Below, one piece after another: positions 1 to 61,948 of a stretch of 61,948 bases of DNA. This stretch comes from Phycisphaerae bacterium (GTDB taxonomy: Bacteria; Planctomycetota; Phycisphaerae; Sedimentisphaerales; Anaerohalosphaeraceae), in contig JACZKQ010000009.1 of assembly GCA_014859965.1 (NCBI GenBank), positions 1 through 61,948 on the forward strand, in the 5' to 3' direction. Position 1 is the first letter of the stretch, and every line of letters starts with the position of its first letter. The notes beneath the pieces are model-generated. The model was given only the letters and a program-made list of their open reading frames with translations. It was not told where the DNA came from and did not search any database. The position numbers and the translations under genes were made by a program.

Positions 1-74
1 GCACAGGATTTGCAGTCCTTTCATTTGAAACCATGGAGCCGAATCCATTGCAGATATTGAAAGGACGTACAGGG

Positions 75-1934
75 ATGGCAGCAGATGCTCGTTCAGAGGT
101 GCATGAGATGGGACTTAAGCTGGCCGAAGAGGGCCGGCACGAGGAAGCGCTTCAGTGTATTCGGGAGCATTTGCGTCGATATCCGAAGGATCACCAGGCG
201 TTGAACGACGCGGGGGTGATTTTGTTCTGCTCGGGTGTTAACGAGGAGGCGATCGATCACCTGGAGAAGGCGAAGGCGTGCTGTCCGGCGAGCGAGGCGG
301 GGGAGATTCTCTGGAACCTTTGCGAGGTTTATCTGGCGGCGGGTTACCCGGGGATGGCGATGACGCTGTTCGATGCGATGGAGCGGCAGGAACTGCTGAA
401 TGCCGACCTGCTGAACCGGGGCGCGCAGGCGTTTCTTCAGCAGGACATGTACGGGCATGCGATCGAGCTTCTGATTCGTTCGTTAGAAATGGCGCCTTCG
501 CAGGAGATTCTGGAGCCGATGATTGCGGTGATTCGGAGTCGGCGGCCGAAGGTGGGGGTGTTTGCGGCGGCTAAGAACGCGGAGACGCAGCGGCTGTTCG
601 AGTTTGTGGGGCAGCGGTTTGTTGCAACGCTGCATACGGGGGCGGGGCTGGAGGAGATGCGGTCGCTGTTGGGGCAGTGCGACATTGCGTTCTTCGACGG
701 CTGCTGCGATACGCTGGTCGATGTGTCGTACAGGCCGGCGGCGTGCAAGTTGATTGTGCGGCTGAGCGACGCGGACGTTTACTCGGAGGGGCTTGGGAAT
801 CTTTGCTGGCAGTCTATCGATGCGGTGGTGCTGAGCGATAATCCAGTGATTCGGGAGCGGCTGTTCGAGCGGTTCGGGGACCTCGACAAGCAAGTTCATG
901 TGGCGACGGCCGGGATGGGGGTGGATACGAAGCGGTTCGGGTTTGCGGAGAAGGGGCGCGGCAAACGGATCGCGTGCCTGGACGTTCTGACGTCGCGGAA
1001 TAATCCGATGCTGCTGCTGCAGTGCATGCAGAAGCTTCATTATATCGACGCCGACTACCGGCTGTATTTTGCGGGCGGGTTTGCGGACGGGGCGACGGAG
1101 GATTATGTCCGTTACATGGTGGAGGCGATGGAGCTGTCGAATGTGGTGTTCTTCGACGGCGGGGTGCGGAGCGAGGCGGGGTGGCTGCGGGACAAGCATT
1201 ATGTGGTTACGGCCGCGATGACGGCGGACGGGATGGAGGGGGTGCTCAAGGGGATGAGCTGCGGGCTGAAGCCGGTGGTGCATAATTTTCCGGGGGCCGG
1301 GCGGATGTTCGACGAGGCGTTCGTGTTCAATATTGCGGAGGACTTCTGCGGGCAGGTTCTGTCGGCGGAGTATGAGCCGCGGCGGTATCGGCGGATTGTG
1401 GAGACGCGGTACAGTGAGGCGGTGGGGCTGAGGGGGATTAAGGATGTTCTCTTCCGGCTGGAGAAGCTGGTTGTGAAGGATGATTCTGCGGCGGAACCTG
1501 CTGCTGTGGCTGCGGCGGAAGCGCGGGCGGACGTGGTCGGCGGGGCCGGTGCTGCTGCTGCGGCGGGCGGGTTCGAGATGACGCCGCGTGAGTTTATGCC
1601 GGGTTTCGGGGCGGCGGCACATGAGCCGGTTGCGATGCCGGCTCCGACGGCATGGTCGGCGCGGCACGCAGGGGCTGCGCCGGTGCAGACTGCGGCGCAG
1701 CATTTGTGCGACCGTGTCGGGTCGATCAACCAGATGTCGGCGAATGTGCTGCGCGACTGGAAGGCGTTTGCGGAGCAGGGGCCGGGCGGCGGCGGGGAGA
1801 TGCAGCCGGTCGAGATCGGATCTTCGGCTGCGGAGGCGCCTTTTGCGGAGGGCGGATTGAAGATTACGGAACTGCCGACTCGCCGGCGCAGTGTGCCGAC
1901 GCCGGTGGAGGTAAAGCACGTCCCTTTCGTTTGA
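75..1934 (+). CDS. TPR-glycosyltransferase (GT-B, GT4-like) fusion
   Basis: 619 aa. Residues about 9-145 are TPR helix pairs. The rest resembles a GT-B glycosyltransferase; the C-terminal half has a GT4-style donor-site stretch (MEGVLKGMSCGLKPVVH). An Ala/Gly-rich low-complexity tail follows. It probably moves a sugar onto a protein or surface glycan in the cytoplasm; its place ahead of sugar-nucleotide and flagellar genes suggests flagellin glycosylation (inference). ATG 75 was chosen because AAGGAC lies about 9 bases upstream; the in-frame ATG at 33 has no Shine-Dalgarno. The gene starts close to the window edge, so upstream partners are unseen. Donor and acceptor cannot be told from sequence. 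Confidence 0.75.
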   Translation: MAADARSEVHEMGLKLAEEGRHEEALQCIREHLRRYPKDHQALNDAGVILFCSGVNEEAIDHLEKAKACCPASEAGEILWNLCEVYLAAGYPGMAMTLFDAMERQELLNADLLNRGAQAFLQQDMYGHAIELLIRSLEMAPSQEILEPMIAVIRSRRPKVGVFAAAKNAETQRLFEFVGQRFVATLHTGAGLEEMRSLLGQCDIAFFDGCCDTLVDVSYRPAACKLIVRLSDADVYSEGLGNLCWQSIDAVVLSDNPVIRERLFERFGDLDKQVHVATAGMGVDTKRFGFAEKGRGKRIACLDVLTSRNNPMLLLQCMQKLHYIDADYRLYFAGGFADGATEDYVRYMVEAMELSNVVFFDGGVRSEAGWLRDKHYVVTAAMTADGMEGVLKGMSCGLKPVVHNFPGAGRMFDEAFVFNIAEDFCGQVLSAEYEPRRYRRIVETRYSEAVGLRGIKDVLFRLEKLVVKDDSAAEPAAVAAAEARADVVGGAGAAAAAGGFEMTPREFMPGFGAAAHEPVAMPAPTAWSARHAGAAPVQTAAQHLCDRVGSINQMSANVLRDWKAFAEQGPGGGGEMQPVEIGSSAAEAPFAEGGLKITELPTRRRSVPTPVEVKHVPFV

Positions 1935-1966
1935 GGTCGGACCGGGTTGCAGGGTCCGCATGTGCC

Positions 1967-2827
1967 GTGAATGCGGCCGGCCAGGAAGTGGAAGGCGTCT
2001 CCGGGGGGCGCGAGGTTCTGATCGAGATCGACGGCGGGATCGAAGAGGTGCTCAGCGCCGAGCCGGCGATTCGCTCGCTGCAGGAGACGGTCGGCGGGAA
2101 GTTCAACATCACCGTGTGCGCCGGAGATGAAGGGTTGTTTCGGAATCATCCGGGTGTGCGGGAGATTGTGAATTTGCGGTCGTGGCGCGGCGGGCGGCGA
2201 TTTGATATGTGCTGGCGGTTGGGGCGCGATGGGGCGGGCGACGGCGAGGGACCGCTGGTTGACAGATATGCGCGGCGACTGGGGGTGCATGTGAAGGATC
2301 GGCGGCCGCGGATATATCTTGACGGTTTCGATGTGCTGCGGATGCAGCGGCTGGCGAAGCGGCGGCCTGAGCAGATGCGGATCGTGATTGGGGCGGGGAC
2401 TTCGCAGGAAGAGAGGGCGTGGGACGAGGGCAAGTGGCTGGCGCTGTGTGAGTATCTGGCGGGCAGGTGGGGTGCTGATCTGGTCCAGGTCGGGGATCGC
2501 GGCGAGCGGTTTTTCGGGTACGGGCGCGATCTCGTGGGCAAGCTGACGGCGCGCGAGGCGGCGACGGTGGTGAGGAACAGCGATTTGCTGATCGGCGTCG
2601 ATAACGGCTGGCGGCATCTGGCGGGCGCGGTTGGCCGGGCGGCGGTGGTGCTGGCGGGCTCGGAGGGAAAGGCCGCGATGCTTGAGCGGGAGGGGTATTG
2701 TGCGGTGGGCGTTGGAGCGGGGGAATCGGCGGTGCGCGACATCGCGATTGAAGCGGTGCTCGACAGCGCGGCGCGGCTGGGCGGGCGTGAGGGTTTTGCG
2801 GGTATGGAGCGAGCGGTGTGTGCGTGA
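1967..2827 (+). CDS. Glycosyltransferase family 9-like (heptosyltransferase fold)
   Basis: 286 aa from the proposed GTG at 1967. The frame is open further upstream, but that part overlaps the previous gene out of frame, so it is probably not translated. The C-terminal half carries the GT9-type signature SDLLIGVDNGWRHLAGAVG, equivalent to the D-x-G-x-x-H-L-A motif of ADP-heptose:LPS heptosyltransferases. The N-terminal half (EVLIEIDGGIEEVLSAEPAI) fits the acceptor-side Rossmann domain but is short for the family (usually about 340 aa). It lies 32 bases after one glycosyltransferase and just before another, in what looks like one operon. Start uncertain; the substrate need not be heptose. Confidence 0.65.
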   Translation: MNAAGQEVEGVSGGREVLIEIDGGIEEVLSAEPAIRSLQETVGGKFNITVCAGDEGLFRNHPGVREIVNLRSWRGGRRFDMCWRLGRDGAGDGEGPLVDRYARRLGVHVKDRRPRIYLDGFDVLRMQRLAKRRPEQMRIVIGAGTSQEERAWDEGKWLALCEYLAGRWGADLVQVGDRGERFFGYGRDLVGKLTAREAATVVRNSDLLIGVDNGWRHLAGAVGRAAVVLAGSEGKAAMLEREGYCAVGVGAGESAVRDIAIEAVLDSAARLGGREGFAGMERAVCA

Positions 2828-2845
2828 GAGGTGACGTGGAGACGC

Positions 2846-5143
2846 GTGGTTGAAACGAACAGACAATCCGGGCCGCTGGTGAGCGTGCTGATGTCGACGT
2901 ACAATCGGCCGCGGTATGTGCGGACTGCGGTGGAGAGTATTCTGCGGCAGACGCATCGTGACGTGGAAGCGATCGTGGTGCGGGACGGGGGGCAGGCGGT
3001 TGGGGACCTGGAGCGGGAATATGGCGATCCGCGGCTTACTTTTATTAATCGCGATCAGAACCGGGGGCTTCCATATTCGTTCAATGAGGCGCTGAGCCGG
3101 GCGCGTGGGGAGTATATCTGCTATCTGGGTGACGACGATTTGCTTTATCCGCACCACGTGGCGACGCTGGTGGATGCGCTCGACGGGCAGGACGCGTATG
3201 GGGCGGCCTATTCGGATTTGTACAAGGTGCACCACCGGGTGATGCCGGACGGCGGGCGTCTGGTGCTGGCGAAGAATGTGGAGATCAGCCGCGATTTCGA
3301 CCGGATGGCGCTGCTGAAGTTCAATCATATTCTGCATGTGAGTCTGATGCATCGTCGGGATCTGCTGGACAAGGTCGGGCCGTGCAATGAGAAGCTTAAC
3401 GTGCTGATCGATTTCGATCTGACGCGGCGGCTGTCGTTTTTCACGGATTTCAAGCATGTTCATGCGGTGACGGGCGAGTTTTATGCGCCTGTGGGCGACT
3501 GTGACCGGATTTCGGTGCAGAAGCGCAAGGACGAACATAAGTACATTTACAACCTGCTGACCATCCGGAGCACGCGGCCGGCGAAGCCGTGGCCCAAGGT
3601 CGGGGATCTGTCGCTGATCGTTCTTGCGGATGGGCCGCTTTGGGAGGTGGAGCAGGCGCTGCGGGAAATATGGGGGCATACGTTCTTCCCGTATCAGATT
3701 TATCTGCCGCTGCCGGAGGAAGACCTGCAACGGCTGAACACGGCCGTGCCGAATATCGTGGGTGTTCCGGTTCGCGGCGGCAGTTGTTTGGAGGAGCGGT
3801 TTGACGCGGCGCTGGCGCGGTGCGACGGTGATTTTGTGGCGGCCGTTCCGAGCAGTTATCGCATCGGGTACGACGAGATCGCCTGGATCGAAAAGTCATT
3901 GAACCCTTTGATTAACGGTGCACCGGAGGCGTTCGAACTGGTCAATGCACGGTCGGGATGCTGGGGTGCGGCGGCGCGGCGGGGGACCTTCGAGTGGGCG
4001 AGACGGTGTTTTGGGCACCTTTCACTGCGGCAGTCGCTGGCGGCGGCGGGGACAACGGTTCGGCAACCGCGGCAGGAGGAGTGGCCCTTCCAATTCGAGA
4101 ATCTGGTCACGGCGGGGCTCGAACTTGAAAAGCAGGGCGACTGGACGACGGCGGTCAAGGTGTACGCGCACACGGCGGAGATGTATGCAAATGATCTCTG
4201 GATGCAGACGCGCAGCGCGCATGCGCTGTATCACGCGGAGCGTTACGACGCGGCGCTGCGGCTGGCCGGGGAGGTCAACCGCAAACGGACGACCGCGGCG
4301 GCACTGCTGATCGCGGCGCGGGCGCACAACAAGAGGGAAGATTACCGAGAGGCGATCAGGTCTTACAGGCATTGCCTGGAGATACTCGGAAGCGATGGAT
4401 TTCCGTGGGGGGCGTACACGCAACAGGATTACAGGGCGGCATACGACAACGAGAAGAGCCGGTCTTCAGCGGCAGACAACCGGGGCGGGTCTTCAGATGA
4501 GGAGAACATGGATACAATCAAGGGGACAACGATTCCCGATAACGGCTGGACGCAGCATTACGACGTCGTGAAGGAGTTAGGCGATTGTCATGCGATGGTC
4601 GGCGAACTCGATCAGGCACAGGAGTGTTACGACCGGGCGGCGGTACTTGCTCCGGACGAGGCGGGGCCCTACGTCGGGTGCGGCGTGCTGGAACTGCAGA
4701 AAGGCAATGCGGCCGACGCGGAGACGGCGTTTCGTGTGGCGTGTCGGCTGGACCCGGCGTGCAGCAAGGCGTACTGCGGTCTGGCGATGATTCGCCAGCA
4801 GGAGGGCGAGGCGCAGGAGGCGTTCGACCTGTATCTCAAGAGCCTGGAGCTGGACAAGAACAATCTGACGGCGCTGTTAGGGCTGTTTCAGTTGTCGTGT
4901 CAGACGGGCACGTTCGCCCGGGTGATCGAATGTCTGGAGGTGTACCTGGATATGCATCCGGGGGACATATCGGTGATGTTCTGCCTTGCGACGCTGCACC
5001 TAAAGGACGGACGGTGCGGCAAGGCGAAGCGGCTGCTGAACGACATTCTTATTGTGGATGCGGGCAATATGGAGGCGGCGGACTTACTGGAAGAAGTGGA
5101 ACACACATTGGCACAACACACCCATCAGGAGATTCGTGTATGA
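2846..5143 (+). CDS. GT2 glycosyltransferase with second GT-A-like half and C-terminal TPRs
   Basis: 765 aa. Residues about 10-220 form a family 2 GT-A domain: PLVSVLMSTYNRPRYV at the start, and YLGDDDLLYPHH as the metal/nucleotide-binding DXD region. A second GT-A-like half follows (about 250-395), then TPR repeats on both sides of a Ser/Asn-rich linker near residue 550. GTG 2846 is favoured because GGAG sits 6 bases upstream; GTG 2831 is also possible. The end overlaps the next start by 4 bases (ATGA), so translation is coupled. The TPRs probably hold the acceptor protein or a partner enzyme. Confidence 0.75.
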   Translation: MVETNRQSGPLVSVLMSTYNRPRYVRTAVESILRQTHRDVEAIVVRDGGQAVGDLEREYGDPRLTFINRDQNRGLPYSFNEALSRARGEYICYLGDDDLLYPHHVATLVDALDGQDAYGAAYSDLYKVHHRVMPDGGRLVLAKNVEISRDFDRMALLKFNHILHVSLMHRRDLLDKVGPCNEKLNVLIDFDLTRRLSFFTDFKHVHAVTGEFYAPVGDCDRISVQKRKDEHKYIYNLLTIRSTRPAKPWPKVGDLSLIVLADGPLWEVEQALREIWGHTFFPYQIYLPLPEEDLQRLNTAVPNIVGVPVRGGSCLEERFDAALARCDGDFVAAVPSSYRIGYDEIAWIEKSLNPLINGAPEAFELVNARSGCWGAAARRGTFEWARRCFGHLSLRQSLAAAGTTVRQPRQEEWPFQFENLVTAGLELEKQGDWTTAVKVYAHTAEMYANDLWMQTRSAHALYHAERYDAALRLAGEVNRKRTTAAALLIAARAHNKREDYREAIRSYRHCLEILGSDGFPWGAYTQQDYRAAYDNEKSRSSAADNRGGSSDEENMDTIKGTTIPDNGWTQHYDVVKELGDCHAMVGELDQAQECYDRAAVLAPDEAGPYVGCGVLELQKGNAADAETAFRVACRLDPACSKAYCGLAMIRQQEGEAQEAFDLYLKSLELDKNNLTALLGLFQLSCQTGTFARVIECLEVYLDMHPGDISVMFCLATLHLKDGRCGKAKRLLNDILIVDAGNMEAADLLEEVEHTLAQHTHQEIRV

Positions 5144-5490
5144 CGATTCAAGCAGCAAACGGGACCTCGCAAGGCCGTTCGGTTTCGCCGGAAGAGGCTG
5201 CGGGCATGGCCGACTATCTTGAAAACATTCTGATGCGGCATTTGGAGCGGCTGCGCAATTACGACCTGGACGGGGCGATGGTGCTGGCGGAGGAGGCGAA
5301 CCCGCTGGCGCTGGCGGTGGCGGAGGCCGGGGCTCTCGACGCGCCGTCCTGTGCCGAACAGCGCGGACGCATTCGCAAACTGTACAGTGAAATCAGTCTG
5401 GTGATCGCCGCCGAACGACAGGAGGTCTCGGAAAAGCTCAAGACGATCCGCAAAGGCATCAAGACTCTGGGCGCCTATATCGATCGTTAG
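5140..5490 (+). CDS. Small helical protein, FlgN/FliT-like flagellar chaperone candidate
   Basis: 116 aa, starting in a 4-base ATGA overlap with the previous gene, with GGAG about 8 bases upstream. The protein is almost all amphipathic helix: YLENILMRHLERLRNYDLDG, then an RKLYSEISLVIAAERQEV stretch and the basic end KLKTIRKGIKTLGAYIDR. Length and pattern resemble export chaperones of the FlgN/FliT type, which hold hook-filament proteins before secretion. No catalytic motif is visible. Its place inside a glycosyltransferase operon hints that it presents flagellar proteins for modification. The family assignment is by pattern only. Confidence 0.45.
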   Translation: MTIQAANGTSQGRSVSPEEAAGMADYLENILMRHLERLRNYDLDGAMVLAEEANPLALAVAEAGALDAPSCAEQRGRIRKLYSEISLVIAAERQEVSEKLKTIRKGIKTLGAYIDR

Positions 5491-5527
5491 GGTTTCGGCA
5501 GAGGGCCGCTTGGCAAAGGAAGTCTCA

Positions 5528-6793
5528 ATGCAGACAATAGATAAGAAGATTGCAGAGGAATTCGCGGACGGCGTTTCCGTAGCCATTGGGGCGGAGAACC
5601 CGACGGACAAGACGCCGGAGTGGAATCCGAGCAAACGCTGGAACCCGTTTAACAGCTATAAGCTGCTGGCGCACGTTGAGACGTGGCGGAAGATCAAGCG
5701 GGGCAAATCACTGCCGGCGCCGATTCTGGTGACGGTGGACCCGACGAACCGATGCAATCTGAACTGCGTGTGGTGCAACGCCGAATATATCCGGAGCATT
5801 CGCAAGCGTTCGCTGTCGGCGCGCGCGTTGGAGACGATTGCGGATTTTCTGCCGCGGTGGTCCGAGGGCAATCCGTACGGTTTTCCGGGCGTGCAGGCGA
5901 TCTGCGTGGCAGGCGGCGGGGAACCGCTGCTGAACGAGGCGACGGGCGGGTTTATCGACCGGGTGATCTCCAACGGCGTCGAGGTGGGGGTCGTGACCAA
6001 CGGTCTGCTGATCGACCGGTACGTGGATTCCTTGTCGCAGGCGACATGGGTGGGTGTGTCGGTCGATGCGGGGACGAAGGAGACCTTCGAGAAGCTCAAG
6101 TGCAACGGTGCGACGGGTACGGGGAGCTTCGAGCGCGTCATCGACAACATAGCAATTCTTTCGGATTACGCCCGAAGCCATTATAACAAGTTGGGCTGGG
6201 CGCATCCGGCGTATGGGGTCAGTTATAAGTATCTCCTGTATAAGGACAATATCGGCGAGATTTACGAGGCGGCTCGGCTGGCCCGGGAGATCGGCTGCAA
6301 GAACATTCATTTTCGGCCGGCGGGTACGACATGGGACAAGATCGGCTCGCCCGAGGAGATCGGCTTCAGCGGCGAGGACGTTCGGCTTTTTCAGGATCAG
6401 ATCGTTCGGACAATGGAGCTTGACGACGAAACGTTTGGTGTTTACGGCGTGACTCACAAGTTCAACAATCAGTTCAAACGGGCCAATTACTTTGCGAAAT
6501 GTCATGCGGTGTTTATGACGGCGGTGATCGAGCCGCCGACGGGCCCCGAGGCGCCGGAGGATTCGTTCGTGGTCGGGCTGTGCTGCGACCGCAGGGGCGA
6601 TGCGAGCCTGGAACTGGCGCGGAACGTCACGGAGGTGGGCGAGGTACAGCGGCTGTGGGGCAGCGAAACGCACTGGCGGATGCACGACCGCATCGACCCG
6701 GAGCGGGATTGTCCGCGGTGCACGTATCAGCCGCACAACGAAGTGTATGAGCAGGTGATTCTAAACGACAGCATGACGCACAAATTCATCTGA
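5528..6793 (+). CDS. Radical SAM protein, SPASM-like C-terminus
   Basis: 421 aa. Cys76, Cys80 and Cys83 in NRCNLNCVWCN form the CX3CX2C site of a [4Fe-4S] radical SAM enzyme; VAGGGEPLL is the usual GGE motif. The C-terminal Cys residues (GLCCDRRG and DCPRCTY) could bind a second cluster as in SPASM/twitch proteins. ATG 5528 was chosen over TTG 5510 because AAAGGAAG precedes it by about 6 bases. It lies between a chaperone-like gene and sugar-nucleotide genes and abuts the next gene. Substrate unknown: peptide or sugar modification are both possible. Confidence 0.8.
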   Translation: MQTIDKKIAEEFADGVSVAIGAENPTDKTPEWNPSKRWNPFNSYKLLAHVETWRKIKRGKSLPAPILVTVDPTNRCNLNCVWCNAEYIRSIRKRSLSARALETIADFLPRWSEGNPYGFPGVQAICVAGGGEPLLNEATGGFIDRVISNGVEVGVVTNGLLIDRYVDSLSQATWVGVSVDAGTKETFEKLKCNGATGTGSFERVIDNIAILSDYARSHYNKLGWAHPAYGVSYKYLLYKDNIGEIYEAARLAREIGCKNIHFRPAGTTWDKIGSPEEIGFSGEDVRLFQDQIVRTMELDDETFGVYGVTHKFNNQFKRANYFAKCHAVFMTAVIEPPTGPEAPEDSFVVGLCCDRRGDASLELARNVTEVGEVQRLWGSETHWRMHDRIDPERDCPRCTYQPHNEVYEQVILNDSMTHKFI

Positions 6794-6822
6794 TGCCGGT
6801 CAAGTTGGAAAACGGGAAATTC

Positions 6823-8205
6823 ATGAATATTTCAGTGATTGGACTTGGCAAACTGGGGTTGTGTTCGGCGGCGTGTTTTGCATCGCGCGGCCACCGTGTG
6901 ATCGGCGTCGACAGCGATCCGCAGCGGGTGCGGCGTTTGCAGCGGCATGAATGCCCCATTGATGAGCCGGACCTGGAGGAGATGCTGGCCGGCTGTTGGG
7001 ACCTTTTGGAGGCGACGGACGATGTCGAGGAGGCGGTTGGGCATTCGGACGTGACACTGATCATCGTGCCGACGCCCAGCGGAGCGGATGGCCGGTTTGA
7101 CAACGGGTGCGTCGGGGCGGTCTTGACCGCGATTGGGCCGGCGCTGGCTCGCAAAGAGACGTTTACCGTTGTGGACGTGGTGTCGACGGTGATGCCGGGT
7201 TCTTGCCGTGAGAGATTCGCGCCGCTGCTGGAGACACTGAGCGGCAGGCGGTGCGGGCGGGATTTCGGGCTGGTCTACAATCCTGAATTTATCGCTATCG
7301 GTTCGGTGATCCGCGACTTCCTGAATCCGGACATGGTGCTCATCGGCGCTTCGGATGCACGCAGCGCCGAGATCGTTAGGGGGCTGTATGAATCGACGTG
7401 CCTGAGCGATCCGCATATCGCGTGCATGTCGCTGATTAATGCGGAGATAGCCAAGCTGAGTCTGAACTGTTACGTCACGATGAAAATCAGTTTCGCCAAT
7501 GAGCTGGCGTCGGTGTGCGAGCAGACGGCGGGGGCGGATATCGACGTGATCACCGAGGCAATCGGCAGCGACAGTCGGGTGGGGGCAAAATATCTCAAGG
7601 GGGGCCTGGGCTTCGGCGGGCCTTGTTTTCCGCGGGACAACATTGCGTTTCAGGCGTTTGCCGATGAGGCGGGCGTTGCCGCGAGGCTGAGTCCCAGTGT
7701 GGTTGCGGTGAACCTTGGCGTGGTGGACCGGCTGTTTGGCGTGCTGCGCGATCAGGTCGCGGCCGGCGGGCGCGTGGCGGTCCTGGGACTGTCTTACAAG
7801 CCGCGGACGCATCTTGTGGAGGAGTCGCAATCGGTCCAGTTGGTGCGGCGGCTTGCGGCGGCGGGATACCGGGTGGTGGTTCACGATCCGAAGGCGCTTG
7901 AGGCGGCGCGGGAGGTTCTCGGTGAGGCGGTTGCGTATGCCGCCGATGCAGAGGCGGCGCTGGCGCGGGCCGACGCGGTGGTCCTGATGACGGACTGGCC
8001 CCAGTATCGGCGGCTGGACTGGGCCCGCGCAGAGGCCGGCGTGAACGAGGGGGCGGTTCTTTTGGACTGCTGGCGCATGCTGCGGGAAGTACAGTTTGGC
8101 AGGATCAACTACATAGGCGTCGGCCTTGGCGGCGCCAATAGCGAACGTATGCCGCTCAAGCATGAGAGTGCGGCCGGGACAGATATTTGCTGGATGGAGT
8201 CGTAA
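6823..8205 (+). CDS. UDP-glucose/GDP-mannose-type 6-dehydrogenase
   Basis: 460 aa. The N-terminal Rossmann motif is SVIGLGKLGL. The catalytic cysteine is Cys268 in GGLGFGGPCFPRD, where the family usually has GSCFPKD. The NAD-binding C-terminal domain ends near VVLMTDWPQYRRLDW. These enzymes oxidise a nucleotide sugar twice at C6 to the uronate. ATG 6823 begins at the conserved start of the fold; an in-frame ATG at 6793 overlaps the previous stop (TGATG) and would add 10 residues. The product probably feeds the epimerase gene that follows and the neighbouring glycosyltransferases. Exact substrate (UDP-Glc, UDP-HexNAc or GDP-Man) not resolved. Confidence 0.85.
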   Translation: MNISVIGLGKLGLCSAACFASRGHRVIGVDSDPQRVRRLQRHECPIDEPDLEEMLAGCWDLLEATDDVEEAVGHSDVTLIIVPTPSGADGRFDNGCVGAVLTAIGPALARKETFTVVDVVSTVMPGSCRERFAPLLETLSGRRCGRDFGLVYNPEFIAIGSVIRDFLNPDMVLIGASDARSAEIVRGLYESTCLSDPHIACMSLINAEIAKLSLNCYVTMKISFANELASVCEQTAGADIDVITEAIGSDSRVGAKYLKGGLGFGGPCFPRDNIAFQAFADEAGVAARLSPSVVAVNLGVVDRLFGVLRDQVAAGGRVAVLGLSYKPRTHLVEESQSVQLVRRLAAAGYRVVVHDPKALEAAREVLGEAVAYAADAEAALARADAVVLMTDWPQYRRLDWARAEAGVNEGAVLLDCWRMLREVQFGRINYIGVGLGGANSERMPLKHESAAGTDICWMES

Positions 8206-9269
8206 TGGATTACATGAAGAAGGACAAGGTGCTTGTGACCGGGGGCGCCGGATTCATCGGCAGCGTTTTGGTTCGATCGCTGCTGGCCGACGGGCACCGG
8301 GTGTGCGTGCTGGATAATCTGCTGTACGGAGGCGATGGACTTCTGGGTGTGTGGTCGGACCCGGGTTTCAGCTTCGTCCGAGGCGACGTTCGGGACAGCA
8401 GGACTGTCGAGGAACTATTGACCGACGTGGACGCGGTGGTTCACCTGGCGGCGGTCGTGGGTGATCCGGCCTGTGCACGGCATCCGCACCTGGCGCAGAC
8501 GGTGAATCTGGACGCATCGCTGAGCCTGCTGGAGGCGTGCCGCGACAGCGGTGTATTCCGTTTCGTATTCGCTTCGACTTGCAGCCATTACGGCAAGATG
8601 AAGAATGCCGCCCACCACGTGGATGAGACTTCGGAATTAAAGCCGGTTTCGTTGTACGCCGAGACGAAGGTCGCGGTGGAGCAGGCGGTGCTGAATCGGG
8701 CGGTGACGCGCGACCTGTGCGCGACGGCGCTGCGGTTTGCGACCGTTTATGGGGTTTCGCCGCGGATGCGGTTCGACCTGACGGTGAACGAGTTTACGAT
8801 GGAAATGCTGACGCGGGGGCACCTGGTGGTGTTCGGGGAGCAGTTCTGGCGGCCTTATGTTCACGTTGCGGACGTGGCGGCGGCGATCAAGCTGGTCTTG
8901 GAGCAGCCTGCCGAAGCGGTCGATGGGGAGGTGTTTAACGTGGGCTCGACGGACCAGAATTTTCGCAAGGAGCAGATCGTGCAGATGATCCGCGAATCGC
9001 ATGCGCCCGGGGCGATTGTCGAGACCGTTCAGCGCAATGAGGACCCGGGGGATTACCGTGTGAGTTTCGCCAAAATACGGGAGAAGCTTGGCTTTGAGAT
9101 CGACTGTACGGTGGAGGATGGAATCGCGGAAGTGGCCGGGCTGATCCGGCAGGGGGTGATCGCGGACTATGACAGTGTGCGTTATCGAAACGTCATCGAC
9201 TCGTCGGCCGAGGAAGCGAGTTTGGAGATCGCGTCGGCTTGCGTGCTTCCGCAGGTGTGTGGGCTATGA
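8205..9269 (+). CDS. NAD-dependent nucleotide-sugar epimerase/dehydratase (extended SDR)
   Basis: 354 aa. The extended short-chain dehydrogenase fold is shown by VLVTGGAGFIGSVLV, the STCSHYG stretch and the catalytic YAETK (YxxxK). The start codon overlaps the previous TAA (TAATG), with GGAG about 6 bases upstream. The last four bases overlap the start of a decayed aminotransferase fragment, so the original operon once ran epimerase to aminotransferase. It probably remodels the product of the dehydrogenase upstream (epimerisation or 4,6-dehydration). Its C-terminal 25 or so residues are not typical of the family and may reflect disruption. Confidence 0.85.
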   Translation: MDYMKKDKVLVTGGAGFIGSVLVRSLLADGHRVCVLDNLLYGGDGLLGVWSDPGFSFVRGDVRDSRTVEELLTDVDAVVHLAAVVGDPACARHPHLAQTVNLDASLSLLEACRDSGVFRFVFASTCSHYGKMKNAAHHVDETSELKPVSLYAETKVAVEQAVLNRAVTRDLCATALRFATVYGVSPRMRFDLTVNEFTMEMLTRGHLVVFGEQFWRPYVHVADVAAAIKLVLEQPAEAVDGEVFNVGSTDQNFRKEQIVQMIRESHAPGAIVETVQRNEDPGDYRVSFAKIREKLGFEIDCTVEDGIAEVAGLIRQGVIADYDSVRYRNVIDSSAEEASLEIASACVLPQVCGL

Positions 9270-9457
9270 GTGCAGATGCGACGGCAGATGTCCGTCGGGA
9301 GGTGCGTACGGAGGCGAGTATTCCGCTGAGTGTTCCGACGCTGACGTTTATTGCGACGGCCAACGCGGTGCGGTACTTGTATGCCGAGCCGGTGTTCATG
9401 GATTGCGACGATTATTACAACATTGAGTTGAGAAGATTGTGCGATGCCACGGCATGA
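9266..9457 (+). pseudogene. Remnant of DegT/DnrJ/EryC1 (LegC-like) aminotransferase
   Basis: 63 codons starting in an ATGA overlap with the epimerase. The text IPLSVP followed directly by TLTFIATANAVRYLYAEPV and then FMDCDDYYNIE is a hallmark stretch of PLP-dependent sugar aminotransferases. In intact members about 70 residues separate IPLSVP from PTLTF, and about 250 more follow, including the PLP lysine. Both are missing, so this is an internally deleted and truncated fragment. LegC-type enzymes make amino sugars for legionaminic/pseudaminic acids on flagellin. Not expected to be functional. Confidence 0.7.
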
Positions 9458-9649
9458 GATGGCCGAGATTCGAGCGGCCTTGGACGGGCTGGAGGCATGC
9501 AGGATTCCCAAGCCGTTGGTTGCGATGGGCAACAAGCCCATTGTGGAATGGATTATCGAAGAGTTCGCCATGCGGGGTTCGCAAATACAATCTGACTGTC
9601 AATCACAAGAGCAAGATGATCGAATCATGTATAGGCCTGGAGGCAATTA
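9444..9649 (+). pseudogene. Frameshifted fragment of a sugar-phosphate/nonulosonate nucleotidyltransferase
   Basis: The frame from 9444 reads PKPLVAMGNKPIVEWIIEEF, the second conserved block of NTP-transferase enzymes. After it the homology jumps to the next frame, where YNLTVNHKSKMIE (about 9586-9624) matches the following block of the same family. The GxGTRL nucleotide-binding start and the catalytic C-terminal part are absent. Such a gene follows legC in flagellin nonulosonic-acid clusters (PtmE-like). Together with the preceding remnant it marks a decayed cassette or a rearrangement scar. Confidence 0.6.
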
Positions 9650-12600
9650 ATGTGCGACTTGACGGCCGCTGGCGCGAAAACGAAGCACATCGACATCGAA
9701 CCACATTGCAGGAGATGTTCTATCGAAGTTGGTGCCGAGTCGCCGAACTTACCCATTAAAACATGCGATCGTCTCGAAAAAGATGCGATCGTCATTGTGA
9801 TTGACATGCACGACGACATTGTGTCCGATAACGTCTTACTGCCCGCGTGGTACGATTATTACGAACAGACAATGCAGACTATGTCGTCCTTGCTGACATG
9901 GTGCAATCGCAACGGAATTGCCTTACAGGAGGCGCTCTACTACGGCAAGAGGAATGTGCGACTGGCTGACGTACGCTTTGACTACACTCTTGCCGATTCT
10001 CTTGACTATTCCTGCTTCAGCCGGATTTATTTTTGCGGTATATCGCCAGATCAATGCGTCGTGCGCCGGCCGAGCGGGTACTTCGGCGTGCAGCACGAAC
10101 ACAAAACGCTGCTTTTGAACTGTTCACTTCAGGGCAGCAAGTACACGTCGCCGATCGACCACGGCATCAGGGGGGTGGCTTGGAAGGAAGTAGGTACGTT
10201 CGAGAGTATGGACCAACTGCATGACCATGTCGAAAAGTTTGTGGCTGCGAACAAGATAACCTGCTGTCATTGGTCTGGCGGCAGTTGCAACGGGCGGCAG
10301 GAGGGCGTAAGTGAGCGGCTGAATCCGCCGGTGGACCATTCCAGATCGACCGAATCGGCCGCGCAGCCGGGTAAGACAGTCGGAGATACGGCTATGAAGG
10401 AAAAACAGTATCTCAGCATTGTCGCCGTATCGCGCAACGATAATCACGGTGGAAATCTGCTGGAGCGAACGCAATTGTTCGTGGATGGAATAGGTGCGCA
10501 ATCGTCAAAGTTCGGCTTGGCTGTGGAATTGGTCCTGGTGGAATGGAATCCTCTCGCAGATCGCCCGGGTTTGGCAGAGGCACTATCGTGGCCGGCTTCA
10601 CATGATTGCTGCGCTGTTCGAATCATCCAGGTGCCGCCGACAATACACCAAAAATATGCACACGCGGCCTCGCTTCCATTGTACCAGATGATCGCCAAAA
10701 ACGTTGGAATACGACGGGCGATCGGTGACTTCATCCTGTCGACAAATGTGGATATTCTGTTGTCCGATGAACTCTTCGAGTTTGTGGCCTCACGACGATT
10801 GCGGCAAGACCGGTTGTACCGCGTGGATCGGCACGACGTGCAAAGAAATGTGCCCCTGCCGGCGAGTCATGAAACTCGGCTGGCGTTCTGCAGAGCAAAC
10901 ACGTTTCGAATCAACAAGCGCAATGGCACGATCAACTTGCTCAATGGAGAGTATCACGAGATATATCCCGAATATGGGCGAACACATCGGGAGCGGCTGC
11001 ACACCAATGCAAGCGGCGATTTCCAGTTGATGCACCGCGACCGTTGGTTCGCCCTGCACGGCTATCCTGAATTCGACATGTATTCCTTCCATCTCGATTC
11101 CTTAATGTGCTACATGGCCCACTTCGGCGGCGCACCGGAGCATTTCCTGGACGCCCCCATGTGCATCTACCACATCGAGCACGAGGCCGGCTGGACGCCG
11201 GAATCGGATAAAGAAAACGGTCTTTGGCAGCGCCTTGAAAAGTCCCGCATCCCACGAATGACCAATGACCAGCTCCACGCCTGGGCTAACAAAATGACCG
11301 CCGAACGCCGGGCGGCCGTCTTCAATGATGACAACTGGGGGCACGGAACCGCACATTTCGAAGAATGTCGGCCCATCGGCGGATTGGACCTGCCGCAGGA
11401 AAAACCTGCCGCAAACGAACATAGCCACGGCAGATATCTGAGCATCGTGGTGACCTCTCGCAATGACGACCACGGCGGCAATACCCTGCACCGCACACAG
11501 GTGTTCACAAAGGCGCTGATTCATCAGTGCCGCAAATATAATCTGGATGCCGAACTTGTCTTCGTCGAATGGAACCCGCCGCCCGACCGGCCGAGGCTTT
11601 ACGACGTGCTTGACCTGCCGGAGGACCTCGGACCTCTGGCGGTGCGGTTTATAGAGGTTCCGCTTGAGGTGCACAACAGTATCGGAAATGCCGATAAATT
11701 TCCGCTGTTTCAGATGGTCGCGAAAAATGTCGGCATTCGCCGCGCGGCCGGGCGATTCGTGCTGGCGACCAACATCGATATTCTCTTCAGCGATGAAGTC
11801 ATGGAATTCCTCGCAAGCGGCCAACCGAAAGAAGACTGCTTCTACCGCATTGACCGTCACGACGTAGGCGCCTGCCGGATTCCGGAAGAACTCGATTGTG
11901 AGGCACAACTGGATTTCTGCAAAAGCCAGGTGATTCGTATTCAGGGTCTTGGCGGTACCAAAACAATCTCGGAGATCGGCTCGGATCATTACACATATAC
12001 AGCCGCCGATACGAAACTGCATACGAACGCGTGCGGCGATTTCACGCTGATGTCCCGCGAGGTTTGGCATCGCCTGCGGGCTTATCCCGAACTGCCGCTC
12101 TGGTCTATCTACGTCGATGGCCTGCTGCTGCACATGGCGTCTGCCGAGGGCCTGCGGCAGGTCATCCTGGAGGAGCCGCTCCGCATCTATCACATCGAGC
12201 ATGAAACCGGCTGGGAAGTGATCCCGCAGACAATGCAGCAGCGTCCCAGCCTCGACCACAACCGCGATTATTTGCCGTGGTGCCGCAGCATGATTGAAAA
12301 GAAAAGACCCATTACAAACAACGGCGAAAACTGGGGATACGCCGGCATGGACTTTGCTGAAAAGCATTTTCGCGGCTATTGGAGGGCCCGGCATAAGGCT
12401 CTGTCGTCGTCCGATCCGACAGCGATGTTTCAGGATTGGATCGAAACGTTCACCACTGCGTCCAATCGACTGTATTACCGCGACCAGACTGTCGGCGCGC
12501 TCACAAGGCTCTACCATTTGGTCGCGCAGTTTAAGCCGACGCGGATTATTGAACTCGGTACGCTTTCCGGCATGTCCCTGCGAACGTGGCTGGCCGCGGC

Positions 12601-15600
12601 CCCGGACGCCGAGATCACTGCGATCGATCTGTCTTTTGACGCCCTCCGTGCAAGCCAGCGGCTGATTCCACTCGACCTTTCATGCGTGCGGCTGATCGAG
12701 CAGGATATCCTGAAGGTGGATTTCGCTTCCCTGTGGTCAGCCGAAGACCGTGTTCTTCTATATATCGATGCCCATGACCAGGCTGACGTGCCGCTCATGA
12801 AGCATCTGCTGGATCGCGTGATCGGGCTGCTGCCCCGCGACAGCATCGTGGGCATAGATGATCTTTGGTACAGCGCCGATGCGCCCGCCGGCGATACTTT
12901 TATGAAGGCTATCGATGAGGTGACCCTTTTCGGCGTCGATCCTTTGCAGTGTTTCGAGGGGTACTTTGCTCCCTACTGGAAAGGCGGCTTCTGGATCGGC
13001 TTTCAGGAAGTCGTTCCTCTTATGGAGTGGGTCAACGCCGGCCGGGTCGAGCTGATGTTCGAGCCGGGGGATAAGGCGGTGTTCTTCCGGCCTGCTTGCC
13101 GCGCTGCCGGCGGCGATTTTGACGTGCAGCGGTTCAGGCAGCATGCGGGACGGTTCAATTACAATCCCGTCGACCAGATACAGGTGATCGAACAAAATAA
13201 TCCGGCGGCCGGCAGTGAGGCCGAGGTGCTCTGCAAACAGGCGGCGCAGTTGTTCGCTCAAAGAAGAATACAGGCGGCACTTCACTGTCTTGAGGAGGCG
13301 CTCAAGAAAACCCCTGATATCCGGGGCGCTCTGTATGCCCAGGCTGTTTGTTACGCCGCTATGTGTGACTTCGAATCCGCACTCATCGCCTGCGATGTGA
13401 TTGCCAGCGCGGACTCACACCGCAGAAAGAGAATCCTCCGGCAGGACATTGAGCGGCATATCGACATGTGCCGCCGAAGAGCCGTACCCGCTGCCGACGA
13501 CGAGCCGCGTACTTCAGCCGAACTTGCCATCTTCACGGTTCCCAAACCGTTCAAAGGCCACATCGGCACGATTCAGCGCAATGCCATCGAGAGCTGGATG
13601 CGGCTGAACCCCAAGCCGGAGATTATTTTGCTCGGCGACGACGAGGGAACCGCCTGCGTTGCCGCCGAGTGGGGCCTTACACATGTCCCGCATATAGAAT
13701 GCAATGAAGTCGGCACGCCCCTGTTGGATTCTATCTTCCGCAACGGTGCATCGGCCTCAGCCGCCCCGGTCCTGGCTTACGTGAACACGGACATACTGAT
13801 TCTGGATGACTTCACGGCAGCCGTGAAACAGGTTCGGGATGCCGACCGCGGGCCATTCCTGATGATCGGACAGCGATGGGATCTCAACGTTGACCGTCCG
13901 TTGAACTTTACGGATGACAACTGGTCCAATCAACTTCGCGGTGAGATTCGCCAAAAGGGTACGCTGCATCCGCCCGCGGGAATCGACTACTTTGTGTTCA
14001 GCCGTGACCTTTGGCCGGCCATTCCGCCCTTTGCACTCGGGCGGACGGTCTGGGACAACTGGCTGGTCGCTGAGGCGATTCGCCTCAAGGCCGCCGTTGT
14101 GGACGCGACCGAATGCGTCACGGTTGTCCACCAGAACCACGATTATGGCCATCTGGCAGGCGGCCAGGAGGAAGCCTGGAAGGGGACCGAGGCCCGCCGC
14201 AATCTGGAACTGGCGGGCGGGTACGGCAACATGCGCTCGGCATCATATGCTCCCTGCGTGCTTACTTCTGAAGGCATTCTCTCCAGAACTGCCATTCTCA
14301 ATGAGCAGGGGGAGGCTGCTTTTCATCAAGGCGATCACGAGAAGGCGATGCAATGTTTCAGCCAGTGCGTGACCATCGAACCCGACAATATCGCGGCGCT
14401 GAATAACCTTGGCGTTCTGCACTGGCAAAAACAACGTGTTCCGGAAGCGCTGGCGTGTCTTGAAACTGCATGGAAGGTGCAGCCGAATTGCCGTGACACA
14501 CTGCGGAACATCGTTGCTGTTTACATCGATCTGCACCGCGAGACGGAAGCGGCAAAACTCCTCGGCGACTATTTGCATAAGCATGCCGATGACGATGAAA
14601 TGCGGACCCTGCTTAAGTCGCTGCGCCTGTTTTGGGAGAGACACCATGGGTTCCTTCAAGGCGACAACCACGATGAGGATCGGTTCCTGAAGATGGATTC
14701 GGCGGCGGAAACGGCTGCGCAGGAGTCGATGCACGATCGAGCTGTGCAGGACAATCAGCGCGGCGTTGCTTTTTTCCAGAAGGGCGATGTGGCCGCCGCG
14801 ATGGATGCCTTTCAGCAGGCGCTTCGTGCCGAGCCCGCCAATGTGTTAGTACGTAACAATCTTGCCCTGCTGTATTGGCAAACCGACCGCCCGCGCCAGG
14901 CTATGGAGACCCTCACGGCCGCCCTCCGCGTCGATCCAAATAACCGGCGAACCGTGCTTCATCTTATCGGATTGTATAAAGCCCTCAGCCTCACCACCGA
15001 GGCTGCGAAACTCATACAGATCTATTTGAAGAAATGGGGTGACGACCCGCAGTTGAATGCCGAAATGGCTTCTCTGCGTGGTGCTGTTCCAACCGCGCCT
15101 TGCCCTGATGATGCCACCGGTCATGCGGCTGAATTCGCCGGAACGCCGCGTCCCGGACAGCAACTCAATATGCAGGTGCTGGGTACCGAATACGGTGGAT
15201 GGGCCGTGGATATCGACCTGATTCCCGCCGGCAGTACCGTGATTTCAGCGGGCGTGGGCGAGGACATCTCGTTCGACATGCGCCTGGTGGAGTTGCGCAA
15301 TTGTACCATTATCGGTGTCGATCCGACCGAAAAGGCGCGCGACTATATACGGCGGCTGTGCCCGCCCAATTTCCAGTTCCTGCAGAAAGCGCTGCACCCG
15401 CAGCAGGGTGCCCGCGTACGCATGTATCGCAACAGCAATCCCGATCACGTTTCCGAATCGGTGAAGCCGACACACAAAAGTGTGCTGGCGAACGATTCGT
15501 ATGAGGCCGAGACGGTCAGCCTTCCGCACCTGTTGCGGGCATACCCCAACGTCTCTGTCCTGAAAATGGACATCGAAGGCGCTGAGTACGATGTTCTGAA

Positions 15601-15859
15601 TGCACTCGAAAGGTTGACGGTTCCTCAGTTGTGCGTCGAATTTCATCACGCCTGCACTGACTACACGGTTAAGGACACGATGGCATGTGTACAGCGCCTT
15701 GGGAAGATGGGGTATATCTGCGCACACACGCGGAGCAAGGCCGGTCCCTTCCACGAGGTGACCTTTGTGCATCAGGACTGCATCGATTCCAGAACCGGCG
15801 CCGGGCAATACATGCGTAAGGAAGCGCCATCCGCCGCCCGATTTGCGGTCCATAGATAA
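9650..15859 (+). CDS. Giant multidomain protein: hydrolase-like N-terminus, three GT-A-like domains, two methyltransferases, TPRs
   Basis: 2069 aa. Order: isochorismatase-like fold (about 45-215, VIVIDMHDD and FCGISPDQCVV); two tandem homologous GT-A-like domains (about 249-510 and 594-860, sharing SIV-SRND-HGGN and TN-DIL-SDE); class I methyltransferase (about 915-1160, IIELGTLSGMSLR); TPR (1190-1270); another GT-like domain (1290-1530, YVNTDILILDD); TPR blocks (1550-1640, 1700-1805); FkbM methyltransferase (1840-2040, VLKMDIEGAEYDVL). GGAGG lies 6 bases before ATG 9650. An internal ATG at 10394 also has GGAGAT and could start a version without the hydrolase part. Probably a processive glycan-building and methylating enzyme for flagellin; substrate unknown. 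Confidence 0.75.
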   Translation: MCDLTAAGAKTKHIDIEPHCRRCSIEVGAESPNLPIKTCDRLEKDAIVIVIDMHDDIVSDNVLLPAWYDYYEQTMQTMSSLLTWCNRNGIALQEALYYGKRNVRLADVRFDYTLADSLDYSCFSRIYFCGISPDQCVVRRPSGYFGVQHEHKTLLLNCSLQGSKYTSPIDHGIRGVAWKEVGTFESMDQLHDHVEKFVAANKITCCHWSGGSCNGRQEGVSERLNPPVDHSRSTESAAQPGKTVGDTAMKEKQYLSIVAVSRNDNHGGNLLERTQLFVDGIGAQSSKFGLAVELVLVEWNPLADRPGLAEALSWPASHDCCAVRIIQVPPTIHQKYAHAASLPLYQMIAKNVGIRRAIGDFILSTNVDILLSDELFEFVASRRLRQDRLYRVDRHDVQRNVPLPASHETRLAFCRANTFRINKRNGTINLLNGEYHEIYPEYGRTHRERLHTNASGDFQLMHRDRWFALHGYPEFDMYSFHLDSLMCYMAHFGGAPEHFLDAPMCIYHIEHEAGWTPESDKENGLWQRLEKSRIPRMTNDQLHAWANKMTAERRAAVFNDDNWGHGTAHFEECRPIGGLDLPQEKPAANEHSHGRYLSIVVTSRNDDHGGNTLHRTQVFTKALIHQCRKYNLDAELVFVEWNPPPDRPRLYDVLDLPEDLGPLAVRFIEVPLEVHNSIGNADKFPLFQMVAKNVGIRRAAGRFVLATNIDILFSDEVMEFLASGQPKEDCFYRIDRHDVGACRIPEELDCEAQLDFCKSQVIRIQGLGGTKTISEIGSDHYTYTAADTKLHTNACGDFTLMSREVWHRLRAYPELPLWSIYVDGLLLHMASAEGLRQVILEEPLRIYHIEHETGWEVIPQTMQQRPSLDHNRDYLPWCRSMIEKKRPITNNGENWGYAGMDFAEKHFRGYWRARHKALSSSDPTAMFQDWIETFTTASNRLYYRDQTVGALTRLYHLVAQFKPTRIIELGTLSGMSLRTWLAAAPDAEITAIDLSFDALRASQRLIPLDLSCVRLIEQDILKVDFASLWSAEDRVLLYIDAHDQADVPLMKHLLDRVIGLLPRDSIVGIDDLWYSADAPAGDTFMKAIDEVTLFGVDPLQCFEGYFAPYWKGGFWIGFQEVVPLMEWVNAGRVELMFEPGDKAVFFRPACRAAGGDFDVQRFRQHAGRFNYNPVDQIQVIEQNNPAAGSEAEVLCKQAAQLFAQRRIQAALHCLEEALKKTPDIRGALYAQAVCYAAMCDFESALIACDVIASADSHRRKRILRQDIERHIDMCRRRAVPAADDEPRTSAELAIFTVPKPFKGHIGTIQRNAIESWMRLNPKPEIILLGDDEGTACVAAEWGLTHVPHIECNEVGTPLLDSIFRNGASASAAPVLAYVNTDILILDDFTAAVKQVRDADRGPFLMIGQRWDLNVDRPLNFTDDNWSNQLRGEIRQKGTLHPPAGIDYFVFSRDLWPAIPPFALGRTVWDNWLVAEAIRLKAAVVDATECVTVVHQNHDYGHLAGGQEEAWKGTEARRNLELAGGYGNMRSASYAPCVLTSEGILSRTAILNEQGEAAFHQGDHEKAMQCFSQCVTIEPDNIAALNNLGVLHWQKQRVPEALACLETAWKVQPNCRDTLRNIVAVYIDLHRETEAAKLLGDYLHKHADDDEMRTLLKSLRLFWERHHGFLQGDNHDEDRFLKMDSAAETAAQESMHDRAVQDNQRGVAFFQKGDVAAAMDAFQQALRAEPANVLVRNNLALLYWQTDRPRQAMETLTAALRVDPNNRRTVLHLIGLYKALSLTTEAAKLIQIYLKKWGDDPQLNAEMASLRGAVPTAPCPDDATGHAAEFAGTPRPGQQLNMQVLGTEYGGWAVDIDLIPAGSTVISAGVGEDISFDMRLVELRNCTIIGVDPTEKARDYIRRLCPPNFQFLQKALHPQQGARVRMYRNSNPDHVSESVKPTHKSVLANDSYEAETVSLPHLLRAYPNVSVLKMDIEGAEYDVLNALERLTVPQLCVEFHHACTDYTVKDTMACVQRLGKMGYICAHTRSKAGPFHEVTFVHQDCIDSRTGAGQYMRKEAPSAARFAVHR

Positions 15860-15871
15860 AGGTTTGACGTC

Positions 15872-18800
15872 ATGAAAGATACCCCGGTCGCTTTGGTATG
15901 TTATAATCGGCCCTGGCATACGGCCCAGGTGCTCAAGGCCCTGTTCGAGCACAACGTGCAGAACCTCTATATATTCATCGACGGCCCCAGGACGCAAGGC
16001 GACATCGAGAAGATCGATACCATAAAGAAGCTTGCCGGAACGATCAAATGGACCTCACCGGCGATCATCTGCCGGGAAACAAACCGCGGCCTCGCCAGGT
16101 CGGTGGTCGGAGCGGTTGACCATGTCCTTGGGCTCCATGACAGGCTTATTCTGCTCGAAGACGACTGCGTGCCGGGCAGCCACTTCTTCGAGTTCATGGA
16201 CCAGTGCCTGACCCGCTATGCCGACCATGGCAGCATATTCGGCATCAACGGCTACACGGTGCCGATCCCCGATCATCTGCGCAAGAAACACCCATATGAC
16301 CTGTACTTCTACCCGAGGATCGGGAGCTGGGGCTGGGCCACTTGGAAAAGGGCGTGGCGGCATTTTGATCCGGACCTGTCAATGCTGTACAACCGGGCGA
16401 TGGCGCAAGGCGTCGATCTCACACAGGGCGGCGAAGATATCCCCTCGCAGGTGCAGCGCGTCCTTAACGGTCACGACGCGTGGACGCTCAACTGGGTTCT
16501 GGCAACTTATCTCAACAACGGCTGCTATATCTATCCGACCGAATCGCACATACAAAACATTGGTTTCGATGGTTCGGGCACCAACTTCGGCACGTCTCGC
16601 TCGAAATTCGAAAATCAAACCAGCGTACGAAGACCGACCAGGTATCCGGCCGATGTCATAATAAACCAAGACCTCGTGGACTACTATAACAGCTACTTTA
16701 AGCCCAAGTCAAAGGCCGGAACCGTTATGGTCGGCGCGCCCTCAAAACAAACGGCCGAAAAGCCGAGGCGGGCGATCATCCACATGAACACCCATGACGC
16801 GGCCGGCGGCGCCGCAAAGGTGGGCTTCCGTCTCGCCGAGGCACAGCGGAGTAAGGGCCACGATGCCGTTATGCTCACCGGCGTTAAGAACTGCAATTCG
16901 CCGCATACGTTTGCCTTCGATCCCGAGCACAAATCCGACATCCTTTCCGAATGTCGCAGCAGGGGGCTTCTCTACTACGAAAGCCAAGGCAGCCACAAGC
17001 TCGTACAAAATGAACTTGTCAAACGTGCCGACATTCTGCATTTGCACAATCTCCACGGTTACTATTTCAACCCGTTCTCCCTTCCGGCCCTGTCGCAACT
17101 CAAACCAACAGTCTGGACCCTGCACGATATGCAGGCTTTCACCGGCCACTGTGCATATGCCCTGGGCTGTACCGGTTGGCAAACGGGCTGCCAAAAGTGC
17201 GATCATCTTGAGATCCCTCCGGAACTGCCCGTCGACACCGCCGCGCAACTGCTGCGGGACAAGCAGGAGATATACGACCACAGCCGCCTCTGGCTGGTGA
17301 CGCCTTCCAACTGGCTCAAAAAGCAGGTTGAACAAAGCGTCCTCAGGGATCATCCCGTGGAACTGATCTATAACGGTGTGGATACCACGGTATTTCGGCC
17401 TTACCCAAAGACTGCCGCGAGAAAAGAACTCGGCATCCCGGATGATGCCTTCGTTATAGGGTCCGTGGCAGTGGGCAGCGCTCTGAACAATCCATTTAAG
17501 GGCGGACAGTACACGCGGGCTGTCCTGGATGCCCTTTCCGGACGGATCAGTAATCATGTGTTTCTGAACGTCGGCGGCAGAGAGACCGGGCGAAACGGCC
17601 CGATCCTGAACACCGGCACAATCACCGATGAACATGTGCTGGCCCGCACCTGTTCGGCGATGGATGTCTTCCTCTACACGCCTTTGGCGGACAACTGTCC
17701 TCTGGTGGTCCTGGAGGCCCTTGCCTGTGGTGTTCCCGTGGCCGCATTTGATATCGGGGGTGTCGGCGAACTCGTCGGACATGAGCGCGACGGGTTGGTT
17801 ACAGAGTACAAAGATGTCGCCAAAATGGCCGAGGCCGTCAGGCGCATCGCCGGCGACGCCCAAATGCGAGACTGCTTCAGCCGCAACGCACGACAAAGTG
17901 CGGTAAGCCGATTCGACCATACGATCACGGCCGCACACTATGAAAAGCTCTATGATCGTGTACTGGCCGAGTGCCGGTCAAAGGCCAGTGCGGCCAAACG
18001 CTTTACACTTGCCAGGGTCCCACGCATTATTCAAACTCCGGATTTCCTCGAAGCGGAGGGCTTCAAAGCCAGGATGGTGGAGCCCAAAGGTGCGGCACAA
18101 GAAGCCTCTACATCGCCGCCGCTGCCGACCCCGTGTGATGTCACCATCGTCCTGGGCACAAAGGACCGGGCGCACCTTCTGGATCAGATGCTGACCAGCC
18201 TTGTCGGGGCCGTGGGCAGCCTTAAATACGAGGTCATCGTCATCGAGGGCGGCTCTAAAGACGACACGCTGAATGTGCTGCAAAAACATGGTATTCGGCA
18301 CGTTTACAGCGAGTCGCAATGCCTTGGACCCGGCCGGCACTCCTGGTCACAGATGTGCAATTTCGGCTTGCAAAAAGCCCACGGAAAATGGGCGATGTAC
18401 GGAAGCGATGATATCATCTTCGGGAAGGACTGCCTGGCGAAGGCGGTTGAGACGCTCAATCGGCAAACTGATGAGGTCGCGGCGGGCCTGTTCTTCTACA
18501 AAAACATTCACAGCCGTCCCGAATGGCAAAGCTTCGGCATTGACTTCACCTATGGCCCCAAACTCCTGATGAACTACGGCCTCTTTCGGCTCGATCATTT
18601 CACGAAGGTCGGCGGCCTCAACGAACAGTACCGCTTCTACTGCGCCGACGGCGATCTGTGCTATCGGTTCTATTCGGCCGGCAAACGCGCCGTTGTTCTG
18701 CCGCACTGCTTTGTCGTTCACAACAATGTCCTCGATGCAGCCAAGCAGCAGCATGCCGACGAAGCCGCCGCCGATATCGCCCTGTATAAAAACAATTGGA

Positions 18801-19933
18801 AGCATTTCGTGCCTATGGCCAATCCCAATCCGAGGCGGCTCCTGTGGCATGCCGACTATGCCGAAGCGTTCGCCATGCCTTCCAGCCTCGATGCGATTGG
18901 CCCCGGGAGTGATGCCTATTGGCACGGGCTGGCCTGTTTTCAGCAGGGCCTCTTCAAGGAGGCGTACACCTGCCTGCGAGACGCACTTGGACAGGGGTTT
19001 GATCATGAACTCGTCCGCTGGTTTCTGGAACAGGCACATCAGCGATGTACGGGCACCGGCGGCCAGCGGGCATTGACCCTCGCCGATGACTTCGCCGCCG
19101 AGGTGCGCTCGCATGAACCGTTGCCGGCTGCGCCCGCCCCGTCCAGCCCGTACGTAGCCGCCGGCGGGCCGGTTATTTCTGACGACGCGACAGGTGCATC
19201 CGACACCCTCGATTTATTCCGGCAGCGGAGTCTCTGGCGGCCGGGCCAGCCGCTGCGCCTTCACCTTGGCTGCGGCAAGTGGCGCTTTGACGGCTACGTC
19301 AACATCGACTACCCACTCACGGCTCACACAGTCGTCAAACACCTGGGGGCGGACTTCCACGCCGACATCACACAATTGAATTTTCCGGACCAAAGTGTGG
19401 ATGAGATACGTCTGCATCACGTCTTCGAGCATTTCAACCGCGTCACCGCCCTGGCGATGCTGATTCGATGGGGCCGATGGCTTAAACCCGGAGGAACGCT
19501 CCGCATCGAGACCCCCGATCTGATCGGCAGCGCCCGAACCCTGCTGTCCGACGCTGCGTGGAAGACGAAAATGGGCGTCATTCGTCACCTTGCCGGAGAT
19601 CAGGCCGCCGCGTGGGGCTATCACGTCGACCACTGGTCGGCCGAACGGTTCGAGCACACCCTGAAACATCTGGGCTTTGAACACATTCAGGTCAACACAA
19701 GCGCGTGGCCTCAGGAACCCTATTTGTCGAATGTCGAAGTGACCGCGGTCAAGATCGCCGATATTCCCATCGAACAGCAGCTAATCGCCGCCGACAGCCT
19801 ACTTTGGGAAAGCACCGTCGCGGAAAAAGAACGCGGCACATGGGAGGTTTGGCGGCAACAGCTTCGAGACATTCTATTGTTGTCGGCGCATAAATCAACT
19901 TTAATGAACGACATGCAGGCGGCGGCCACATGA
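15872..19933 (+). CDS. Multidomain GT2-GT4-GT2-methyltransferase
   Basis: 1353 aa, 12 bases after the 2069-aa gene. Residues 1-280: GT-A domain (LVCYNRPWHTAQV, ILLEDDCVPG). About 290-700: GT4 GT-B domain (HMNTHDAAGGAAKVG, LIYNGVDTTVF, PLVVLEALACGVPVAAF). About 750-1040: another GT2 (VTIVLGTKDRAHLLDQML, YGSDDIIFG). About 1130-1330: SAM-dependent methyltransferase (LHLGCGKWRFDGYVNID). Three transferases and one methylase on one chain suggest ordered assembly of a methylated oligosaccharide. It overlaps the next gene by 4 bases (ATGA). The donor sugars cannot be told from sequence. Confidence 0.85.
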   Translation: MKDTPVALVCYNRPWHTAQVLKALFEHNVQNLYIFIDGPRTQGDIEKIDTIKKLAGTIKWTSPAIICRETNRGLARSVVGAVDHVLGLHDRLILLEDDCVPGSHFFEFMDQCLTRYADHGSIFGINGYTVPIPDHLRKKHPYDLYFYPRIGSWGWATWKRAWRHFDPDLSMLYNRAMAQGVDLTQGGEDIPSQVQRVLNGHDAWTLNWVLATYLNNGCYIYPTESHIQNIGFDGSGTNFGTSRSKFENQTSVRRPTRYPADVIINQDLVDYYNSYFKPKSKAGTVMVGAPSKQTAEKPRRAIIHMNTHDAAGGAAKVGFRLAEAQRSKGHDAVMLTGVKNCNSPHTFAFDPEHKSDILSECRSRGLLYYESQGSHKLVQNELVKRADILHLHNLHGYYFNPFSLPALSQLKPTVWTLHDMQAFTGHCAYALGCTGWQTGCQKCDHLEIPPELPVDTAAQLLRDKQEIYDHSRLWLVTPSNWLKKQVEQSVLRDHPVELIYNGVDTTVFRPYPKTAARKELGIPDDAFVIGSVAVGSALNNPFKGGQYTRAVLDALSGRISNHVFLNVGGRETGRNGPILNTGTITDEHVLARTCSAMDVFLYTPLADNCPLVVLEALACGVPVAAFDIGGVGELVGHERDGLVTEYKDVAKMAEAVRRIAGDAQMRDCFSRNARQSAVSRFDHTITAAHYEKLYDRVLAECRSKASAAKRFTLARVPRIIQTPDFLEAEGFKARMVEPKGAAQEASTSPPLPTPCDVTIVLGTKDRAHLLDQMLTSLVGAVGSLKYEVIVIEGGSKDDTLNVLQKHGIRHVYSESQCLGPGRHSWSQMCNFGLQKAHGKWAMYGSDDIIFGKDCLAKAVETLNRQTDEVAAGLFFYKNIHSRPEWQSFGIDFTYGPKLLMNYGLFRLDHFTKVGGLNEQYRFYCADGDLCYRFYSAGKRAVVLPHCFVVHNNVLDAAKQQHADEAAADIALYKNNWKHFVPMANPNPRRLLWHADYAEAFAMPSSLDAIGPGSDAYWHGLACFQQGLFKEAYTCLRDALGQGFDHELVRWFLEQAHQRCTGTGGQRALTLADDFAAEVRSHEPLPAAPAPSSPYVAAGGPVISDDATGASDTLDLFRQRSLWRPGQPLRLHLGCGKWRFDGYVNIDYPLTAHTVVKHLGADFHADITQLNFPDQSVDEIRLHHVFEHFNRVTALAMLIRWGRWLKPGGTLRIETPDLIGSARTLLSDAAWKTKMGVIRHLAGDQAAAWGYHVDHWSAERFEHTLKHLGFEHIQVNTSAWPQEPYLSNVEVTAVKIADIPIEQQLIAADSLLWESTVAEKERGTWEVWRQQLRDILLLSAHKSTLMNDMQAAAT

Positions 19934-22662
19934 TCAGCGAGGAGATGAAAACTCGAAGCATGAAGCATGAATTAACTAACCGTAAGATTGCAGGTCTGAT
20001 CTTCAGCCGGGATCGGGCGATACAACTTTGCGCTGTACTCGAATCCTTCCACGCGCGTTGCCGCGACCGCCATGCCGTCGCCCTATACGTTCTCTTTAAG
20101 GTTTCGGATGAGATGAACAGGCGGCAGTACGACGCGCTCAAAAAACGTTTTGCCGACGTGACCTTCATCGAGGAGACTCACTTCAAACAGCAGACAATCG
20201 ACATTGCGGCCGGCGGCGATCATGTCCTCTTTATGGTCGATGACAATCTCTTCGTCAGGGATTTCCACATCGAACAAGCAATCGCCGGCCTCCAACACCA
20301 TCCCGAGGCGATCGGTTTCTCGCTGCGGCTGGGCCGCAACACAGTGCACAACTACAATCGAAATGTCCGCATGACGCTGCCCGAGTTCGCCTGCATCGAT
20401 ACCGGCGTGCTCAAGTACGACTGGACCAGCGAACGCCACGACTTCGGCTATCCGTTGGAGATATCCAGTTCCGTTTATCGCACCGCCGACATCCTGCCGC
20501 TGATCCGGCAGCTTGATTTCGCCAATCCTAACCTCCTTGAGGGTCTGATGGCCGCCAATGCACGCCCGCTCGCCGCTCGGTGGCCCTGTCTGTTGTGCTT
20601 CGATCTTTCTGTTACATTCTGCAATCCCCTCAACATGGTCCAGACCGTATGCACCAACCGCACCGGCGGTGATGCAAGGTATTCGGCCCGGAACCTCGCC
20701 GCGCTCTATGCCGATGGCTGGCGAATCGACATCGCCCACTACAACGGTCTCATCCCCTGCGGCTGCCATCAGGACATGGAACTGGTGTTTCGCAAGGAGT
20801 CGGCCGACACTACCGTCGCCGTGCCCCTGGTTACAATCGAGATGATCACCTGCAATCAGGAGAAATACATCCGCCGCGCCATCGACTCGGTGCTCGCCCA
20901 GACATATCCCAATTTTGAACTGCTGATCGTCGACGACGGCAGCACGGATGCGACGCCGCGTATTATCGCATCGTATACCGATTCCCGCGTGCGGTGCATC
21001 TTCCAGGAGCACAAGAACCGCTGGGCCGGAACAAACCGTGCACTTGCCGAGGCAAGAGGCAGATATATCCTTGCCGTCGATTCGGACGATTTTATCGCCT
21101 CCGACTACCTCGAGAAAATGGTGGCGTTTGCTGAAAAGCATCCTGATGTGGATTACGTCTACCCCGCTGAACTTCTTCTGGTCGATCCGCAGGACCAGCC
21201 CACGGGCGCCCGCTGGCAATATCACGATTTTGCAGACAACAGGCTCCTGCCTCATTACCTCTTCGATCAGGGCCATTCGCCTATTCCCTACCCCGGCAGC
21301 CTTAGAAGAATGACCCTGTTTCAGAAGACCGGCCCCTATGACGAACTGCCGAATGTGGCGGATTTTGTGTTCCTGTGCAGGAACGCACTAAAAATCAGCT
21401 TCAAGAGGGTCGCCGACCATGCGACTTACTACTACCGCGTGCTGACGAACAGCCTCTCCAGAAACTTCGATGCGCGCGACCGGACAATCGCCCGTACGCT
21501 CCATGAAATGGTCGCCCTTTACCCGCCGGAGGCCTTGTGTCCGGCGGCAGCGGACGTCGACGATCCGGTTCTGAAAACGGCCCGTCTGCATCAGTACGCG
21601 GCCGAAACTTTTAGAAAACACGCGGCCGGCTACCACCTCGTAAAAAACGGCGACTACTTCCGGCATTACGCCGCCTTGCACCAGCAAGAGAGTCATTATC
21701 CGCCGTCCGCTGCGGCCCATCACACCTGGCACAAGCAGGAAACCTGCCCTTTGGTGACGGTGGAAATGGTCACCTATAACAATGCACGATACATCGGCCG
21801 GGCCATAGAGTCCGTTTTGGCCCAGACCTGCACCGAATTTGAACTGCTGATCGTCGACGACGGCAGCACCGACGACACAGCCGACGTCGTCGACAGGTAT
21901 GCCGACTCACGGATTCGTTACATACGCAGGCCGCACGTCTCATGTGCCGCGGCCAGAAACCACGTCCTTCGCGCAGCACGCGGCACGTTCATCCTCTGTG
22001 TCGATTCCGATGATTTTATTGGGCCTGACTATCTTCGGAAGATGCTTGCCTGTGCCGGGCAGCACCCCGACGTTGACTACTTCTACCCCGCGCAGCTCAC
22101 TCCCGTCGATGCGTCCGGCCGACCCGACGGGAAAGTCTGGCGGTATAGCGACGTGCCCGATAATCGGGCCTTGCCGGGCTACCTCTTCCATCAGGCAGGC
22201 TCGCCCATTCCGAATCCGGGAAGCCTCAAACGCCGTTCCATGTTCGACCGAACCGGTCCCTACGACGAGTTCGAGACGGTTGAAGATTTTGTTCTGTTGT
22301 GTCGTCATGCCCTCAAGATACGCTTCAAGCGGGTAGACGATCATGCGGCCTATTTTTACAGGCGACTCGACTCCGGCCTCTCCCGCAAGGCTGAGGCCCG
22401 CGATCGCATCACCTCGGAAATTCTCAGTGAAATGGTGCAAACGTATCCTGCGGAACTCCTATTGCCGCAAATTGCCTCCGTAACAGATCATGCGGCAAAA
22501 CAGCAGTTGTACCTTGAGTACCTGGCCCGGATTTTCGAGAAACATGCCGCCGGTTATCACATGGTCCGGCATGGCCGCTACTTTAAGAAATATGCGGACG
22601 CTTGCCGGTTTAAACTCAAGAACACCTCGCAAGCCGGTCGAGAAATGCTGCAGAGGGCATAG
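19930..22662 (+). CDS. Triple glycosyltransferase with tandem-duplicated GT2 domains
   Basis: 910 aa, ATGA-coupled to the previous gene. The first 280 residues are a distinct GT-A-like domain (LIFSRDRAIQLCAVLESF, FMVDDNLF). Two GT2 domains follow at about 300-580 and 615-890, each with ELLIVDDGST and VDSDDFI and with shared C-terminal parts (HAAGYH at both ends), so one arose by internal duplication. An in-frame ATG at 19954 or 19969 could be an alternative start. It ends 16 bases before fliD, so the glycosyltransferases and the filament cap are probably co-transcribed, supporting a role in flagellar glycosylation. Confidence 0.85.
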   Translation: MISEEMKTRSMKHELTNRKIAGLIFSRDRAIQLCAVLESFHARCRDRHAVALYVLFKVSDEMNRRQYDALKKRFADVTFIEETHFKQQTIDIAAGGDHVLFMVDDNLFVRDFHIEQAIAGLQHHPEAIGFSLRLGRNTVHNYNRNVRMTLPEFACIDTGVLKYDWTSERHDFGYPLEISSSVYRTADILPLIRQLDFANPNLLEGLMAANARPLAARWPCLLCFDLSVTFCNPLNMVQTVCTNRTGGDARYSARNLAALYADGWRIDIAHYNGLIPCGCHQDMELVFRKESADTTVAVPLVTIEMITCNQEKYIRRAIDSVLAQTYPNFELLIVDDGSTDATPRIIASYTDSRVRCIFQEHKNRWAGTNRALAEARGRYILAVDSDDFIASDYLEKMVAFAEKHPDVDYVYPAELLLVDPQDQPTGARWQYHDFADNRLLPHYLFDQGHSPIPYPGSLRRMTLFQKTGPYDELPNVADFVFLCRNALKISFKRVADHATYYYRVLTNSLSRNFDARDRTIARTLHEMVALYPPEALCPAAADVDDPVLKTARLHQYAAETFRKHAAGYHLVKNGDYFRHYAALHQQESHYPPSAAAHHTWHKQETCPLVTVEMVTYNNARYIGRAIESVLAQTCTEFELLIVDDGSTDDTADVVDRYADSRIRYIRRPHVSCAAARNHVLRAARGTFILCVDSDDFIGPDYLRKMLACAGQHPDVDYFYPAQLTPVDASGRPDGKVWRYSDVPDNRALPGYLFHQAGSPIPNPGSLKRRSMFDRTGPYDEFETVEDFVLLCRHALKIRFKRVDDHAAYFYRRLDSGLSRKAEARDRITSEILSEMVQTYPAELLLPQIASVTDHAAKQQLYLEYLARIFEKHAAGYHMVRHGRYFKKYADACRFKLKNTSQAGREMLQRA

Positions 22663-22678
22663 AAAGGAAGAGCTACAG

Positions 22679-25054
22679 ATGGCGGAATTGAGACTTTCAG
22701 GACTTAACTCCGGAATCGATACGGGTAAAATTATCGAGCAGTTGATGGAGGTCAACCGTCGCCGCCTGCGAATGATGGAGGCGGAAATCCAACGGTTCGA
22801 GCAACGGCGCAGCGCCGTCAGCGAGCTTCAGGGCAAGCTCAATACCCTGCGGTCCACCGCCGGCGAGCTTTCGGACAGCAGTCAGCTTCGCTCTTATAAC
22901 GTGACTACCAGTGACCCGGACTCTGTTACCGCCGATGTGGGCTCCAGCGCCCTCGAAGGAAACCACTCCGTCCAGATCAAACAGCTCGCCACATCAGACC
23001 GATGGGTGCACAGCGGGTTGGCATACGCCACTTCCTACGTCGGTGCGGGCAATTTTATCATCAGCTATAACAATAAGGAACTCGCCGTTCAGACGAGCAC
23101 CGAGACTACCCTGAATGACCTCGTCGGGCTGATCAACAACGATCAGGACAACCCCGGCGTCACCGCCAGCATCCTCAAGTACGATAACGGCACCGGCGGC
23201 GTCTACCACCTTGTGCTCGGCGGCAAAGACAGCGGTTCCGACTACCAGATCAGCATCAATCCGAGCAACACCGAAGTCCACGCCGCCGACAGCGAGCTGA
23301 AAGACACTAATGACGCCAATGCCGTGCTTACCACCAAACTGACAGGTTTGAGCACGTTCAGCGGAGATATGGAAAGCGGCACAACCCTTGACCGCATCCG
23401 CATCACGGGCGCCGACCACGACAACAACAGTATCGACATCTATTTCAACGTCACCCGGTACACAACGCTCGAAGACGTGATCGGTCACATTAACAATGCT
23501 TACGACGGAAGCGCCGTCGCCACGCTGTCGGAGGGCGTCATCAAACTTACCGACACCACCTGCGGCGCCAGTCACATGAACATGGCCCTGACGTTTGTCG
23601 CGGGAACGGATTCCACCGCGGAATTGACTCTCCCCACCATCGTTCAGAGTGTCATCGGAGGATCCACGACCGCCGGCATCGCCGGCTTTGATGCATCGTC
23701 CTTTACCGAGACACAGTCCGCCCAGGACAGCAAGGTCCGGGTCGACGGCTATCCCCAGGCCCAAACCGTCGCTGAGGTCCAGCTCTTCACCAGCAGCGTT
23801 AACGCGACCGCCGGAACCTATACCCTCACCTTGAACGGCCAAACCACTGCGGCGCTGAATTACAATGACGACGTCGCCACCGTACAGAACGCCCTCAACG
23901 GTCTCAGTTCCATTCAGGCCATCGGCGGTGTCACCGTCGGCGGAACGCCGCCTTCCGAGAGCGGCGCCATGACTTTCACCTTTCTGGAAACCGCCGGCAA
24001 CGTCGACCGCATCATCGTCAACAGTTCGCTGAGTCCGGGAACGCATGTGACCAGTACGCAAACCCAGGGACGGGACGGCTGGATTAATCGAAGCACCAAT
24101 ACCGTCGATGACGTCCTGACCGGCGTTACCCTTAAGCTGCATCGTACGACGGGAGACGGCGCCGGCGGTTACAACAGCATTCAGGTGAACCTCACCCGTG
24201 ATACCGAGACGCTCAAGGCGAAGATCGAGGAAATGATTACCGCCTACAACACGGCGGTCATGTTCATCCAGGAAAAGACCAGGTATGATGCCGAAACGAG
24301 CACGTCCGGCATACTCGCAAATGATTATTCGGTTTCCACCGTCTGGAACCAGATCAAGCAGGGGTGGTCGCAGGCGGCAAGGGGGTTTGGAGGGGACGAC
24401 AGCTTCAGCAGACCCGGCGATATAGGAATCACACTCGGCAGCGACGGGATGCTCAAGCTCGACAGCAACGTTTTCAATGCAGCCATAGTCGAAAATTACA
24501 TGGGTGTGCTGTCGCTTGTCGGGGCACTCAAGACGGGCGTCAGCAACAGCAACGTCATCAAATTCAGCGGTGCGAGCAAATACACCAAGGCCGGTCAGTT
24601 CGAGGTTCAGGTATTCGGCGACGGCGCCCAGATCACCTCTGCCCGTATACGCGAAGTGGGCGGCGAGTGGCGAGACGCCACATGGGTGGACAATATTGTC
24701 TATGGCGATTCGACCTTCGACAAAAGCTACCCTGTGCACCCGGAAAACGGCCTTCAGTTCACGGTGGACCTGTCCAAAACCGCAAGCAATCCCACGGCCA
24801 TCATTACTGTCAAGCACGGTTTTGCCGGCTCGCTGAAGGAGACGCTCGACAGTCTGCTGGATCGTACAACCGGACGTGTTCCCATCAGCATAAATAGTAT
24901 CGATGCTCAGATCAGGAACGCCAATGGAAGAATCGACAAGGAAGAAACCCGTCTCGAAATCGCTGAAAAACGACTTGTCGAAAAATTCTCTCGATTGGAA
25001 AAGACGCTGTCACTCATTCAGCAGCAGATGGGCGCTCTGAGCATGTTAAGATGA
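22679..25054 (+). CDS. fliD: Flagellar filament cap FliD (HAP2)
   Basis: 791 aa. The N-terminus (RLSGLNSGIDTGKIIEQLME) and C-terminal coiled coil (IRNANGRIDKEETRLEIAEK to IQQQMGALSMLR) are the two conserved FliD parts that form the D0/D1 cap. FliD caps the growing filament and inserts flagellins. The start is set by AAAGGAAG 9 bases before ATG 22679. At 791 aa it is longer than usual (about 450-700). The middle carries an inserted beta module near residues 372-460 (YTLTLNGQTTAALNYNDD) of a kind met in large surface proteins. Its 3' end overlaps the convergent flhA-like gene by 9 bases. Confidence 0.93.
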   Translation: MAELRLSGLNSGIDTGKIIEQLMEVNRRRLRMMEAEIQRFEQRRSAVSELQGKLNTLRSTAGELSDSSQLRSYNVTTSDPDSVTADVGSSALEGNHSVQIKQLATSDRWVHSGLAYATSYVGAGNFIISYNNKELAVQTSTETTLNDLVGLINNDQDNPGVTASILKYDNGTGGVYHLVLGGKDSGSDYQISINPSNTEVHAADSELKDTNDANAVLTTKLTGLSTFSGDMESGTTLDRIRITGADHDNNSIDIYFNVTRYTTLEDVIGHINNAYDGSAVATLSEGVIKLTDTTCGASHMNMALTFVAGTDSTAELTLPTIVQSVIGGSTTAGIAGFDASSFTETQSAQDSKVRVDGYPQAQTVAEVQLFTSSVNATAGTYTLTLNGQTTAALNYNDDVATVQNALNGLSSIQAIGGVTVGGTPPSESGAMTFTFLETAGNVDRIIVNSSLSPGTHVTSTQTQGRDGWINRSTNTVDDVLTGVTLKLHRTTGDGAGGYNSIQVNLTRDTETLKAKIEEMITAYNTAVMFIQEKTRYDAETSTSGILANDYSVSTVWNQIKQGWSQAARGFGGDDSFSRPGDIGITLGSDGMLKLDSNVFNAAIVENYMGVLSLVGALKTGVSNSNVIKFSGASKYTKAGQFEVQVFGDGAQITSARIREVGGEWRDATWVDNIVYGDSTFDKSYPVHPENGLQFTVDLSKTASNPTAIITVKHGFAGSLKETLDSLLDRTTGRVPISINSIDAQIRNANGRIDKEETRLEIAEKRLVEKFSRLEKTLSLIQQQMGALSMLR

Positions 25055-26653
25055 TGCGGCATCTGTTTTGAGCGCGTGCCTTTGAACGATCCTCCCGCAG
25101 CCGGTCTCTTCAAGGAATGACGTCAGATCGCCTCCTTCGCTGTGCGGGTCGGCGAAGATAAGCGCGATTGCGACGCTCTTGACGATGGACGTGCGGTGCT
25201 CCTGATCCATCAAATCGGGTGCGTAAATGATGACACGGTCATAATCCGCCGCGGCCGATGCAATCGCCTTGGCTGCCGTTGACGCACCTCTCACCGCAAT
25301 AGCGTGCAAACCCCACACGCGCAGATGCGCCACGCAGGTTGCGACCGGCCCCTGGCGCATACCGCCGGCATCCGCGTCGAATACCTCCGCTACGGCTTCC
25401 CGGCCCGACTCGGCGTCCACCAATAGTGTCCGCAGACCCCGTTGCGCCAGGCGGATGCCGACGTTCACCGCTACCGTTACCGGCAGCAATTCAGTTGTCG
25501 CGGCCGCCAGCAAAACAGGTTGCGTGCCGATGTCAGGGGCCGCTACATATTCCGCCAGTTCTTCATAATAATCTTCAGGGCCGGCCGCCGCGCGCTCGGC
25601 CTCGCACCCCGGTGCGGTTTTGCGTTCGCGTGTTAGTCGCGGCTGAAACTCCGCGACGCGCTCCACTGCAATTTTGGACGGATCGCCGCCCGCCGACACC
25701 TCCGTGAAATCCGGATTGAGCAGTTCCACCTGCTCGTGACGGCCTGTCTCCTGTGAGACGATTTCGATAATCTCGCCGGGCTGCCGCGGGCGGTCGTCAT
25801 CGCTCCGCTTCAGGTACCCGCAAGTTCGCTCACAAAGGCGTGCTGCGACCCAGGCGACGATATACATCGGCGAGAGGGTGAATATGCCGGCTCCCGCCGC
25901 CGCGATGGCGCACTCCTGCAAAGATGCCGAATTCATCGTCTCACGCAACGTGAAAATGGCAAGCTGTCCTACGACGATCGTCAGAATCACGGCCGCCGCG
26001 ATCACCGCGTCGCACCGCAGCAGCTTTGCCGCGCCTCCCATGTTCAGATAGAAACCGGTCTGCCCGAGTGCGCGGTCTTCCAATTCCCGAGCCCGCCGCG
26101 TTCCGATCAGCCCCGCCTGCTCGTCGAAGAGAGTCTCTCTTTCGTTTTCAGGGATGGTTTCGGTCAGGCATGTCAGCGCTGTAGCAGTGATGCGCCCTGC
26201 GGACCGGAAGACGAGCAACGAAACGACGCCTGCCGCAATCGGCAGCGCCAGCAACAGGCCGACGGAACTTAGACCGGACACCAGATCTCCTGTTGTCACA
26301 ATCAGTGTCCCTTCGATCCTGCCCCGGAAGACGGAACCCGCCGTTGCCGTGCTCAATCCCATGCGCAGCAGCGCTCCGAACACCATCAGCGGCGGGAAAC
26401 CCGAAAGCTCCAGCGGATCTTTGCCCGTCAGGCCGATCAGGACGAGCGCTGTCGACAGGCACAGACTGCAACCCCACACGATGTCCAGAGTCCATGCAGG
26501 TATGGGCACAAACGCCCCGCACAACAGCGACACCGCCGCCGCGACCGCAATGAAATCGCTGCGGGCGACCATCACCCCACCGGGCTTCTTCTGACAATCA
26601 GGCTGTTCGTCGGACATAATTCTCACGCACAGAGTGCCGACAGTATACGCCAT
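25046..26653 (-). CDS. FlhA membrane domain fused to a degenerate ParA/BY-kinase-like domain
   Basis: 535 aa. Residues 33-275 align by eye with the FlhA/FHIPEP membrane half: first helices (DFIAVAAAVSLLCGAFVPIP), FGALLRMGLSTATA in place of the family's TLFRLALN-type motif, the cytoplasmic loop ARELEDRALGQTGFYLNMG with AKLLRCDA, and a last helix pair ending PMYIVAWVAARL. The large FlhA cytoplasmic domain (about 350 aa, chaperone docking) is missing. A charged linker (280-375) leads to a domain at 378-525 that reads like a ParA/MinD or BY-kinase fold (AVNVGIRLAQRGLRTLLVDAE, DYDRVIIYAPD) but lacks a Walker A Lys. ATG 26653 follows flhB by 19 bases. It occupies the usual flhA slot. Confidence 0.7.
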   Translation of the reverse strand: MAYTVGTLCVRIMSDEQPDCQKKPGGVMVARSDFIAVAAAVSLLCGAFVPIPAWTLDIVWGCSLCLSTALVLIGLTGKDPLELSGFPPLMVFGALLRMGLSTATAGSVFRGRIEGTLIVTTGDLVSGLSSVGLLLALPIAAGVVSLLVFRSAGRITATALTCLTETIPENERETLFDEQAGLIGTRRARELEDRALGQTGFYLNMGGAAKLLRCDAVIAAAVILTIVVGQLAIFTLRETMNSASLQECAIAAAGAGIFTLSPMYIVAWVAARLCERTCGYLKRSDDDRPRQPGEIIEIVSQETGRHEQVELLNPDFTEVSAGGDPSKIAVERVAEFQPRLTRERKTAPGCEAERAAAGPEDYYEELAEYVAAPDIGTQPVLLAAATTELLPVTVAVNVGIRLAQRGLRTLLVDAESGREAVAEVFDADAGGMRQGPVATCVAHLRVWGLHAIAVRGASTAAKAIASAAADYDRVIIYAPDLMDQEHRTSIVKSVAIALIFADPHSEGGDLTSFLEETGCGRIVQRHALKTDAASS

Positions 26654-26672
26654 GCTTCCATCCCTGCAAGCC

Positions 26673-27734
26673 CTATCTCCGCTGACGCAGCCGATAAACG
26701 AGCGCCAGGATTTCCGCCACTGCAACGAACAGCGAATCTGGAATCGCCTTGCCTATATCCGCCGAAGCGTACAAAGAGCGTGCGATTTCCGGCCGGCGAA
26801 TAATCGGCACCCCGTAAGCACGCGCGACTTCCTTGATCTTCTCGCAGACGTGGTCGCCGCCCTTGGCAACCACCACAGGCGCCTGCATCGTATCCGGGTC
26901 ATAGCGCAAAGCGACCGCCACATGTGTCGGGTTGACGATTACCACGCTCGCCTTCGGAACATCGTGCAGCATGCGCCGGGTCGCCAGTTCATATTGCCTC
27001 TGGCGAATCCGCCTCTGGACCTCCGGCGCCGTCTCGGCGTCCCGCATCTCGTCCTTGACCTCCTGCTTGGTCATCTTCAGACTCTGGGTGAACTTATACT
27101 TCTGGTAAATCATGTCTATGACGCCGATGACGAGCAGCCCCAGGCAGAGCCGAATGACCACCCCGGTAATCAGTTTCGAAATGACGGCCAGGAGCTGCGA
27201 CGTCCACGCCCACTGAAATGTCGCAAGATAAGTCAGCTTGCCGCGCAGATAAAAATAGACGATCGTGCTGATCAGGATAAGTTTAAGAACTGAAAGAAGC
27301 AGCTTCACCGCCGCTGCGGGCGAGATGAGCCGTTTCAAACCCTTGACCGGATCGAGGCCGTCGAGTTTCCACGCAAGCGCCGCCGGCGCCCATTGCAGCC
27401 CGCTGATCAGGATATTCGTCCCCGTCGTAAAAACGAGAAGGGTCAGAAGAAAAGGAGCCATAATCAAAGCTGCCCCGACCAGCTTCGCGCTAAAGTAGCT
27501 CGCGCAGGCCTGTGATGTGCCAAGCAGGGAATAATCGCACGACAATCCCTCGCGAATCTCAGTTGTCGCCCACTCCACGATCTTCGGTCCCATCATAAAT
27601 GTCGCCGCCAGAAGTGCAATAAGCGACACCGCGGACACCATATCCTGGCTGTAAGGCACCTGTCCCTTCTCGCTGGCCTTCGACAGGCGGCGAGCGGTTG
27701 GTTGTTCGGTTCTTTCTGCGGCGCTCTCGGCCAT
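26673..27734 (-). CDS. flhB: Flagellar export switch FlhB
   Basis: 353 aa, normal length. FlhB sits in the type III export gate and switches secretion from rod/hook to filament substrates after self-cleavage. The N-terminus ERTEQPTARRLSKASEKGQV is typical, four hydrophobic segments follow (about 32-210), and the autocleavage motif NPTH is intact at residues 268-271, followed by the conserved AVALRYDP. It lies between fliR and the flhA-like gene, as in many flagellar operons. With an intact NPTH, the export switch should work normally, which makes the abnormal neighbour more striking. Confidence 0.95.
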   Translation of the reverse strand: MAESAAERTEQPTARRLSKASEKGQVPYSQDMVSAVSLIALLAATFMMGPKIVEWATTEIREGLSCDYSLLGTSQACASYFSAKLVGAALIMAPFLLTLLVFTTGTNILISGLQWAPAALAWKLDGLDPVKGLKRLISPAAAVKLLLSVLKLILISTIVYFYLRGKLTYLATFQWAWTSQLLAVISKLITGVVIRLCLGLLVIGVIDMIYQKYKFTQSLKMTKQEVKDEMRDAETAPEVQRRIRQRQYELATRRMLHDVPKASVVIVNPTHVAVALRYDPDTMQAPVVVAKGGDHVCEKIKEVARAYGVPIIRRPEIARSLYASADIGKAIPDSLFVAVAEILALVYRLRQRR

Positions 27735-27804
27735 ATTCTAATCCGTCGTCTGTCCTCTGAGGAGCGGGTGCTTCGGTCGTGTCCCCGATTCGATCCGCGT
27801 CGCC

Positions 27805-28557
27805 TCACAAAGGTATGAGCTTGTTCAGCCACTCCGCAAATTCCGTTACAAAGCTGCCGATAAACGGCAGGAATATGCCCACCATGATCAAGCCGAGCCC
27901 CACTTTCAGGGGCAGGCTCAAAAACAGGATGTTCGTCTCGGGGGCGATCCGTGCCAGAAACGCAAGCACGACCATCAACAACAAAAAGGCCGCCAGAACC
28001 GGCGCCGATATGCGCAGTCCGAGAATCAACATCGTGCTGCCCGCGGTCGCAATGCTGGCTGTCAGCTTGTCGATGGCCGGAATCGAACCTATGGGAAATG
28101 TCTCATAACTGCGCGACAGTGTGACCAGAAAAACGTGATGGCCGTTCGCAGCCAGGAACAGCAGGATGAAGATCATCTCCATTAGAATGCCCAAAGGTTC
28201 GCCGCTCTCTTCCGTCATCGGGTCCAAAATACTGGCCATCGACAGGCCCATCTCCCGTTCGCAAATCTGTGCGCCGACCTTCACCGCGGCAAAAATATAG
28301 AATGCCACGAGGCCCAGCGCCAGCCCGTAAATGACCTCGCCGCTCATCATCAGCCCCGCCTCGAGCGCCGAATAGGACCGCGGCAAACCCGGGTGCGCAA
28401 CGGCGCCTGTGAGGAACAACGACACGAAAATGGTCAGCGTCAGCTTGACCGTCGTCGGAATCGACTGCCAACTGAAAATCGGCGCCGCAAAGAAAAATGC
28501 GCCCACGCGTGCAAACACCAACAGGAAGCACAGCAGATTGGGCTCCAGCAGGTCCAT
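27805..28557 (-). CDS. fliR: Flagellar export gate protein FliR
   Basis: 250 aa. Polytopic membrane protein of the FliPQR export gate. Conserved stretches include FARVGAFFFAAPIFSWQSIP near the N-terminus and the GAQICEREMGLSMA loop near residue 95. Its start codon overlaps the fliQ stop by 1 base, so the two are translationally coupled. A 70-base gap separates it from flhB. Confidence 0.93.
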   Translation of the reverse strand: MDLLEPNLLCFLLVFARVGAFFFAAPIFSWQSIPTTVKLTLTIFVSLFLTGAVAHPGLPRSYSALEAGLMMSGEVIYGLALGLVAFYIFAAVKVGAQICEREMGLSMASILDPMTEESGEPLGILMEMIFILLFLAANGHHVFLVTLSRSYETFPIGSIPAIDKLTASIATAGSTMLILGLRISAPVLAAFLLLMVVLAFLARIAPETNILFLSLPLKVGLGLIMVGIFLPFIGSFVTEFAEWLNKLIPL

Positions 28558-28829
28558 CAGGATTGACCGTACGACTGAATCTGATTAAAAATCTCAAGAG
28601 TGAACTTCACGACGACCTGCATCATCCAGTTGCCGAAGAAAAGCGATGTCACCCCGATCGCCAGCAGCTTCGGAACCAGCGTCAGCGTCATATCCTTCAG
28701 CGACGTGACCGCCTGAAAAAGTGAAATTGCAAGGCCCATAATGACACTGACCAGCATGATCGGCGCAGCTACCAGCAGGGCTGTCTCAAGCGTATGCCGC
28801 CCCAGGTACAGAATATATGTTGAATCCAT
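28557..28829 (-). CDS. fliQ: Flagellar export gate protein FliQ
   Basis: 90 aa, the usual length. Two transmembrane hairpin helices (LVAAPIMLVSVIMGLAISLF and a second from about residue 50) with the typical QAVTSLKDMTLTLVPK between them. It forms the outer ring of the FliPQR helical gate. It lies 28 bases after fliP and overlaps fliR. Confidence 0.95.
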   Translation of the reverse strand: MDSTYILYLGRHTLETALLVAAPIMLVSVIMGLAISLFQAVTSLKDMTLTLVPKLLAIGVTSLFFGNWMMQVVVKFTLEIFNQIQSYGQS

Positions 28830-28857
28830 GAAAGATACTCCTCGACGCCTTGAACAC

Positions 28858-29670
28858 CTATCGAAAACTTAAACTCAAACTCTGCGCCAAAATACCCCAT
28901 CCGTCGATAAGAATGAACAGAATGATCTTGAACGGCAGTGAAATCATCGCCGGCGGCAGCATCATCATGCCGGCCGTCAGCAGCACGCTGGCGATTACCA
29001 GATCCAGCAGCAAAAACGGAATGAACATTAAACAGCCCATTTCGAACGCGGTTCGGAACTCGCTGATGATAAACGACGGAATGACGATGTGCAGCGGAAG
29101 ATCAGCCACCGATTTCGGCGCCTCCAGCCGTGCGATCGTGATGAACCGCGCGAGGTCTGTTTGCCGCGTCTGTCGAAGCATGAATTCCTTGATTATATTC
29201 GATGCCGCCAGACTTGCCTGTGTCGAATCCATGTCGCCGGCGATATACGGCCCAATCGCCTGGTCGTTCATCTTATAAAACGTCGGCGCCATCGTGAACA
29301 GTGTCAGAAAAATCGCCAGCCCCATCATCGCCATATTGGGTGGGATCGTCTGTGTACTGATGGCTCGACGCACAAAACCCAGCACGATCGTAATGCGCGT
29401 AAACGACGTGACCATAACAAGCACGCTGGGGAGAATGGCCAGCAGCGTGAAGATGGCGACGAGTTTCACCGGCGTGCTCCACTCGGCCTGCTGCTCCGGC
29501 GAGTCGCCCGCACTGGCCTTATCGATCACCTGCATGATCTGAGGCAGAGTCGGCATGGCCCCTGTCCCCTCGGACGTTTCCGCGGCGCGGCCTGTCTGCG
29601 CCGTGCACAGGCCGGTCAACGCCAAAACCGCGCAAACACCAAAACCAATGCACCTCGAACGTTTCATCAT
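28858..29670 (-). CDS. fliP: Flagellar export gate protein FliP
   Basis: 270 aa with an N-terminal signal peptide (MMKRSRCIGFGVCAVLALTG). Signature stretches are MVTSFTRITIVLGFVRRA, PPNMAMMGLAIFLTLFTMAP, FIISEFRTAFEMGCLMFIPF and the last helix MMMLPPAMISLPFK. FliP makes the core of the export gate. The start overlaps the fliO stop (ATGATGA), so the two are coupled. Confidence 0.96.
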   Translation of the reverse strand: MMKRSRCIGFGVCAVLALTGLCTAQTGRAAETSEGTGAMPTLPQIMQVIDKASAGDSPEQQAEWSTPVKLVAIFTLLAILPSVLVMVTSFTRITIVLGFVRRAISTQTIPPNMAMMGLAIFLTLFTMAPTFYKMNDQAIGPYIAGDMDSTQASLAASNIIKEFMLRQTRQTDLARFITIARLEAPKSVADLPLHIVIPSFIISEFRTAFEMGCLMFIPFLLLDLVIASVLLTAGMMMLPPAMISLPFKIILFILIDGWGILAQSLSLSFR

Positions 29671-30155
29671 CGCCCCTGTGCCTCTCCCGGCGAAAACTCC
29701 GGCGCTGCCGGCACGGATCCCGTTACGTCCGCCAAAAACGTTACCGACTGACTTGTGCTGCCGACAAGCAGTCTGCGCCCGCCACCCACTTCCACCAGGT
29801 GGAGCATCTTGTTGGGCCCCAGCGGCACGTTTTCGACCACCGAAATATTGCGTCCTCGCGACGTCGCCAGCCGCGGCATGAGCTTACGTGAAAAATACCA
29901 TGCTCCAGCGCCTAACAGCATCACAATGAGCACAGCGTAAGCAAACTGCTTCATCAGATCGTACCGGCTGCTTTCGTTAATCCCGGCCATGTCCAGCGGG
30001 TTCAGGCCAGTGGGTGCGGACAGGCTATATGCATCGGACTCGGTCACTGCCGCCGCGTGCGCCGGCGTCCGGTCCAGCCGCCCTGACAGCAAACTGTTCA
30101 GCACCAGGCACGCCGCCAGGAGCACGCACGCCACAACGATTCTTTTCTTGCCCAT
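29667..30155 (-). CDS. fliO: Flagellar assembly protein FliO
   Basis: 162 aa from the ATG at 30155 (MGKKRIVVACVLL); in-frame ATGs at 30161, 30173 and 30197 would add 2 to 14 residues, and an AGAGG lies before the inner ones. An N-terminal hydrophobic segment, a second membrane span (AYAVLIVMLLGAGAWYFSRK) and a cytoplasmic FliO domain (ISVVENVPLGPNKMLHLVEV, RRLLVGSTSQSVTFL) fit the family. FliO helps assemble the FliP ring. It is first in the fliO-fliP-fliQ-fliR-flhB block, after a 267-base gap. Confidence 0.85.
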   Translation of the reverse strand: MGKKRIVVACVLLAACLVLNSLLSGRLDRTPAHAAAVTESDAYSLSAPTGLNPLDMAGINESSRYDLMKQFAYAVLIVMLLGAGAWYFSRKLMPRLATSRGRNISVVENVPLGPNKMLHLVEVGGGRRLLVGSTSQSVTFLADVTGSVPAAPEFSPGEAQGR

Positions 30156-30197
30156 TTCCATGCCGCCTCTCATGGCCCGCAAGAGTGCAAATCGCAT

Positions 30198-30464
30198 ACC
30201 GAAATCAGGGAACGCCCATCAACCCCGCTCAAAACCGCAGCATGTGTGCAGTTCGCGATTTGCAGCGCAGCGCTTCGCCCCATGCTATCTGCTGTAAGGT
30301 GCGTAAGCACAGGGGCTTATCTCTTGCCTGCGGAACGTCTCATTGGCGCCGGCCGCAAAGAAAAGTGACATGAAAAATCAGTTCAAAGCGCACACAACCC
30401 CGGCCGCAGTGCAATTTCAATGCGCTGCATGCAAAAAAGAACACCCCCGCATCATCACATCAGC
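30198..30464 (-). other. Intergenic gap between motB and fliO
   Basis: 267 bases within the minus-strand operon, the longest gap in it. A weak sigma-28-like -10 (AGATAA on the minus strand, near 30316-30322) lacks a matching -35, and no sigma-54 site or strong hairpin was found. It may hold an internal promoter for fliO onward, but nothing decisive is visible. Confidence 0.3.
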
Positions 30465-31202
30465 CTATGTGCCCTCCGTCAGTACGGCAATGGCAATCTG
30501 TGTCTCAGTGCTCAATGCGCCGCTTGTGCCGGTCCAGGCGCCGCCGGCGCCCGCCCCCCAGCAGTAAATTTTCCAGCGATGTTCTTCGCCAAGCAGCCGC
30601 TTTAAATGATCCGCCACCGCCTGTGCGCGTCGGGCGGACACCAGCCATTGCTGTTTCTCACCCCGCTCCTCCGCTGCAAGACCGACCACGTACAGAACCG
30701 GTTTGTCGCCCGCAAAATTCTCCTGCAGTTGCCGCGAGTAATTATCGAAGTATGCCTTTGCTTTGCCGTCCAGCGTCCAACTGCCCTCCGCAAAGACAGT
30801 ATCGGCAACCGTAAACGTCTTTTCCGCACAAGTGATGTGCGACGGCATGATTTTCATCATCTGCTCGATTTCTTCGATGGTTCGCCGGTAAACCTCCGTC
30901 GCCAGATCAATTGAGCGGTCCTCAGGTTTGTCGTCGCCTTTGTCAATCTTGTATTTGATCTTGGGGTGGTCGAACTGACTGCCCACGTCCTTGTTGAAGA
31001 GAATGCCAGACATCCCGAAGTCCGCAATAGCTCGCTTGAACGAGTCCTGGCCTCTTGCAAACCGACTCTCATCCTGATCCTCCGCCAGGCTCAGCAGCAG
31101 CACGAAAAACGTCAAGAGAAGCGTCACCATGTCCGAAAACGTCACGATGTACGCCGGGACGGCATTGCGCGGGCCATCAGATTTCTTCTTAGGGACTCTC
31201 AT
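30465..31202 (-). CDS. MotB-like stator protein, second paralogue
   Basis: 245 aa. One transmembrane helix near the N-terminus contains the proton-channel aspartate in IVTFSDMVTLLLTFFVLLLS. The periplasmic part has an OmpA/MotB-like layout (VSARRAQAVADHLKRLLGEE), but the peptidoglycan-binding core expected as GHTD is replaced by VVGLAAEER. ATG 31202 overlaps the upstream motB stop by 4 bases (ATGA). Tandem with another MotB and one MotA, it may form a mixed stator. Wall anchoring by the usual motif is doubtful. Confidence 0.8.
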   Translation of the reverse strand: MRVPKKKSDGPRNAVPAYIVTFSDMVTLLLTFFVLLLSLAEDQDESRFARGQDSFKRAIADFGMSGILFNKDVGSQFDHPKIKYKIDKGDDKPEDRSIDLATEVYRRTIEEIEQMMKIMPSHITCAEKTFTVADTVFAEGSWTLDGKAKAYFDNYSRQLQENFAGDKPVLYVVGLAAEERGEKQQWLVSARRAQAVADHLKRLLGEEHRWKIYCWGAGAGGAWTGTSGALSTETQIAIAVLTEGT

Positions 31203-31858
31203 TCGTAGATGTCCCGCTCCAGCAGTGTAATCTCGAGCATCCGCTGATCGCCGCGCCTTTGCCGCAACGTGCACGACGCCGTAATACTAAACATGTTCTT
31301 GTTCAGCCCCTCTTTTCCCGCTAGGTATGCCGCAACCGCCCAGGCGCGCTGTAGTCCCATCTCCGGGTTGCCGTCGGGACCATTCTCGCTGATAACGACG
31401 CGCGTGCGGTCCGCCAGAAGCAGAATCGCCAGTTTGTCGAGGACCGTCCGTCCCTGTTGCGATATGACCTCGCCGCGGCCGAAGAAGAAGTCACTGGAGG
31501 GTATTGTGAAAACCTTCAGATTACGAAAATCCAGCGGCCGCCGCTCCTTCATGAAATTGTTGCGGTCCTCGGGCGTCAGTGTCGGAGTATCTGCGCCCTT
31601 GTCGAGGCGTTCGGTTTTCTCGATCTGCGGACGCTCCAAAACGGCTTCTCGCTTATCGGTAAACGACATGCCGACCGTCGGAAGCGCCTGCGCAAAAGAG
31701 GAACCAAGCCCCTCCAGTGTCCGCGGGCGAAATGCTGCAAAGCTCAGCAGCAGCACAAAAAATGTCAGCAGCAGCGTCATGCAGTCGCTGAAAGTCACCA
31801 TCCATTCCGGCGCCCCGGCCGGCGTCTCTTCGGCTTCATTGTTTGCCTTTCGTCTCAT
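31199..31858 (-). CDS. MotB-like stator protein, first paralogue
   Basis: 219 aa. The membrane helix MVTFSDCMTLLLTFFVLLLS has the channel aspartate. The C-terminal domain resembles OmpA (GQRAWAVAAYL-type helix: GLQRAWAVAAYLAGKEG) but the peptidoglycan-binding motif is lost (VVISENGPDGNPEMG). It starts 2 bases after motA and overlaps the second paralogue. The two MotB proteins differ strongly outside the membrane helix, so they are an old duplication with probably distinct roles. Confidence 0.82.
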   Translation of the reverse strand: MRRKANNEAEETPAGAPEWMVTFSDCMTLLLTFFVLLLSFAAFRPRTLEGLGSSFAQALPTVGMSFTDKREAVLERPQIEKTERLDKGADTPTLTPEDRNNFMKERRPLDFRNLKVFTIPSSDFFFGRGEVISQQGRTVLDKLAILLLADRTRVVISENGPDGNPEMGLQRAWAVAAYLAGKEGLNKNMFSITASCTLRQRRGDQRMLEITLLERDIYE

Positions 31859-31860
31859 CG

Positions 31861-32631
31861 TCAGATATTCGCCTTGACTTCCTCACGGCGGTTCGGAGAT
31901 ACGAACGACTGCATCTTTTCACGCACCACCGTCGGATTTTCGCCGCGAGAGATCGTGCAGATGCCCTCGATCGTCATCTCCATCGCCAGGATTTCAGCAT
32001 TGGAGTAAATCCCGAGTTTGCCCGCCAAAGGAATAAACACCAGGTTCGCAAGAAACGCCCCATAAAACGTCGTCAGCAGCGCCACCGCCATGCCGGCTCC
32101 GATGTCATCCGGCGAACTCAGGTTCTTCAGCATCTGCACAAGACCGATCAGCGTGCCGATCATTCCAAATGCCGGCGCCGACGCACCCATGAACTCCAGC
32201 ACCTTTTTGCCCGTCTTGTGGCGCTCCTGAAGATACTGTATCTCCAGTCCCATCACATCGCGGATCGCCTCTTCGTCCTGTCCGTCCACAAGCATCTGCA
32301 GCCCTTTGGCCATGAAGCTGTTGTCCGTCTTGCGTATCTGCTCCTCCAGCGCCATCGCCCCGTCGCGGCGGCTGATCGCCGCGAAATTCACCATCTGCTG
32401 CACGATCTCTGCAGGCAGCAAAACCTTCACAAGAATCGTCTTCTTGATTACAGCGAAAATGCCCAGGAACTGGCTCATCGAAAAATGAATCAGCACAGAA
32501 CAAACCATGCCGCCGACCACGATCGAAAAAGAAGGAACGTGGATGAAGCCCTTCGCGCCGCCACCCATGCCGATGGCGACGATAATCACGGCAAAGCCGC
32601 AGATTAAACCTGCAATCGTCGCAAAATCCAT
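31861..32631 (-). CDS. motA: Stator protein MotA
   Basis: 256 aa with four membrane segments. The conserved channel stretches are APAFGMIGTLIGLVQMLK and MAVALLTTFYGAFLANLVF, and the cytoplasmic loop (about 60-150) carries charged residues that contact FliG. The short motA form (about 255 aa, PomA/MotA of the Bacillus-type) rather than the long enterobacterial form. It lies between motE and the two motB genes, so the stator and its chaperone are made together. Confidence 0.93.
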   Translation of the reverse strand: MDFATIAGLICGFAVIIVAIGMGGGAKGFIHVPSFSIVVGGMVCSVLIHFSMSQFLGIFAVIKKTILVKVLLPAEIVQQMVNFAAISRRDGAMALEEQIRKTDNSFMAKGLQMLVDGQDEEAIRDVMGLEIQYLQERHKTGKKVLEFMGASAPAFGMIGTLIGLVQMLKNLSSPDDIGAGMAVALLTTFYGAFLANLVFIPLAGKLGIYSNAEILAMEMTIEGICTISRGENPTVVREKMQSFVSPNRREEVKANI

Positions 32632-32635
32632 ATGG

Positions 32636-33316
32636 CTACTCGCTTTCTTTGACCTTCTTCAACTCGGTGCTCAACAGCGAAGCCAGGTCCGGTTTCTTGG
32701 TGCTGATTTCTCCCAACAGTTTCGCCGCCGTCCGCTCGCCCATCAAATAGATGATCTTCACGGCGTCCTCCAGTTGCTGATTCGAAGCCATATTAACAAT
32801 AATCGTGCTTGCCTGCGTCACGTCCATTTTGTCGTAAGTGCTGGCGATGCGCTGAAGATTCTGTTTTTCCAAAGCGCTAATTTCCACAAGACGCCTTTGC
32901 AGCGCCGCCTCCTGCTGCTTCAGTCGGCCGATGGCGACATTCAACGCGTCATGAAGAACGCTGAGCCGCTCCACATCAGCATCCAGGCTCTTCTTGGCCG
33001 TTTCAATGCGTTGCGCTTCCTCCGCCAGCGATCGTTCTTTCGACTTGTACTCCGTAATCCTCTCACGCACCTCGAAGATCAGATCCTTGAGTTCCTCCTC
33101 GTGCAGCGTCGCCTTCAACGGATTGCCGCCCCTGGCCCCCGGCGACTCCGTTTGCCCATATGGGCCGACCGCTTGCGTCGGGTCCTCTTGAGGCGCAGCC
33201 GCGATCGCCGCCGCCGCTGTCGCCAACTGCTGCTTCATATACCACGTAAAGCCGAACACGCCGGCAAAACTCGCCAGCCCGGCCGCCGCTATAATTATAA
33301 TCTGTACCTTCCGCAT
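32636..33316 (-). CDS. MotE-like membrane-anchored coiled-coil protein
   Basis: 226 aa from ATG 33316, preceded by GGGAG. One N-terminal membrane helix (IIIAAAGLASFAGVFGF), a Pro/Gln linker, a long coiled coil (about 75-165) and an MgtE-N-like C-terminal helical domain (IASTYDKMDVTQASTIIVNM). This layout matches MotE, a chaperone for stator or motor proteins, and the YlxF slot after fliJ in other operons. It sits between fliJ and motA. Confidence 0.7.
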   Translation of the reverse strand: MRKVQIIIIAAAGLASFAGVFGFTWYMKQQLATAAAAIAAAPQEDPTQAVGPYGQTESPGARGGNPLKATLHEEELKDLIFEVRERITEYKSKERSLAEEAQRIETAKKSLDADVERLSVLHDALNVAIGRLKQQEAALQRRLVEISALEKQNLQRIASTYDKMDVTQASTIIVNMASNQQLEDAVKIIYLMGERTAAKLLGEISTKKPDLASLLSTELKKVKESE

Positions 33317-33365
33317 AGAGCCCACTCCCGATAATCTGCGGCACATGCCGCCGCGGTTCCCCGTT

Positions 33366-33836
33366 TCATGATCGCTCGATCAGCGCACGGGCAAAGCGCA
33401 TGCTGGTATGTTCGTCCGCTTCATGCTGTTCCAGCTTATGTTCTTTTCGCATAAACTCCGATCGGGCCTTTTCCCTGAGCTTTTCCAGGCCTTTTCTTAA
33501 TTTTCTAATCTCTAAAATCTCTTCGATCCTGGCCAGGCGAAGTTTTTCCAATGCCGCCAGGTGTTCCTCCAGACCCTTCATTCTGCTGTCAAACACGTGC
33601 GTATAGGTCAGAAGTAGTTGCTGTTCCGCCAGTCGCACGCGACCGTCTTTGTCTCTCAATTCCGACAGCATCTGACGAAAGCCGGCCCGTTCTAACAGAA
33701 TCCGGCTCCTGGCCGCGGCCGCCTGTTCCGTAACCGCCACAAGGGCGTCGCGCTTGACGTCTTCTTCTTTTATCTTCAGGTCGAGCAGCCGCTGTAATCG
33801 CCATGTAAACTGTTTCAATGCTGCATCTCTCGTCAA
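33366..33836 (-). CDS. fliJ: Flagellar export chaperone FliJ
   Basis: 156 aa, all helical coiled coil starting FTWRLQRLLDLKIKEEDVKR, typical of FliJ, which bridges the FliI ATPase ring to the export gate. Heptads of Leu/Arg/Glu run through the protein. It lies 19 bases after fliI, in the standard order. Confidence 0.85.
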   Translation of the reverse strand: MTRDAALKQFTWRLQRLLDLKIKEEDVKRDALVAVTEQAAAARSRILLERAGFRQMLSELRDKDGRVRLAEQQLLLTYTHVFDSRMKGLEEHLAALEKLRLARIEEILEIRKLRKGLEKLREKARSEFMRKEHKLEQHEADEHTSMRFARALIERS

Positions 33837-33855
33837 TTACGTCCGGTTGGGCCGG

Positions 33856-35247
33856 CTAACCGCGATGGGCCGCACCCGCCGCCGTTCGCTCCGGGGCGCC
33901 GAGCAGAGTGTCCCAGGCCTTGGCGATATCCGTCACGCGCCGGACCGTTTCGCCGAACCCGGTGCGCTCGCGCGGACTCTGAATCAGAAAATTCTGTATT
34001 TTGTCGATCAGCGCCACCGAACCATCGATCCGCCTGTTGCTGCCCGGCGAAAACGCCCCGATACTGATGAGGTCTTCCGCATCCGTATAGGTCGCATAAA
34101 TCTCGCGGAGTTTCTGTGCCGCTTTCACGTGCTCCCTCGTCGTCACCGTATTCATCAGCCGGCTGACGCTCTGAAGAATGTCCACCGCCGGGTAGTGACC
34201 CCGGTCCGCTAGTTTGCGGCTCAAAACGATGTGCCCATCCAGCAGTGACCGCGCGCTGTCGGCGACCGGATCCATCAGATCGTCGCCTTCGGCCAGCACC
34301 GTCAGAATCCCGGTAATGCTGCCTCGACTGCTGCAGCCCAGACGTTCCACCAGCCGAGCCAGCATGCCGAAGACGCTTGGGCAGTAACCCTTCGATGTCG
34401 GCGGTTCGCCCGCGGCAAGACCGATCTCGCGCTGCGCCTGGGCAAAGCGCGTCAACGAATCCATCATGAACAGAACATCCAGGCCCTTGTCGCGGAAGTA
34501 CTCGGCGATTGTCGCGGCCACGAACCCGGCCTTCACCCGCTGAATCGCCGCCGAGTCCGAAGTCGCCACCACCACGACGCTCCGGGCCAGGCCCTCCGGC
34601 TTCAGGTCTCTCTCAAGAAACTCCCGCACCTCCCGGCCCCGTTCCCCGACCAGCGCCACGACGTTTACATCGGCATCGCTGCTGTTGGCGATTTCGCCCA
34701 GCAGCACGCTCTTGCCCACGCCGCTGCCCGAAAAAATGCCCATCCGCTGACCTTTGCCGAACGTCAGAACGCCGTCGATGCACCGGATACCCATCGCCAG
34801 CGGCTCCTTGATCATCTCACGCGTCAGCGGCGGGGGACTCATTGTGTCCAAAGCCCGCTTCTCCGTGCCGATGAGCGGCCCCTTGTCGTCCATCGGTCGG
34901 CCAAGCCCATCCACCACCCGCCCCATGATGCTGTTATCCAGCGGGATGTATCGCGACCGGTCCAGTGCGGTCACCGTGTCCCCGGGCCGAATCCCCTCGA
35001 TGTGCTCCAGCCCGAGCAGAATAATGCGCCCGTCATTGAATCCCACAACTTCCGCAAGCGTGTTGCGCCCGTCACTGAGATTTATGCGGCAAAGCTTTCC
35101 CATCGCCACTAACGGCCCATTGCTTTCGATCCGCAGACCCGAAACCCGTTCGATCGAACCTTTGCATTCCAAAAGTTTCGTCCCCGCGACCGTGGCGGCC
35201 ATTTGCTCGAAGTCCACCACGCCCGAATGTGAATGCCGTTCACCCAT
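33856..35247 (-). CDS. fliI: Flagellar export ATPase FliI
   Basis: 463 aa, normal length. Walker A is GSGVGKS at residues 174-180; Walker B is in LDVLFMMDSLTRFAQAQRE; the family motif EPPTSKGYCPSVFGMLARL follows. FliI energises the type III flagellar export apparatus. It starts 3 bases after fliH. Confidence 0.97.
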   Translation of the reverse strand: MGERHSHSGVVDFEQMAATVAGTKLLECKGSIERVSGLRIESNGPLVAMGKLCRINLSDGRNTLAEVVGFNDGRIILLGLEHIEGIRPGDTVTALDRSRYIPLDNSIMGRVVDGLGRPMDDKGPLIGTEKRALDTMSPPPLTREMIKEPLAMGIRCIDGVLTFGKGQRMGIFSGSGVGKSVLLGEIANSSDADVNVVALVGERGREVREFLERDLKPEGLARSVVVVATSDSAAIQRVKAGFVAATIAEYFRDKGLDVLFMMDSLTRFAQAQREIGLAAGEPPTSKGYCPSVFGMLARLVERLGCSSRGSITGILTVLAEGDDLMDPVADSARSLLDGHIVLSRKLADRGHYPAVDILQSVSRLMNTVTTREHVKAAQKLREIYATYTDAEDLISIGAFSPGSNRRIDGSVALIDKIQNFLIQSPRERTGFGETVRRVTDIAKAWDTLLGAPERTAAGAAHRG

Positions 35248-35250
35248 CGC

Positions 35251-35802
35251 CTATTCCAGCCCCTCCAACGCCTCGCCGATCTGGCGAAGATGTTCGTCTA
35301 TGAAGTTTTCGATCGTGCCCTGGTCGGTTGCGACAACGCACTCCGCCCGCCCGACAGCCGGGTCCGCCTCCAGTGCGACGCTGCTGAGCCCCTGGATTTT
35401 CTGGCTCTCGACCATCTGCGTATAGTGCGCCAGGTCCTCCGGATGCATGCGAATCAACACATTCTGCTGCGTCGGAGCTGCCTCCAGGGCCTCGGCGACG
35501 ATCTGCCCGATGTCGTAATTGCCCGACGCGATTTCCCGCCGCAGAATCTTTTCCGCAATACGCACGCTCAGCCGGGCCACGCATTCGGCCTGCGAGCAAA
35601 TCGACTCGTCGTAAAAATTCTCCATACGGCGGCATGCGGTCTCCAGCGCCGCACAGAGGCGGTTTGTCTTTTGGCGCTGCCGCTCCAGTTCCGCCTGAAG
35701 CTGCTTCGCCGCCGCCCGTGCCGCCGCCCCGTCTTCGCTGTCGTCCAGAAGGCCCACAGAATGAATGGGAATAGTCAGACTGACCTGTAATGCTTCTACC
35801 AT
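35251..35802 (-). CDS. fliH: Flagellar export regulator FliH
   Basis: 183 aa from ATG 35802, four bases past the fliG stop. The middle is a coiled coil (ARAAAKQLQAELERQRQKT) and the C-terminus has the FliH/HrpE pattern (ARLSVRIAEKILRREI, NVLIRMHPEDLAHY, CVVATDQGTIENFIDEHL). FliH dimers bind and hold back FliI. Gene order fliG-fliH-fliI supports the call. Confidence 0.9.
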   Translation of the reverse strand: MVEALQVSLTIPIHSVGLLDDSEDGAAARAAAKQLQAELERQRQKTNRLCAALETACRRMENFYDESICSQAECVARLSVRIAEKILRREIASGNYDIGQIVAEALEAAPTQQNVLIRMHPEDLAHYTQMVESQKIQGLSSVALEADPAVGRAECVVATDQGTIENFIDEHLRQIGEALEGLE

Positions 35803-35806
35803 GACA

Positions 35807-36814
35807 CTAATCGTCCTCAATAAACACCAGGGCCTCCGTTTCGTTGGCCTCTCGCAGCGGCTTGACCACTTCTTCACGTGCCGCCGCAATGTCCTTCTTC
35901 CGCGGCTCGCCCATCAGTGATGTCTCCTCCTCGACCAGCTCACGCGCCCGCTCCGAAATATTCGACAGGATTTTCTCCCGTATGCCGGCCTCGGCCCCGA
36001 ACAGGGCCTTCGCAAGAACACCCGCATCCACTTTTCGCAGATATTCCTGCAATGACCGGTCCTCGATTTTTGTAATGTCTTCCCACGTGACCATCAGGGC
36101 CCGCACCGTTCGCGCCACATCGTCGTCGTTCTGCTCGATTTCCTCCAGAAGCGCGTCGCGCCGTTCCTTCTCCAGGCCGCTCAAAACCAGCGCCACCTTA
36201 CGCAGCGTCTCCGTTGTCGGCGCTTCCTGAACGGGCCGGCTATCCTCGCCGGTCAGTTCCATAAGCCGCTTGCAGACCATCTCGCCGATCCGCCGCAACG
36301 TGCGACCCGACACCTCGCCCGGTTTGGTCATCCGCCAAACCGTCGCAAGGCTGACCTTATCGTCCAGACGTCCCAGTACTTCCGTTCCCAGTTTCGCCGG
36401 AATTTGCGAAAGCACCAGTGCAATGACCTGCGGCGGCTCGCCCTCCAGCGCCGAGGCGATCTGCCCCGCGGGCGCCGACGTAATAGCCAGGAACGGATCC
36501 TTGTCGCGAATGGCCTTGTGCATCTGCGCCTGAAGTTCCGCGGCCTTTTCCTTGCCCGCCGTCCCCTTCAGCATGCTGTTTACGAAACTTTTGACGTGAA
36601 GCCCCCCCGACGCCTTCTGCAAGGCCGTGCAGAATTCCTGCGCGACAAAGCCCACCGAATCCGGGTCCGCCTGACCGGACGCATCCAGATGAGACAATTC
36701 CATCGCGATTTCCTGGACCACTTCCTGGGGCTGACCCTTGAGCAGTTCAGAGGCGGTCGCGGCGTCAAGACTCAGTAGCAGCATCGCTGCTTTGCGCCTT
36801 CCGGTGATCCCCAT
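35807..36814 (-). CDS. fliG: Flagellar motor switch protein FliG
   Basis: 335 aa. N-terminal domain (RRKAAMLLLSLDAATASELL) binds FliF; the C-terminal torque domain shows WEDITKIEDRSLQEYLRKVD and NISERARELVEEETSLMGE. FliG transmits stator force to the rotor. It starts 3 bases after fliF. Confidence 0.95.
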   Translation of the reverse strand: MGITGRRKAAMLLLSLDAATASELLKGQPQEVVQEIAMELSHLDASGQADPDSVGFVAQEFCTALQKASGGLHVKSFVNSMLKGTAGKEKAAELQAQMHKAIRDKDPFLAITSAPAGQIASALEGEPPQVIALVLSQIPAKLGTEVLGRLDDKVSLATVWRMTKPGEVSGRTLRRIGEMVCKRLMELTGEDSRPVQEAPTTETLRKVALVLSGLEKERRDALLEEIEQNDDDVARTVRALMVTWEDITKIEDRSLQEYLRKVDAGVLAKALFGAEAGIREKILSNISERARELVEEETSLMGEPRKKDIAAAREEVVKPLREANETEALVFIEDD

Positions 36815-36817
36815 GGC

Positions 36818-38344
36818 CTATTTGTCCTCCGAAAGCCAACTGGCGAACAATTGCTTGACCTGTTCGGGGTTCTTCTGAAGCGCCGTCGTTATCTGATTGC
36901 GCATGGTCACCTGCGTGTTCATCTCTCCCTGGCCCGCCGGCAGCAGGGCCCATCCCTCGCCGCCGCCCGCCGGCGCAAGCGCCGCCGTCTCAAGGCCCGC
37001 CTTGCGGCGCGCCCCGGCAAAGATCTTCAATGCCGCCAGCGCGCACACCGCGAGAATACCCATCGACGACTGCCGTGCGATCTCGATATACCGCGACAGC
37101 TTTTCATAGCCCATGTCCGACTCCGCCGCCGCGATGATCGGCTTATGAAACGCCACGTCCTTCACCGTCAGCGCCTTGTCGTCAAGCAGCAGATCCGGAC
37201 CCACCGCATTGCGAATAATCTCCTCCACGTCCGTCACCGCCATCAGTTTGGCCGCCGTCGTCTCGCCCGATCCTTCAGTCGCAGTCGCCGCGGCCACACT
37301 GAGGTCCACCACCGCCGCCACCGAGATCGAAAGGATTTTACCCGGCACGTCTGTCTTCTGCGTCACCGTCTCCGGCACAAGGTATTTGTTTTCGATGGTC
37401 TCCTGCTTGTCCGTGCTCCCCGGCGACTTGACAGTACCCTCTGCCCCGATTGTCCCTTCTTTGATCGTCGACGTGGAGTTGATGGTCTCCTCGACCGGTT
37501 CGCCTTTCTCGTATTTCTTCGTTTGCACTGTTTCGCTGCTCATGTCGAGCTTCGCGCTCACCTTGATCGAGGCCCGCCCCGGCCCCAACACCATGTCCAG
37601 CATGTCCTGCACTTTGGCGGCGATCTCCTGCTCCACGCGCTGCTTGTAATCCAGGAATGTGTTGGCGCCGCTGATCACCCCGTTCGCCGAGGTGTTGCCG
37701 CTCAACAGCCGGCCCTGCGTATCGACGATCGTCACGTTTTCCGGCTTCAGGCCGTCCGTCGCATTCGCCACCAGGTTCGTAATCGCCGCAATGCTCGCGT
37801 TGGTCATCCGCCATCCCGGCTTGAGCCGAAGCGATACCGACGCAGTCGCCTGTTTGGCGTTGTTCGTAAATATCGTCTGCTCCGGCCGAACAATATGCAC
37901 CCGCGCCGCCTGCACCCCGTCGATCATGCTGATCGTCCTGGCCAGCTCATCCTGCATCGCGCGGGTGTAATTCATCGACTGAACCAGAGGGCTGACTCCG
38001 ATCTTTTCGTTGTCGAAGAGTTTATAGCCGCCCTCGCCCCCCGACGGAAGACCCTCGCCCGCAAGCCGCGCCCGAAGTTCCAGCACCTTTCCAGACGGAA
38101 CATAAATACTCTGCCCGCCTCGCCGCAGCTCGTATTTCACATCCTGATCCTGAAGCTTGCCGGCGATCTGGTCAATCTGCTCCAGAGGCAGATCGCCGTA
38201 CAGCAGCGTCATGTCGGGCGCCGAGGCCCACTTGGTCAACAGGGCCGCCGTGATCGCGCACGCCATAACCATGGCGACAAGAAGCGCGCGCTGCACCACG
38301 CCGATTTTCTGCCAGACCGCGTTGATCTTCTGCAACAACCCCAT
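36818..38344 (-). CDS. fliF: Flagellar MS-ring protein FliF
   Basis: 508 aa, normal. Two membrane helices flank the periplasmic ring-building domains: LLVAMVMACAITAALLTKW near residue 20 and MGILAVCALAALKIF near 435. Typical ring text includes SPLVQSMNYTRAMQDELART and VQAARVHIVRPEQTIF. The extreme C-terminus (NPEQVKQLFASWLSEDK) is the FliG-binding tail. Confidence 0.96.
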   Translation of the reverse strand: MGLLQKINAVWQKIGVVQRALLVAMVMACAITAALLTKWASAPDMTLLYGDLPLEQIDQIAGKLQDQDVKYELRRGGQSIYVPSGKVLELRARLAGEGLPSGGEGGYKLFDNEKIGVSPLVQSMNYTRAMQDELARTISMIDGVQAARVHIVRPEQTIFTNNAKQATASVSLRLKPGWRMTNASIAAITNLVANATDGLKPENVTIVDTQGRLLSGNTSANGVISGANTFLDYKQRVEQEIAAKVQDMLDMVLGPGRASIKVSAKLDMSSETVQTKKYEKGEPVEETINSTSTIKEGTIGAEGTVKSPGSTDKQETIENKYLVPETVTQKTDVPGKILSISVAAVVDLSVAAATATEGSGETTAAKLMAVTDVEEIIRNAVGPDLLLDDKALTVKDVAFHKPIIAAAESDMGYEKLSRYIEIARQSSMGILAVCALAALKIFAGARRKAGLETAALAPAGGGEGWALLPAGQGEMNTQVTMRNQITTALQKNPEQVKQLFASWLSEDK

Positions 38345-38418
38345 TGCGCCTCGGACCGCCTTTTTCTGTTTGCTCGTGCCGCCGTCCGCCGCCCCGGCTC
38401 ACACCGGGCGCGCCGCAC

Positions 38419-38727
38419 TCAGATCGGCATCTTCATCGTTTCCTTGTACGCCTCGACAAGCTTGTTGCGAACCCCGACCAGCAGCTTGAAGCTCATGTCC
38501 GCTTTGGCCATCGACGCCACCACCGAGTTGATGTCCTCGTTCTTGCCCGCCAGCAAATCCACGATCGAGGTGTTCGCGTCGTTCTGCTTGTCGTCCACGC
38601 GCTTCACCGAATCCCCGATCATCTTGCCGAAGTTTGTCTTGCCTTCAGCAGGCCCGACCGCCTCAGGCCGCCCTATGGGGCCGGCTTGCGAAATCGAACT
38701 GATAGCCGGATTAAAGTTGATTGTCAT
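38419..38727 (-). CDS. fliE: Flagellar hook-basal body protein FliE
   Basis: 102 aa. C-terminal half DINSVVASMAKADMSFKLLV followed by RNKLVEAYKETMKMPI is the FliE signature linking MS ring and rod. It lies 15 bases after flgC and 74 before fliF. Confidence 0.94.
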   Translation of the reverse strand: MTINFNPAISSISQAGPIGRPEAVGPAEGKTNFGKMIGDSVKRVDDKQNDANTSIVDLLAGKNEDINSVVASMAKADMSFKLLVGVRNKLVEAYKETMKMPI

Positions 38728-38742
38728 CGTCAGCTTCCTTGC

Positions 38743-39162
38743 TTATCTTAAGAGTTCAAGGCTCGTTTCAACCATCTTCTGATACCGTCGCAGCATCGCC
38801 GCGTTGGCTTGATAGGCGCGGCTCGCAAGATTCAGATTGATCAGTTCCATCGGCATGTTCACATTCGGCAGGGTGATGTTGCCTTCGGCGTCCGCCCGCG
38901 GATCGCCCGGATTCGCCGGAAACTTCTCGAACGGACTCATATCCTCGAAGATGTCGCCGATGCCGACCTGCCCGACGCCGTCCTCCACCGACTTGAATTC
39001 CACGTCGAGCCGCCGGTAAGGCTGCCCCGTGCCGTCGGCGTTTGTCGTCCGGGCGTTGGCCACGTTCGAACTGATCACCTCCATGTGCTTGCCGTAGGCA
39101 CGCAGACCCGACACCGCGATATCAATCGCATCGAACATCTTCGCCTTGATTTCCATAGGCAT
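38743..39162 (-). CDS. flgC: Flagellar rod protein FlgC
   Basis: 139 aa. The N-terminal rod motif (MFDAIDIAVSGLRAYGKHME, ISSNVANARTTNADGTGQPY) and C-terminal helix (NLASRAYQANAAMLRRYQKM) are standard for the proximal rod. In-frame ATG at 39138 (MFDAID) is an alternative start. Order flgB-flgC-fliE is canonical. Confidence 0.95.
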   Translation of the reverse strand: MPMEIKAKMFDAIDIAVSGLRAYGKHMEVISSNVANARTTNADGTGQPYRRLDVEFKSVEDGVGQVGIGDIFEDMSPFEKFPANPGDPRADAEGNITLPNVNMPMELINLNLASRAYQANAAMLRRYQKMVETSLELLR

Positions 39163-39191
39163 GCTCCTTCAAGAACCCGGCCGACGCTCGC

Positions 39192-39548
39192 TCAAACCTG
39201 GATCGCTTGTTTCATCTGGTTGTACTTGGCCTTTAGAATACTCATGTAGGCCCGATGCCGCAGCGAGTTCTTCACCATCTCACCCACTTCCGTATCCAGC
39301 GAGACGTCATTGCCGTTGGCGTTCACCGCCGTGTTCATCGGCTGGTAGAATTCGGGTTCCAGGTCCGTCGCGTCGAAATTGTCGTCGCGACGAAGCGCCT
39401 TGCTGAGAATCTCTTCAAAACGCACGTCGCTGCGACGGTAACCCGGTGCGTTCATATTCGCAATGTTGCTGGCGATCGCCTTCTGGCGGGAACCCTCGGC
39501 CCGTATGCCGGCTTCGATCACACCGATCACATTCATGTCACTTGCCAT
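39192..39548 (-). CDS. flgB: Flagellar rod protein FlgB
   Basis: 118 aa, first gene of the minus-strand operon. The rod signature AIASNIANMNAPGYRRSDVR is present and the C-terminal helix HRAYMSILKAKYNQMKQAIQ is typical. GGGAG lies 8 bases before the ATG, and a perfect sigma-54 site ends about 41 bases upstream, giving a short leader. Confidence 0.95.
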   Translation of the reverse strand: MASDMNVIGVIEAGIRAEGSRQKAIASNIANMNAPGYRRSDVRFEEILSKALRRDDNFDATDLEPEFYQPMNTAVNANGNDVSLDTEVGEMVKNSLRHRAYMSILKAKYNQMKQAIQV

Positions 39549-39588
39549 AATGCGTCTCCCTGATTACAGAATCGATCACCGGACCTGT

Positions 39589-39604
39589 TGCAACCGTTGT
39601 GCCA
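39589..39604 (-). promoter_or_regulatory. Sigma-54 promoter for the flgB operon
   Basis: Minus-strand sequence TGGCACAACGGTTGCA has both invariant parts of the RpoN site, GG at -24 and GC at -12, with correct spacing (TGGCAC-N5-TTGCA). Transcription would begin near 39577, about 29 bases before the flgB start. An enhancer-binding activator would be needed; none is encoded in the window. Confidence 0.85.
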
Positions 39605-39966
39605 AGTCCTCCAAAAGGGTGATTTTTCCCTTGCCCACGTCCGTATCGACCTTGTTTGCACCTCAACGCCCCCATCTGCATTCCTAACCTGCCCGGCCGC
39701 ACGTACGGTTTCTATACATCCATGCCGCAATCCGGTACGCCAGGACAAAAAGCTCCCGTGAACCCCTTTTCAACCCCGAAAATCAACCCGTATGCGGAAA
39801 ATTGGCGCAAATTTCCCCTCCAAACCGGAAGTATTTGCCCCTGACAACCGTTATTTTGCCTGCCTCTTAACTTTTTTCCACAACACTACGATCTGTGCCT
39901 TTAATACGATAAGTTGCGTTGCTGTAAGAGTTTACCTTCTCCCAGTCGCCCCTGCCCCGCCGCTCA
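39605..39966. other. Divergent intergenic region between flgB and fliK
   Basis: 362 bases between the two sigma-54 sites. No credible gene. It is richer in A+T near 39780-39930 (for example ttaacttttttccacaac) and would be the natural place for activator binding sites, but no clear palindrome pair was recognised. Confidence 0.5.
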
Positions 39967-39982
39967 TGGCACGCCGCTTGCA
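39967..39982 (+). promoter_or_regulatory. Sigma-54 promoter for fliK-fliA
   Basis: TGGCACGCCGCTTGCA matches the RpoN consensus TGGCACG-N4-TTGCW at every defined position. Predicted transcription start is near 39994, about 40 bases before the preferred fliK start. It puts fliK and the sigma-28 gene fliA in the same sigma-54 class as the basal-body operon on the other strand. Confidence 0.88.
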
Positions 39983-40032
39983 CAAGACCGGGTTGAGATA
40001 ACAAAGGAATGGGTGCGCAAGAGGAAGCAAAC

Positions 40033-41694
40033 ATGGCTGACATGATAGCGTCTTTGGCTCAAACTCTGACGGCGGGTCCCGCGGACACACAGGCTGTGCG
40101 TTCGCAGCATTCCCGGCCCTTTACCGAGCGAAAAGACGCTGGCGACGATCCCGTTGTTGACCGCATCCGAGAATCCGAGCAATCCCAGCCCAGGGACAAC
40201 GCCCCGCGGGCCGCCGCCGACAACCCAGAAGCCATTCAGGCCCGAACCGGCAGTTCCGCCGACCGCACAGAGGCCCCGCAGGATAAAGACAGGACCGACG
40301 CACGCGATTTTCGAAAAATTCTGCAGCGGCGAATTGTCGCACCCCAGGCTGAACAAACGGCGGATACCGACAAAGCCGAACTGGCAGGACATAAGAAAAA
40401 GACAGACAGTCCGCCCGCGTTTGCGGCCTTGGCCGGTCTGATGGGTGAAAATCCGTTTGAGACACTAAGGAACAAGGCGGCCTTTGTGTCAGGTGGACGG
40501 CACGCACAGCACGCCGCCGGAAGGGCCGCGCCCGGTGCACTGACACGACACAACGCCGCGGTTCCGGATAAGACGGCGACATCGAAAGACGCAAATAGTC
40601 CGCTTGCTGACGCCTCGTCGACTGCAAAAGTCCCGGATTCCGATCCGCGACAGGTAAAAGAGCAAAAAGCGGTCGCCGATAAGCCGCTGCAAGTCGAAAC
40701 GCAGACCGAAAAAGCGGAAATGGCCGATAAAAACGTCAAAAACAGCACTCTCAATGCGGAAAACGACTCTAAAAGGAAGCTGCCGGCAGCCGAACACAAT
40801 GCAATTGCAGGTTTTGCCGGGCAAAAGCAGCGAACACCCGCGGAGATGCCTGCTCAGGATAAAATGACGCCCGATGGTCACCCAAAGGCCGGCGAGCAGG
40901 TACAGGTTCCCAAAGAGGGCGGCGCGGCAGCGAAAAACCTTCCAACCGAAGCGGAAACCGGCCTCCATGGCCCTAAAGGGCCAGCCGCAACCGCCTCGGC
41001 AGACCAAATGACAGCCGGCGAAAAAGCCGCCGCGGATGGCGAATCCGCGAAGAGCAGCCCGACCCCGGCAGATGCCCCCGCGTCTGCCGGGGGGGCGTCT
41101 GCCGAAATTGCTCAGGCGCTTAAGGCATCGCAAGATACCGCCCCAACAGAGCTTACAGGCCGCCCGACAGCGGCTCCTGTGGCCGCCGCCCAAGCCGCCG
41201 CCAGGCCCGGAGCGCTCAACGCGGCAGCCGAGCATCCCGCCGAGCAGATTATCCAGAGCATCCGCCTTAACGACAGGGGGCCCCGGCAGGAAATCGACAT
41301 CAGGCTTCAACCCACGGAACTCGGCTCGGTTCGCATGAGGTTCCACCATGCCGATGGCGAAGTACGAGGCATCCTCTTTGTCGACAAAGCCCAGACCCGC
41401 TACGAAATCGAACGAGAACTGCCGCAGATAGTAGCCTCACTCCAGCAGAATGGTGTCCAGATCAAAAAGCTGGAGGTCGTAATGAATCAGCAGGATCAGC
41501 AGAATGCCGGACACGGCCAAACCCACGGCGATGCGTTTGCCGAAGCCGAACACGGCCGATTCGAAAAGTACCCCTACGGCGGCGGCAGCAGCGGTCTTGA
41601 GTATTCCGAGGAAGCCTCCGGCCCCGACGGACCTCCGGAAACAGAGCCGCATCAAAGCCGCATCAGTGATGAAGCGATCAATATCTATGTGTAA
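40033..41694 (+). CDS. fliK: Flagellar hook-length control protein FliK
   Basis: 553 aa. Residues about 1-400 are low-complexity Ala/Lys/Asp/Pro-rich. About 405-515 is the Flg_hook domain (QEIDIRLQPTELGSVRMRFH, VASLQQNGVQIKKLEVVM) that contacts FlhB to stop hook growth. ATG 40033 was chosen because AGAGGAAG lies 6 bases upstream; ATG 40009 has AAAGGA directly against it, too close to work. It is the first gene after a sigma-54 promoter and is followed by fliA after 21 bases. Confidence 0.88.
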   Translation: MADMIASLAQTLTAGPADTQAVRSQHSRPFTERKDAGDDPVVDRIRESEQSQPRDNAPRAAADNPEAIQARTGSSADRTEAPQDKDRTDARDFRKILQRRIVAPQAEQTADTDKAELAGHKKKTDSPPAFAALAGLMGENPFETLRNKAAFVSGGRHAQHAAGRAAPGALTRHNAAVPDKTATSKDANSPLADASSTAKVPDSDPRQVKEQKAVADKPLQVETQTEKAEMADKNVKNSTLNAENDSKRKLPAAEHNAIAGFAGQKQRTPAEMPAQDKMTPDGHPKAGEQVQVPKEGGAAAKNLPTEAETGLHGPKGPAATASADQMTAGEKAAADGESAKSSPTPADAPASAGGASAEIAQALKASQDTAPTELTGRPTAAPVAAAQAAARPGALNAAAEHPAEQIIQSIRLNDRGPRQEIDIRLQPTELGSVRMRFHHADGEVRGILFVDKAQTRYEIERELPQIVASLQQNGVQIKKLEVVMNQQDQQNAGHGQTHGDAFAEAEHGRFEKYPYGGGSSGLEYSEEASGPDGPPETEPHQSRISDEAINIYV

Positions 41695-41715
41695 GTCCTG
41701 AAACGCGAGACCATC

Positions 41716-42642
41716 ATGCCGCAACCCGAATACTCAGCCGGCCTGGCGCCGGCGACCGAGCAGACGCCGGAGTGTCCGGACGGTTTCTCCGAAACCGGCA
41801 GCGGAGCGTCCGTTTCGGACGTCGTGTCGGTTGCGGCGGAGGAATTTGCTGCGGGGTGTGCCGATGACGGCGGCAATGGGCATCTTCGCCCGGCGGCGCT
41901 CCGGGCTTATGGACGCCAGGTGCGTCAGGTCCGCCAGGACGACTTGATCGTGCAGTATCTGCCCCTGGTCCACAAGATCGTTCACCAGATCGCCTCCTAT
42001 CTCTCCCGATCCGCATCAGGTCCGCTGAACCGAGAAGACCTCGTCAGCGCCGGCACCATCGGTCTGGTCAAGGCCGCACGCGACTTCGACCCGGCTCAGC
42101 AGGCCGAGTTCAAGACCTATGCCTACATCCGCGTCCGCGGCGCCATCATCGACGAACTCCGCGGCTGGTCCTTTGCGCCGCCCCAGTTGAAGCGCCAATT
42201 CGACCAGGCTCAGGAGATCGTCCGCCAGACCGCAGAGCACACCGGCAGAACGCCCTCCGACGAAGAACTCGCCGCGCAGCTCGATATGCCCGTCGCCAAG
42301 ATGTACCGCATGTTCGAGAACGCCCGCGCCCGCAACTTCCTGTCCATCCACGCCCTCAGCGACGAGGCGCCCTCGCTGGCCGACGCGCTGACCGCCTCCG
42401 GCGAGCCGCGTCCCGAAGAGGGTCTCGACCGCCGTGAACTGCTCCAGCAGCTCACCCGCGCCATTGCCGATCTGCCAAAACGCCAGCGGCAGATTATCAT
42501 TCTCTATTACGGCAAGGAACTCACCATGAAGCAGATTGCCGAGGTGCTGCACGTCACCGAATCGCGGATCAGCCAGTTGCACGCCGCCGCGGTATTCCGC
42601 CTTTCGGCCAAACTAAAAACATTTTCGGACAGCGAGGCGTGA
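41716..42642 (+). CDS. fliA: Flagellar sigma factor FliA (sigma-28)
   Basis: 308 aa. After an unusual acidic/Ala-rich N-terminal extension of about 65 residues come region 2 (LIVQYLPLVHKIVHQIASYL, FKTYAYIRVRGAIIDELRGW), region 3 (GRTPSDEELAAQL) and region 4 (LPKRQRQIIILYYGKELTMK with helix-turn-helix QIAEVLHVTESRISQLHAAA). The RGAIIDELR stretch is typical of FliA/WhiG. It would read the sigma-28-like sites before the flagellins downstream. An in-frame later start is possible. Confidence 0.93.
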   Translation: MPQPEYSAGLAPATEQTPECPDGFSETGSGASVSDVVSVAAEEFAAGCADDGGNGHLRPAALRAYGRQVRQVRQDDLIVQYLPLVHKIVHQIASYLSRSASGPLNREDLVSAGTIGLVKAARDFDPAQQAEFKTYAYIRVRGAIIDELRGWSFAPPQLKRQFDQAQEIVRQTAEHTGRTPSDEELAAQLDMPVAKMYRMFENARARNFLSIHALSDEAPSLADALTASGEPRPEEGLDRRELLQQLTRAIADLPKRQRQIIILYYGKELTMKQIAEVLHVTESRISQLHAAAVFRLSAKLKTFSDSEA

Positions 42643-42684
42643 ATGGCGACAGCGGGGCGAATACATAATTAAAGGATTTGAACA

Positions 42685-42909
42685 ATGCCGGATTACAACG
42701 ATCACAATCTGACTCCGGTAGACCCGTTCCACCACGTGGAGCGTCTGTTGTCGGTGAGTGACCGCGTGGCCCGCCGCAAACAGGAACAGCGGCGGCGACG
42801 CGAAAAAAAGAACAGCCGCGATGCAAAGGAAGAACAGGCCGACGCCGGTGTGCCGGCGCCGCCGAAAGAGAGCCGCCAGGACGACGGGCACATCGACTTC
42901 TGTGCCTGA
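42685..42909 (+). CDS. Small charged protein of unknown function
   Basis: 74 aa, preceded by AAAGGA 9 bases before ATG. The N-terminal half is DPFHHVERLLSVSDRVARRK, then a basic stretch (EQRRRREKKNS) and the end GHIDFCA. No family recognised. Its place directly after fliA with a good ribosome-binding site argues that it is real and motility-linked. Confidence 0.6.
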   Translation: MPDYNDHNLTPVDPFHHVERLLSVSDRVARRKQEQRRRREKKNSRDAKEEQADAGVPAPPKESRQDDGHIDFCA

Positions 42910-42994
42910 AGACGCCATTTGGTCACGATGATTTGTGATGCGACGCAGCGGCATGGCACGCCATGCTCTTGATTAAAAAGGAAACGCTTACATT

Positions 42995-43324
42995 TTGATT
43001 CAGGAAAAGAAAAGTCAGCCTTCGCCCCAGGCCGACGGGGCTCGGTCCATGACAAAAGACAAAGTCAGGGTGATCAAAGGCGATCAGGTGCGGATGTGCG
43101 GCAGTGTCTGTCTGGGGCTCCAGGCAACGTCCGGATGCACAAGGCTGATCCCGGTAGGGTCTTCGGCTTCGGCGCGAATGCCGGCAGGTCGCAAGGACGC
43201 ACCCGCACCGCAGCAGGCGAGAATACTGGAAAGCAACGACGAATACGCCATCATCGAGGTGACCTGCTCGTGCGGCGCAAAAAGCCATATACAGTGCAAC
43301 TACGCGTCCATGACAAAAGCGTAG
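42995..43324 (+). CDS. Small Cys-containing protein of unknown function
   Basis: 109 aa if the TTG at 42995 is used (AAGGAAA about 9 bases upstream); an ATG at 43049 (MTKDKVRVIKGDQ) would give 91 aa. The C-terminus YAIIEVTCSCGAKSHIQCNY has three Cys and a His that could bind zinc, like small proteins that carry a motility-linked zinc ribbon. Function not recognised. Confidence 0.5.
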   Translation: MIQEKKSQPSPQADGARSMTKDKVRVIKGDQVRMCGSVCLGLQATSGCTRLIPVGSSASARMPAGRKDAPAPQQARILESNDEYAIIEVTCSCGAKSHIQCNYASMTKA

Positions 43325-43340
43325 CTAACGGTAGTATAAT
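43310..43340 (+). promoter_or_regulatory. Possible sigma-70 promoter for the lipoprotein genes
   Basis: TATAAT at 43335-43340 is a perfect -10; ATGACA at 43310-43315 is a 5 of 6 match to -35 but the spacer is 19 bases. It overlaps the end of the upstream gene and would start the lipoprotein gene at 43397. Confidence 0.35.
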
Positions 43341-43396
43341 GAACGATCCGCACAATTGCACCTCTGTGCATCTGCGGGAAAAGAAGGAGAAAACAC

Positions 43397-43951
43397 ATGC
43401 AGCAACACGCCAAAGTATTGATGATCTGTCTGATCGCCGCGGGCGTATTCGTTCCGGCCGGCTGTGATTACACGGATGAACCGATCGTTTTCGATACCAT
43501 GCCCGCCCGGCCGATCCAGACCACTGTGCCGCCGCAGGCTGCCGTCCAGCCCACCGACGCTGCCGTGGGCAAGCGCTTCAGCAACAGCGATTCCGGCACG
43601 CCCGACGCCGTACAAAGCGCGGTGATGTGGTCCGACAAATATGATGAAATGGCCCGAAAGTACAAGGCCCTTACCGAAGAGAACATGACGCTGACAAAAG
43701 AAAACAACGATCTTAAGAAACAAATCTTCACCCTCGATGCCGATCTCAAAAGGACCCGCACCGAGCTGGACGACGCCAACGCCTTCCTGCAGGAGATGCA
43801 CCAGGAGCTGAAGCAGTGGAAAGGCGATGTGCTGGGCTTTCGCGATGAGATCCGCCTGGCCCAGGGCGCCCAGTTGCAGGCCCTGACCCAGGTCCTCAAA
43901 CTCCTCGGCGCCGAAACCACGCAGCCGATGGCCATGCAGACCGCCAAATAA
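43397..43951 (+). CDS. Coiled-coil lipoprotein
   Basis: 184 aa with a lipoprotein signal peptide ending in the lipobox VPAGC (Cys23). A Pro-rich linker and a coiled coil (about 85-150, EENMTLTKENNDLKKQIFTL) follow. AAGGAG precedes the ATG by about 8 bases. It is probably an envelope protein; its place between fliA and flgM suggests a link to the flagellum, but no family was recognised. Confidence 0.7.
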   Translation: MQQHAKVLMICLIAAGVFVPAGCDYTDEPIVFDTMPARPIQTTVPPQAAVQPTDAAVGKRFSNSDSGTPDAVQSAVMWSDKYDEMARKYKALTEENMTLTKENNDLKKQIFTLDADLKRTRTELDDANAFLQEMHQELKQWKGDVLGFRDEIRLAQGAQLQALTQVLKLLGAETTQPMAMQTAK

Positions 43952-43962
43952 CAAACAAAGGC

Positions 43963-43980
43963 GAGGCAGGCTTTTGCCTC
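43963..43980 (+). other. Short hairpin after the lipoprotein gene
   Basis: GAGGCA-GGCTTT-TGCCTC folds into a 6-bp stem 12 bases after the stop. No U-run follows, so it is at best a weak terminator or a 3' end protector. Confidence 0.35.
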
Positions 43981-44014
43981 TGATACGATTCTACATAACG
44001 TGAGCAGGCTTACC

Positions 44015-44761
44015 ATGAGAACAGCAATACAACCGTTCAAGGCGGTGCAATGGACAGCGGTGGCGGCCATGGCGCTGACATCGATGTCGTGTATGCGCAT
44101 CGGCCACTCGCAGATACTCGAAAGCGGCCACTACTACATCGACCCCGCCGCCAATTTTACCGGTATCGCCCGCGTGGTGGTTTTCGAGCTGGACAATCGA
44201 TCGGTGCAGCCGGATATTGCCCCCTTGCTCACCGAGGCCGTCAGCCAGGCGTTCCGCAAGCGGCACCTGTTCACTTTGCGGACCATCGGGCCCGGCGATC
44301 GCGACTGGCGGAGCCTGGATTTTGCACTCGCCCAATCGTATTCGCTGGAGGAGCTTTCGGCCATCCGCGAACAACTCGACGCCGACGCCTTCGTCTTCGG
44401 CACAGTCCAGCAGTATCAGCCGTATCCGCACCTGCTCACCGGCCTGAACCTCAAGATGATCGACCTCGGCACCGGCCGGGTGATATGGGCGATGGAGCAG
44501 GTCTGGGACAGTTCCGACAGAATGGTCGAGCTGCGCATGAAGCGCTACTTCGACACGGAGATGCGAAGCGGTTATGAGCCGCTCAACTGGCAGATCTTCC
44601 TTGCCAGTCCGCGGGCATTCGACAAATTCGTCGCCGCCGAGGTCGCCCGCACCCTACCCGGGCCGCCGGCCTACACGCCTCTGCCGTCCGAGAACAGCCT
44701 GCCCTTCGGCAAAATTCTAAGCATTCGGCCCAAAGGCCCCGAAAACTTGAAAAAACCTTAA
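44015..44761 (+). CDS. Lipoprotein of unknown function
   Basis: 248 aa from ATG 44015; a GTG at 44000 would add 5 residues. The signal peptide ends at the lipobox LTSMSC. The mature part (FTGIARVVVFELDNRS, LDADAFVFGTVQQYQPYPHL, LNLKMIDLGTGRVIWAMEQV) resembles outer-membrane lipoproteins of the kind that report or assemble surface structures (GNA1162/FlgO-like folds), by pattern only. It precedes flgM. Confidence 0.65.
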   Translation: MRTAIQPFKAVQWTAVAAMALTSMSCMRIGHSQILESGHYYIDPAANFTGIARVVVFELDNRSVQPDIAPLLTEAVSQAFRKRHLFTLRTIGPGDRDWRSLDFALAQSYSLEELSAIREQLDADAFVFGTVQQYQPYPHLLTGLNLKMIDLGTGRVIWAMEQVWDSSDRMVELRMKRYFDTEMRSGYEPLNWQIFLASPRAFDKFVAAEVARTLPGPPAYTPLPSENSLPFGKILSIRPKGPENLKKP

Positions 44762-44812
44762 AGTTTACCGCCGCCGCCGCGACAATACATTCGGATAAGG
44801 GCTCTGTTTGGA

Positions 44813-45103
44813 ATGATGAGGATCGACGTGAGTACCAACGGCATAGACACAATTGCGTTCGGCAATGCAGACGGCGAATGGCTGCGGACCTCCAGGTTCG
44901 CACGCAAAGCCGACGCCGCCGCCGAGAACGCCGATGCCGCCCTCCGTGTCGACTTCGCCGCCGCAATCCGAAAGGCCCTCCAACTCAGCGACGAAGACGC
45001 CGCAGTCATCGAAGCCGCCAGAAAGGCCATCGACGATGACACCCTCGAAAGCCCCCAAAACATCCGGGCCGCCGCCGAGAATATCCTGTCATTCGGCATA
45101 TAA
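44813..45103 (+). CDS. flgM: Anti-sigma-28 factor FlgM
   Basis: 96 aa. The C-terminal half (FAAAIRKALQLSDEDAAVIE, ARKAIDDDTLESPQNIRAAA, ENILSFGI) has the helix pattern of FlgM, which binds FliA and is exported when the hook is finished. The N-terminal half is flexible and polar. It follows GG-rich spacing 52 bases after the lipoprotein and lies before the flagellin genes. With fliA 2 kb upstream, this completes the checkpoint pair. Confidence 0.75.
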   Translation: MMRIDVSTNGIDTIAFGNADGEWLRTSRFARKADAAAENADAALRVDFAAAIRKALQLSDEDAAVIEAARKAIDDDTLESPQNIRAAAENILSFGI

Positions 45104-45483
45104 CCTCACCCGGCACACCACAATGTGCCGCAGCCGAGCGATGCAGCGTGCAATCTCCTGATTTGCCTCCGAACCATCCCGTGTTAGCCGCATTTTCTCA
45201 TCCATTTCTTGAGCTTCGCCGGGCACACTCTCAAAAGTGCTCCGGGCCAAGCGATTAATCAGCCCGGAGACCACTTTTTGCCCGTGGAATGCCTCAGAGA
45301 AAAAGAGTCCTATATAAAAAACACGCTCGCTGAAAAAATTTTTCGCCTTTTCGGACGCATCTGTGTCCGATAATGGCCACAGGAAATCTAAACCGGCATC
45401 TTTTTTTATAAGACGTCGAACCTGCAAGTCCTGAATCCGGATTTTATCTGACCTTGCATGGGTAATCTCCACCACAATGCCGC

Positions 45484-45510
45484 TTAAGGCGCCGCAATCC
45501 GCTCCGATAA
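45484..45510 (+). promoter_or_regulatory. Sigma-28-like promoter, flagellin 1
   Basis: TTAAGGCG, 11-base spacer, TCCGATAA. The spacer length equals the FliA consensus (TAAAGTTT-N11-GCCGATAA) and the -10 matches 7 of 8. The same arrangement precedes flagellins 2 and 3. It would give a leader of about 195 bases. Confidence 0.7.
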
Positions 45511-45615
45511 TACGCAGTGAGCCGTCGAAGCGGGCCGAGTTTTATCGCCGCTTTTCTTTCGAACGCACGGCCCCGGCGAGTTGCACCGGGCTGAAATGCA
45601 AAAAAGAGGTTTTTA

Positions 45616-45639
45616 CGGGACACCGCGTAAGGTGTTCCG
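45616..45639 (+). promoter_or_regulatory. Leader hairpin of flagellin 1 mRNA
   Basis: CGGGACACC, loop GCGTAA, GGTGTTCCG forms a 9-bp stem with one G-T pair, about 75 bases before the start codon. Such leader stems often stabilise flagellin mRNA. Confidence 0.4.
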
Positions 45640-45713
45640 GATGGATTTAGGGTCGGTTTAGACAACCTGACTACACGGCAGCGCGTTTGTGTTGTAAATA
45701 AGGAGAATCCGGC

Positions 45714-46529
45714 ATGTTAGTGATTAAGAACAACCTGATGGCATGGAACGCCGCACGCCACCTTGGGCGAAACTACGAGCATCTGGCCGATTCAGTGGAA
45801 AGGTTGTCCTCCGGCTTGCGTATCAATGGCGCCAAGGACGACGCCGCCGGACTGGCCGTCCGCGAACTGATGCGGGCCGACATCGCCGTCATAAAGCAGG
45901 GCTCGCGAAACGCCAACGATGGCATCAGCATGCTGCAGACCATGGAAGGCGCCATGGCCACCATCGACGAGGCGCTGATCCGCATGAAGGAACTTGCAGA
46001 GCAGGCCGCAACAGGATCCTACTCCACCGGCCAGCGCACGATCATGAACGCCGAATTCCAGCAGATGCTTGAGGAAATCACCCGGATCGCCGGCGATACC
46101 AAATTCAACAGCATTCATCTCCTGGACAGTGATGAAGCAGCCAACAACGCCGTCATCCATTTCGGCATCGGCTCCAGCATCACCGTCAATTCCGTCGATG
46201 TCACCGCCTCGGCGCTCGGCGTCGCCTCGGCGTCTTTGGCGACCGCCTCGCAAGCACAGAATGCCCTCGACTCCGTGACGACGGCGATTACTCGCAAGGA
46301 CAGTGCCCGCGCCAGCTTCGGCTACATGATGAACCGCCTCGAAAGCACCAGCAAGGTGCTCGATATCCAGGCCGAAAACCTCATGGCCTCCGAATCCCGC
46401 ATCTCCGACGTCGACGTAGCCACTGAAATGGCCTCGCTGACCAAGAATCAGGTCCTCTCCCAGGCCGGTGTCGCCATGCTGAGCCAGGCCAATGCCATGC
46501 CCCAAATGGCCCTGAGCCTTCTCAGATAA
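45714..46529 (+). CDS. Flagellin 1
   Basis: 271 aa, a minimal flagellin. N-terminal D0/D1 (VERLSSGLRINGAKDDAAGL, ISMLQTMEGAMATIDEALIR) and C-terminal D1/D0 (SRISDVDVATEMASLTKNQV, PQMALSLLR) are joined by a short spacer, without the surface D2/D3 domains. AAGGAG precedes the ATG. Several Ser/Thr in the middle (TASALGVASASLATASQ) could be glycosylated by the large transferases of this locus (inference). The last third is nearly identical to flagellin 2. Confidence 0.96.
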   Translation: MLVIKNNLMAWNAARHLGRNYEHLADSVERLSSGLRINGAKDDAAGLAVRELMRADIAVIKQGSRNANDGISMLQTMEGAMATIDEALIRMKELAEQAATGSYSTGQRTIMNAEFQQMLEEITRIAGDTKFNSIHLLDSDEAANNAVIHFGIGSSITVNSVDVTASALGVASASLATASQAQNALDSVTTAITRKDSARASFGYMMNRLESTSKVLDIQAENLMASESRISDVDVATEMASLTKNQVLSQAGVAMLSQANAMPQMALSLLR

Positions 46530-46558
46530 ATGATTTGAAATAACCCTTGTGATAGGAT

Positions 46559-46589
46559 AAATGGCTGCTCGACTCTCGGGCAGCCATTT
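46559..46589 (+). terminator. Terminator after flagellin 1
   Basis: AAATGGCTGC, an 11-base loop, GCAGCCATTT is a perfect 10-bp stem 30 bases past the stop. The tail gtctta is only weakly U-rich. It separates flagellin 1 from the promoter of flagellin 2. Confidence 0.7.
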
Positions 46590-46793
46590 GTCTTATCCAC
46601 GCTCCCGCAAGCCGTCGCTCCGCTCCACAAGCCCTCAGCCCCAGGCAGGCGCATTCTCCGGATACCCCACCGCCGCGCTGTCTGCCGACCGAACCAGCAC
46701 CTCAGAACAAGCCGCAGATTCCCATAAAAAACCACGCACGTCTCCTGTCCTGCGATTTTATCGCCCATTTGCTTCTTCCCCGCCAAAAATCGC

Positions 46794-46820
46794 TTAAGGC
46801 CGCGCCCTTGCTTCCGATAA
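46794..46820 (+). promoter_or_regulatory. Sigma-28-like promoter, flagellin 2
   Basis: TTAAGGCC, 11-base spacer, TCCGATAA. Its -35 differs from that of flagellin 1 at one position and its -10 is identical; the flanking CGC and TG differ little. Leader about 95 bases. Confidence 0.72.
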
Positions 46821-46846
46821 TGTACTTTGAAATCAATGGTTCCATC

Positions 46847-46882
46847 CGGTTTTTATGGGCACTGCGAAGTCCGGAAAAACCG
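46847..46882 (+). promoter_or_regulatory. Leader hairpin of flagellin 2 mRNA
   Basis: CGGTTTTT (46847-46854) pairs with AAAAACCG (46875-46882) around a 20-base loop, about 43 bases before the start codon. Confidence 0.4.
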
Positions 46883-46924
46883 TTGGTTCGTTGCAAGGGT
46901 TATTTAGGTAAGGAGATCAACAGG

Positions 46925-47743
46925 ATGTTAGCTATTAAGAACAATTTAATGGCGGACAACGCAGCGCGGCATGTCAGTTCCAGTTATGACGCCCTGGCAA
47001 GATCCGTCGAAAGACTGTCGTCGGGTCTGCGCATTAATGGCGCCAAGGATGACGCCGCCGGCCTGGCCGTCCGCGAACTGATGCGGGCCGACATCGCCGT
47101 CATCAAACAAGGCTCCCGAAACGCCAACGACGGCATCAGCATGCTTCAGACCATGGAAGGCGCCATGGCCGCAATCGATGACGCCCTCATCCGCATGAAA
47201 GAACTCGCCGAACAGGCCGCCACAGGATCCTATTCGCCCAGCCAGCGAACCATTATGGATGCCGAGTTCCAGCAGATGCTCACTGAAATCACGCGCGTCG
47301 CCGTCGACACGAAATTCAACAGCATTCATCTGCTCGACAGCGCCAGCTCATCCAATCGTTCGACCATCCATTTCGGCCTCGGGTCCAGCATCGACATCGA
47401 ATCCGTCGATGTGAGGGCCTCCGCCCTGGGAATCGCCTCGTCTTCCTTGTTGACGCCGACCCTGGCCACGGCCGCCATGGACCAGTTAACGACGGCCATC
47501 ACCAGAAAAGACAGTGCCCGCGCCAGTTTCGGCTACATGATGAACCGCCTCGAAAGCACCAGCAAGGTGCTCGATATCCAGGCCGAAAACCTCATGGCCT
47601 CCGAATCCCGTATTTCCGACATCGACGTCGCTACTGAAATGGCCGCCCTCACCCGCAACCAGGTTCTGTCGCAAGCCGGCGTGGCGATGTTGAGCCAGGC
47701 CAACGCCATGCCGCAAATGGCCCTCACTCTGCTGAGGGGATAA
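46925..47743 (+). CDS. Flagellin 2
   Basis: 272 aa, D0/D1 only, starting MLAIKNNLMADNAARHVSSS, with AAGGAG about 11 bases upstream. ATG 46925 is set by this conserved start; the frame is open further 5' across the promoter. It differs from flagellin 1 mainly in the centre (SASSSNRSTIHFGLGSSIDI). An 83-base run (47528-47610) is identical to 46317-46399 of flagellin 1. Followed by a hairpin and fliS. Confidence 0.96.
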   Translation: MLAIKNNLMADNAARHVSSSYDALARSVERLSSGLRINGAKDDAAGLAVRELMRADIAVIKQGSRNANDGISMLQTMEGAMAAIDDALIRMKELAEQAATGSYSPSQRTIMDAEFQQMLTEITRVAVDTKFNSIHLLDSASSSNRSTIHFGLGSSIDIESVDVRASALGIASSSLLTPTLATAAMDQLTTAITRKDSARASFGYMMNRLESTSKVLDIQAENLMASESRISDIDVATEMAALTRNQVLSQAGVAMLSQANAMPQMALTLLRG

Positions 47744-47771
47744 ACCAAGCTTCTTACCCTAAGTGGCCGAC

Positions 47772-47800
47772 GGGCGGCCGCTGGACCTGAGCGGCCGCCC
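47772..47800 (+). terminator. GC-rich hairpin between flagellin 2 and fliS
   Basis: GGGCGGCCGC, loop TGGACCTGA, GCGGCCGCCC is a perfect 10-bp stem. No U-run follows, so it is more likely an mRNA-processing or attenuating element that lowers fliS relative to flagellin than a full terminator. Confidence 0.5.
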
Positions 47801-47854
47801 GGCACTTTGAAATCAAATCCACCCTGCAAGCCAGACAGATAGAAGGACACGACG

Positions 47855-48211
47855 ATGACTGTAAGAATGTACGAGGAGACAAGCATTTCAACCCAGGACA
47901 GGGGCCGCGTGGTCGTCATGCTCTACGAAGGCGCGATCCGGTTCTTACGCCAGGCGATCAGGGCCCTGGAGCAGGGCGACCATGTGGGCAAAGGACGAGC
48001 CATTGGCAAAGCCCAGGACATCATCATGGAACTCAACAACGTACTCGACATGGAGACAGGCCGCGACATCGCCGCCAATCTGCGCCAGCTTTACATGTTC
48101 ATGTGGAAACACCTCAACCAGGCCAACCTGACCAAAGACCCCCGCATGGTGCAGCGGGTCATCGAACTGCTTGAAGAATTGAACCGGGGTTGGAGGACGA
48201 TCGCCTCATAA
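47855..48211 (+). CDS. fliS: Flagellin chaperone FliS, copy 1
   Basis: 118 aa. The text VVMLYEGAIRFLRQAIRALE and IGKAQDIIMELNNVLDMETG followed by NLRQLYMFMWKHLNQANLTK is the FliS helical bundle that wraps the flagellin C-terminus before export. AGAAGGA precedes the ATG by about 9 bases. It follows flagellin 2 by 111 bases. A second, distinct copy follows flagellin 3. Confidence 0.94.
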   Translation: MTVRMYEETSISTQDRGRVVVMLYEGAIRFLRQAIRALEQGDHVGKGRAIGKAQDIIMELNNVLDMETGRDIAANLRQLYMFMWKHLNQANLTKDPRMVQRVIELLEELNRGWRTIAS

Positions 48212-48297
48212 AGCCTCACGCCCCATAATGTGCCGCACCCTTTCTGCGGCGGTCCCCGTCGAACCCGTCCCGCCACAGCAAAGAAAAAAAACGCCAA

Positions 48298-48327
48298 AGG
48301 CGCAAATATTTTTTTTGCGCCTGTTTT
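48298..48327 (+). terminator. Terminator after fliS copy 1
   Basis: AGGCGCAAA pairs with TTTGCGCCT across a T-rich loop, followed by GTTTT. This is a convincing rho-independent terminator and isolates the flagellin 3 unit. Confidence 0.7.
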
Positions 48328-48400
48328 ACATTTTCAACCCCGTCCGTGAAAACACTATCGGGCGTGGCCATATCTTTCCTATTTTAACACAATTGCCCCC

Positions 48401-48427
48401 TTTAGTGCTTCCTTCTTGCGTCGATAA
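48401..48427 (+). promoter_or_regulatory. Sigma-28-like promoter, flagellin 3
   Basis: TTTAGTGC, 11-base spacer, GTCGATAA (7 of 8 at -10). Leader about 100 bases. The rest of the 48212-48536 gap is A+T-rich and holds only the terminator upstream of this site. Confidence 0.65.
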
Positions 48428-48536
48428 TTCAGGTTGACGCAAGTCGGGTGAACTTCCATACCGACGCGTCCTGTGATGGAACCTGCAATCTGGTCTGACA
48501 GGGGCAATTTCATTTTTGTGTTAAGGAGTTAGGAAC

Positions 48537-49355
48537 ATGTTAGCAATCAAAAACAACATCATGGCGGAAAACGCCGCGCGGCACCTGGGCCGTAACTATG
48601 ATGCGTTGGGCAAGTCGATAGAAAGACTTTCGTCCGGCCTGCGCATCAATAGTGCCAAGGATGACGCTGCCGGCCTGGCGGTTCGCGAATTAATGCGGGC
48701 CGATATTGCGGTGATCCGGCAGGGAGCACGCAACGCCGCCGACGGCATCAGCATGCTGCAGACGATGGAAGGCGCCATGGCCACCATCGACGACGCCCTG
48801 ATCCGCATGAAAGAACTGGCCGAGCAGGCCGCCACCGGTTCGTATTCCGCCGGCCAGCGGAACATCATGAACAATGAGTTCCAGCAGATGGCCGCCGAAA
48901 TCACACGGATCGCCGGCGACACCAAGTTCAACAGCATTCAGATGTTGAACGCCGACGCGTCCCCCACCACGAATGCAACCATTCACTTCGGCGTCGGATC
49001 CACCATTGAAATCAATTCCGTCAATGTCACGGCGTCCGCCCTGGGAGTCGCCTCGGCTTCCCTGACAAGCACGAGCAACGCCTCCAGCGCGCTGGATGCG
49101 GTGACCACGGCGATTACCCGCAAAGACAGTGCACGGGCGAGCTTTGGTTATATGATGAACCGGCTGGACAGCACCAATGCCGTGCTGAACATCCAGGCCG
49201 AAAATCTGATGGCTTCGGAGTCGCGTATTTCAGATGTCGACGTCGCCACCGAAATGGCGTCGCTGACAAGGAACCAGGTCCTCTCTCAGGCCGGTGTTTC
49301 CATGCTGGCCCAGGCCAACTCCATGCCGCAAATGGCGCTCAGCCTCCTGCGGTAA
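48537..49355 (+). CDS. Flagellin 3
   Basis: 272 aa, D0/D1 only (VERLSSGL-type motif as IERLSSGLRINSAKDDAAGL, ending PQMALSLLR). AAGGAGT precedes the ATG. It is more diverged than flagellins 1 and 2 in DNA as well as in the centre (NADASPTTNATIHFGVGSTI). It has its own promoter and its own fliS, so it may form a separate filament zone or be made at another time. Confidence 0.96.
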   Translation: MLAIKNNIMAENAARHLGRNYDALGKSIERLSSGLRINSAKDDAAGLAVRELMRADIAVIRQGARNAADGISMLQTMEGAMATIDDALIRMKELAEQAATGSYSAGQRNIMNNEFQQMAAEITRIAGDTKFNSIQMLNADASPTTNATIHFGVGSTIEINSVNVTASALGVASASLTSTSNASSALDAVTTAITRKDSARASFGYMMNRLDSTNAVLNIQAENLMASESRISDVDVATEMASLTRNQVLSQAGVSMLAQANSMPQMALSLLR

Positions 49356-49386
49356 GGTCGCTTGGCGTGATATTGCTGAGATTCTG

Positions 49387-49421
49387 GGGAGATGGCTGTG
49401 CAGGATGCCCGGCCATCTCCC
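49387..49421 (+). terminator. Hairpin between flagellin 3 and fliS copy 2
   Basis: GGGAGATGGC pairs with GCCATCTCCC across a 15-base loop. As after flagellin 2, no strong U-run follows, so partial read-through into fliS is likely. Confidence 0.5.
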
Positions 49422-49490
49422 GTCCTTAAATGCATCACCGGCGGACCCGAACCGCCATTTTCGACGCTGGAACTCTTACGGAGCACTACC

Positions 49491-49850
49491 ATGAAGGGAC
49501 TCGATGTCTACAGGGAAACCACCGTCGCCACGCAGAACAAAGGCCGCCTCATCGTCATGCTGTATGACGGCGCCGCCAGGTTCCTCAAGCAGGCGATTCG
49601 GGATATCGAAGCAAACAACCTGATCGGCAAAGGCCGAAACATCCAAAAAGCACAGGACATCATCTTCGAGTTGAATACCATCCTGGACATGGAGGCCGGT
49701 GGCGAAGTCGCCGCCAATCTCCGCTCACTCTACAACTTCATGAGCCGACACCTCAGTCAGGCAAACATCAAATGTGATCCGCAGATGGTGCGCGAGGTGA
49801 TTACGATGCTCGAAGAATTAAACCAGGGATGGCGCGCCATCACGGCGTGA
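49491..49850 (+). CDS. fliS: Flagellin chaperone FliS, copy 2
   Basis: 119 aa from ATG 49491, with GGAG 7 bases upstream; the frame is open 99 bases further but that part overlaps the hairpin. FliS motifs: LIVMLYDGAARFLKQAIRDI, IQKAQDIIFELNTILDMEAG and NLRSLYNFMSRHLSQANIKC. Clearly homologous to copy 1 but diverged, consistent with partner choice for flagellin 3. Confidence 0.94.
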   Translation: MKGLDVYRETTVATQNKGRLIVMLYDGAARFLKQAIRDIEANNLIGKGRNIQKAQDIIFELNTILDMEAGGEVAANLRSLYNFMSRHLSQANIKCDPQMVREVITMLEELNQGWRAITA

Positions 49851-50053
49851 TCGCACTCCGGCGATAGGCCCTCCGCATCCGAAGCGAACGCTGACCCCCC
49901 GTAGCTTTCACCTGTTCGAAGGAGAGGTGCTGCGCGCAGCAAAGGTCGACAACCGCGCATGTCACATGTTCGCCGTTATCGGTTCTTGCTCCAGGCGTAT
50001 CGGATAAAAGCAGGCATACTCCGACAATTAACCGGTCTTTGCATGTCACTCGT

Positions 50054-50080
50054 TAAAGAGGACCGCGGAAGGGTCGATAC
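50054..50080 (+). promoter_or_regulatory. Sigma-28-like promoter before the PAS kinase
   Basis: TAAAGAGG, 11-base spacer, GTCGATAC. The -35 core TAAAG is perfect and the -10 matches 6 of 8. The spacing equals that of the three flagellin promoters. It lies 53 bases before the kinase start and would put this signalling operon in the late flagellar class. Confidence 0.6.
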
Positions 50081-50133
50081 AGTAGCAAAGACACGCGTGT
50101 ACCCCGAAAGTTTGAGACATTCAAAGGCATCGC

Positions 50134-51393
50134 ATGCAGAACGTGATGGAAGAAAAGAGCCGCTCCACGCCGGAAGTCGTGGCGTGCAGTGTGGTGAGCA
50201 GCCTCGATGAAATCCTGTATGAAATGATACTGGATGAGCCGCTTCGCATGCACTGCCTTAATGGTGCGGTCGAAACGCTGACCGGTTATTGTGCCGACGA
50301 ACTGATGGCCCAGACCCCCGACTGGATTGACATCGTCCACCCCGAAGACAAACCCAGGTATGCCGAGAGCCTCAGACGGTGCAGGCAGGCGGGCCATCAG
50401 CACAAGCTGCAATATCGTGTCTGCGCCAAAGATGGGTCCACGTGCGACGTTCTCGACCGGGCCGTCGCTGTGACCGACGCGTCCGGGCAGATCATCGGCA
50501 TACATGGACTGCTTGTCAACGTAACCGAGCAGGTCCGGTCGCGACGGGAGTTGGAGCGCTCGCAGATGCTTCAAAGCATCGGCAAACTCAGCGCCGGCAT
50601 CGCCCACGAGATCAACACGCCGATACAGTTCCTCGGCGACAATATGCGTTTCCTGGACGACGGATTCCGGCAGATCATGGAGTTGATCGATGTGTACGCC
50701 GCCCTGCGGCAGCGTGCCGCCGACGGGCCCGCGGCGCCCGACGCCGTCGAAGCCGTCGCCGCAAAAGAACGCCAGATCGATTTTGACTTCTTGCGGGAGG
50801 AGATCCCCCAGGCGATTAAACAGAACCTCGAAGGGGTCAAACTCGTCTCGGCGATCGTCGCGGCCATGCGGGACTTCTCGCATATCGATGAGCGGCGAAA
50901 AGCGCCCGCCGACCTCAATAAGGCCCTTAACAGCACCATCATCATTCTGCGAAACACGCTCAAATACACCGCGGACGTGGAAAAAGATTTTGACCCGAAT
51001 CTGCCCGAAGTCCTTTGTTGCGTCGACGATCTCAACCAGGTGTTCCTCAACCTGCTGGTCAACGCCTCGCACAGCATCGAAGAGGCCATCGAGGCCGGCC
51101 GCTATAAACGAGGCCTGATCCGCGTCCGCACACAGCGCGATGACGATCACGTCGTCATTTCCATTTCAGACAACGGAACAGGAATTCCCGAAGCCATCCG
51201 AGAGAAAATCTTCGAGCGATTCTTCACCACAAAGAGCAAAGACCGCAAAGGCACCGGCCAGGGACTGGCCACCGTTCTGGACATTGTCCGGGACAAGCAC
51301 AACGGCACGATCAGCCTCGACAGTGAAGTCGGCGAGGGAACAACATTCACACTGCGTTTGCCCGTGGACACGGGGGAGAAGAGACAACCATGA
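50134..51393 (+). CDS. PAS sensor histidine kinase
   Basis: 419 aa, no membrane segments, so cytoplasmic. PAS domain about 25-135 (LTGYCADELMAQTPDWIDIV). His158 in GIAHEINTPIQFLG is the phosphate acceptor. An inserted helical stretch (170-225) precedes the ATPase domain (FLNLLVNASHSIEEAIEAG, ISDNGTGIPEAIREKIFERF, TGQGLATVLDIVRDKHNG). It overlaps the next gene by 4 bases. It probably passes phosphate to the REC-HDOD protein. The upstream sigma-28-like site suggests control with flagellins. Confidence 0.92.
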   Translation: MQNVMEEKSRSTPEVVACSVVSSLDEILYEMILDEPLRMHCLNGAVETLTGYCADELMAQTPDWIDIVHPEDKPRYAESLRRCRQAGHQHKLQYRVCAKDGSTCDVLDRAVAVTDASGQIIGIHGLLVNVTEQVRSRRELERSQMLQSIGKLSAGIAHEINTPIQFLGDNMRFLDDGFRQIMELIDVYAALRQRAADGPAAPDAVEAVAAKERQIDFDFLREEIPQAIKQNLEGVKLVSAIVAAMRDFSHIDERRKAPADLNKALNSTIIILRNTLKYTADVEKDFDPNLPEVLCCVDDLNQVFLNLLVNASHSIEEAIEAGRYKRGLIRVRTQRDDDHVVISISDNGTGIPEAIREKIFERFFTTKSKDRKGTGQGLATVLDIVRDKHNGTISLDSEVGEGTTFTLRLPVDTGEKRQP

Positions 51394-52616
51394 ACCGACC
51401 GATCAAAATATTATTCGTGGATGACGACATCAACGTCCTCAATGGACTCCGCCGCATGCTGCACAAGATGCGCGAGCAATGGGAGATGGAGTTCGTAACC
51501 GGCGCGCTCGATGCTCTGAAAGTGCTCAAGCAGTCCGCTTATGACATTGTTGTCAGCGATCTGCGCATGCCGGATATGAATGGCGTCGAGCTGCTCGAAA
51601 AGGTCAGACAGCGATACCCCGACACCATACGATTCATGCTCAGCGGTTATTCCGACCAGCCGCTCCAGGGCCAGGCCGCACGATGCGTCCATCAGTTCAT
51701 CTCGAAACCCTGCGACGCCGAACTGCTCCAGAGCCTCATTCACCGCGCCTTTCAGCTCAATGACCGACTCAGATCGAAAGAAGCTGCAAAGGTCCTCTCC
51801 AACATCAGCTCGCTGCCCGTCATGTCCGATACCTATAAAGAGGTCATCGACGTCCTTAGCTCACCCGATTGCAGCCCCCGAAAAGTGGGCAAGATGATCG
51901 CTCGCGACATCGGCATGTCCGCCAAAATACTCCAACTGGTCAATTCCGCGTTCTACGGCTCCGGCAGCAAAATCGCCGATCCCGTGCACGCGGTGGTTTA
52001 CCTCGGACTCAAAACCGTCGAAGCCCTTGTCCTGACCAGCGGCATCTTTTCCAAACTGCCCGAAAAGCGGATGCAGGAGTTCTCGGTCGATGCCCTGCAG
52101 GAGCATTGTTGTCGCGTCGGCTCCCTCGCGAAAACCATCTGCAAGTCCCGACAGATGACGCAGGAAGATATGGACATGGCGTCCATGGCGGGCATCCTGC
52201 ACGATACCGGTAAAATTGTTTTCATCTCCAGGTTCCCCAAAGAACTGACCGAAGCGATTCGATTGTCGCGGCACAGACAGGTGCCGTTATACGAGGTGGA
52301 GCGGGAACTGCTCGACGTGACGCATGCCGAACTGGGCGGCGGACTCCTGGATCTGTGGGGACTGCCGAATACCATTATTGAGGCCGCCACGTACCATCAT
52401 GAATACCCGGACAGTCTGGACGACGGTTTCTCCGTCATCTCCGCCGTCCGGATTGCAAACATGATCGACCATGAACTGTGCTGCGGCCTCGCCGACGGCT
52501 TCGCGCCGCCGCTGGAGGCCGCGCTGCTCGAAAAGCTCGGTGTCGCCGATCAGCGGGAGCAGTGGAGAAGTCTGCACCTTCGCATCGAGGCAGAGGAACA
52601 TGAATATGTTGCCTGA
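51390..52616 (+). CDS. Response regulator with HDOD output domain
   Basis: 408 aa. Receiver domain 1-125 with Asp57 in VVSDLRMPD and KPCDA near 107. HDOD domain about 135-340 (VGKMIARDIGMSAKILQLVN, GILHDTGKIVFISRFPKE), a signalling relative of HD phosphohydrolases. It is ATGA-coupled to the PAS kinase and overlaps the next kinase, so the three form one pathway. HDOD proteins often influence motility or c-di-GMP signalling, but no output can be assigned here. Confidence 0.92.
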   Translation: MNRPIKILFVDDDINVLNGLRRMLHKMREQWEMEFVTGALDALKVLKQSAYDIVVSDLRMPDMNGVELLEKVRQRYPDTIRFMLSGYSDQPLQGQAARCVHQFISKPCDAELLQSLIHRAFQLNDRLRSKEAAKVLSNISSLPVMSDTYKEVIDVLSSPDCSPRKVGKMIARDIGMSAKILQLVNSAFYGSGSKIADPVHAVVYLGLKTVEALVLTSGIFSKLPEKRMQEFSVDALQEHCCRVGSLAKTICKSRQMTQEDMDMASMAGILHDTGKIVFISRFPKELTEAIRLSRHRQVPLYEVERELLDVTHAELGGGLLDLWGLPNTIIEAATYHHEYPDSLDDGFSVISAVRIANMIDHELCCGLADGFAPPLEAALLEKLGVADQREQWRSLHLRIEAEEHEYVA

Positions 52617-54828
52617 GATGGACAGAAAAATCCTCTTTGTGGACGATGAGATTAACGTCCTCAAAGCCATGAAACGGCAATTCCATCGGCAGTTCAGGGT
52701 CGAAACGGCCCTGGGCGGCGAAGAGGCACTGGAAAAAATACAAAACGCCGGGCCCTTTGCCGTCGTCGTCAGCGACCTCCAGATGGAAGACATGAACGGG
52801 CTCGATTTCCTGCGCCGGGTGCGGGAATGCAGTCCGGACAGCATCTGCGTCATACTGACGGGCTTCGGCGATCTAAACGTCGCCGTCAACGCCGTCAACG
52901 AAGGCATCATCTTCCGCTTTCTTACCAAGCCCTGTCCGCCCGACACCTTGATCAAGACGCTCAACGAATGTCTGGAGCAGCACCGCCGACTCATGGCCGT
53001 GGCGGTATATACCTACACGACCCATGTGGAAAATGGCGCGCCCACGCATACCGAACGCGGCGACGGCTGTCAGGTGGTGAGCGGCTATGGCCCGCAGGAC
53101 TTCATGGCCGACAGCCTGCTGCATCTTTCCATGGTCGTGCCCGAACACCGAGGCATGGTCAGGGAAAACATACTCCGCCTCGCCTCGAAAAAAGAAGGCA
53201 GTCCCATCGAATTCCAGATTCGCAGAAAAGACGGCGCCGTGCGATGGCTGCGCGATACCGCCATCCCCCATTGCGACGCGAACGGAGAGATATGCCGAAT
53301 CGAAGGGCTGGTCGAGGACATCACGGATCAGAAAACCGTCGAGCAGGCCCTTCAGCAAAGCGAAGCAAGATATCAGCGAATGGTGGCTAACCTGCCCGGA
53401 CTCGTCTACCAGTTTACACTATGCGAGGATGGCGCGATCAAGTTTCTCTTCCTCAGCGACAGTTGCGGGGACTTGTTCGGCCTCACCCCTGCGCAGGTCA
53501 TGGAAGACAGTAATCTGCTCATGCAGTGCCTCAGTTCCGGCGACCGGGGCGATTTCTATAACATGATTGCTGATTCCGCGCAAAAACTCACACCCGGAGA
53601 ATGGCGCGGTTGCGGCATCTTCGGCGGCGAGGAGAAGTGGTTCCACGCCCTCTGTCGCCCGGAGCGGCTTCTTGGCGGCGATGTCATCTGGGATGGCATC
53701 CTTATGGACATCACCGATTACAAGCGCATGGAGCAGGAACGCGAGCAGTTGGCCCGTTTTCCCAGTGAAGATCCCAGCCCCGTAATGCGGGTCGCCGCAA
53801 ATGGCGTCATTGTCTACGCCAACAAGGCAAGCGCGCCGCTGCTAAACCGCTGGGACAGAAAAGTGGGAGAGCCGCTGCCCGAAAACCTGCTCGGACTCAT
53901 CGCGCGCATCAAGGGGTCCGGTTCCCATGAGTGCATCGAAGTGGACTGCAAGGATCGCATCTATTCCATAGTCTTCGCGTCCATAGGAAAGGCCGATTAC
54001 GTCAATTTGTACGCCCGCGACATCACCGAGGCCAAACGCGGCGAAAACGAACTGATCCGCGCCAATGAGATACTGCGCGAGCATGATCGTCTGAAAAGCG
54101 AATTTGTCTCCACCGTTTCACACGAACTTCGCACGCCGCTCTGCATTTTCAAAAACATATTGAGCAATGCGATGGCCGGCGTCATGGGCAAGGTCAGCGA
54201 CAAGCTGTATGACAGCTTGAAAACCGCCGACCAAAACGTCGATCGCCTCTCTCGCATCGTAGCCAACTTCCTGGACATCTCCAAAATCGAAGCGGGCACG
54301 ATGGAACTGGCGCAGGCGGTCTTGAGCGCCCAGGCCGTCGTGGAAGACGTGGTCGCATCTATGGAAACACTTTCCCAGGCAAAGAACATCGAGATCAGGC
54401 TCGCCCTGTGCAAAGATGATCTGAAAATCGTCGCAGACGAGGACCGGCTGATCCAGATTCTGACCAACTTAATCGGCAACGCGATCAAGTTCATCCCGGT
54501 CCACGGCCACATCGAAGTCACCGTGGAACCCGCCGGCGAAGAGGTGCGGTTTGCGGTCAAAGACAACGGCCCGGGCCTCAGCGAAGATGAAATGTCGCGC
54601 ATATTCGATCGATTCGTTCAGATACACAAGATCTCAGGTCCGGGCGAGCACGGCACGGGACTCGGGCTGCCGATCACCAAGGAATTGGTGGAGATGCACG
54701 GCGGGCGAATCTGGGTGGAAAGCACCGTGGGCGAAGGCTGCTGTTTCTACTTTGTGCTGCCCAAACATGGCATCGGCCGCATGGGAACCGTGATGGAAGA
54801 GGCGCTTGCCGCCGGCCGCAAAGACTGA
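52606..54828 (+). CDS. Receiver-PAS-PAS histidine kinase
   Basis: 740 aa from ATG 52606 (AGAGGAA 7 bases upstream); ATG 52600 and 52618 are in frame. The receiver is at the N-terminus (Asp57 in VVVSDLQMEDMNG, KPCPPDTL), followed by PAS-type domains (about 150-250, 265-385 and a weaker one to 480), HisKA with His506 in STVSHELRTPLCI, and the ATPase (LTNLIGNAIKFIPVHG, VKDNGPGLSEDEMSRIFDRF). Receiver-first kinases receive a phosphate that tunes kinase activity, so this may be a relay target of the PAS kinase. No membrane part. Confidence 0.9.
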   Translation: MLPEMDRKILFVDDEINVLKAMKRQFHRQFRVETALGGEEALEKIQNAGPFAVVVSDLQMEDMNGLDFLRRVRECSPDSICVILTGFGDLNVAVNAVNEGIIFRFLTKPCPPDTLIKTLNECLEQHRRLMAVAVYTYTTHVENGAPTHTERGDGCQVVSGYGPQDFMADSLLHLSMVVPEHRGMVRENILRLASKKEGSPIEFQIRRKDGAVRWLRDTAIPHCDANGEICRIEGLVEDITDQKTVEQALQQSEARYQRMVANLPGLVYQFTLCEDGAIKFLFLSDSCGDLFGLTPAQVMEDSNLLMQCLSSGDRGDFYNMIADSAQKLTPGEWRGCGIFGGEEKWFHALCRPERLLGGDVIWDGILMDITDYKRMEQEREQLARFPSEDPSPVMRVAANGVIVYANKASAPLLNRWDRKVGEPLPENLLGLIARIKGSGSHECIEVDCKDRIYSIVFASIGKADYVNLYARDITEAKRGENELIRANEILREHDRLKSEFVSTVSHELRTPLCIFKNILSNAMAGVMGKVSDKLYDSLKTADQNVDRLSRIVANFLDISKIEAGTMELAQAVLSAQAVVEDVVASMETLSQAKNIEIRLALCKDDLKIVADEDRLIQILTNLIGNAIKFIPVHGHIEVTVEPAGEEVRFAVKDNGPGLSEDEMSRIFDRFVQIHKISGPGEHGTGLGLPITKELVEMHGGRIWVESTVGEGCCFYFVLPKHGIGRMGTVMEEALAAGRKD

Positions 54829-54837
54829 CGGTTGCGC

Positions 54838-54988
54838 CGGATGTGAGCCGACGCCCCAAACGCGATATCAGTGCCATAAAAAGCCGTTTGTGACGCGCGT
54901 CCGGCGGATTTGAGCAGGTGCCGCAAACGCCGCATTAATGCCATAAAAGCGGTTTGTGACGGGTGTGCGGCGGATGTGAGCCGACGCC
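54838..54988 (+). repeat. Imperfect 66-67 bp tandem repeat, about 2.3 copies
   Basis: Units start at 54838, 54905 and 54971 with CGGAT(G/T)TGAGC. Each full unit also contains ATGCCATAAAA or GTGCCATAAAAA followed by GCCGTTTGTGACG or GCGGTTTGTGACG. The third copy is cut after about 18 bases. The repeat does not encode an open frame. Confidence 0.75.
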
Positions 54989-55049
54989 GGGGGCGTCGAA
55001 TTGAATGCCGTGTTATTAACTGTCTGTAAGGTATTTGTTAATTTCCGGG

Positions 55050-55079
55050 TAGACAGTTCTCCGCCTTCCGCGTTATAAT
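55050..55079 (+). promoter_or_regulatory. Sigma-70-like promoter for the OmpR-type regulator
   Basis: TAGACA (55050-55055, 5 of 6), 18-base spacer, TATAAT (55074-55079, perfect). Transcription would start near 55086. Confidence 0.55.
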
Positions 55080-55153
55080 CTACTGTGCTGTAACGGGATA
55101 CGGGCTAATTAATGCCGGGCCGGCCGGCGATGTAAATGGGCGACGGTGGAACG

Positions 55154-55837
55154 ATGAGTGCGACAATACTTGCTGTGGACGATCAGAAGGATTTGCTCGA
55201 GCTTTTGAGCATGAACCTCGGGGCGGCGGGTTTTGTGGTTCGCACGGCCGCCAGCGGGGCTGAGGCGATGAGCGTTATTCGGGCTAATCGGCCGGATTTG
55301 ATCCTTTTGGATGTGATGTTGGGGGATATTTCGGGGGTTCAGTTGGCGGCTAAGCTTAAGAACAGCCCGGAAACGGCGGGGATTCCGATTGTGATGCTGA
55401 CGGCCAAGGATTCGGAAACCGATGTCGTTGTTGGACTTACGGTCGGGGCGGACGATTATGTGACCAAGCCGTTCAGTACGGCGGTTTTGGTGGCTCGGAT
55501 TGAGGCGGTTTTGCGGCGGCCGGATTTGCGGGGGGGCGAGATTTCGGGTGTTTTGGCGGCCGGGCCGGTTCGGATTGTGCCGGAATCGTGCGAGGTGCTG
55601 GTTGAGGGGCAGGCGGTGGAGCTTACGGAAGGGGAGTACAATATTCTGGTTGCGCTGGTGGAGGCTGGTGGCAAAGTCCTTGCCAGAGCTGAACTTAAGG
55701 AGCTTTCCGGGGCGGGCAAGGGCGAGAAGGAGCGGGTTGTGGACGTGCATATTGCGTCGCTTCGCAAGAAGTTGGGGGCGGGCAAGGACATTATTAAGAC
55801 GGTTCACGGGCGGGGATATCGGCTTCGGACGCAGTGA
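55154..55837 (+). CDS. OmpR/PhoB-family response regulator
   Basis: 227 aa from ATG 55154 (GGTGGA upstream); ATG 55136 would add 6 residues. Receiver 1-120 with Asp53 in LILLDVMLGD and Lys in DDYVTKPFS. Winged helix about 130-227 (AVELTEGEYNILVALVEAGG, VDVHIASLRKKLGAGKDIIK, TVHGRGYRL). No kinase adjoins directly; the kinases on either side belong to other units, so it is an orphan by context. The strongly G-rich codon usage (ggggcggcgggt) contrasts with the genes upstream. Confidence 0.92.
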   Translation: MSATILAVDDQKDLLELLSMNLGAAGFVVRTAASGAEAMSVIRANRPDLILLDVMLGDISGVQLAAKLKNSPETAGIPIVMLTAKDSETDVVVGLTVGADDYVTKPFSTAVLVARIEAVLRRPDLRGGEISGVLAAGPVRIVPESCEVLVEGQAVELTEGEYNILVALVEAGGKVLARAELKELSGAGKGEKERVVDVHIASLRKKLGAGKDIIKTVHGRGYRLRTQ

Positions 55838-56672
55838 GGTTGGGGCGGGTTAATCGGCCGGGGGTGATTGGGTTAACATTGGGTTTGATTGGGTTTGTTT
55901 TCGGGTTTGTTTCTTTTCATTTCCCTTGTCGTTTTTCATAAACCAATTATTTGCAATGCCTTAAGATTTTACGTGGTTTTGAAAATTGGGTTTGTTTTTC
56001 CAAAACGGGGGTTTTGTCGGGGCGTGGGAAAAGAGCGGTTTTCGGCCGGGGGTGGGCGGATTTAGTGTGGTTTTTGTGTTTTGCATGCCGTTTCGTGTCA
56101 ATTTTGGGCTCCTCTCTTGGTTTTCTGATGTTATATTATACCACAGGTTTTGTGTTTGTCAAATATTTGGCGGGTATTTTTTAGCAAAAAGTGGTTTTTT
56201 GGGCGGGCGTGAAATGGGTTGTGATTGGGTTGTTTCCGGGTGGGGGCGACATAAAACGTGCAAAAACGCGCAAAAGCGGCTTAAAACGGCTTGAAAAGTG
56301 ACGTAAATTGCAGATTTGGGGCGAAAAGGGGGGGTGGAAAATGACAGAAACAGCAAGAAACGACGCGAAAAGTACGCGTGAGGGGGCTCTATAAAGTAGT
56401 GGGGTGTTAGTGGCGGAGATGTGGTGGAGAAAAGGTATAATCGGGTATACTTAAAAGGGGAGGGCGGGCGTCGGTCTGGAGAAAAGGTTTTACATGCCTC
56501 AGGGTCAGCATTATAGTCATACGGGCTTGTGCCCGTTAGCAAGGCCCGGTTATTAACCGGCAGGTAGTCTGGTCGCGATTTGGCCGCTGTGAGCGTATTG
56601 TTATTTGTGGCTGCTTGATGGACGATTTCACGTGTGCGGGAAACCTTGGTCCTTGGCAGGGAAGTTGAAAGC
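55838..56672 (+). other. 835-base G/T-rich noncoding region
   Basis: No credible gene. From 55840 to about 56240 the plus strand is very rich in G and T, with four spaced GGG tracts at about 55870-55910 (loops of 7-9 bases) that could form a G-quadruplex, and three GATTGGGTT-like copies. TATAAT at 56436 lacks a -35. Two hairpins lie at 56521-56560. The end carries the ribosome-binding site of the next gene. Confidence 0.5.
56521..56560 (+). other. Two adjacent hairpins in the kinase leader
   Basis: ACGGGC-TTGT-GCCCGT (56521-56536) and CCGGTTA-T-TAACCGG (56546-56560) are both perfect. They lie about 115 bases before the kinase start and may be a leader structure or the end of an unseen transcript. 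No known riboswitch core was recognised. Confidence 0.4.
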
Positions 56673-58538
56673 ATGGAACGGCGAATCTACTGGACACTGA
56701 AGAAGAAGGTGTTATTGGGCTACAGCTTGGCGCTGCTGCTTATTGTAACGGTAATCCTTTGGTCTCTTGTCAATCTGGTCCGATTGGGCAAAGCGGCAGA
56801 AGCCATCCTCAAAGAGAATTACAAGAGCATCCTGGCCGCGGAGAACATGGTCGATTCGATTGAACGTCAGGATAGTGCAATTCTGCTTCTCATGCTCAAT
56901 TATCCGGAAGAGGCTATGCAGCAATTCAGGGAGAATGAGGCTCATTTTCTTCTCTGGTTGGGCAGAGCACAGGACAATATCACCATTGCAGGGGAAGAGA
57001 AAATCGTCGAAGTGATCGGCACCGGCTATGCGCAATACGTGACCGAATTTGCACAGCTCCAGGCGAAGGTGCGTTCAGACGCCGCGACCGCGGCGGATTT
57101 TTACCACGAGACGGTGCTGAGGTCTTTCAATGCGGTAAGGGCGGACTGTATCCGGTTGCGTGAAATTAACCAGAATACGATGTTCGCAGCGAGCAACAAG
57201 GCCGGCGACGTATCTGCAAGGGCTTTCTGGTCGGTTTTCGTTATCGGATCGATAAGCGTCGCCGTCGGGTTGACGTTCAGCCTGCTTCTGGCCGACCTGA
57301 TCACCAAGCCCGTGCACCGCATTGCGGAAGCAACGCAGAAGATTGCAGAGGGAGATTACGACGTCGAAGTGGCGTCCGCATCCAGCGACGAATTAGGCAT
57401 GCTGGCCAAAGATTTCAGCATCATGGTTAAGAAACTCAAGGCCTACAGAGCGCTCAATGTCAAGCAGATACTTAATGAGAAGCATAAGAGCGAGGCGATT
57501 CTTAACAGTATCGACGACGGTCTGATTGTGCTCGATTCTGAATTCAGAGTCGAGGAGATTAATCCGACCGCAGCGCGCATTTTCGGCAAGACGCTTAGGG
57601 AAGTCAAAGGCCGTCACTTGCTGGATGTCGTTCGGGATGAAAAATTGTACAACTATGTCAAGCAGGCCTTCGAATCGGAGACCGTGGTGCGGCCGGAAGA
57701 GGCCGATGCCGACATTCTCACGGTCGCCAAAGGTTCGGCCCGCCAGCATTTTCTCTTTTCTGTGACGCCGGTGGTGGCCGGCAAGGAGGCGGTTGTCAGC
57801 ATGGTCCTGGTGCTCAGAGACATCACGCGGCTCAAGGAGTTGGACAGGCTCAAGAGCGAATTCGTGATGGCCGCTTCCCACGAACTGAAAACGCCGCTAA
57901 CGGGCATGGCTATGAGCATCGCACTTCTCAAGGAGAAGGCGATGAGCAAACTCGATGCGGCCGAGTCGCAATTGCTTGCCGCCGCCGACGAGGAGGTCCA
58001 GCGTCTCAAAGCTCTTGTTGAGGATTTGCTGGACCTGTCCCGGATCGAGGCCGGCAAAATGGCCCTCGATTTTGACTCGGTTCCTGTTGAACTGCTGTTA
58101 GAAAAGACGGTGAACGTATTGAAGCACCAGGCTGAGGAAAAGCAGGTCGAGCTGTCGTACAGCCTGCCCGGCGATCTACCTTTCATTTGTGCCGACGTGA
58201 ATAAGATCACCTGGGTTCTGATCAATCTTGTCTCGAATGGGCTGCGTTATACCGACCCGGGCGGGCACGTTCGCCTCTCGGCGGAACGGATGGGCTCGCA
58301 GGTTCATATCGCCGTCGCCGATGATGGCGCGGGCATCCCATACGAATATCAGTCCCGCATCTTCAATAAGTTTGTTCAGGTCAAAAATGAAAAGGCGGTG
58401 GGCGGCAGCGGTCTCGGACTTGCAATTTGCAGGGAAATCGTGCGTGCACACGGCGGAACGATTTGGGTGGAGTCGCAGCCCGACAAGGGAAGCACATTCA
58501 CGTTCGCCGTGCCGATAGCTGGGGAAATATCACATTAG
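56673..58538 (+). CDS. Membrane sensor histidine kinase (HAMP-PAS)
   Basis: 621 aa from ATG 56673 (AGGGAAG about 9 bases upstream); a GTG at 56634 is weaker. Membrane helices at about 15-35 and 188-210 enclose a periplasmic four-helix-type sensor. Then HAMP (LITKPVHRIAEATQKIAEGD), PAS (ILNSIDDGLIVLDSEFRVEE), HisKA with His403 in MAASHELKTPLTG and ATPase (VLINLVSNGLRYTDPGGH, VADDGAGIPYEYQSRIFNKF). Layout resembles KinB/NtrY-type kinases. It is followed by a receiver gene and potassium-uptake genes, so it may sense envelope or osmotic state. Confidence 0.92.
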   Translation: MERRIYWTLKKKVLLGYSLALLLIVTVILWSLVNLVRLGKAAEAILKENYKSILAAENMVDSIERQDSAILLLMLNYPEEAMQQFRENEAHFLLWLGRAQDNITIAGEEKIVEVIGTGYAQYVTEFAQLQAKVRSDAATAADFYHETVLRSFNAVRADCIRLREINQNTMFAASNKAGDVSARAFWSVFVIGSISVAVGLTFSLLLADLITKPVHRIAEATQKIAEGDYDVEVASASSDELGMLAKDFSIMVKKLKAYRALNVKQILNEKHKSEAILNSIDDGLIVLDSEFRVEEINPTAARIFGKTLREVKGRHLLDVVRDEKLYNYVKQAFESETVVRPEEADADILTVAKGSARQHFLFSVTPVVAGKEAVVSMVLVLRDITRLKELDRLKSEFVMAASHELKTPLTGMAMSIALLKEKAMSKLDAAESQLLAAADEEVQRLKALVEDLLDLSRIEAGKMALDFDSVPVELLLEKTVNVLKHQAEEKQVELSYSLPGDLPFICADVNKITWVLINLVSNGLRYTDPGGHVRLSAERMGSQVHIAVADDGAGIPYEYQSRIFNKFVQVKNEKAVGGSGLGLAICREIVRAHGGTIWVESQPDKGSTFTFAVPIAGEISH

Positions 58539-58547
58539 GAGAGCCCA

Positions 58548-59231
58548 ATGAAGGGTAACAAAGTTCTAATTGTCGATGATGAGAAAAATATCCGCATGAC
58601 CATTTCGCAGGCACTGGCGGACATGGATGTCGAGACGCACTCGGCCGTCAACGGCGAAGAAGCGCTTGCCATGTTGAAGGATGCCGATTTTGGATTGGTC
58701 CTGCTGGACCTGCGGATGCCGGGCATGGATGGCATGGAAGTGCTTGCAAGACTAAGGGAGGACCGGCCGGATATCCGGGTCATCATAATCACCGCGCACG
58801 GCACTATAGATTGTGCGGTGGACGCGATGAAACTGGGCGCGGTCGATTTCATTCAGAAACCGTTTACGCCCGATGAAATCCGGCATCTGGTTTCGAAAGT
58901 CATCGCGCGAGAAACGCTTGAAGCGGAAAAGAACGCGGATTATGATTCCTGTCTCGAACTCGCGAAGCGGTGCGTTGCCGAAAGACATTTCAAAGCGGCT
59001 GCGGAACACGCGCGAAAAGCGATCGCCAGGGATGCCTCCCGGCCCGAAGCGTTCAACTTTCTGGGGGCTCTTTGCGACGTACAGGAAGAGAAACTCGAAG
59101 CGCAAAAGCATTATCGCGCCGCACTTTCGCTGGACCCGACGTATAAGCCCGCTCAATTCAATTTGAGCCGTTCCATCGGTACGAAACCGGATACGGGCCA
59201 TGGGATACTGTTCGGTGAAAAAGGCGAGTAG
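58548..59231 (+). CDS. Response regulator with TPR output domain
   Basis: 227 aa. Receiver 1-120 with Asp54 in LVLLDLRMPGMDG and FIQKPFTPDE. Instead of a DNA-binding domain the C-terminus (about 130-215) is TPR-like (YDSCLELAKRCVAERHFKAA, RPEAFNFLGALCDVQEEKLE), so it probably acts by protein contact. It lies 9 bases after the kinase and 4 before a TrkA gene, which makes the potassium transporter a candidate target. Confidence 0.9.
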   Translation: MKGNKVLIVDDEKNIRMTISQALADMDVETHSAVNGEEALAMLKDADFGLVLLDLRMPGMDGMEVLARLREDRPDIRVIIITAHGTIDCAVDAMKLGAVDFIQKPFTPDEIRHLVSKVIARETLEAEKNADYDSCLELAKRCVAERHFKAAAEHARKAIARDASRPEAFNFLGALCDVQEEKLEAQKHYRAALSLDPTYKPAQFNLSRSIGTKPDTGHGILFGEKGE

Positions 59232-59235
59232 GCAT

Positions 59236-59661
59236 ATGGCCAGAACAAAGCATTCTTACGTGATTGTGATCGGCTGCGGGCGGCTGGGTTCGTTCTTGGC
59301 CAACACGCTGAGCAAAACGGGCCATAGTGTTGTCGTGATCGATATCAATCCAAACGCATTCAGCGCCCTTGCAGCCGAGGCCTTCAGCGGTTTCACGGTG
59401 GAAGGCGACGCTACGGAATTGGCTGTCTTGAAGCAGGCCAAAATGGATAAGGCCGATGTGGTGATAGGCGCGACACACGATGAAAACGTGAATATCATGG
59501 CCGCGCAGATCGCCCGAAGCAGGTTTCGCGTGCATAAAGTGCTCGTGCGAATCGAGGATCCCAATAAGGAATCTTACTGTAAGGCCGTTGGCATCGACTA
59601 TATCTGCCCGACGGCCCTAACGGCCGAAAAGATGATGACGGCATTGAATGATATCCGCTAA
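59236..59661 (+). CDS. TrkA-N (RCK) potassium-uptake regulator, N domain only
   Basis: 141 aa. Rossmann fold with VIVIGCGRLGSFLANTLSKT, the acidic residue at VVVIDINP, and VEGDATELAVLKQAKMDKAD. It lacks the usual RCK-C domain. Such proteins bind nucleotides and gate Trk/Ktr channels from the cytoplasm. ATG 59236 starts just after the previous stop. It probably pairs with the second TrkA-type protein and the transporter downstream. Confidence 0.88.
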   Translation: MARTKHSYVIVIGCGRLGSFLANTLSKTGHSVVVIDINPNAFSALAAEAFSGFTVEGDATELAVLKQAKMDKADVVIGATHDENVNIMAAQIARSRFRVHKVLVRIEDPNKESYCKAVGIDYICPTALTAEKMMTALNDIR

Positions 59662-59681
59662 GTTAAACGGTGCAATCCATC

Positions 59682-60347
59682 ATGAAGACGTTAATTATAG
59701 GTGGTGGGAAAATTGTGTATTTTCTCGCCAAGGCGTTCTTATCAAAAGGTTACAACATTACCGTTATCAATCGAAAGAAAGAGGAATGCAGTTGGCTTGC
59801 CCGGCAGTTGAAGGCTACGGTTGTTCTTGGCAATGCAACGGATCCGGAAGTACTCAGAGAAAGCGGGATTTCCGGCATGGACGCTGTTCTGGCGGTGACC
59901 CCGAACGACGAGGACAACCTGGTCATCTGTCAACTATCGAAGCTGAGTTTCGGCGTGCTGAGGACCTTGGCCCTTGTTAATGATCCTGACAATGAAGACG
60001 TTTTTCGGGAACTCGGCGTCACTACGGCCTTTTCGACGACACGCATGATTTCGGCGCTGATCGAGCAAAGAGCCGGCTTCGAGGATATTATAGGCGTTTT
60101 CTCGGTTGCCGAAGGCAAAGTGAACGTTACGGAAGTGATGCTCACGGAAACGGCGCCTGTCGTCGGCAAGTCGCTGATGGAAATCAACTTGCCGTCGGAC
60201 AGTTTGATCGGCTGTATTCTGAGGGCAGGGGAGCCTGTTATTCCTCGCGGCGGCACGACGCTTTACGCAGGCGACCGGGTTGTGGCGATTACGCTCCCCG
60301 AAAACCATGGGGCTGTGCTGAAACTCTTGACCGGCGGGGACATCTGA
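59682..60347 (+). CDS. TrkA-type (RCK N+C) potassium-uptake regulator
   Basis: 221 aa. N domain MKTLIIGGGKIVYFLAKAFL has Val where the last Gly of GxGxxG is expected, so nucleotide binding may be altered. The RCK-C domain follows at about 135-215 (VTEVMLTETAPVVGKSLMEI, GDRVVAITLPE). ATG 59682 preferred over GTG 59670. It lies between the other TrkA gene and the transporter gene. Confidence 0.88.
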   Translation: MKTLIIGGGKIVYFLAKAFLSKGYNITVINRKKEECSWLARQLKATVVLGNATDPEVLRESGISGMDAVLAVTPNDEDNLVICQLSKLSFGVLRTLALVNDPDNEDVFRELGVTTAFSTTRMISALIEQRAGFEDIIGVFSVAEGKVNVTEVMLTETAPVVGKSLMEINLPSDSLIGCILRAGEPVIPRGGTTLYAGDRVVAITLPENHGAVLKLLTGGDI

Positions 60348-60360
60348 GAGGAATGACAAG

Positions 60361-61857
60361 GTGAAACGACGGGAAAGCCTAAGCCCCTACGCGAATATCC
60401 TTCATTACACCGGCCTTATACTTGTCATGGCGGCCGTGCTCATGCTGACGCCTCTGGTGTGCTTACTGTTCTGGCGCGAGGAGGCAGGCTCGGCGGTGGC
60501 GTTTACAGCGCCGGCCGTGATACTCGGCGCTCTCGGGGCGGGTTTGTGGCACTTCTTCAAGAGCAAGGAGGACGGGTCTCTGGATCATCGGCAAAGCGCC
60601 GTCATTGTCGTCTTGAGCTGGTTAACGATCTGTCTGTTTTCGGCATGGCCTTTTATGGCCATTGAAAAGCTGAATTTCACGCAGGCCATTTTTGAGTCGG
60701 TCAGCGGCTGGACCACCACAGGCCTTTCGGTTGTCGACGTGGAGAAGTCCGGTCATCTCATATTGTTGTGGCGAAGCATTATGCAATTGGCGGGCGGCGC
60801 CGGTCTGGCGATCATTATGTTAGCCACTATCGTGGGACCTGCCGGGCCGGCACTGGGAGTCGCCGAAGGAAGAAGTCAGCAGCTCGTTCCGCAGGTGCGG
60901 CATTCGGCCAAACTCGTCATGATGATTTATGTCGGCTACCTTCTCCTCGGCATCGGCGCCTACACGATGGCGGGCATGGATGCGTTCGACGCGGTCAATC
61001 ACACTTTTGCTGCGATTTCCACGGGCGGATTCTCGACCAGGACCGCCAGCATAGGGCATTGGAATTCAGTGGCGGTTGAAGCGGTAACGCTCCCTTTGAT
61101 GATATTAGGCGGTTTGAACTTTCTTACCGCCTATCTGCTCCTGCACGGTAAAACAAAGGCGGTGGCCAAGAACGGCGAAATTCGATTACTCGTCCTGCTT
61201 GTGCCCTTGTGCGCCGTTGCTTTGTTCTTTCTGGTCTGCGCAGGCCTTTATCCGACGTTCTCCAAAAGTATTCGCGTCGCCTTGTTTGAGACGGTTACCA
61301 GTTGCACAACTACCGGCTTCTCCACGGTAAGTTATGGGAATTGGAATGCCTTCGGGATTCTGCTGATCGTTGTTCTCATGCTTATCGGCGGCGGGGTCTG
61401 CTCAACCGCGGGGGGCATCAAGCAGTACAGAATCTACGTTCTGTATAAGTCGCTTGTGTGGGACATCAGAAGTTACTTTCTGCCCAGAACCGCAGTTGCG
61501 GAAAATTACATCTGGGAGGCCGAGCGGAAAGATTTCATTACTGATGTGCGCATCCGAAAGATTGGTACATTTGCTTTTCTTTACCTGGCAACCTATGTAC
61601 TGGGCAGCCTGATCATTGCCTCCACAGGCGTCGGCCTGCAAGAGGCCTTATTCGAGTTCGCCTCCGCCCTTGGGACGGTGGGCCTGTCCCTTGGCGTGAC
61701 GGGTCCCAACGCATCGCCTGTTATCCTGTGGACGGAGATTTTTGGAATGCTGCTGGGTCGACTGGAGTTCATTGTTCTCATCACGGGCATCCTGAAGTTA
61801 GGCGGCGACATGGTTCGTCTTCCAGTCAAGCGTTTGTCTGGCCGAGTTCGACCCTGA
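60361..61857 (+). CDS. TrkH/KtrB-family potassium transporter
   Basis: 498 aa, GTG start preceded by GAGAGGAA. About ten membrane helices. The four pore loops carry the selectivity-filter texts SGWTTTGLSV, AAISTGGFSTR, TSCTTTGFSTV and ALGTVGLSLG, each with the key glycine. The pore and the two RCK proteins upstream form one potassium-uptake unit. The kinase and REC-TPR genes at the head of the operon suggest control at expression or activity level. Confidence 0.94.
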   Translation: MKRRESLSPYANILHYTGLILVMAAVLMLTPLVCLLFWREEAGSAVAFTAPAVILGALGAGLWHFFKSKEDGSLDHRQSAVIVVLSWLTICLFSAWPFMAIEKLNFTQAIFESVSGWTTTGLSVVDVEKSGHLILLWRSIMQLAGGAGLAIIMLATIVGPAGPALGVAEGRSQQLVPQVRHSAKLVMMIYVGYLLLGIGAYTMAGMDAFDAVNHTFAAISTGGFSTRTASIGHWNSVAVEAVTLPLMILGGLNFLTAYLLLHGKTKAVAKNGEIRLLVLLVPLCAVALFFLVCAGLYPTFSKSIRVALFETVTSCTTTGFSTVSYGNWNAFGILLIVVLMLIGGGVCSTAGGIKQYRIYVLYKSLVWDIRSYFLPRTAVAENYIWEAERKDFITDVRIRKIGTFAFLYLATYVLGSLIIASTGVGLQEALFEFASALGTVGLSLGVTGPNASPVILWTEIFGMLLGRLEFIVLITGILKLGGDMVRLPVKRLSGRVRP

Positions 61858-61922
61858 CGGGCGCAAAGTATTGGGGGGGGGGCGATTTCCGGGATGTGCG
61901 GGATGTGATGCTGTTGGGTGGT

Positions 61923-61940
61923 CCCCCAGTTCCGTGGGGG
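61923..61940 (+). terminator. Possible terminator after the potassium operon
   Basis: CCCCCA-GTTCCG-TGGGGG followed by TTATATAC at the window end. A run of ten G (61873-61882) precedes it. Weak U-tail. Confidence 0.35.
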
Positions 61941-61948
61941 TTATATAC

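Follow-up and report, generated by a model that had tools for sequence, protein, structure and literature searches.

What does a flagellar export operon do with a gene that begins like flhA and ends like something else? In flagella as well as in type III secretion systems, FlhA is regarded as a single protein of uniform architecture. In the window, a 61,948-nucleotide stretch of DNA from a Phycisphaerae bacterium, the position behind flhB holds a single frame that joins an FlhA-like membrane half to a domain of another fold. A sequence-only reading of this stretch had offered several interpretations of the frame, and these were followed up using profile searches, structure prediction, phylogeny and selection analysis in related genomes. 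The literature was searched for FlhA paralogues and fusions and for planctomycete FlhA, with no relevant result; the fusion is a real and conserved flagellar gene and, as far as found, an undescribed one.

The fusion gene and the export genes of its genome

The fusion gene (here 'FAP', for FlhA-BY pseudokinase fusion, where BY stands for bacterial tyrosine kinase) occupies 25046..26653 on the minus strand and runs uninterrupted from an ATG at 26653 to a stop ending at 25046, which upholds the earlier description of a single 535-aa frame following flhB. The longest possible frame would begin at an upstream TTG at 26725 and add 24 residues; the ATG was preferred because the orthologues begin at its position, its start (MAYTV...) agreeing with theirs (MDYTI..., MEYTI...). 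The fusion lies 19 bp behind flhB (26673..27734, minus strand), the sole flhB found in the genome, at the end of an operon with the order fliF-fliG-fliH-fliI-fliJ-orf-motA-motB-motB-fliO-fliP-fliQ-fliR-flhB. The remainder of the export gate operon, namely, fliR, fliQ, fliP and fliO, spans 27805..30197 (minus strand). The other end of the fusion abuts the convergent fliD (22490..25054, plus strand), and the two 3' ends overlap by 9 bp; the true start of fliD is probably near residue 64 of this frame. A large glycosyltransferase cluster adjoins fliD in the window. Chance and an assembly frameshift or collapse were ruled out as sources of the frame because orthologues in ~35 genomes share the architecture and mostly also the gene order.

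A separate full-length flhA is present in the same genome (G000:C114); its 719-aa frame matches FHIPEP with 800 bits over positions 1-655 of 657 and follows fliL-fliM-fliN-type genes. An Rfam scan of this locus gave no match. The genome has one flhB and one fliP only, on which grounds a further export system, flagellar or virulence-type, was rejected. Because the genome holds one export system and a separate full-length flhA, the fusion is a paralogue alongside FlhA, as one of the initial interpretations had it. Another, a new export gate on its own, was not sustained: the fusion has no docking ring and the normal FlhA is kept, so the fusion cannot itself be the gate. A pole-marking role, also offered there, is hypothetical.

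The two halves of the protein

The part that had been read as FlhA-like (residues 33-275) was confirmed with slightly wider limits. Residues ~31-279 (25817..26563, minus strand) correspond to TM1-TM6 of FlhA according to FHIPEP, a PDB profile, alignment and the helices of the model. The Pfam FHIPEP profile matched residues 48-274 at positions 6-235 of 657 (E 4e-18) with 65.7 bits against a cut-off of 29.1. In NCBIfam, FlhA and SctV were the top ranks for this half, and the FlhA match (E 2e-21) reached 76 bits, about a tenth of the full-length cut-off of 772. The first half of a 15-orthologue profile matched FlhA/SctV chains among PDB sequences (E 1e-39). Aligned with 14 full-length FlhAs of the same order, the fusion tracks TM1-TM6 and the segment after TM6, skips TM7-TM8 and continues into a cytoplasmic linker (residues ~280-352; 25598..25816, minus strand) with low pLDDT in the model. 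The linker carries the motif ELLNPDF (25706-25726, minus strand), conserved in nearly all orthologues of the window's family (f1). A fold search of the PDB with a model of the membrane half only (pLDDT 79) gave no significant match, which has no bearing against the FlhA relation.

The fusion thus shares with the FHIPEP family of flagellar and virulence type III export (FlhA/SctV) TM1-TM6, the conserved cytoplasmic loop and the slot after flhB, but differs in having neither TM7 and TM8 nor the ~350-residue ring domain that docks chaperone-substrate complexes, in not conserving Asp-208 and in coexisting with a full FlhA. The absence of the docking domain had been noted before, and the end of the FHIPEP match at position 235 of 657 bears it out. 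The six helices, against eight in FlhA, would keep the C-terminus of the fusion in the cytoplasm. At FlhA positions tested in Salmonella, D45 is kept in 19/21 fusions, R85 in 17/21 and Arg or Lys at 94 in 19/21, and an acid is found at 249 in 14/21 and at 208 (Asp or Glu) in 12/20. On the retention of D45, R85 and the charge at 94, but only partial retention of Asp/Glu at 208, the membrane half may still pack like FlhA without a strict requirement for the proton site.

The second half (residues ~353-529; 25067..25597, minus strand) was weakly matched by family profiles: Pfam gave only CbiA, below threshold, and NCBIfam gave weak matches to the ATPase BagA, eps_fam (BY kinase) and ParA. The 15-orthologue profile matched the CapA1-CapB1 BY-kinase chimera 4jlv over profile positions 344-507 (E 1.5e-5). 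An AlphaFold2 model of the 535-aa protein, built from 8 sequences (mean pLDDT 72), is helical in its first half and forms an alpha/beta domain of nucleotide-binding type in its second. All 49 significant Foldseek matches of the model were BY kinases (Wzc, CapAB, Etk, BceF, VpsO). In VIA-align, the BY kinases Wzc, CapAB and Etk gave Z 16-17.5 (rmsd ~3-4 A over ~180 residues), and MinD (Z 14.1) and FlhG (4rz3, Z 13.0) ranked lower. An ordinary FlhA ring domain was rejected for this part by the Pfam and NCBIfam profiles and by the fold search.

Catalytic positions were compared in a residue table of 22 fusions and 17 stand-alone relatives. None of the 22 fusions has a P-loop Gly-Lys-Ser/Thr, and the site reads LPVTVAVN (25463-25486, minus strand, in the window) or close variants. 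The Walker A' Asp (Asp413; 25415-25417, minus strand) is retained in all 22, and the Walker B Asp is Tyr in all 22 (Tyr477; 25223-25225, minus strand). In most members of the fusion family, [DE]xYYxxL stands at the EX2RX2R site, whose helix builds the BY-kinase ring (motif definition from PMC3795738). A C-terminal tyrosine cluster was sought in the window protein, and its last 30 residues hold no Tyr. Having the BY fold but no Walker A Gly-Lys, Walker B Asp or EX2RX2R, the C-terminal domain is a BY pseudokinase as the term is used for EcpK; the initial description of a degenerate SIMIBI or BY-kinase-like domain without the Walker A Lys was accurate.

The domain shares with BY kinases (Wzc, Etk, CapB) the fold, the placement of a helix before the core and the Walker A' Asp; unlike them, it has the three altered sites given above, and an FlhA membrane half is attached in place of a Wzz-type one. 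The BY pseudokinases EcpK of Myxococcus and HfsB of Caulobacter likewise have the BY fold without catalytic residues and are proposed scaffolds on a membrane partner. These two act with polysaccharide co-polymerases, whereas the domain described here is covalently joined to a paralogue of a flagellar export-gate protein. FlhG/FleN and MinD have in common with the fusion the SIMIBI superfamily fold (Z 13-14) and the flagellar context, but they match the fold less well than BY kinases do, and their P-loop ATPase site (Walker A Lys) is absent from every fusion of the residue table.

Distribution, selection and origin

A check for the fusion in related genomes, as the initial reading had advised, found it in ~35 members of its own order (Planctomycetota, Phycisphaerae), usually with the gene between flhB and the convergent fliD. 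By family, and on incomplete metagenome assemblies, these comprise ~25 of 39 genomes in f1, two in f4, ~ten in f7 and one diverged copy in f3. Among 294 genomes sampled evenly over the phylum, full-length profile matches fell only in f1, among the matches listed. Two family peptides, taken from a five-sequence alignment, were scanned against the contigs of 84,980 species and gave ten loci, all in Planctomycetota and some labelled Phycisphaerae. Exceptions to the usual slot occur in family f4, where in genome G437 the fusion is on one contig and flhB on another; in G012, G013 and G021 the fusion is near flagellar genes without adjoining flhB. Where the fusion is absent (f2, most of f7 and one genus of f1), flhB is directly followed by fliD, and the fusion, if present, fills this gap. 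The fusion is not essential for flagella in general, because several flagellated relatives in the order lack it and have this direct flhB-fliD order.

The trees of both halves recovered a single origin of the fusion, with support of 100/100 for the membrane half and 89/87 for the C-terminal domain. In the membrane-half tree the fusions and the FlhAs of f1, f2, f6 and f7 form one group that excludes those of f5 and other orders (100/100), and the exact position of the fusions is uncertain because of long branches. The f7 fusions appear to be the less derived form, because they are more FlhA-like and their C-terminal domains are nearer the stand-alone relative. The dN/dS of the fusion was 0.14-0.33 in eight close pairs, compared with 0.12-0.33 for FlhB in seven of those pairs, and constraint was found in both halves. 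Orthologues are mostly 22-38% identical to the window protein, versus 47-66% for FlhB. The fusion is functional and under purifying selection, yet faster-changing than its neighbours.

The closest relatives of the C-terminal domain are BY kinases and stand-alone pseudokinases of the same genomes, which are proteins of 200-300 aa that carry this pseudokinase domain and one TM helix at the N-terminus. The stand-alone form occurs about once per genome in many f1 and some f4 and f7 genomes; G015 carries it although it has no flhB match. In f5 and other orders, flhB-flhA-flhF is followed by an flhG-like gene, and this order looks ancestral. The suggestion that the gene arose by fusion across flhA-flhF-flhG did not hold, and an origin of the C-terminal domain from flhF or flhG was rejected, because BY kinases (Z 17) rank above MinD and FlhG, the stand-alone relatives exist and many genomes with the fusion still carry separate FlhG-like genes. 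In the simplest history, an flhA copy, either a duplicate or the one remaining in the former slot behind flhB, would have retained TM1-TM6, lost TM7-TM8 and the ring, and acquired a BY pseudokinase domain of the kind seen in the stand-alone, membrane-anchored family of the same genomes. The fusion is a conserved FlhA paralogue that arose once, within one order of Phycisphaerae.

Possible roles at the export gate

The fusion probably serves the export gate as an accessory subunit or as a scaffold. Its FlhA-like membrane half would insert in the basal body beside FlhA, FlhB and FliPQR, and would hold the pseudokinase domain in the cytoplasm beneath the gate. There the domain might act through binding instead of catalysis and, as scaffold or brake, adjust how the gate is assembled or how active it is. 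The gate role is favoured by the last place of the fliO-P-Q-R-flhB operon, which the fusion keeps in most relatives, and the BY pseudokinase EcpK of Myxococcus is a proposed scaffold on its membrane partner (PMC12004946). We give roughly even odds to this explanation as a whole, including the origin: a reduced FlhA paralogue with a BY pseudokinase, tuning the gate by binding. The specific proposal that the flagellar type III gate has a second hetero-subunit, an FlhA paralogue seated in the gate and regulating it via the fused BY pseudokinase, is put forward tentatively. To our knowledge, regulation by such a subunit is known from no other flagellar or virulence export system.

It is unlikely, with some points in its favour, that the fusion is a factor for flagellar placement or number that took over the job of a lost FlhF (in some genomes also of FlhG), its SIMIBI-fold domain being a positional mark at the MS ring. 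FlhF above the curated score was found in f5 and other orders and in none of the tested genomes of f1, f2, f4, f6 and f7, the genome of the window has no strong FlhG match (best 7e-12), and the fusion occupies the former flhA-flhF-flhG slot. However, f2 and most of f7 have neither flhF nor the fusion, many fusion-bearing genomes retain an FlhG-like protein, and the C-terminal domain is BY-kinase-like rather than MinD-like and has no nucleotide-binding Lys.

That the membrane half joins FlhA in its assembly as a dominant-negative brake, lowering proton-driven export and limiting the number of active gates, is quite improbable. Asp-208 of Salmonella FlhA is essential for export, and FlhA with D208N/K still enters the apparatus and acts in a dominant-negative way (PMC3139655). 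In the window protein, Leu stands at 208 and Asn at K203. Loss of charge at 208 is not a family feature, because 12 of 20 orthologues keep Asp or Glu, and D208E works in Salmonella (PMC3139655). The brake would also leave the conserved pseudokinase domain unexplained.

We regard as very unlikely a link between flagella and surface polysaccharide, in which the pseudokinase would bind a Wzz-like co-polymerase or glycosylation machinery and couple it to flagellar assembly. The usual partners of BY kinases and pseudokinases are polysaccharide co-polymerases (PMC12004946), and the glycosyltransferase cluster beside fliD agrees with such a link; the stand-alone relative, where examined, follows M16 peptidases and a coiled-coil protein, which is not a glycan locus. 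That the gene is a functionless relic, a decaying flhA copy joined to a passing domain, is disfavoured by the selection test and has hardly any chance of being correct: it evolves fast and is lost or absent in some lineages, but the frame is open in nearly all ~35 genomes and motifs are invariant in the linker and the C-terminal domain.

In the fusion, the FlhA membrane half has been evolutionarily split from the docking ring; both versions occur in one cell, and a dead tyrosine kinase domain sits on the split half. If the paralogue sits in the gate, the membrane assembly of FlhA can be hetero-oligomeric and regulated. The fusion is a natural tool for asking what the FlhA membrane half does without the ring, and it extends BY pseudokinases from polysaccharide export to flagella.

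The stand-alone pseudokinase family

The BY pseudokinase also occurs as a stand-alone protein at about one copy per genome, represented in the window's own genome by locus L062 (G000:C159:187-1074), with further members at L063-L079. These proteins of 200-300 aa comprise a single TM helix and the BY pseudokinase domain, carry the signature LPVTIPVNxA..CLLIDLD..WPAxxF..INAP, and returned nothing in Pfam except sub-threshold AAA_31. The family was also found in a genome without flhB. At L064, L065 and L069, the pseudokinase gene was preceded by genes encoding M16 peptidases and by one for a cytosolic coiled-coil protein, which is conserved at both ends (DADILRxRADIL... and QQxIxADIVxxDI).

Flagellar gene order

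Across the order, flhF was lost in families f1 (that of the window), f2, f4, f6 and f7; flhB-flhA-flhF and an flhG-like gene were retained in f5 and other orders. Within the fli operon, two motB-like genes lie in tandem downstream of motA (30465-32631), and a protein of approximately 236 aa without a Pfam match is encoded between fliJ and motA (32636-33346); both arrangements were conserved in most relatives examined.

Flagellins and glycosyltransferases

Three consecutive flagellin genes (45714-46529, 46769-47743 and 48537-49355) are followed by fliS, the array spanning 45714-49850. A large glycosyltransferase cluster (33-22662), also including TPR repeats, radical SAM, UDP-sugar dehydrogenase and epimerase, adjoins fliD and possibly serves flagellin or surface glycosylation.
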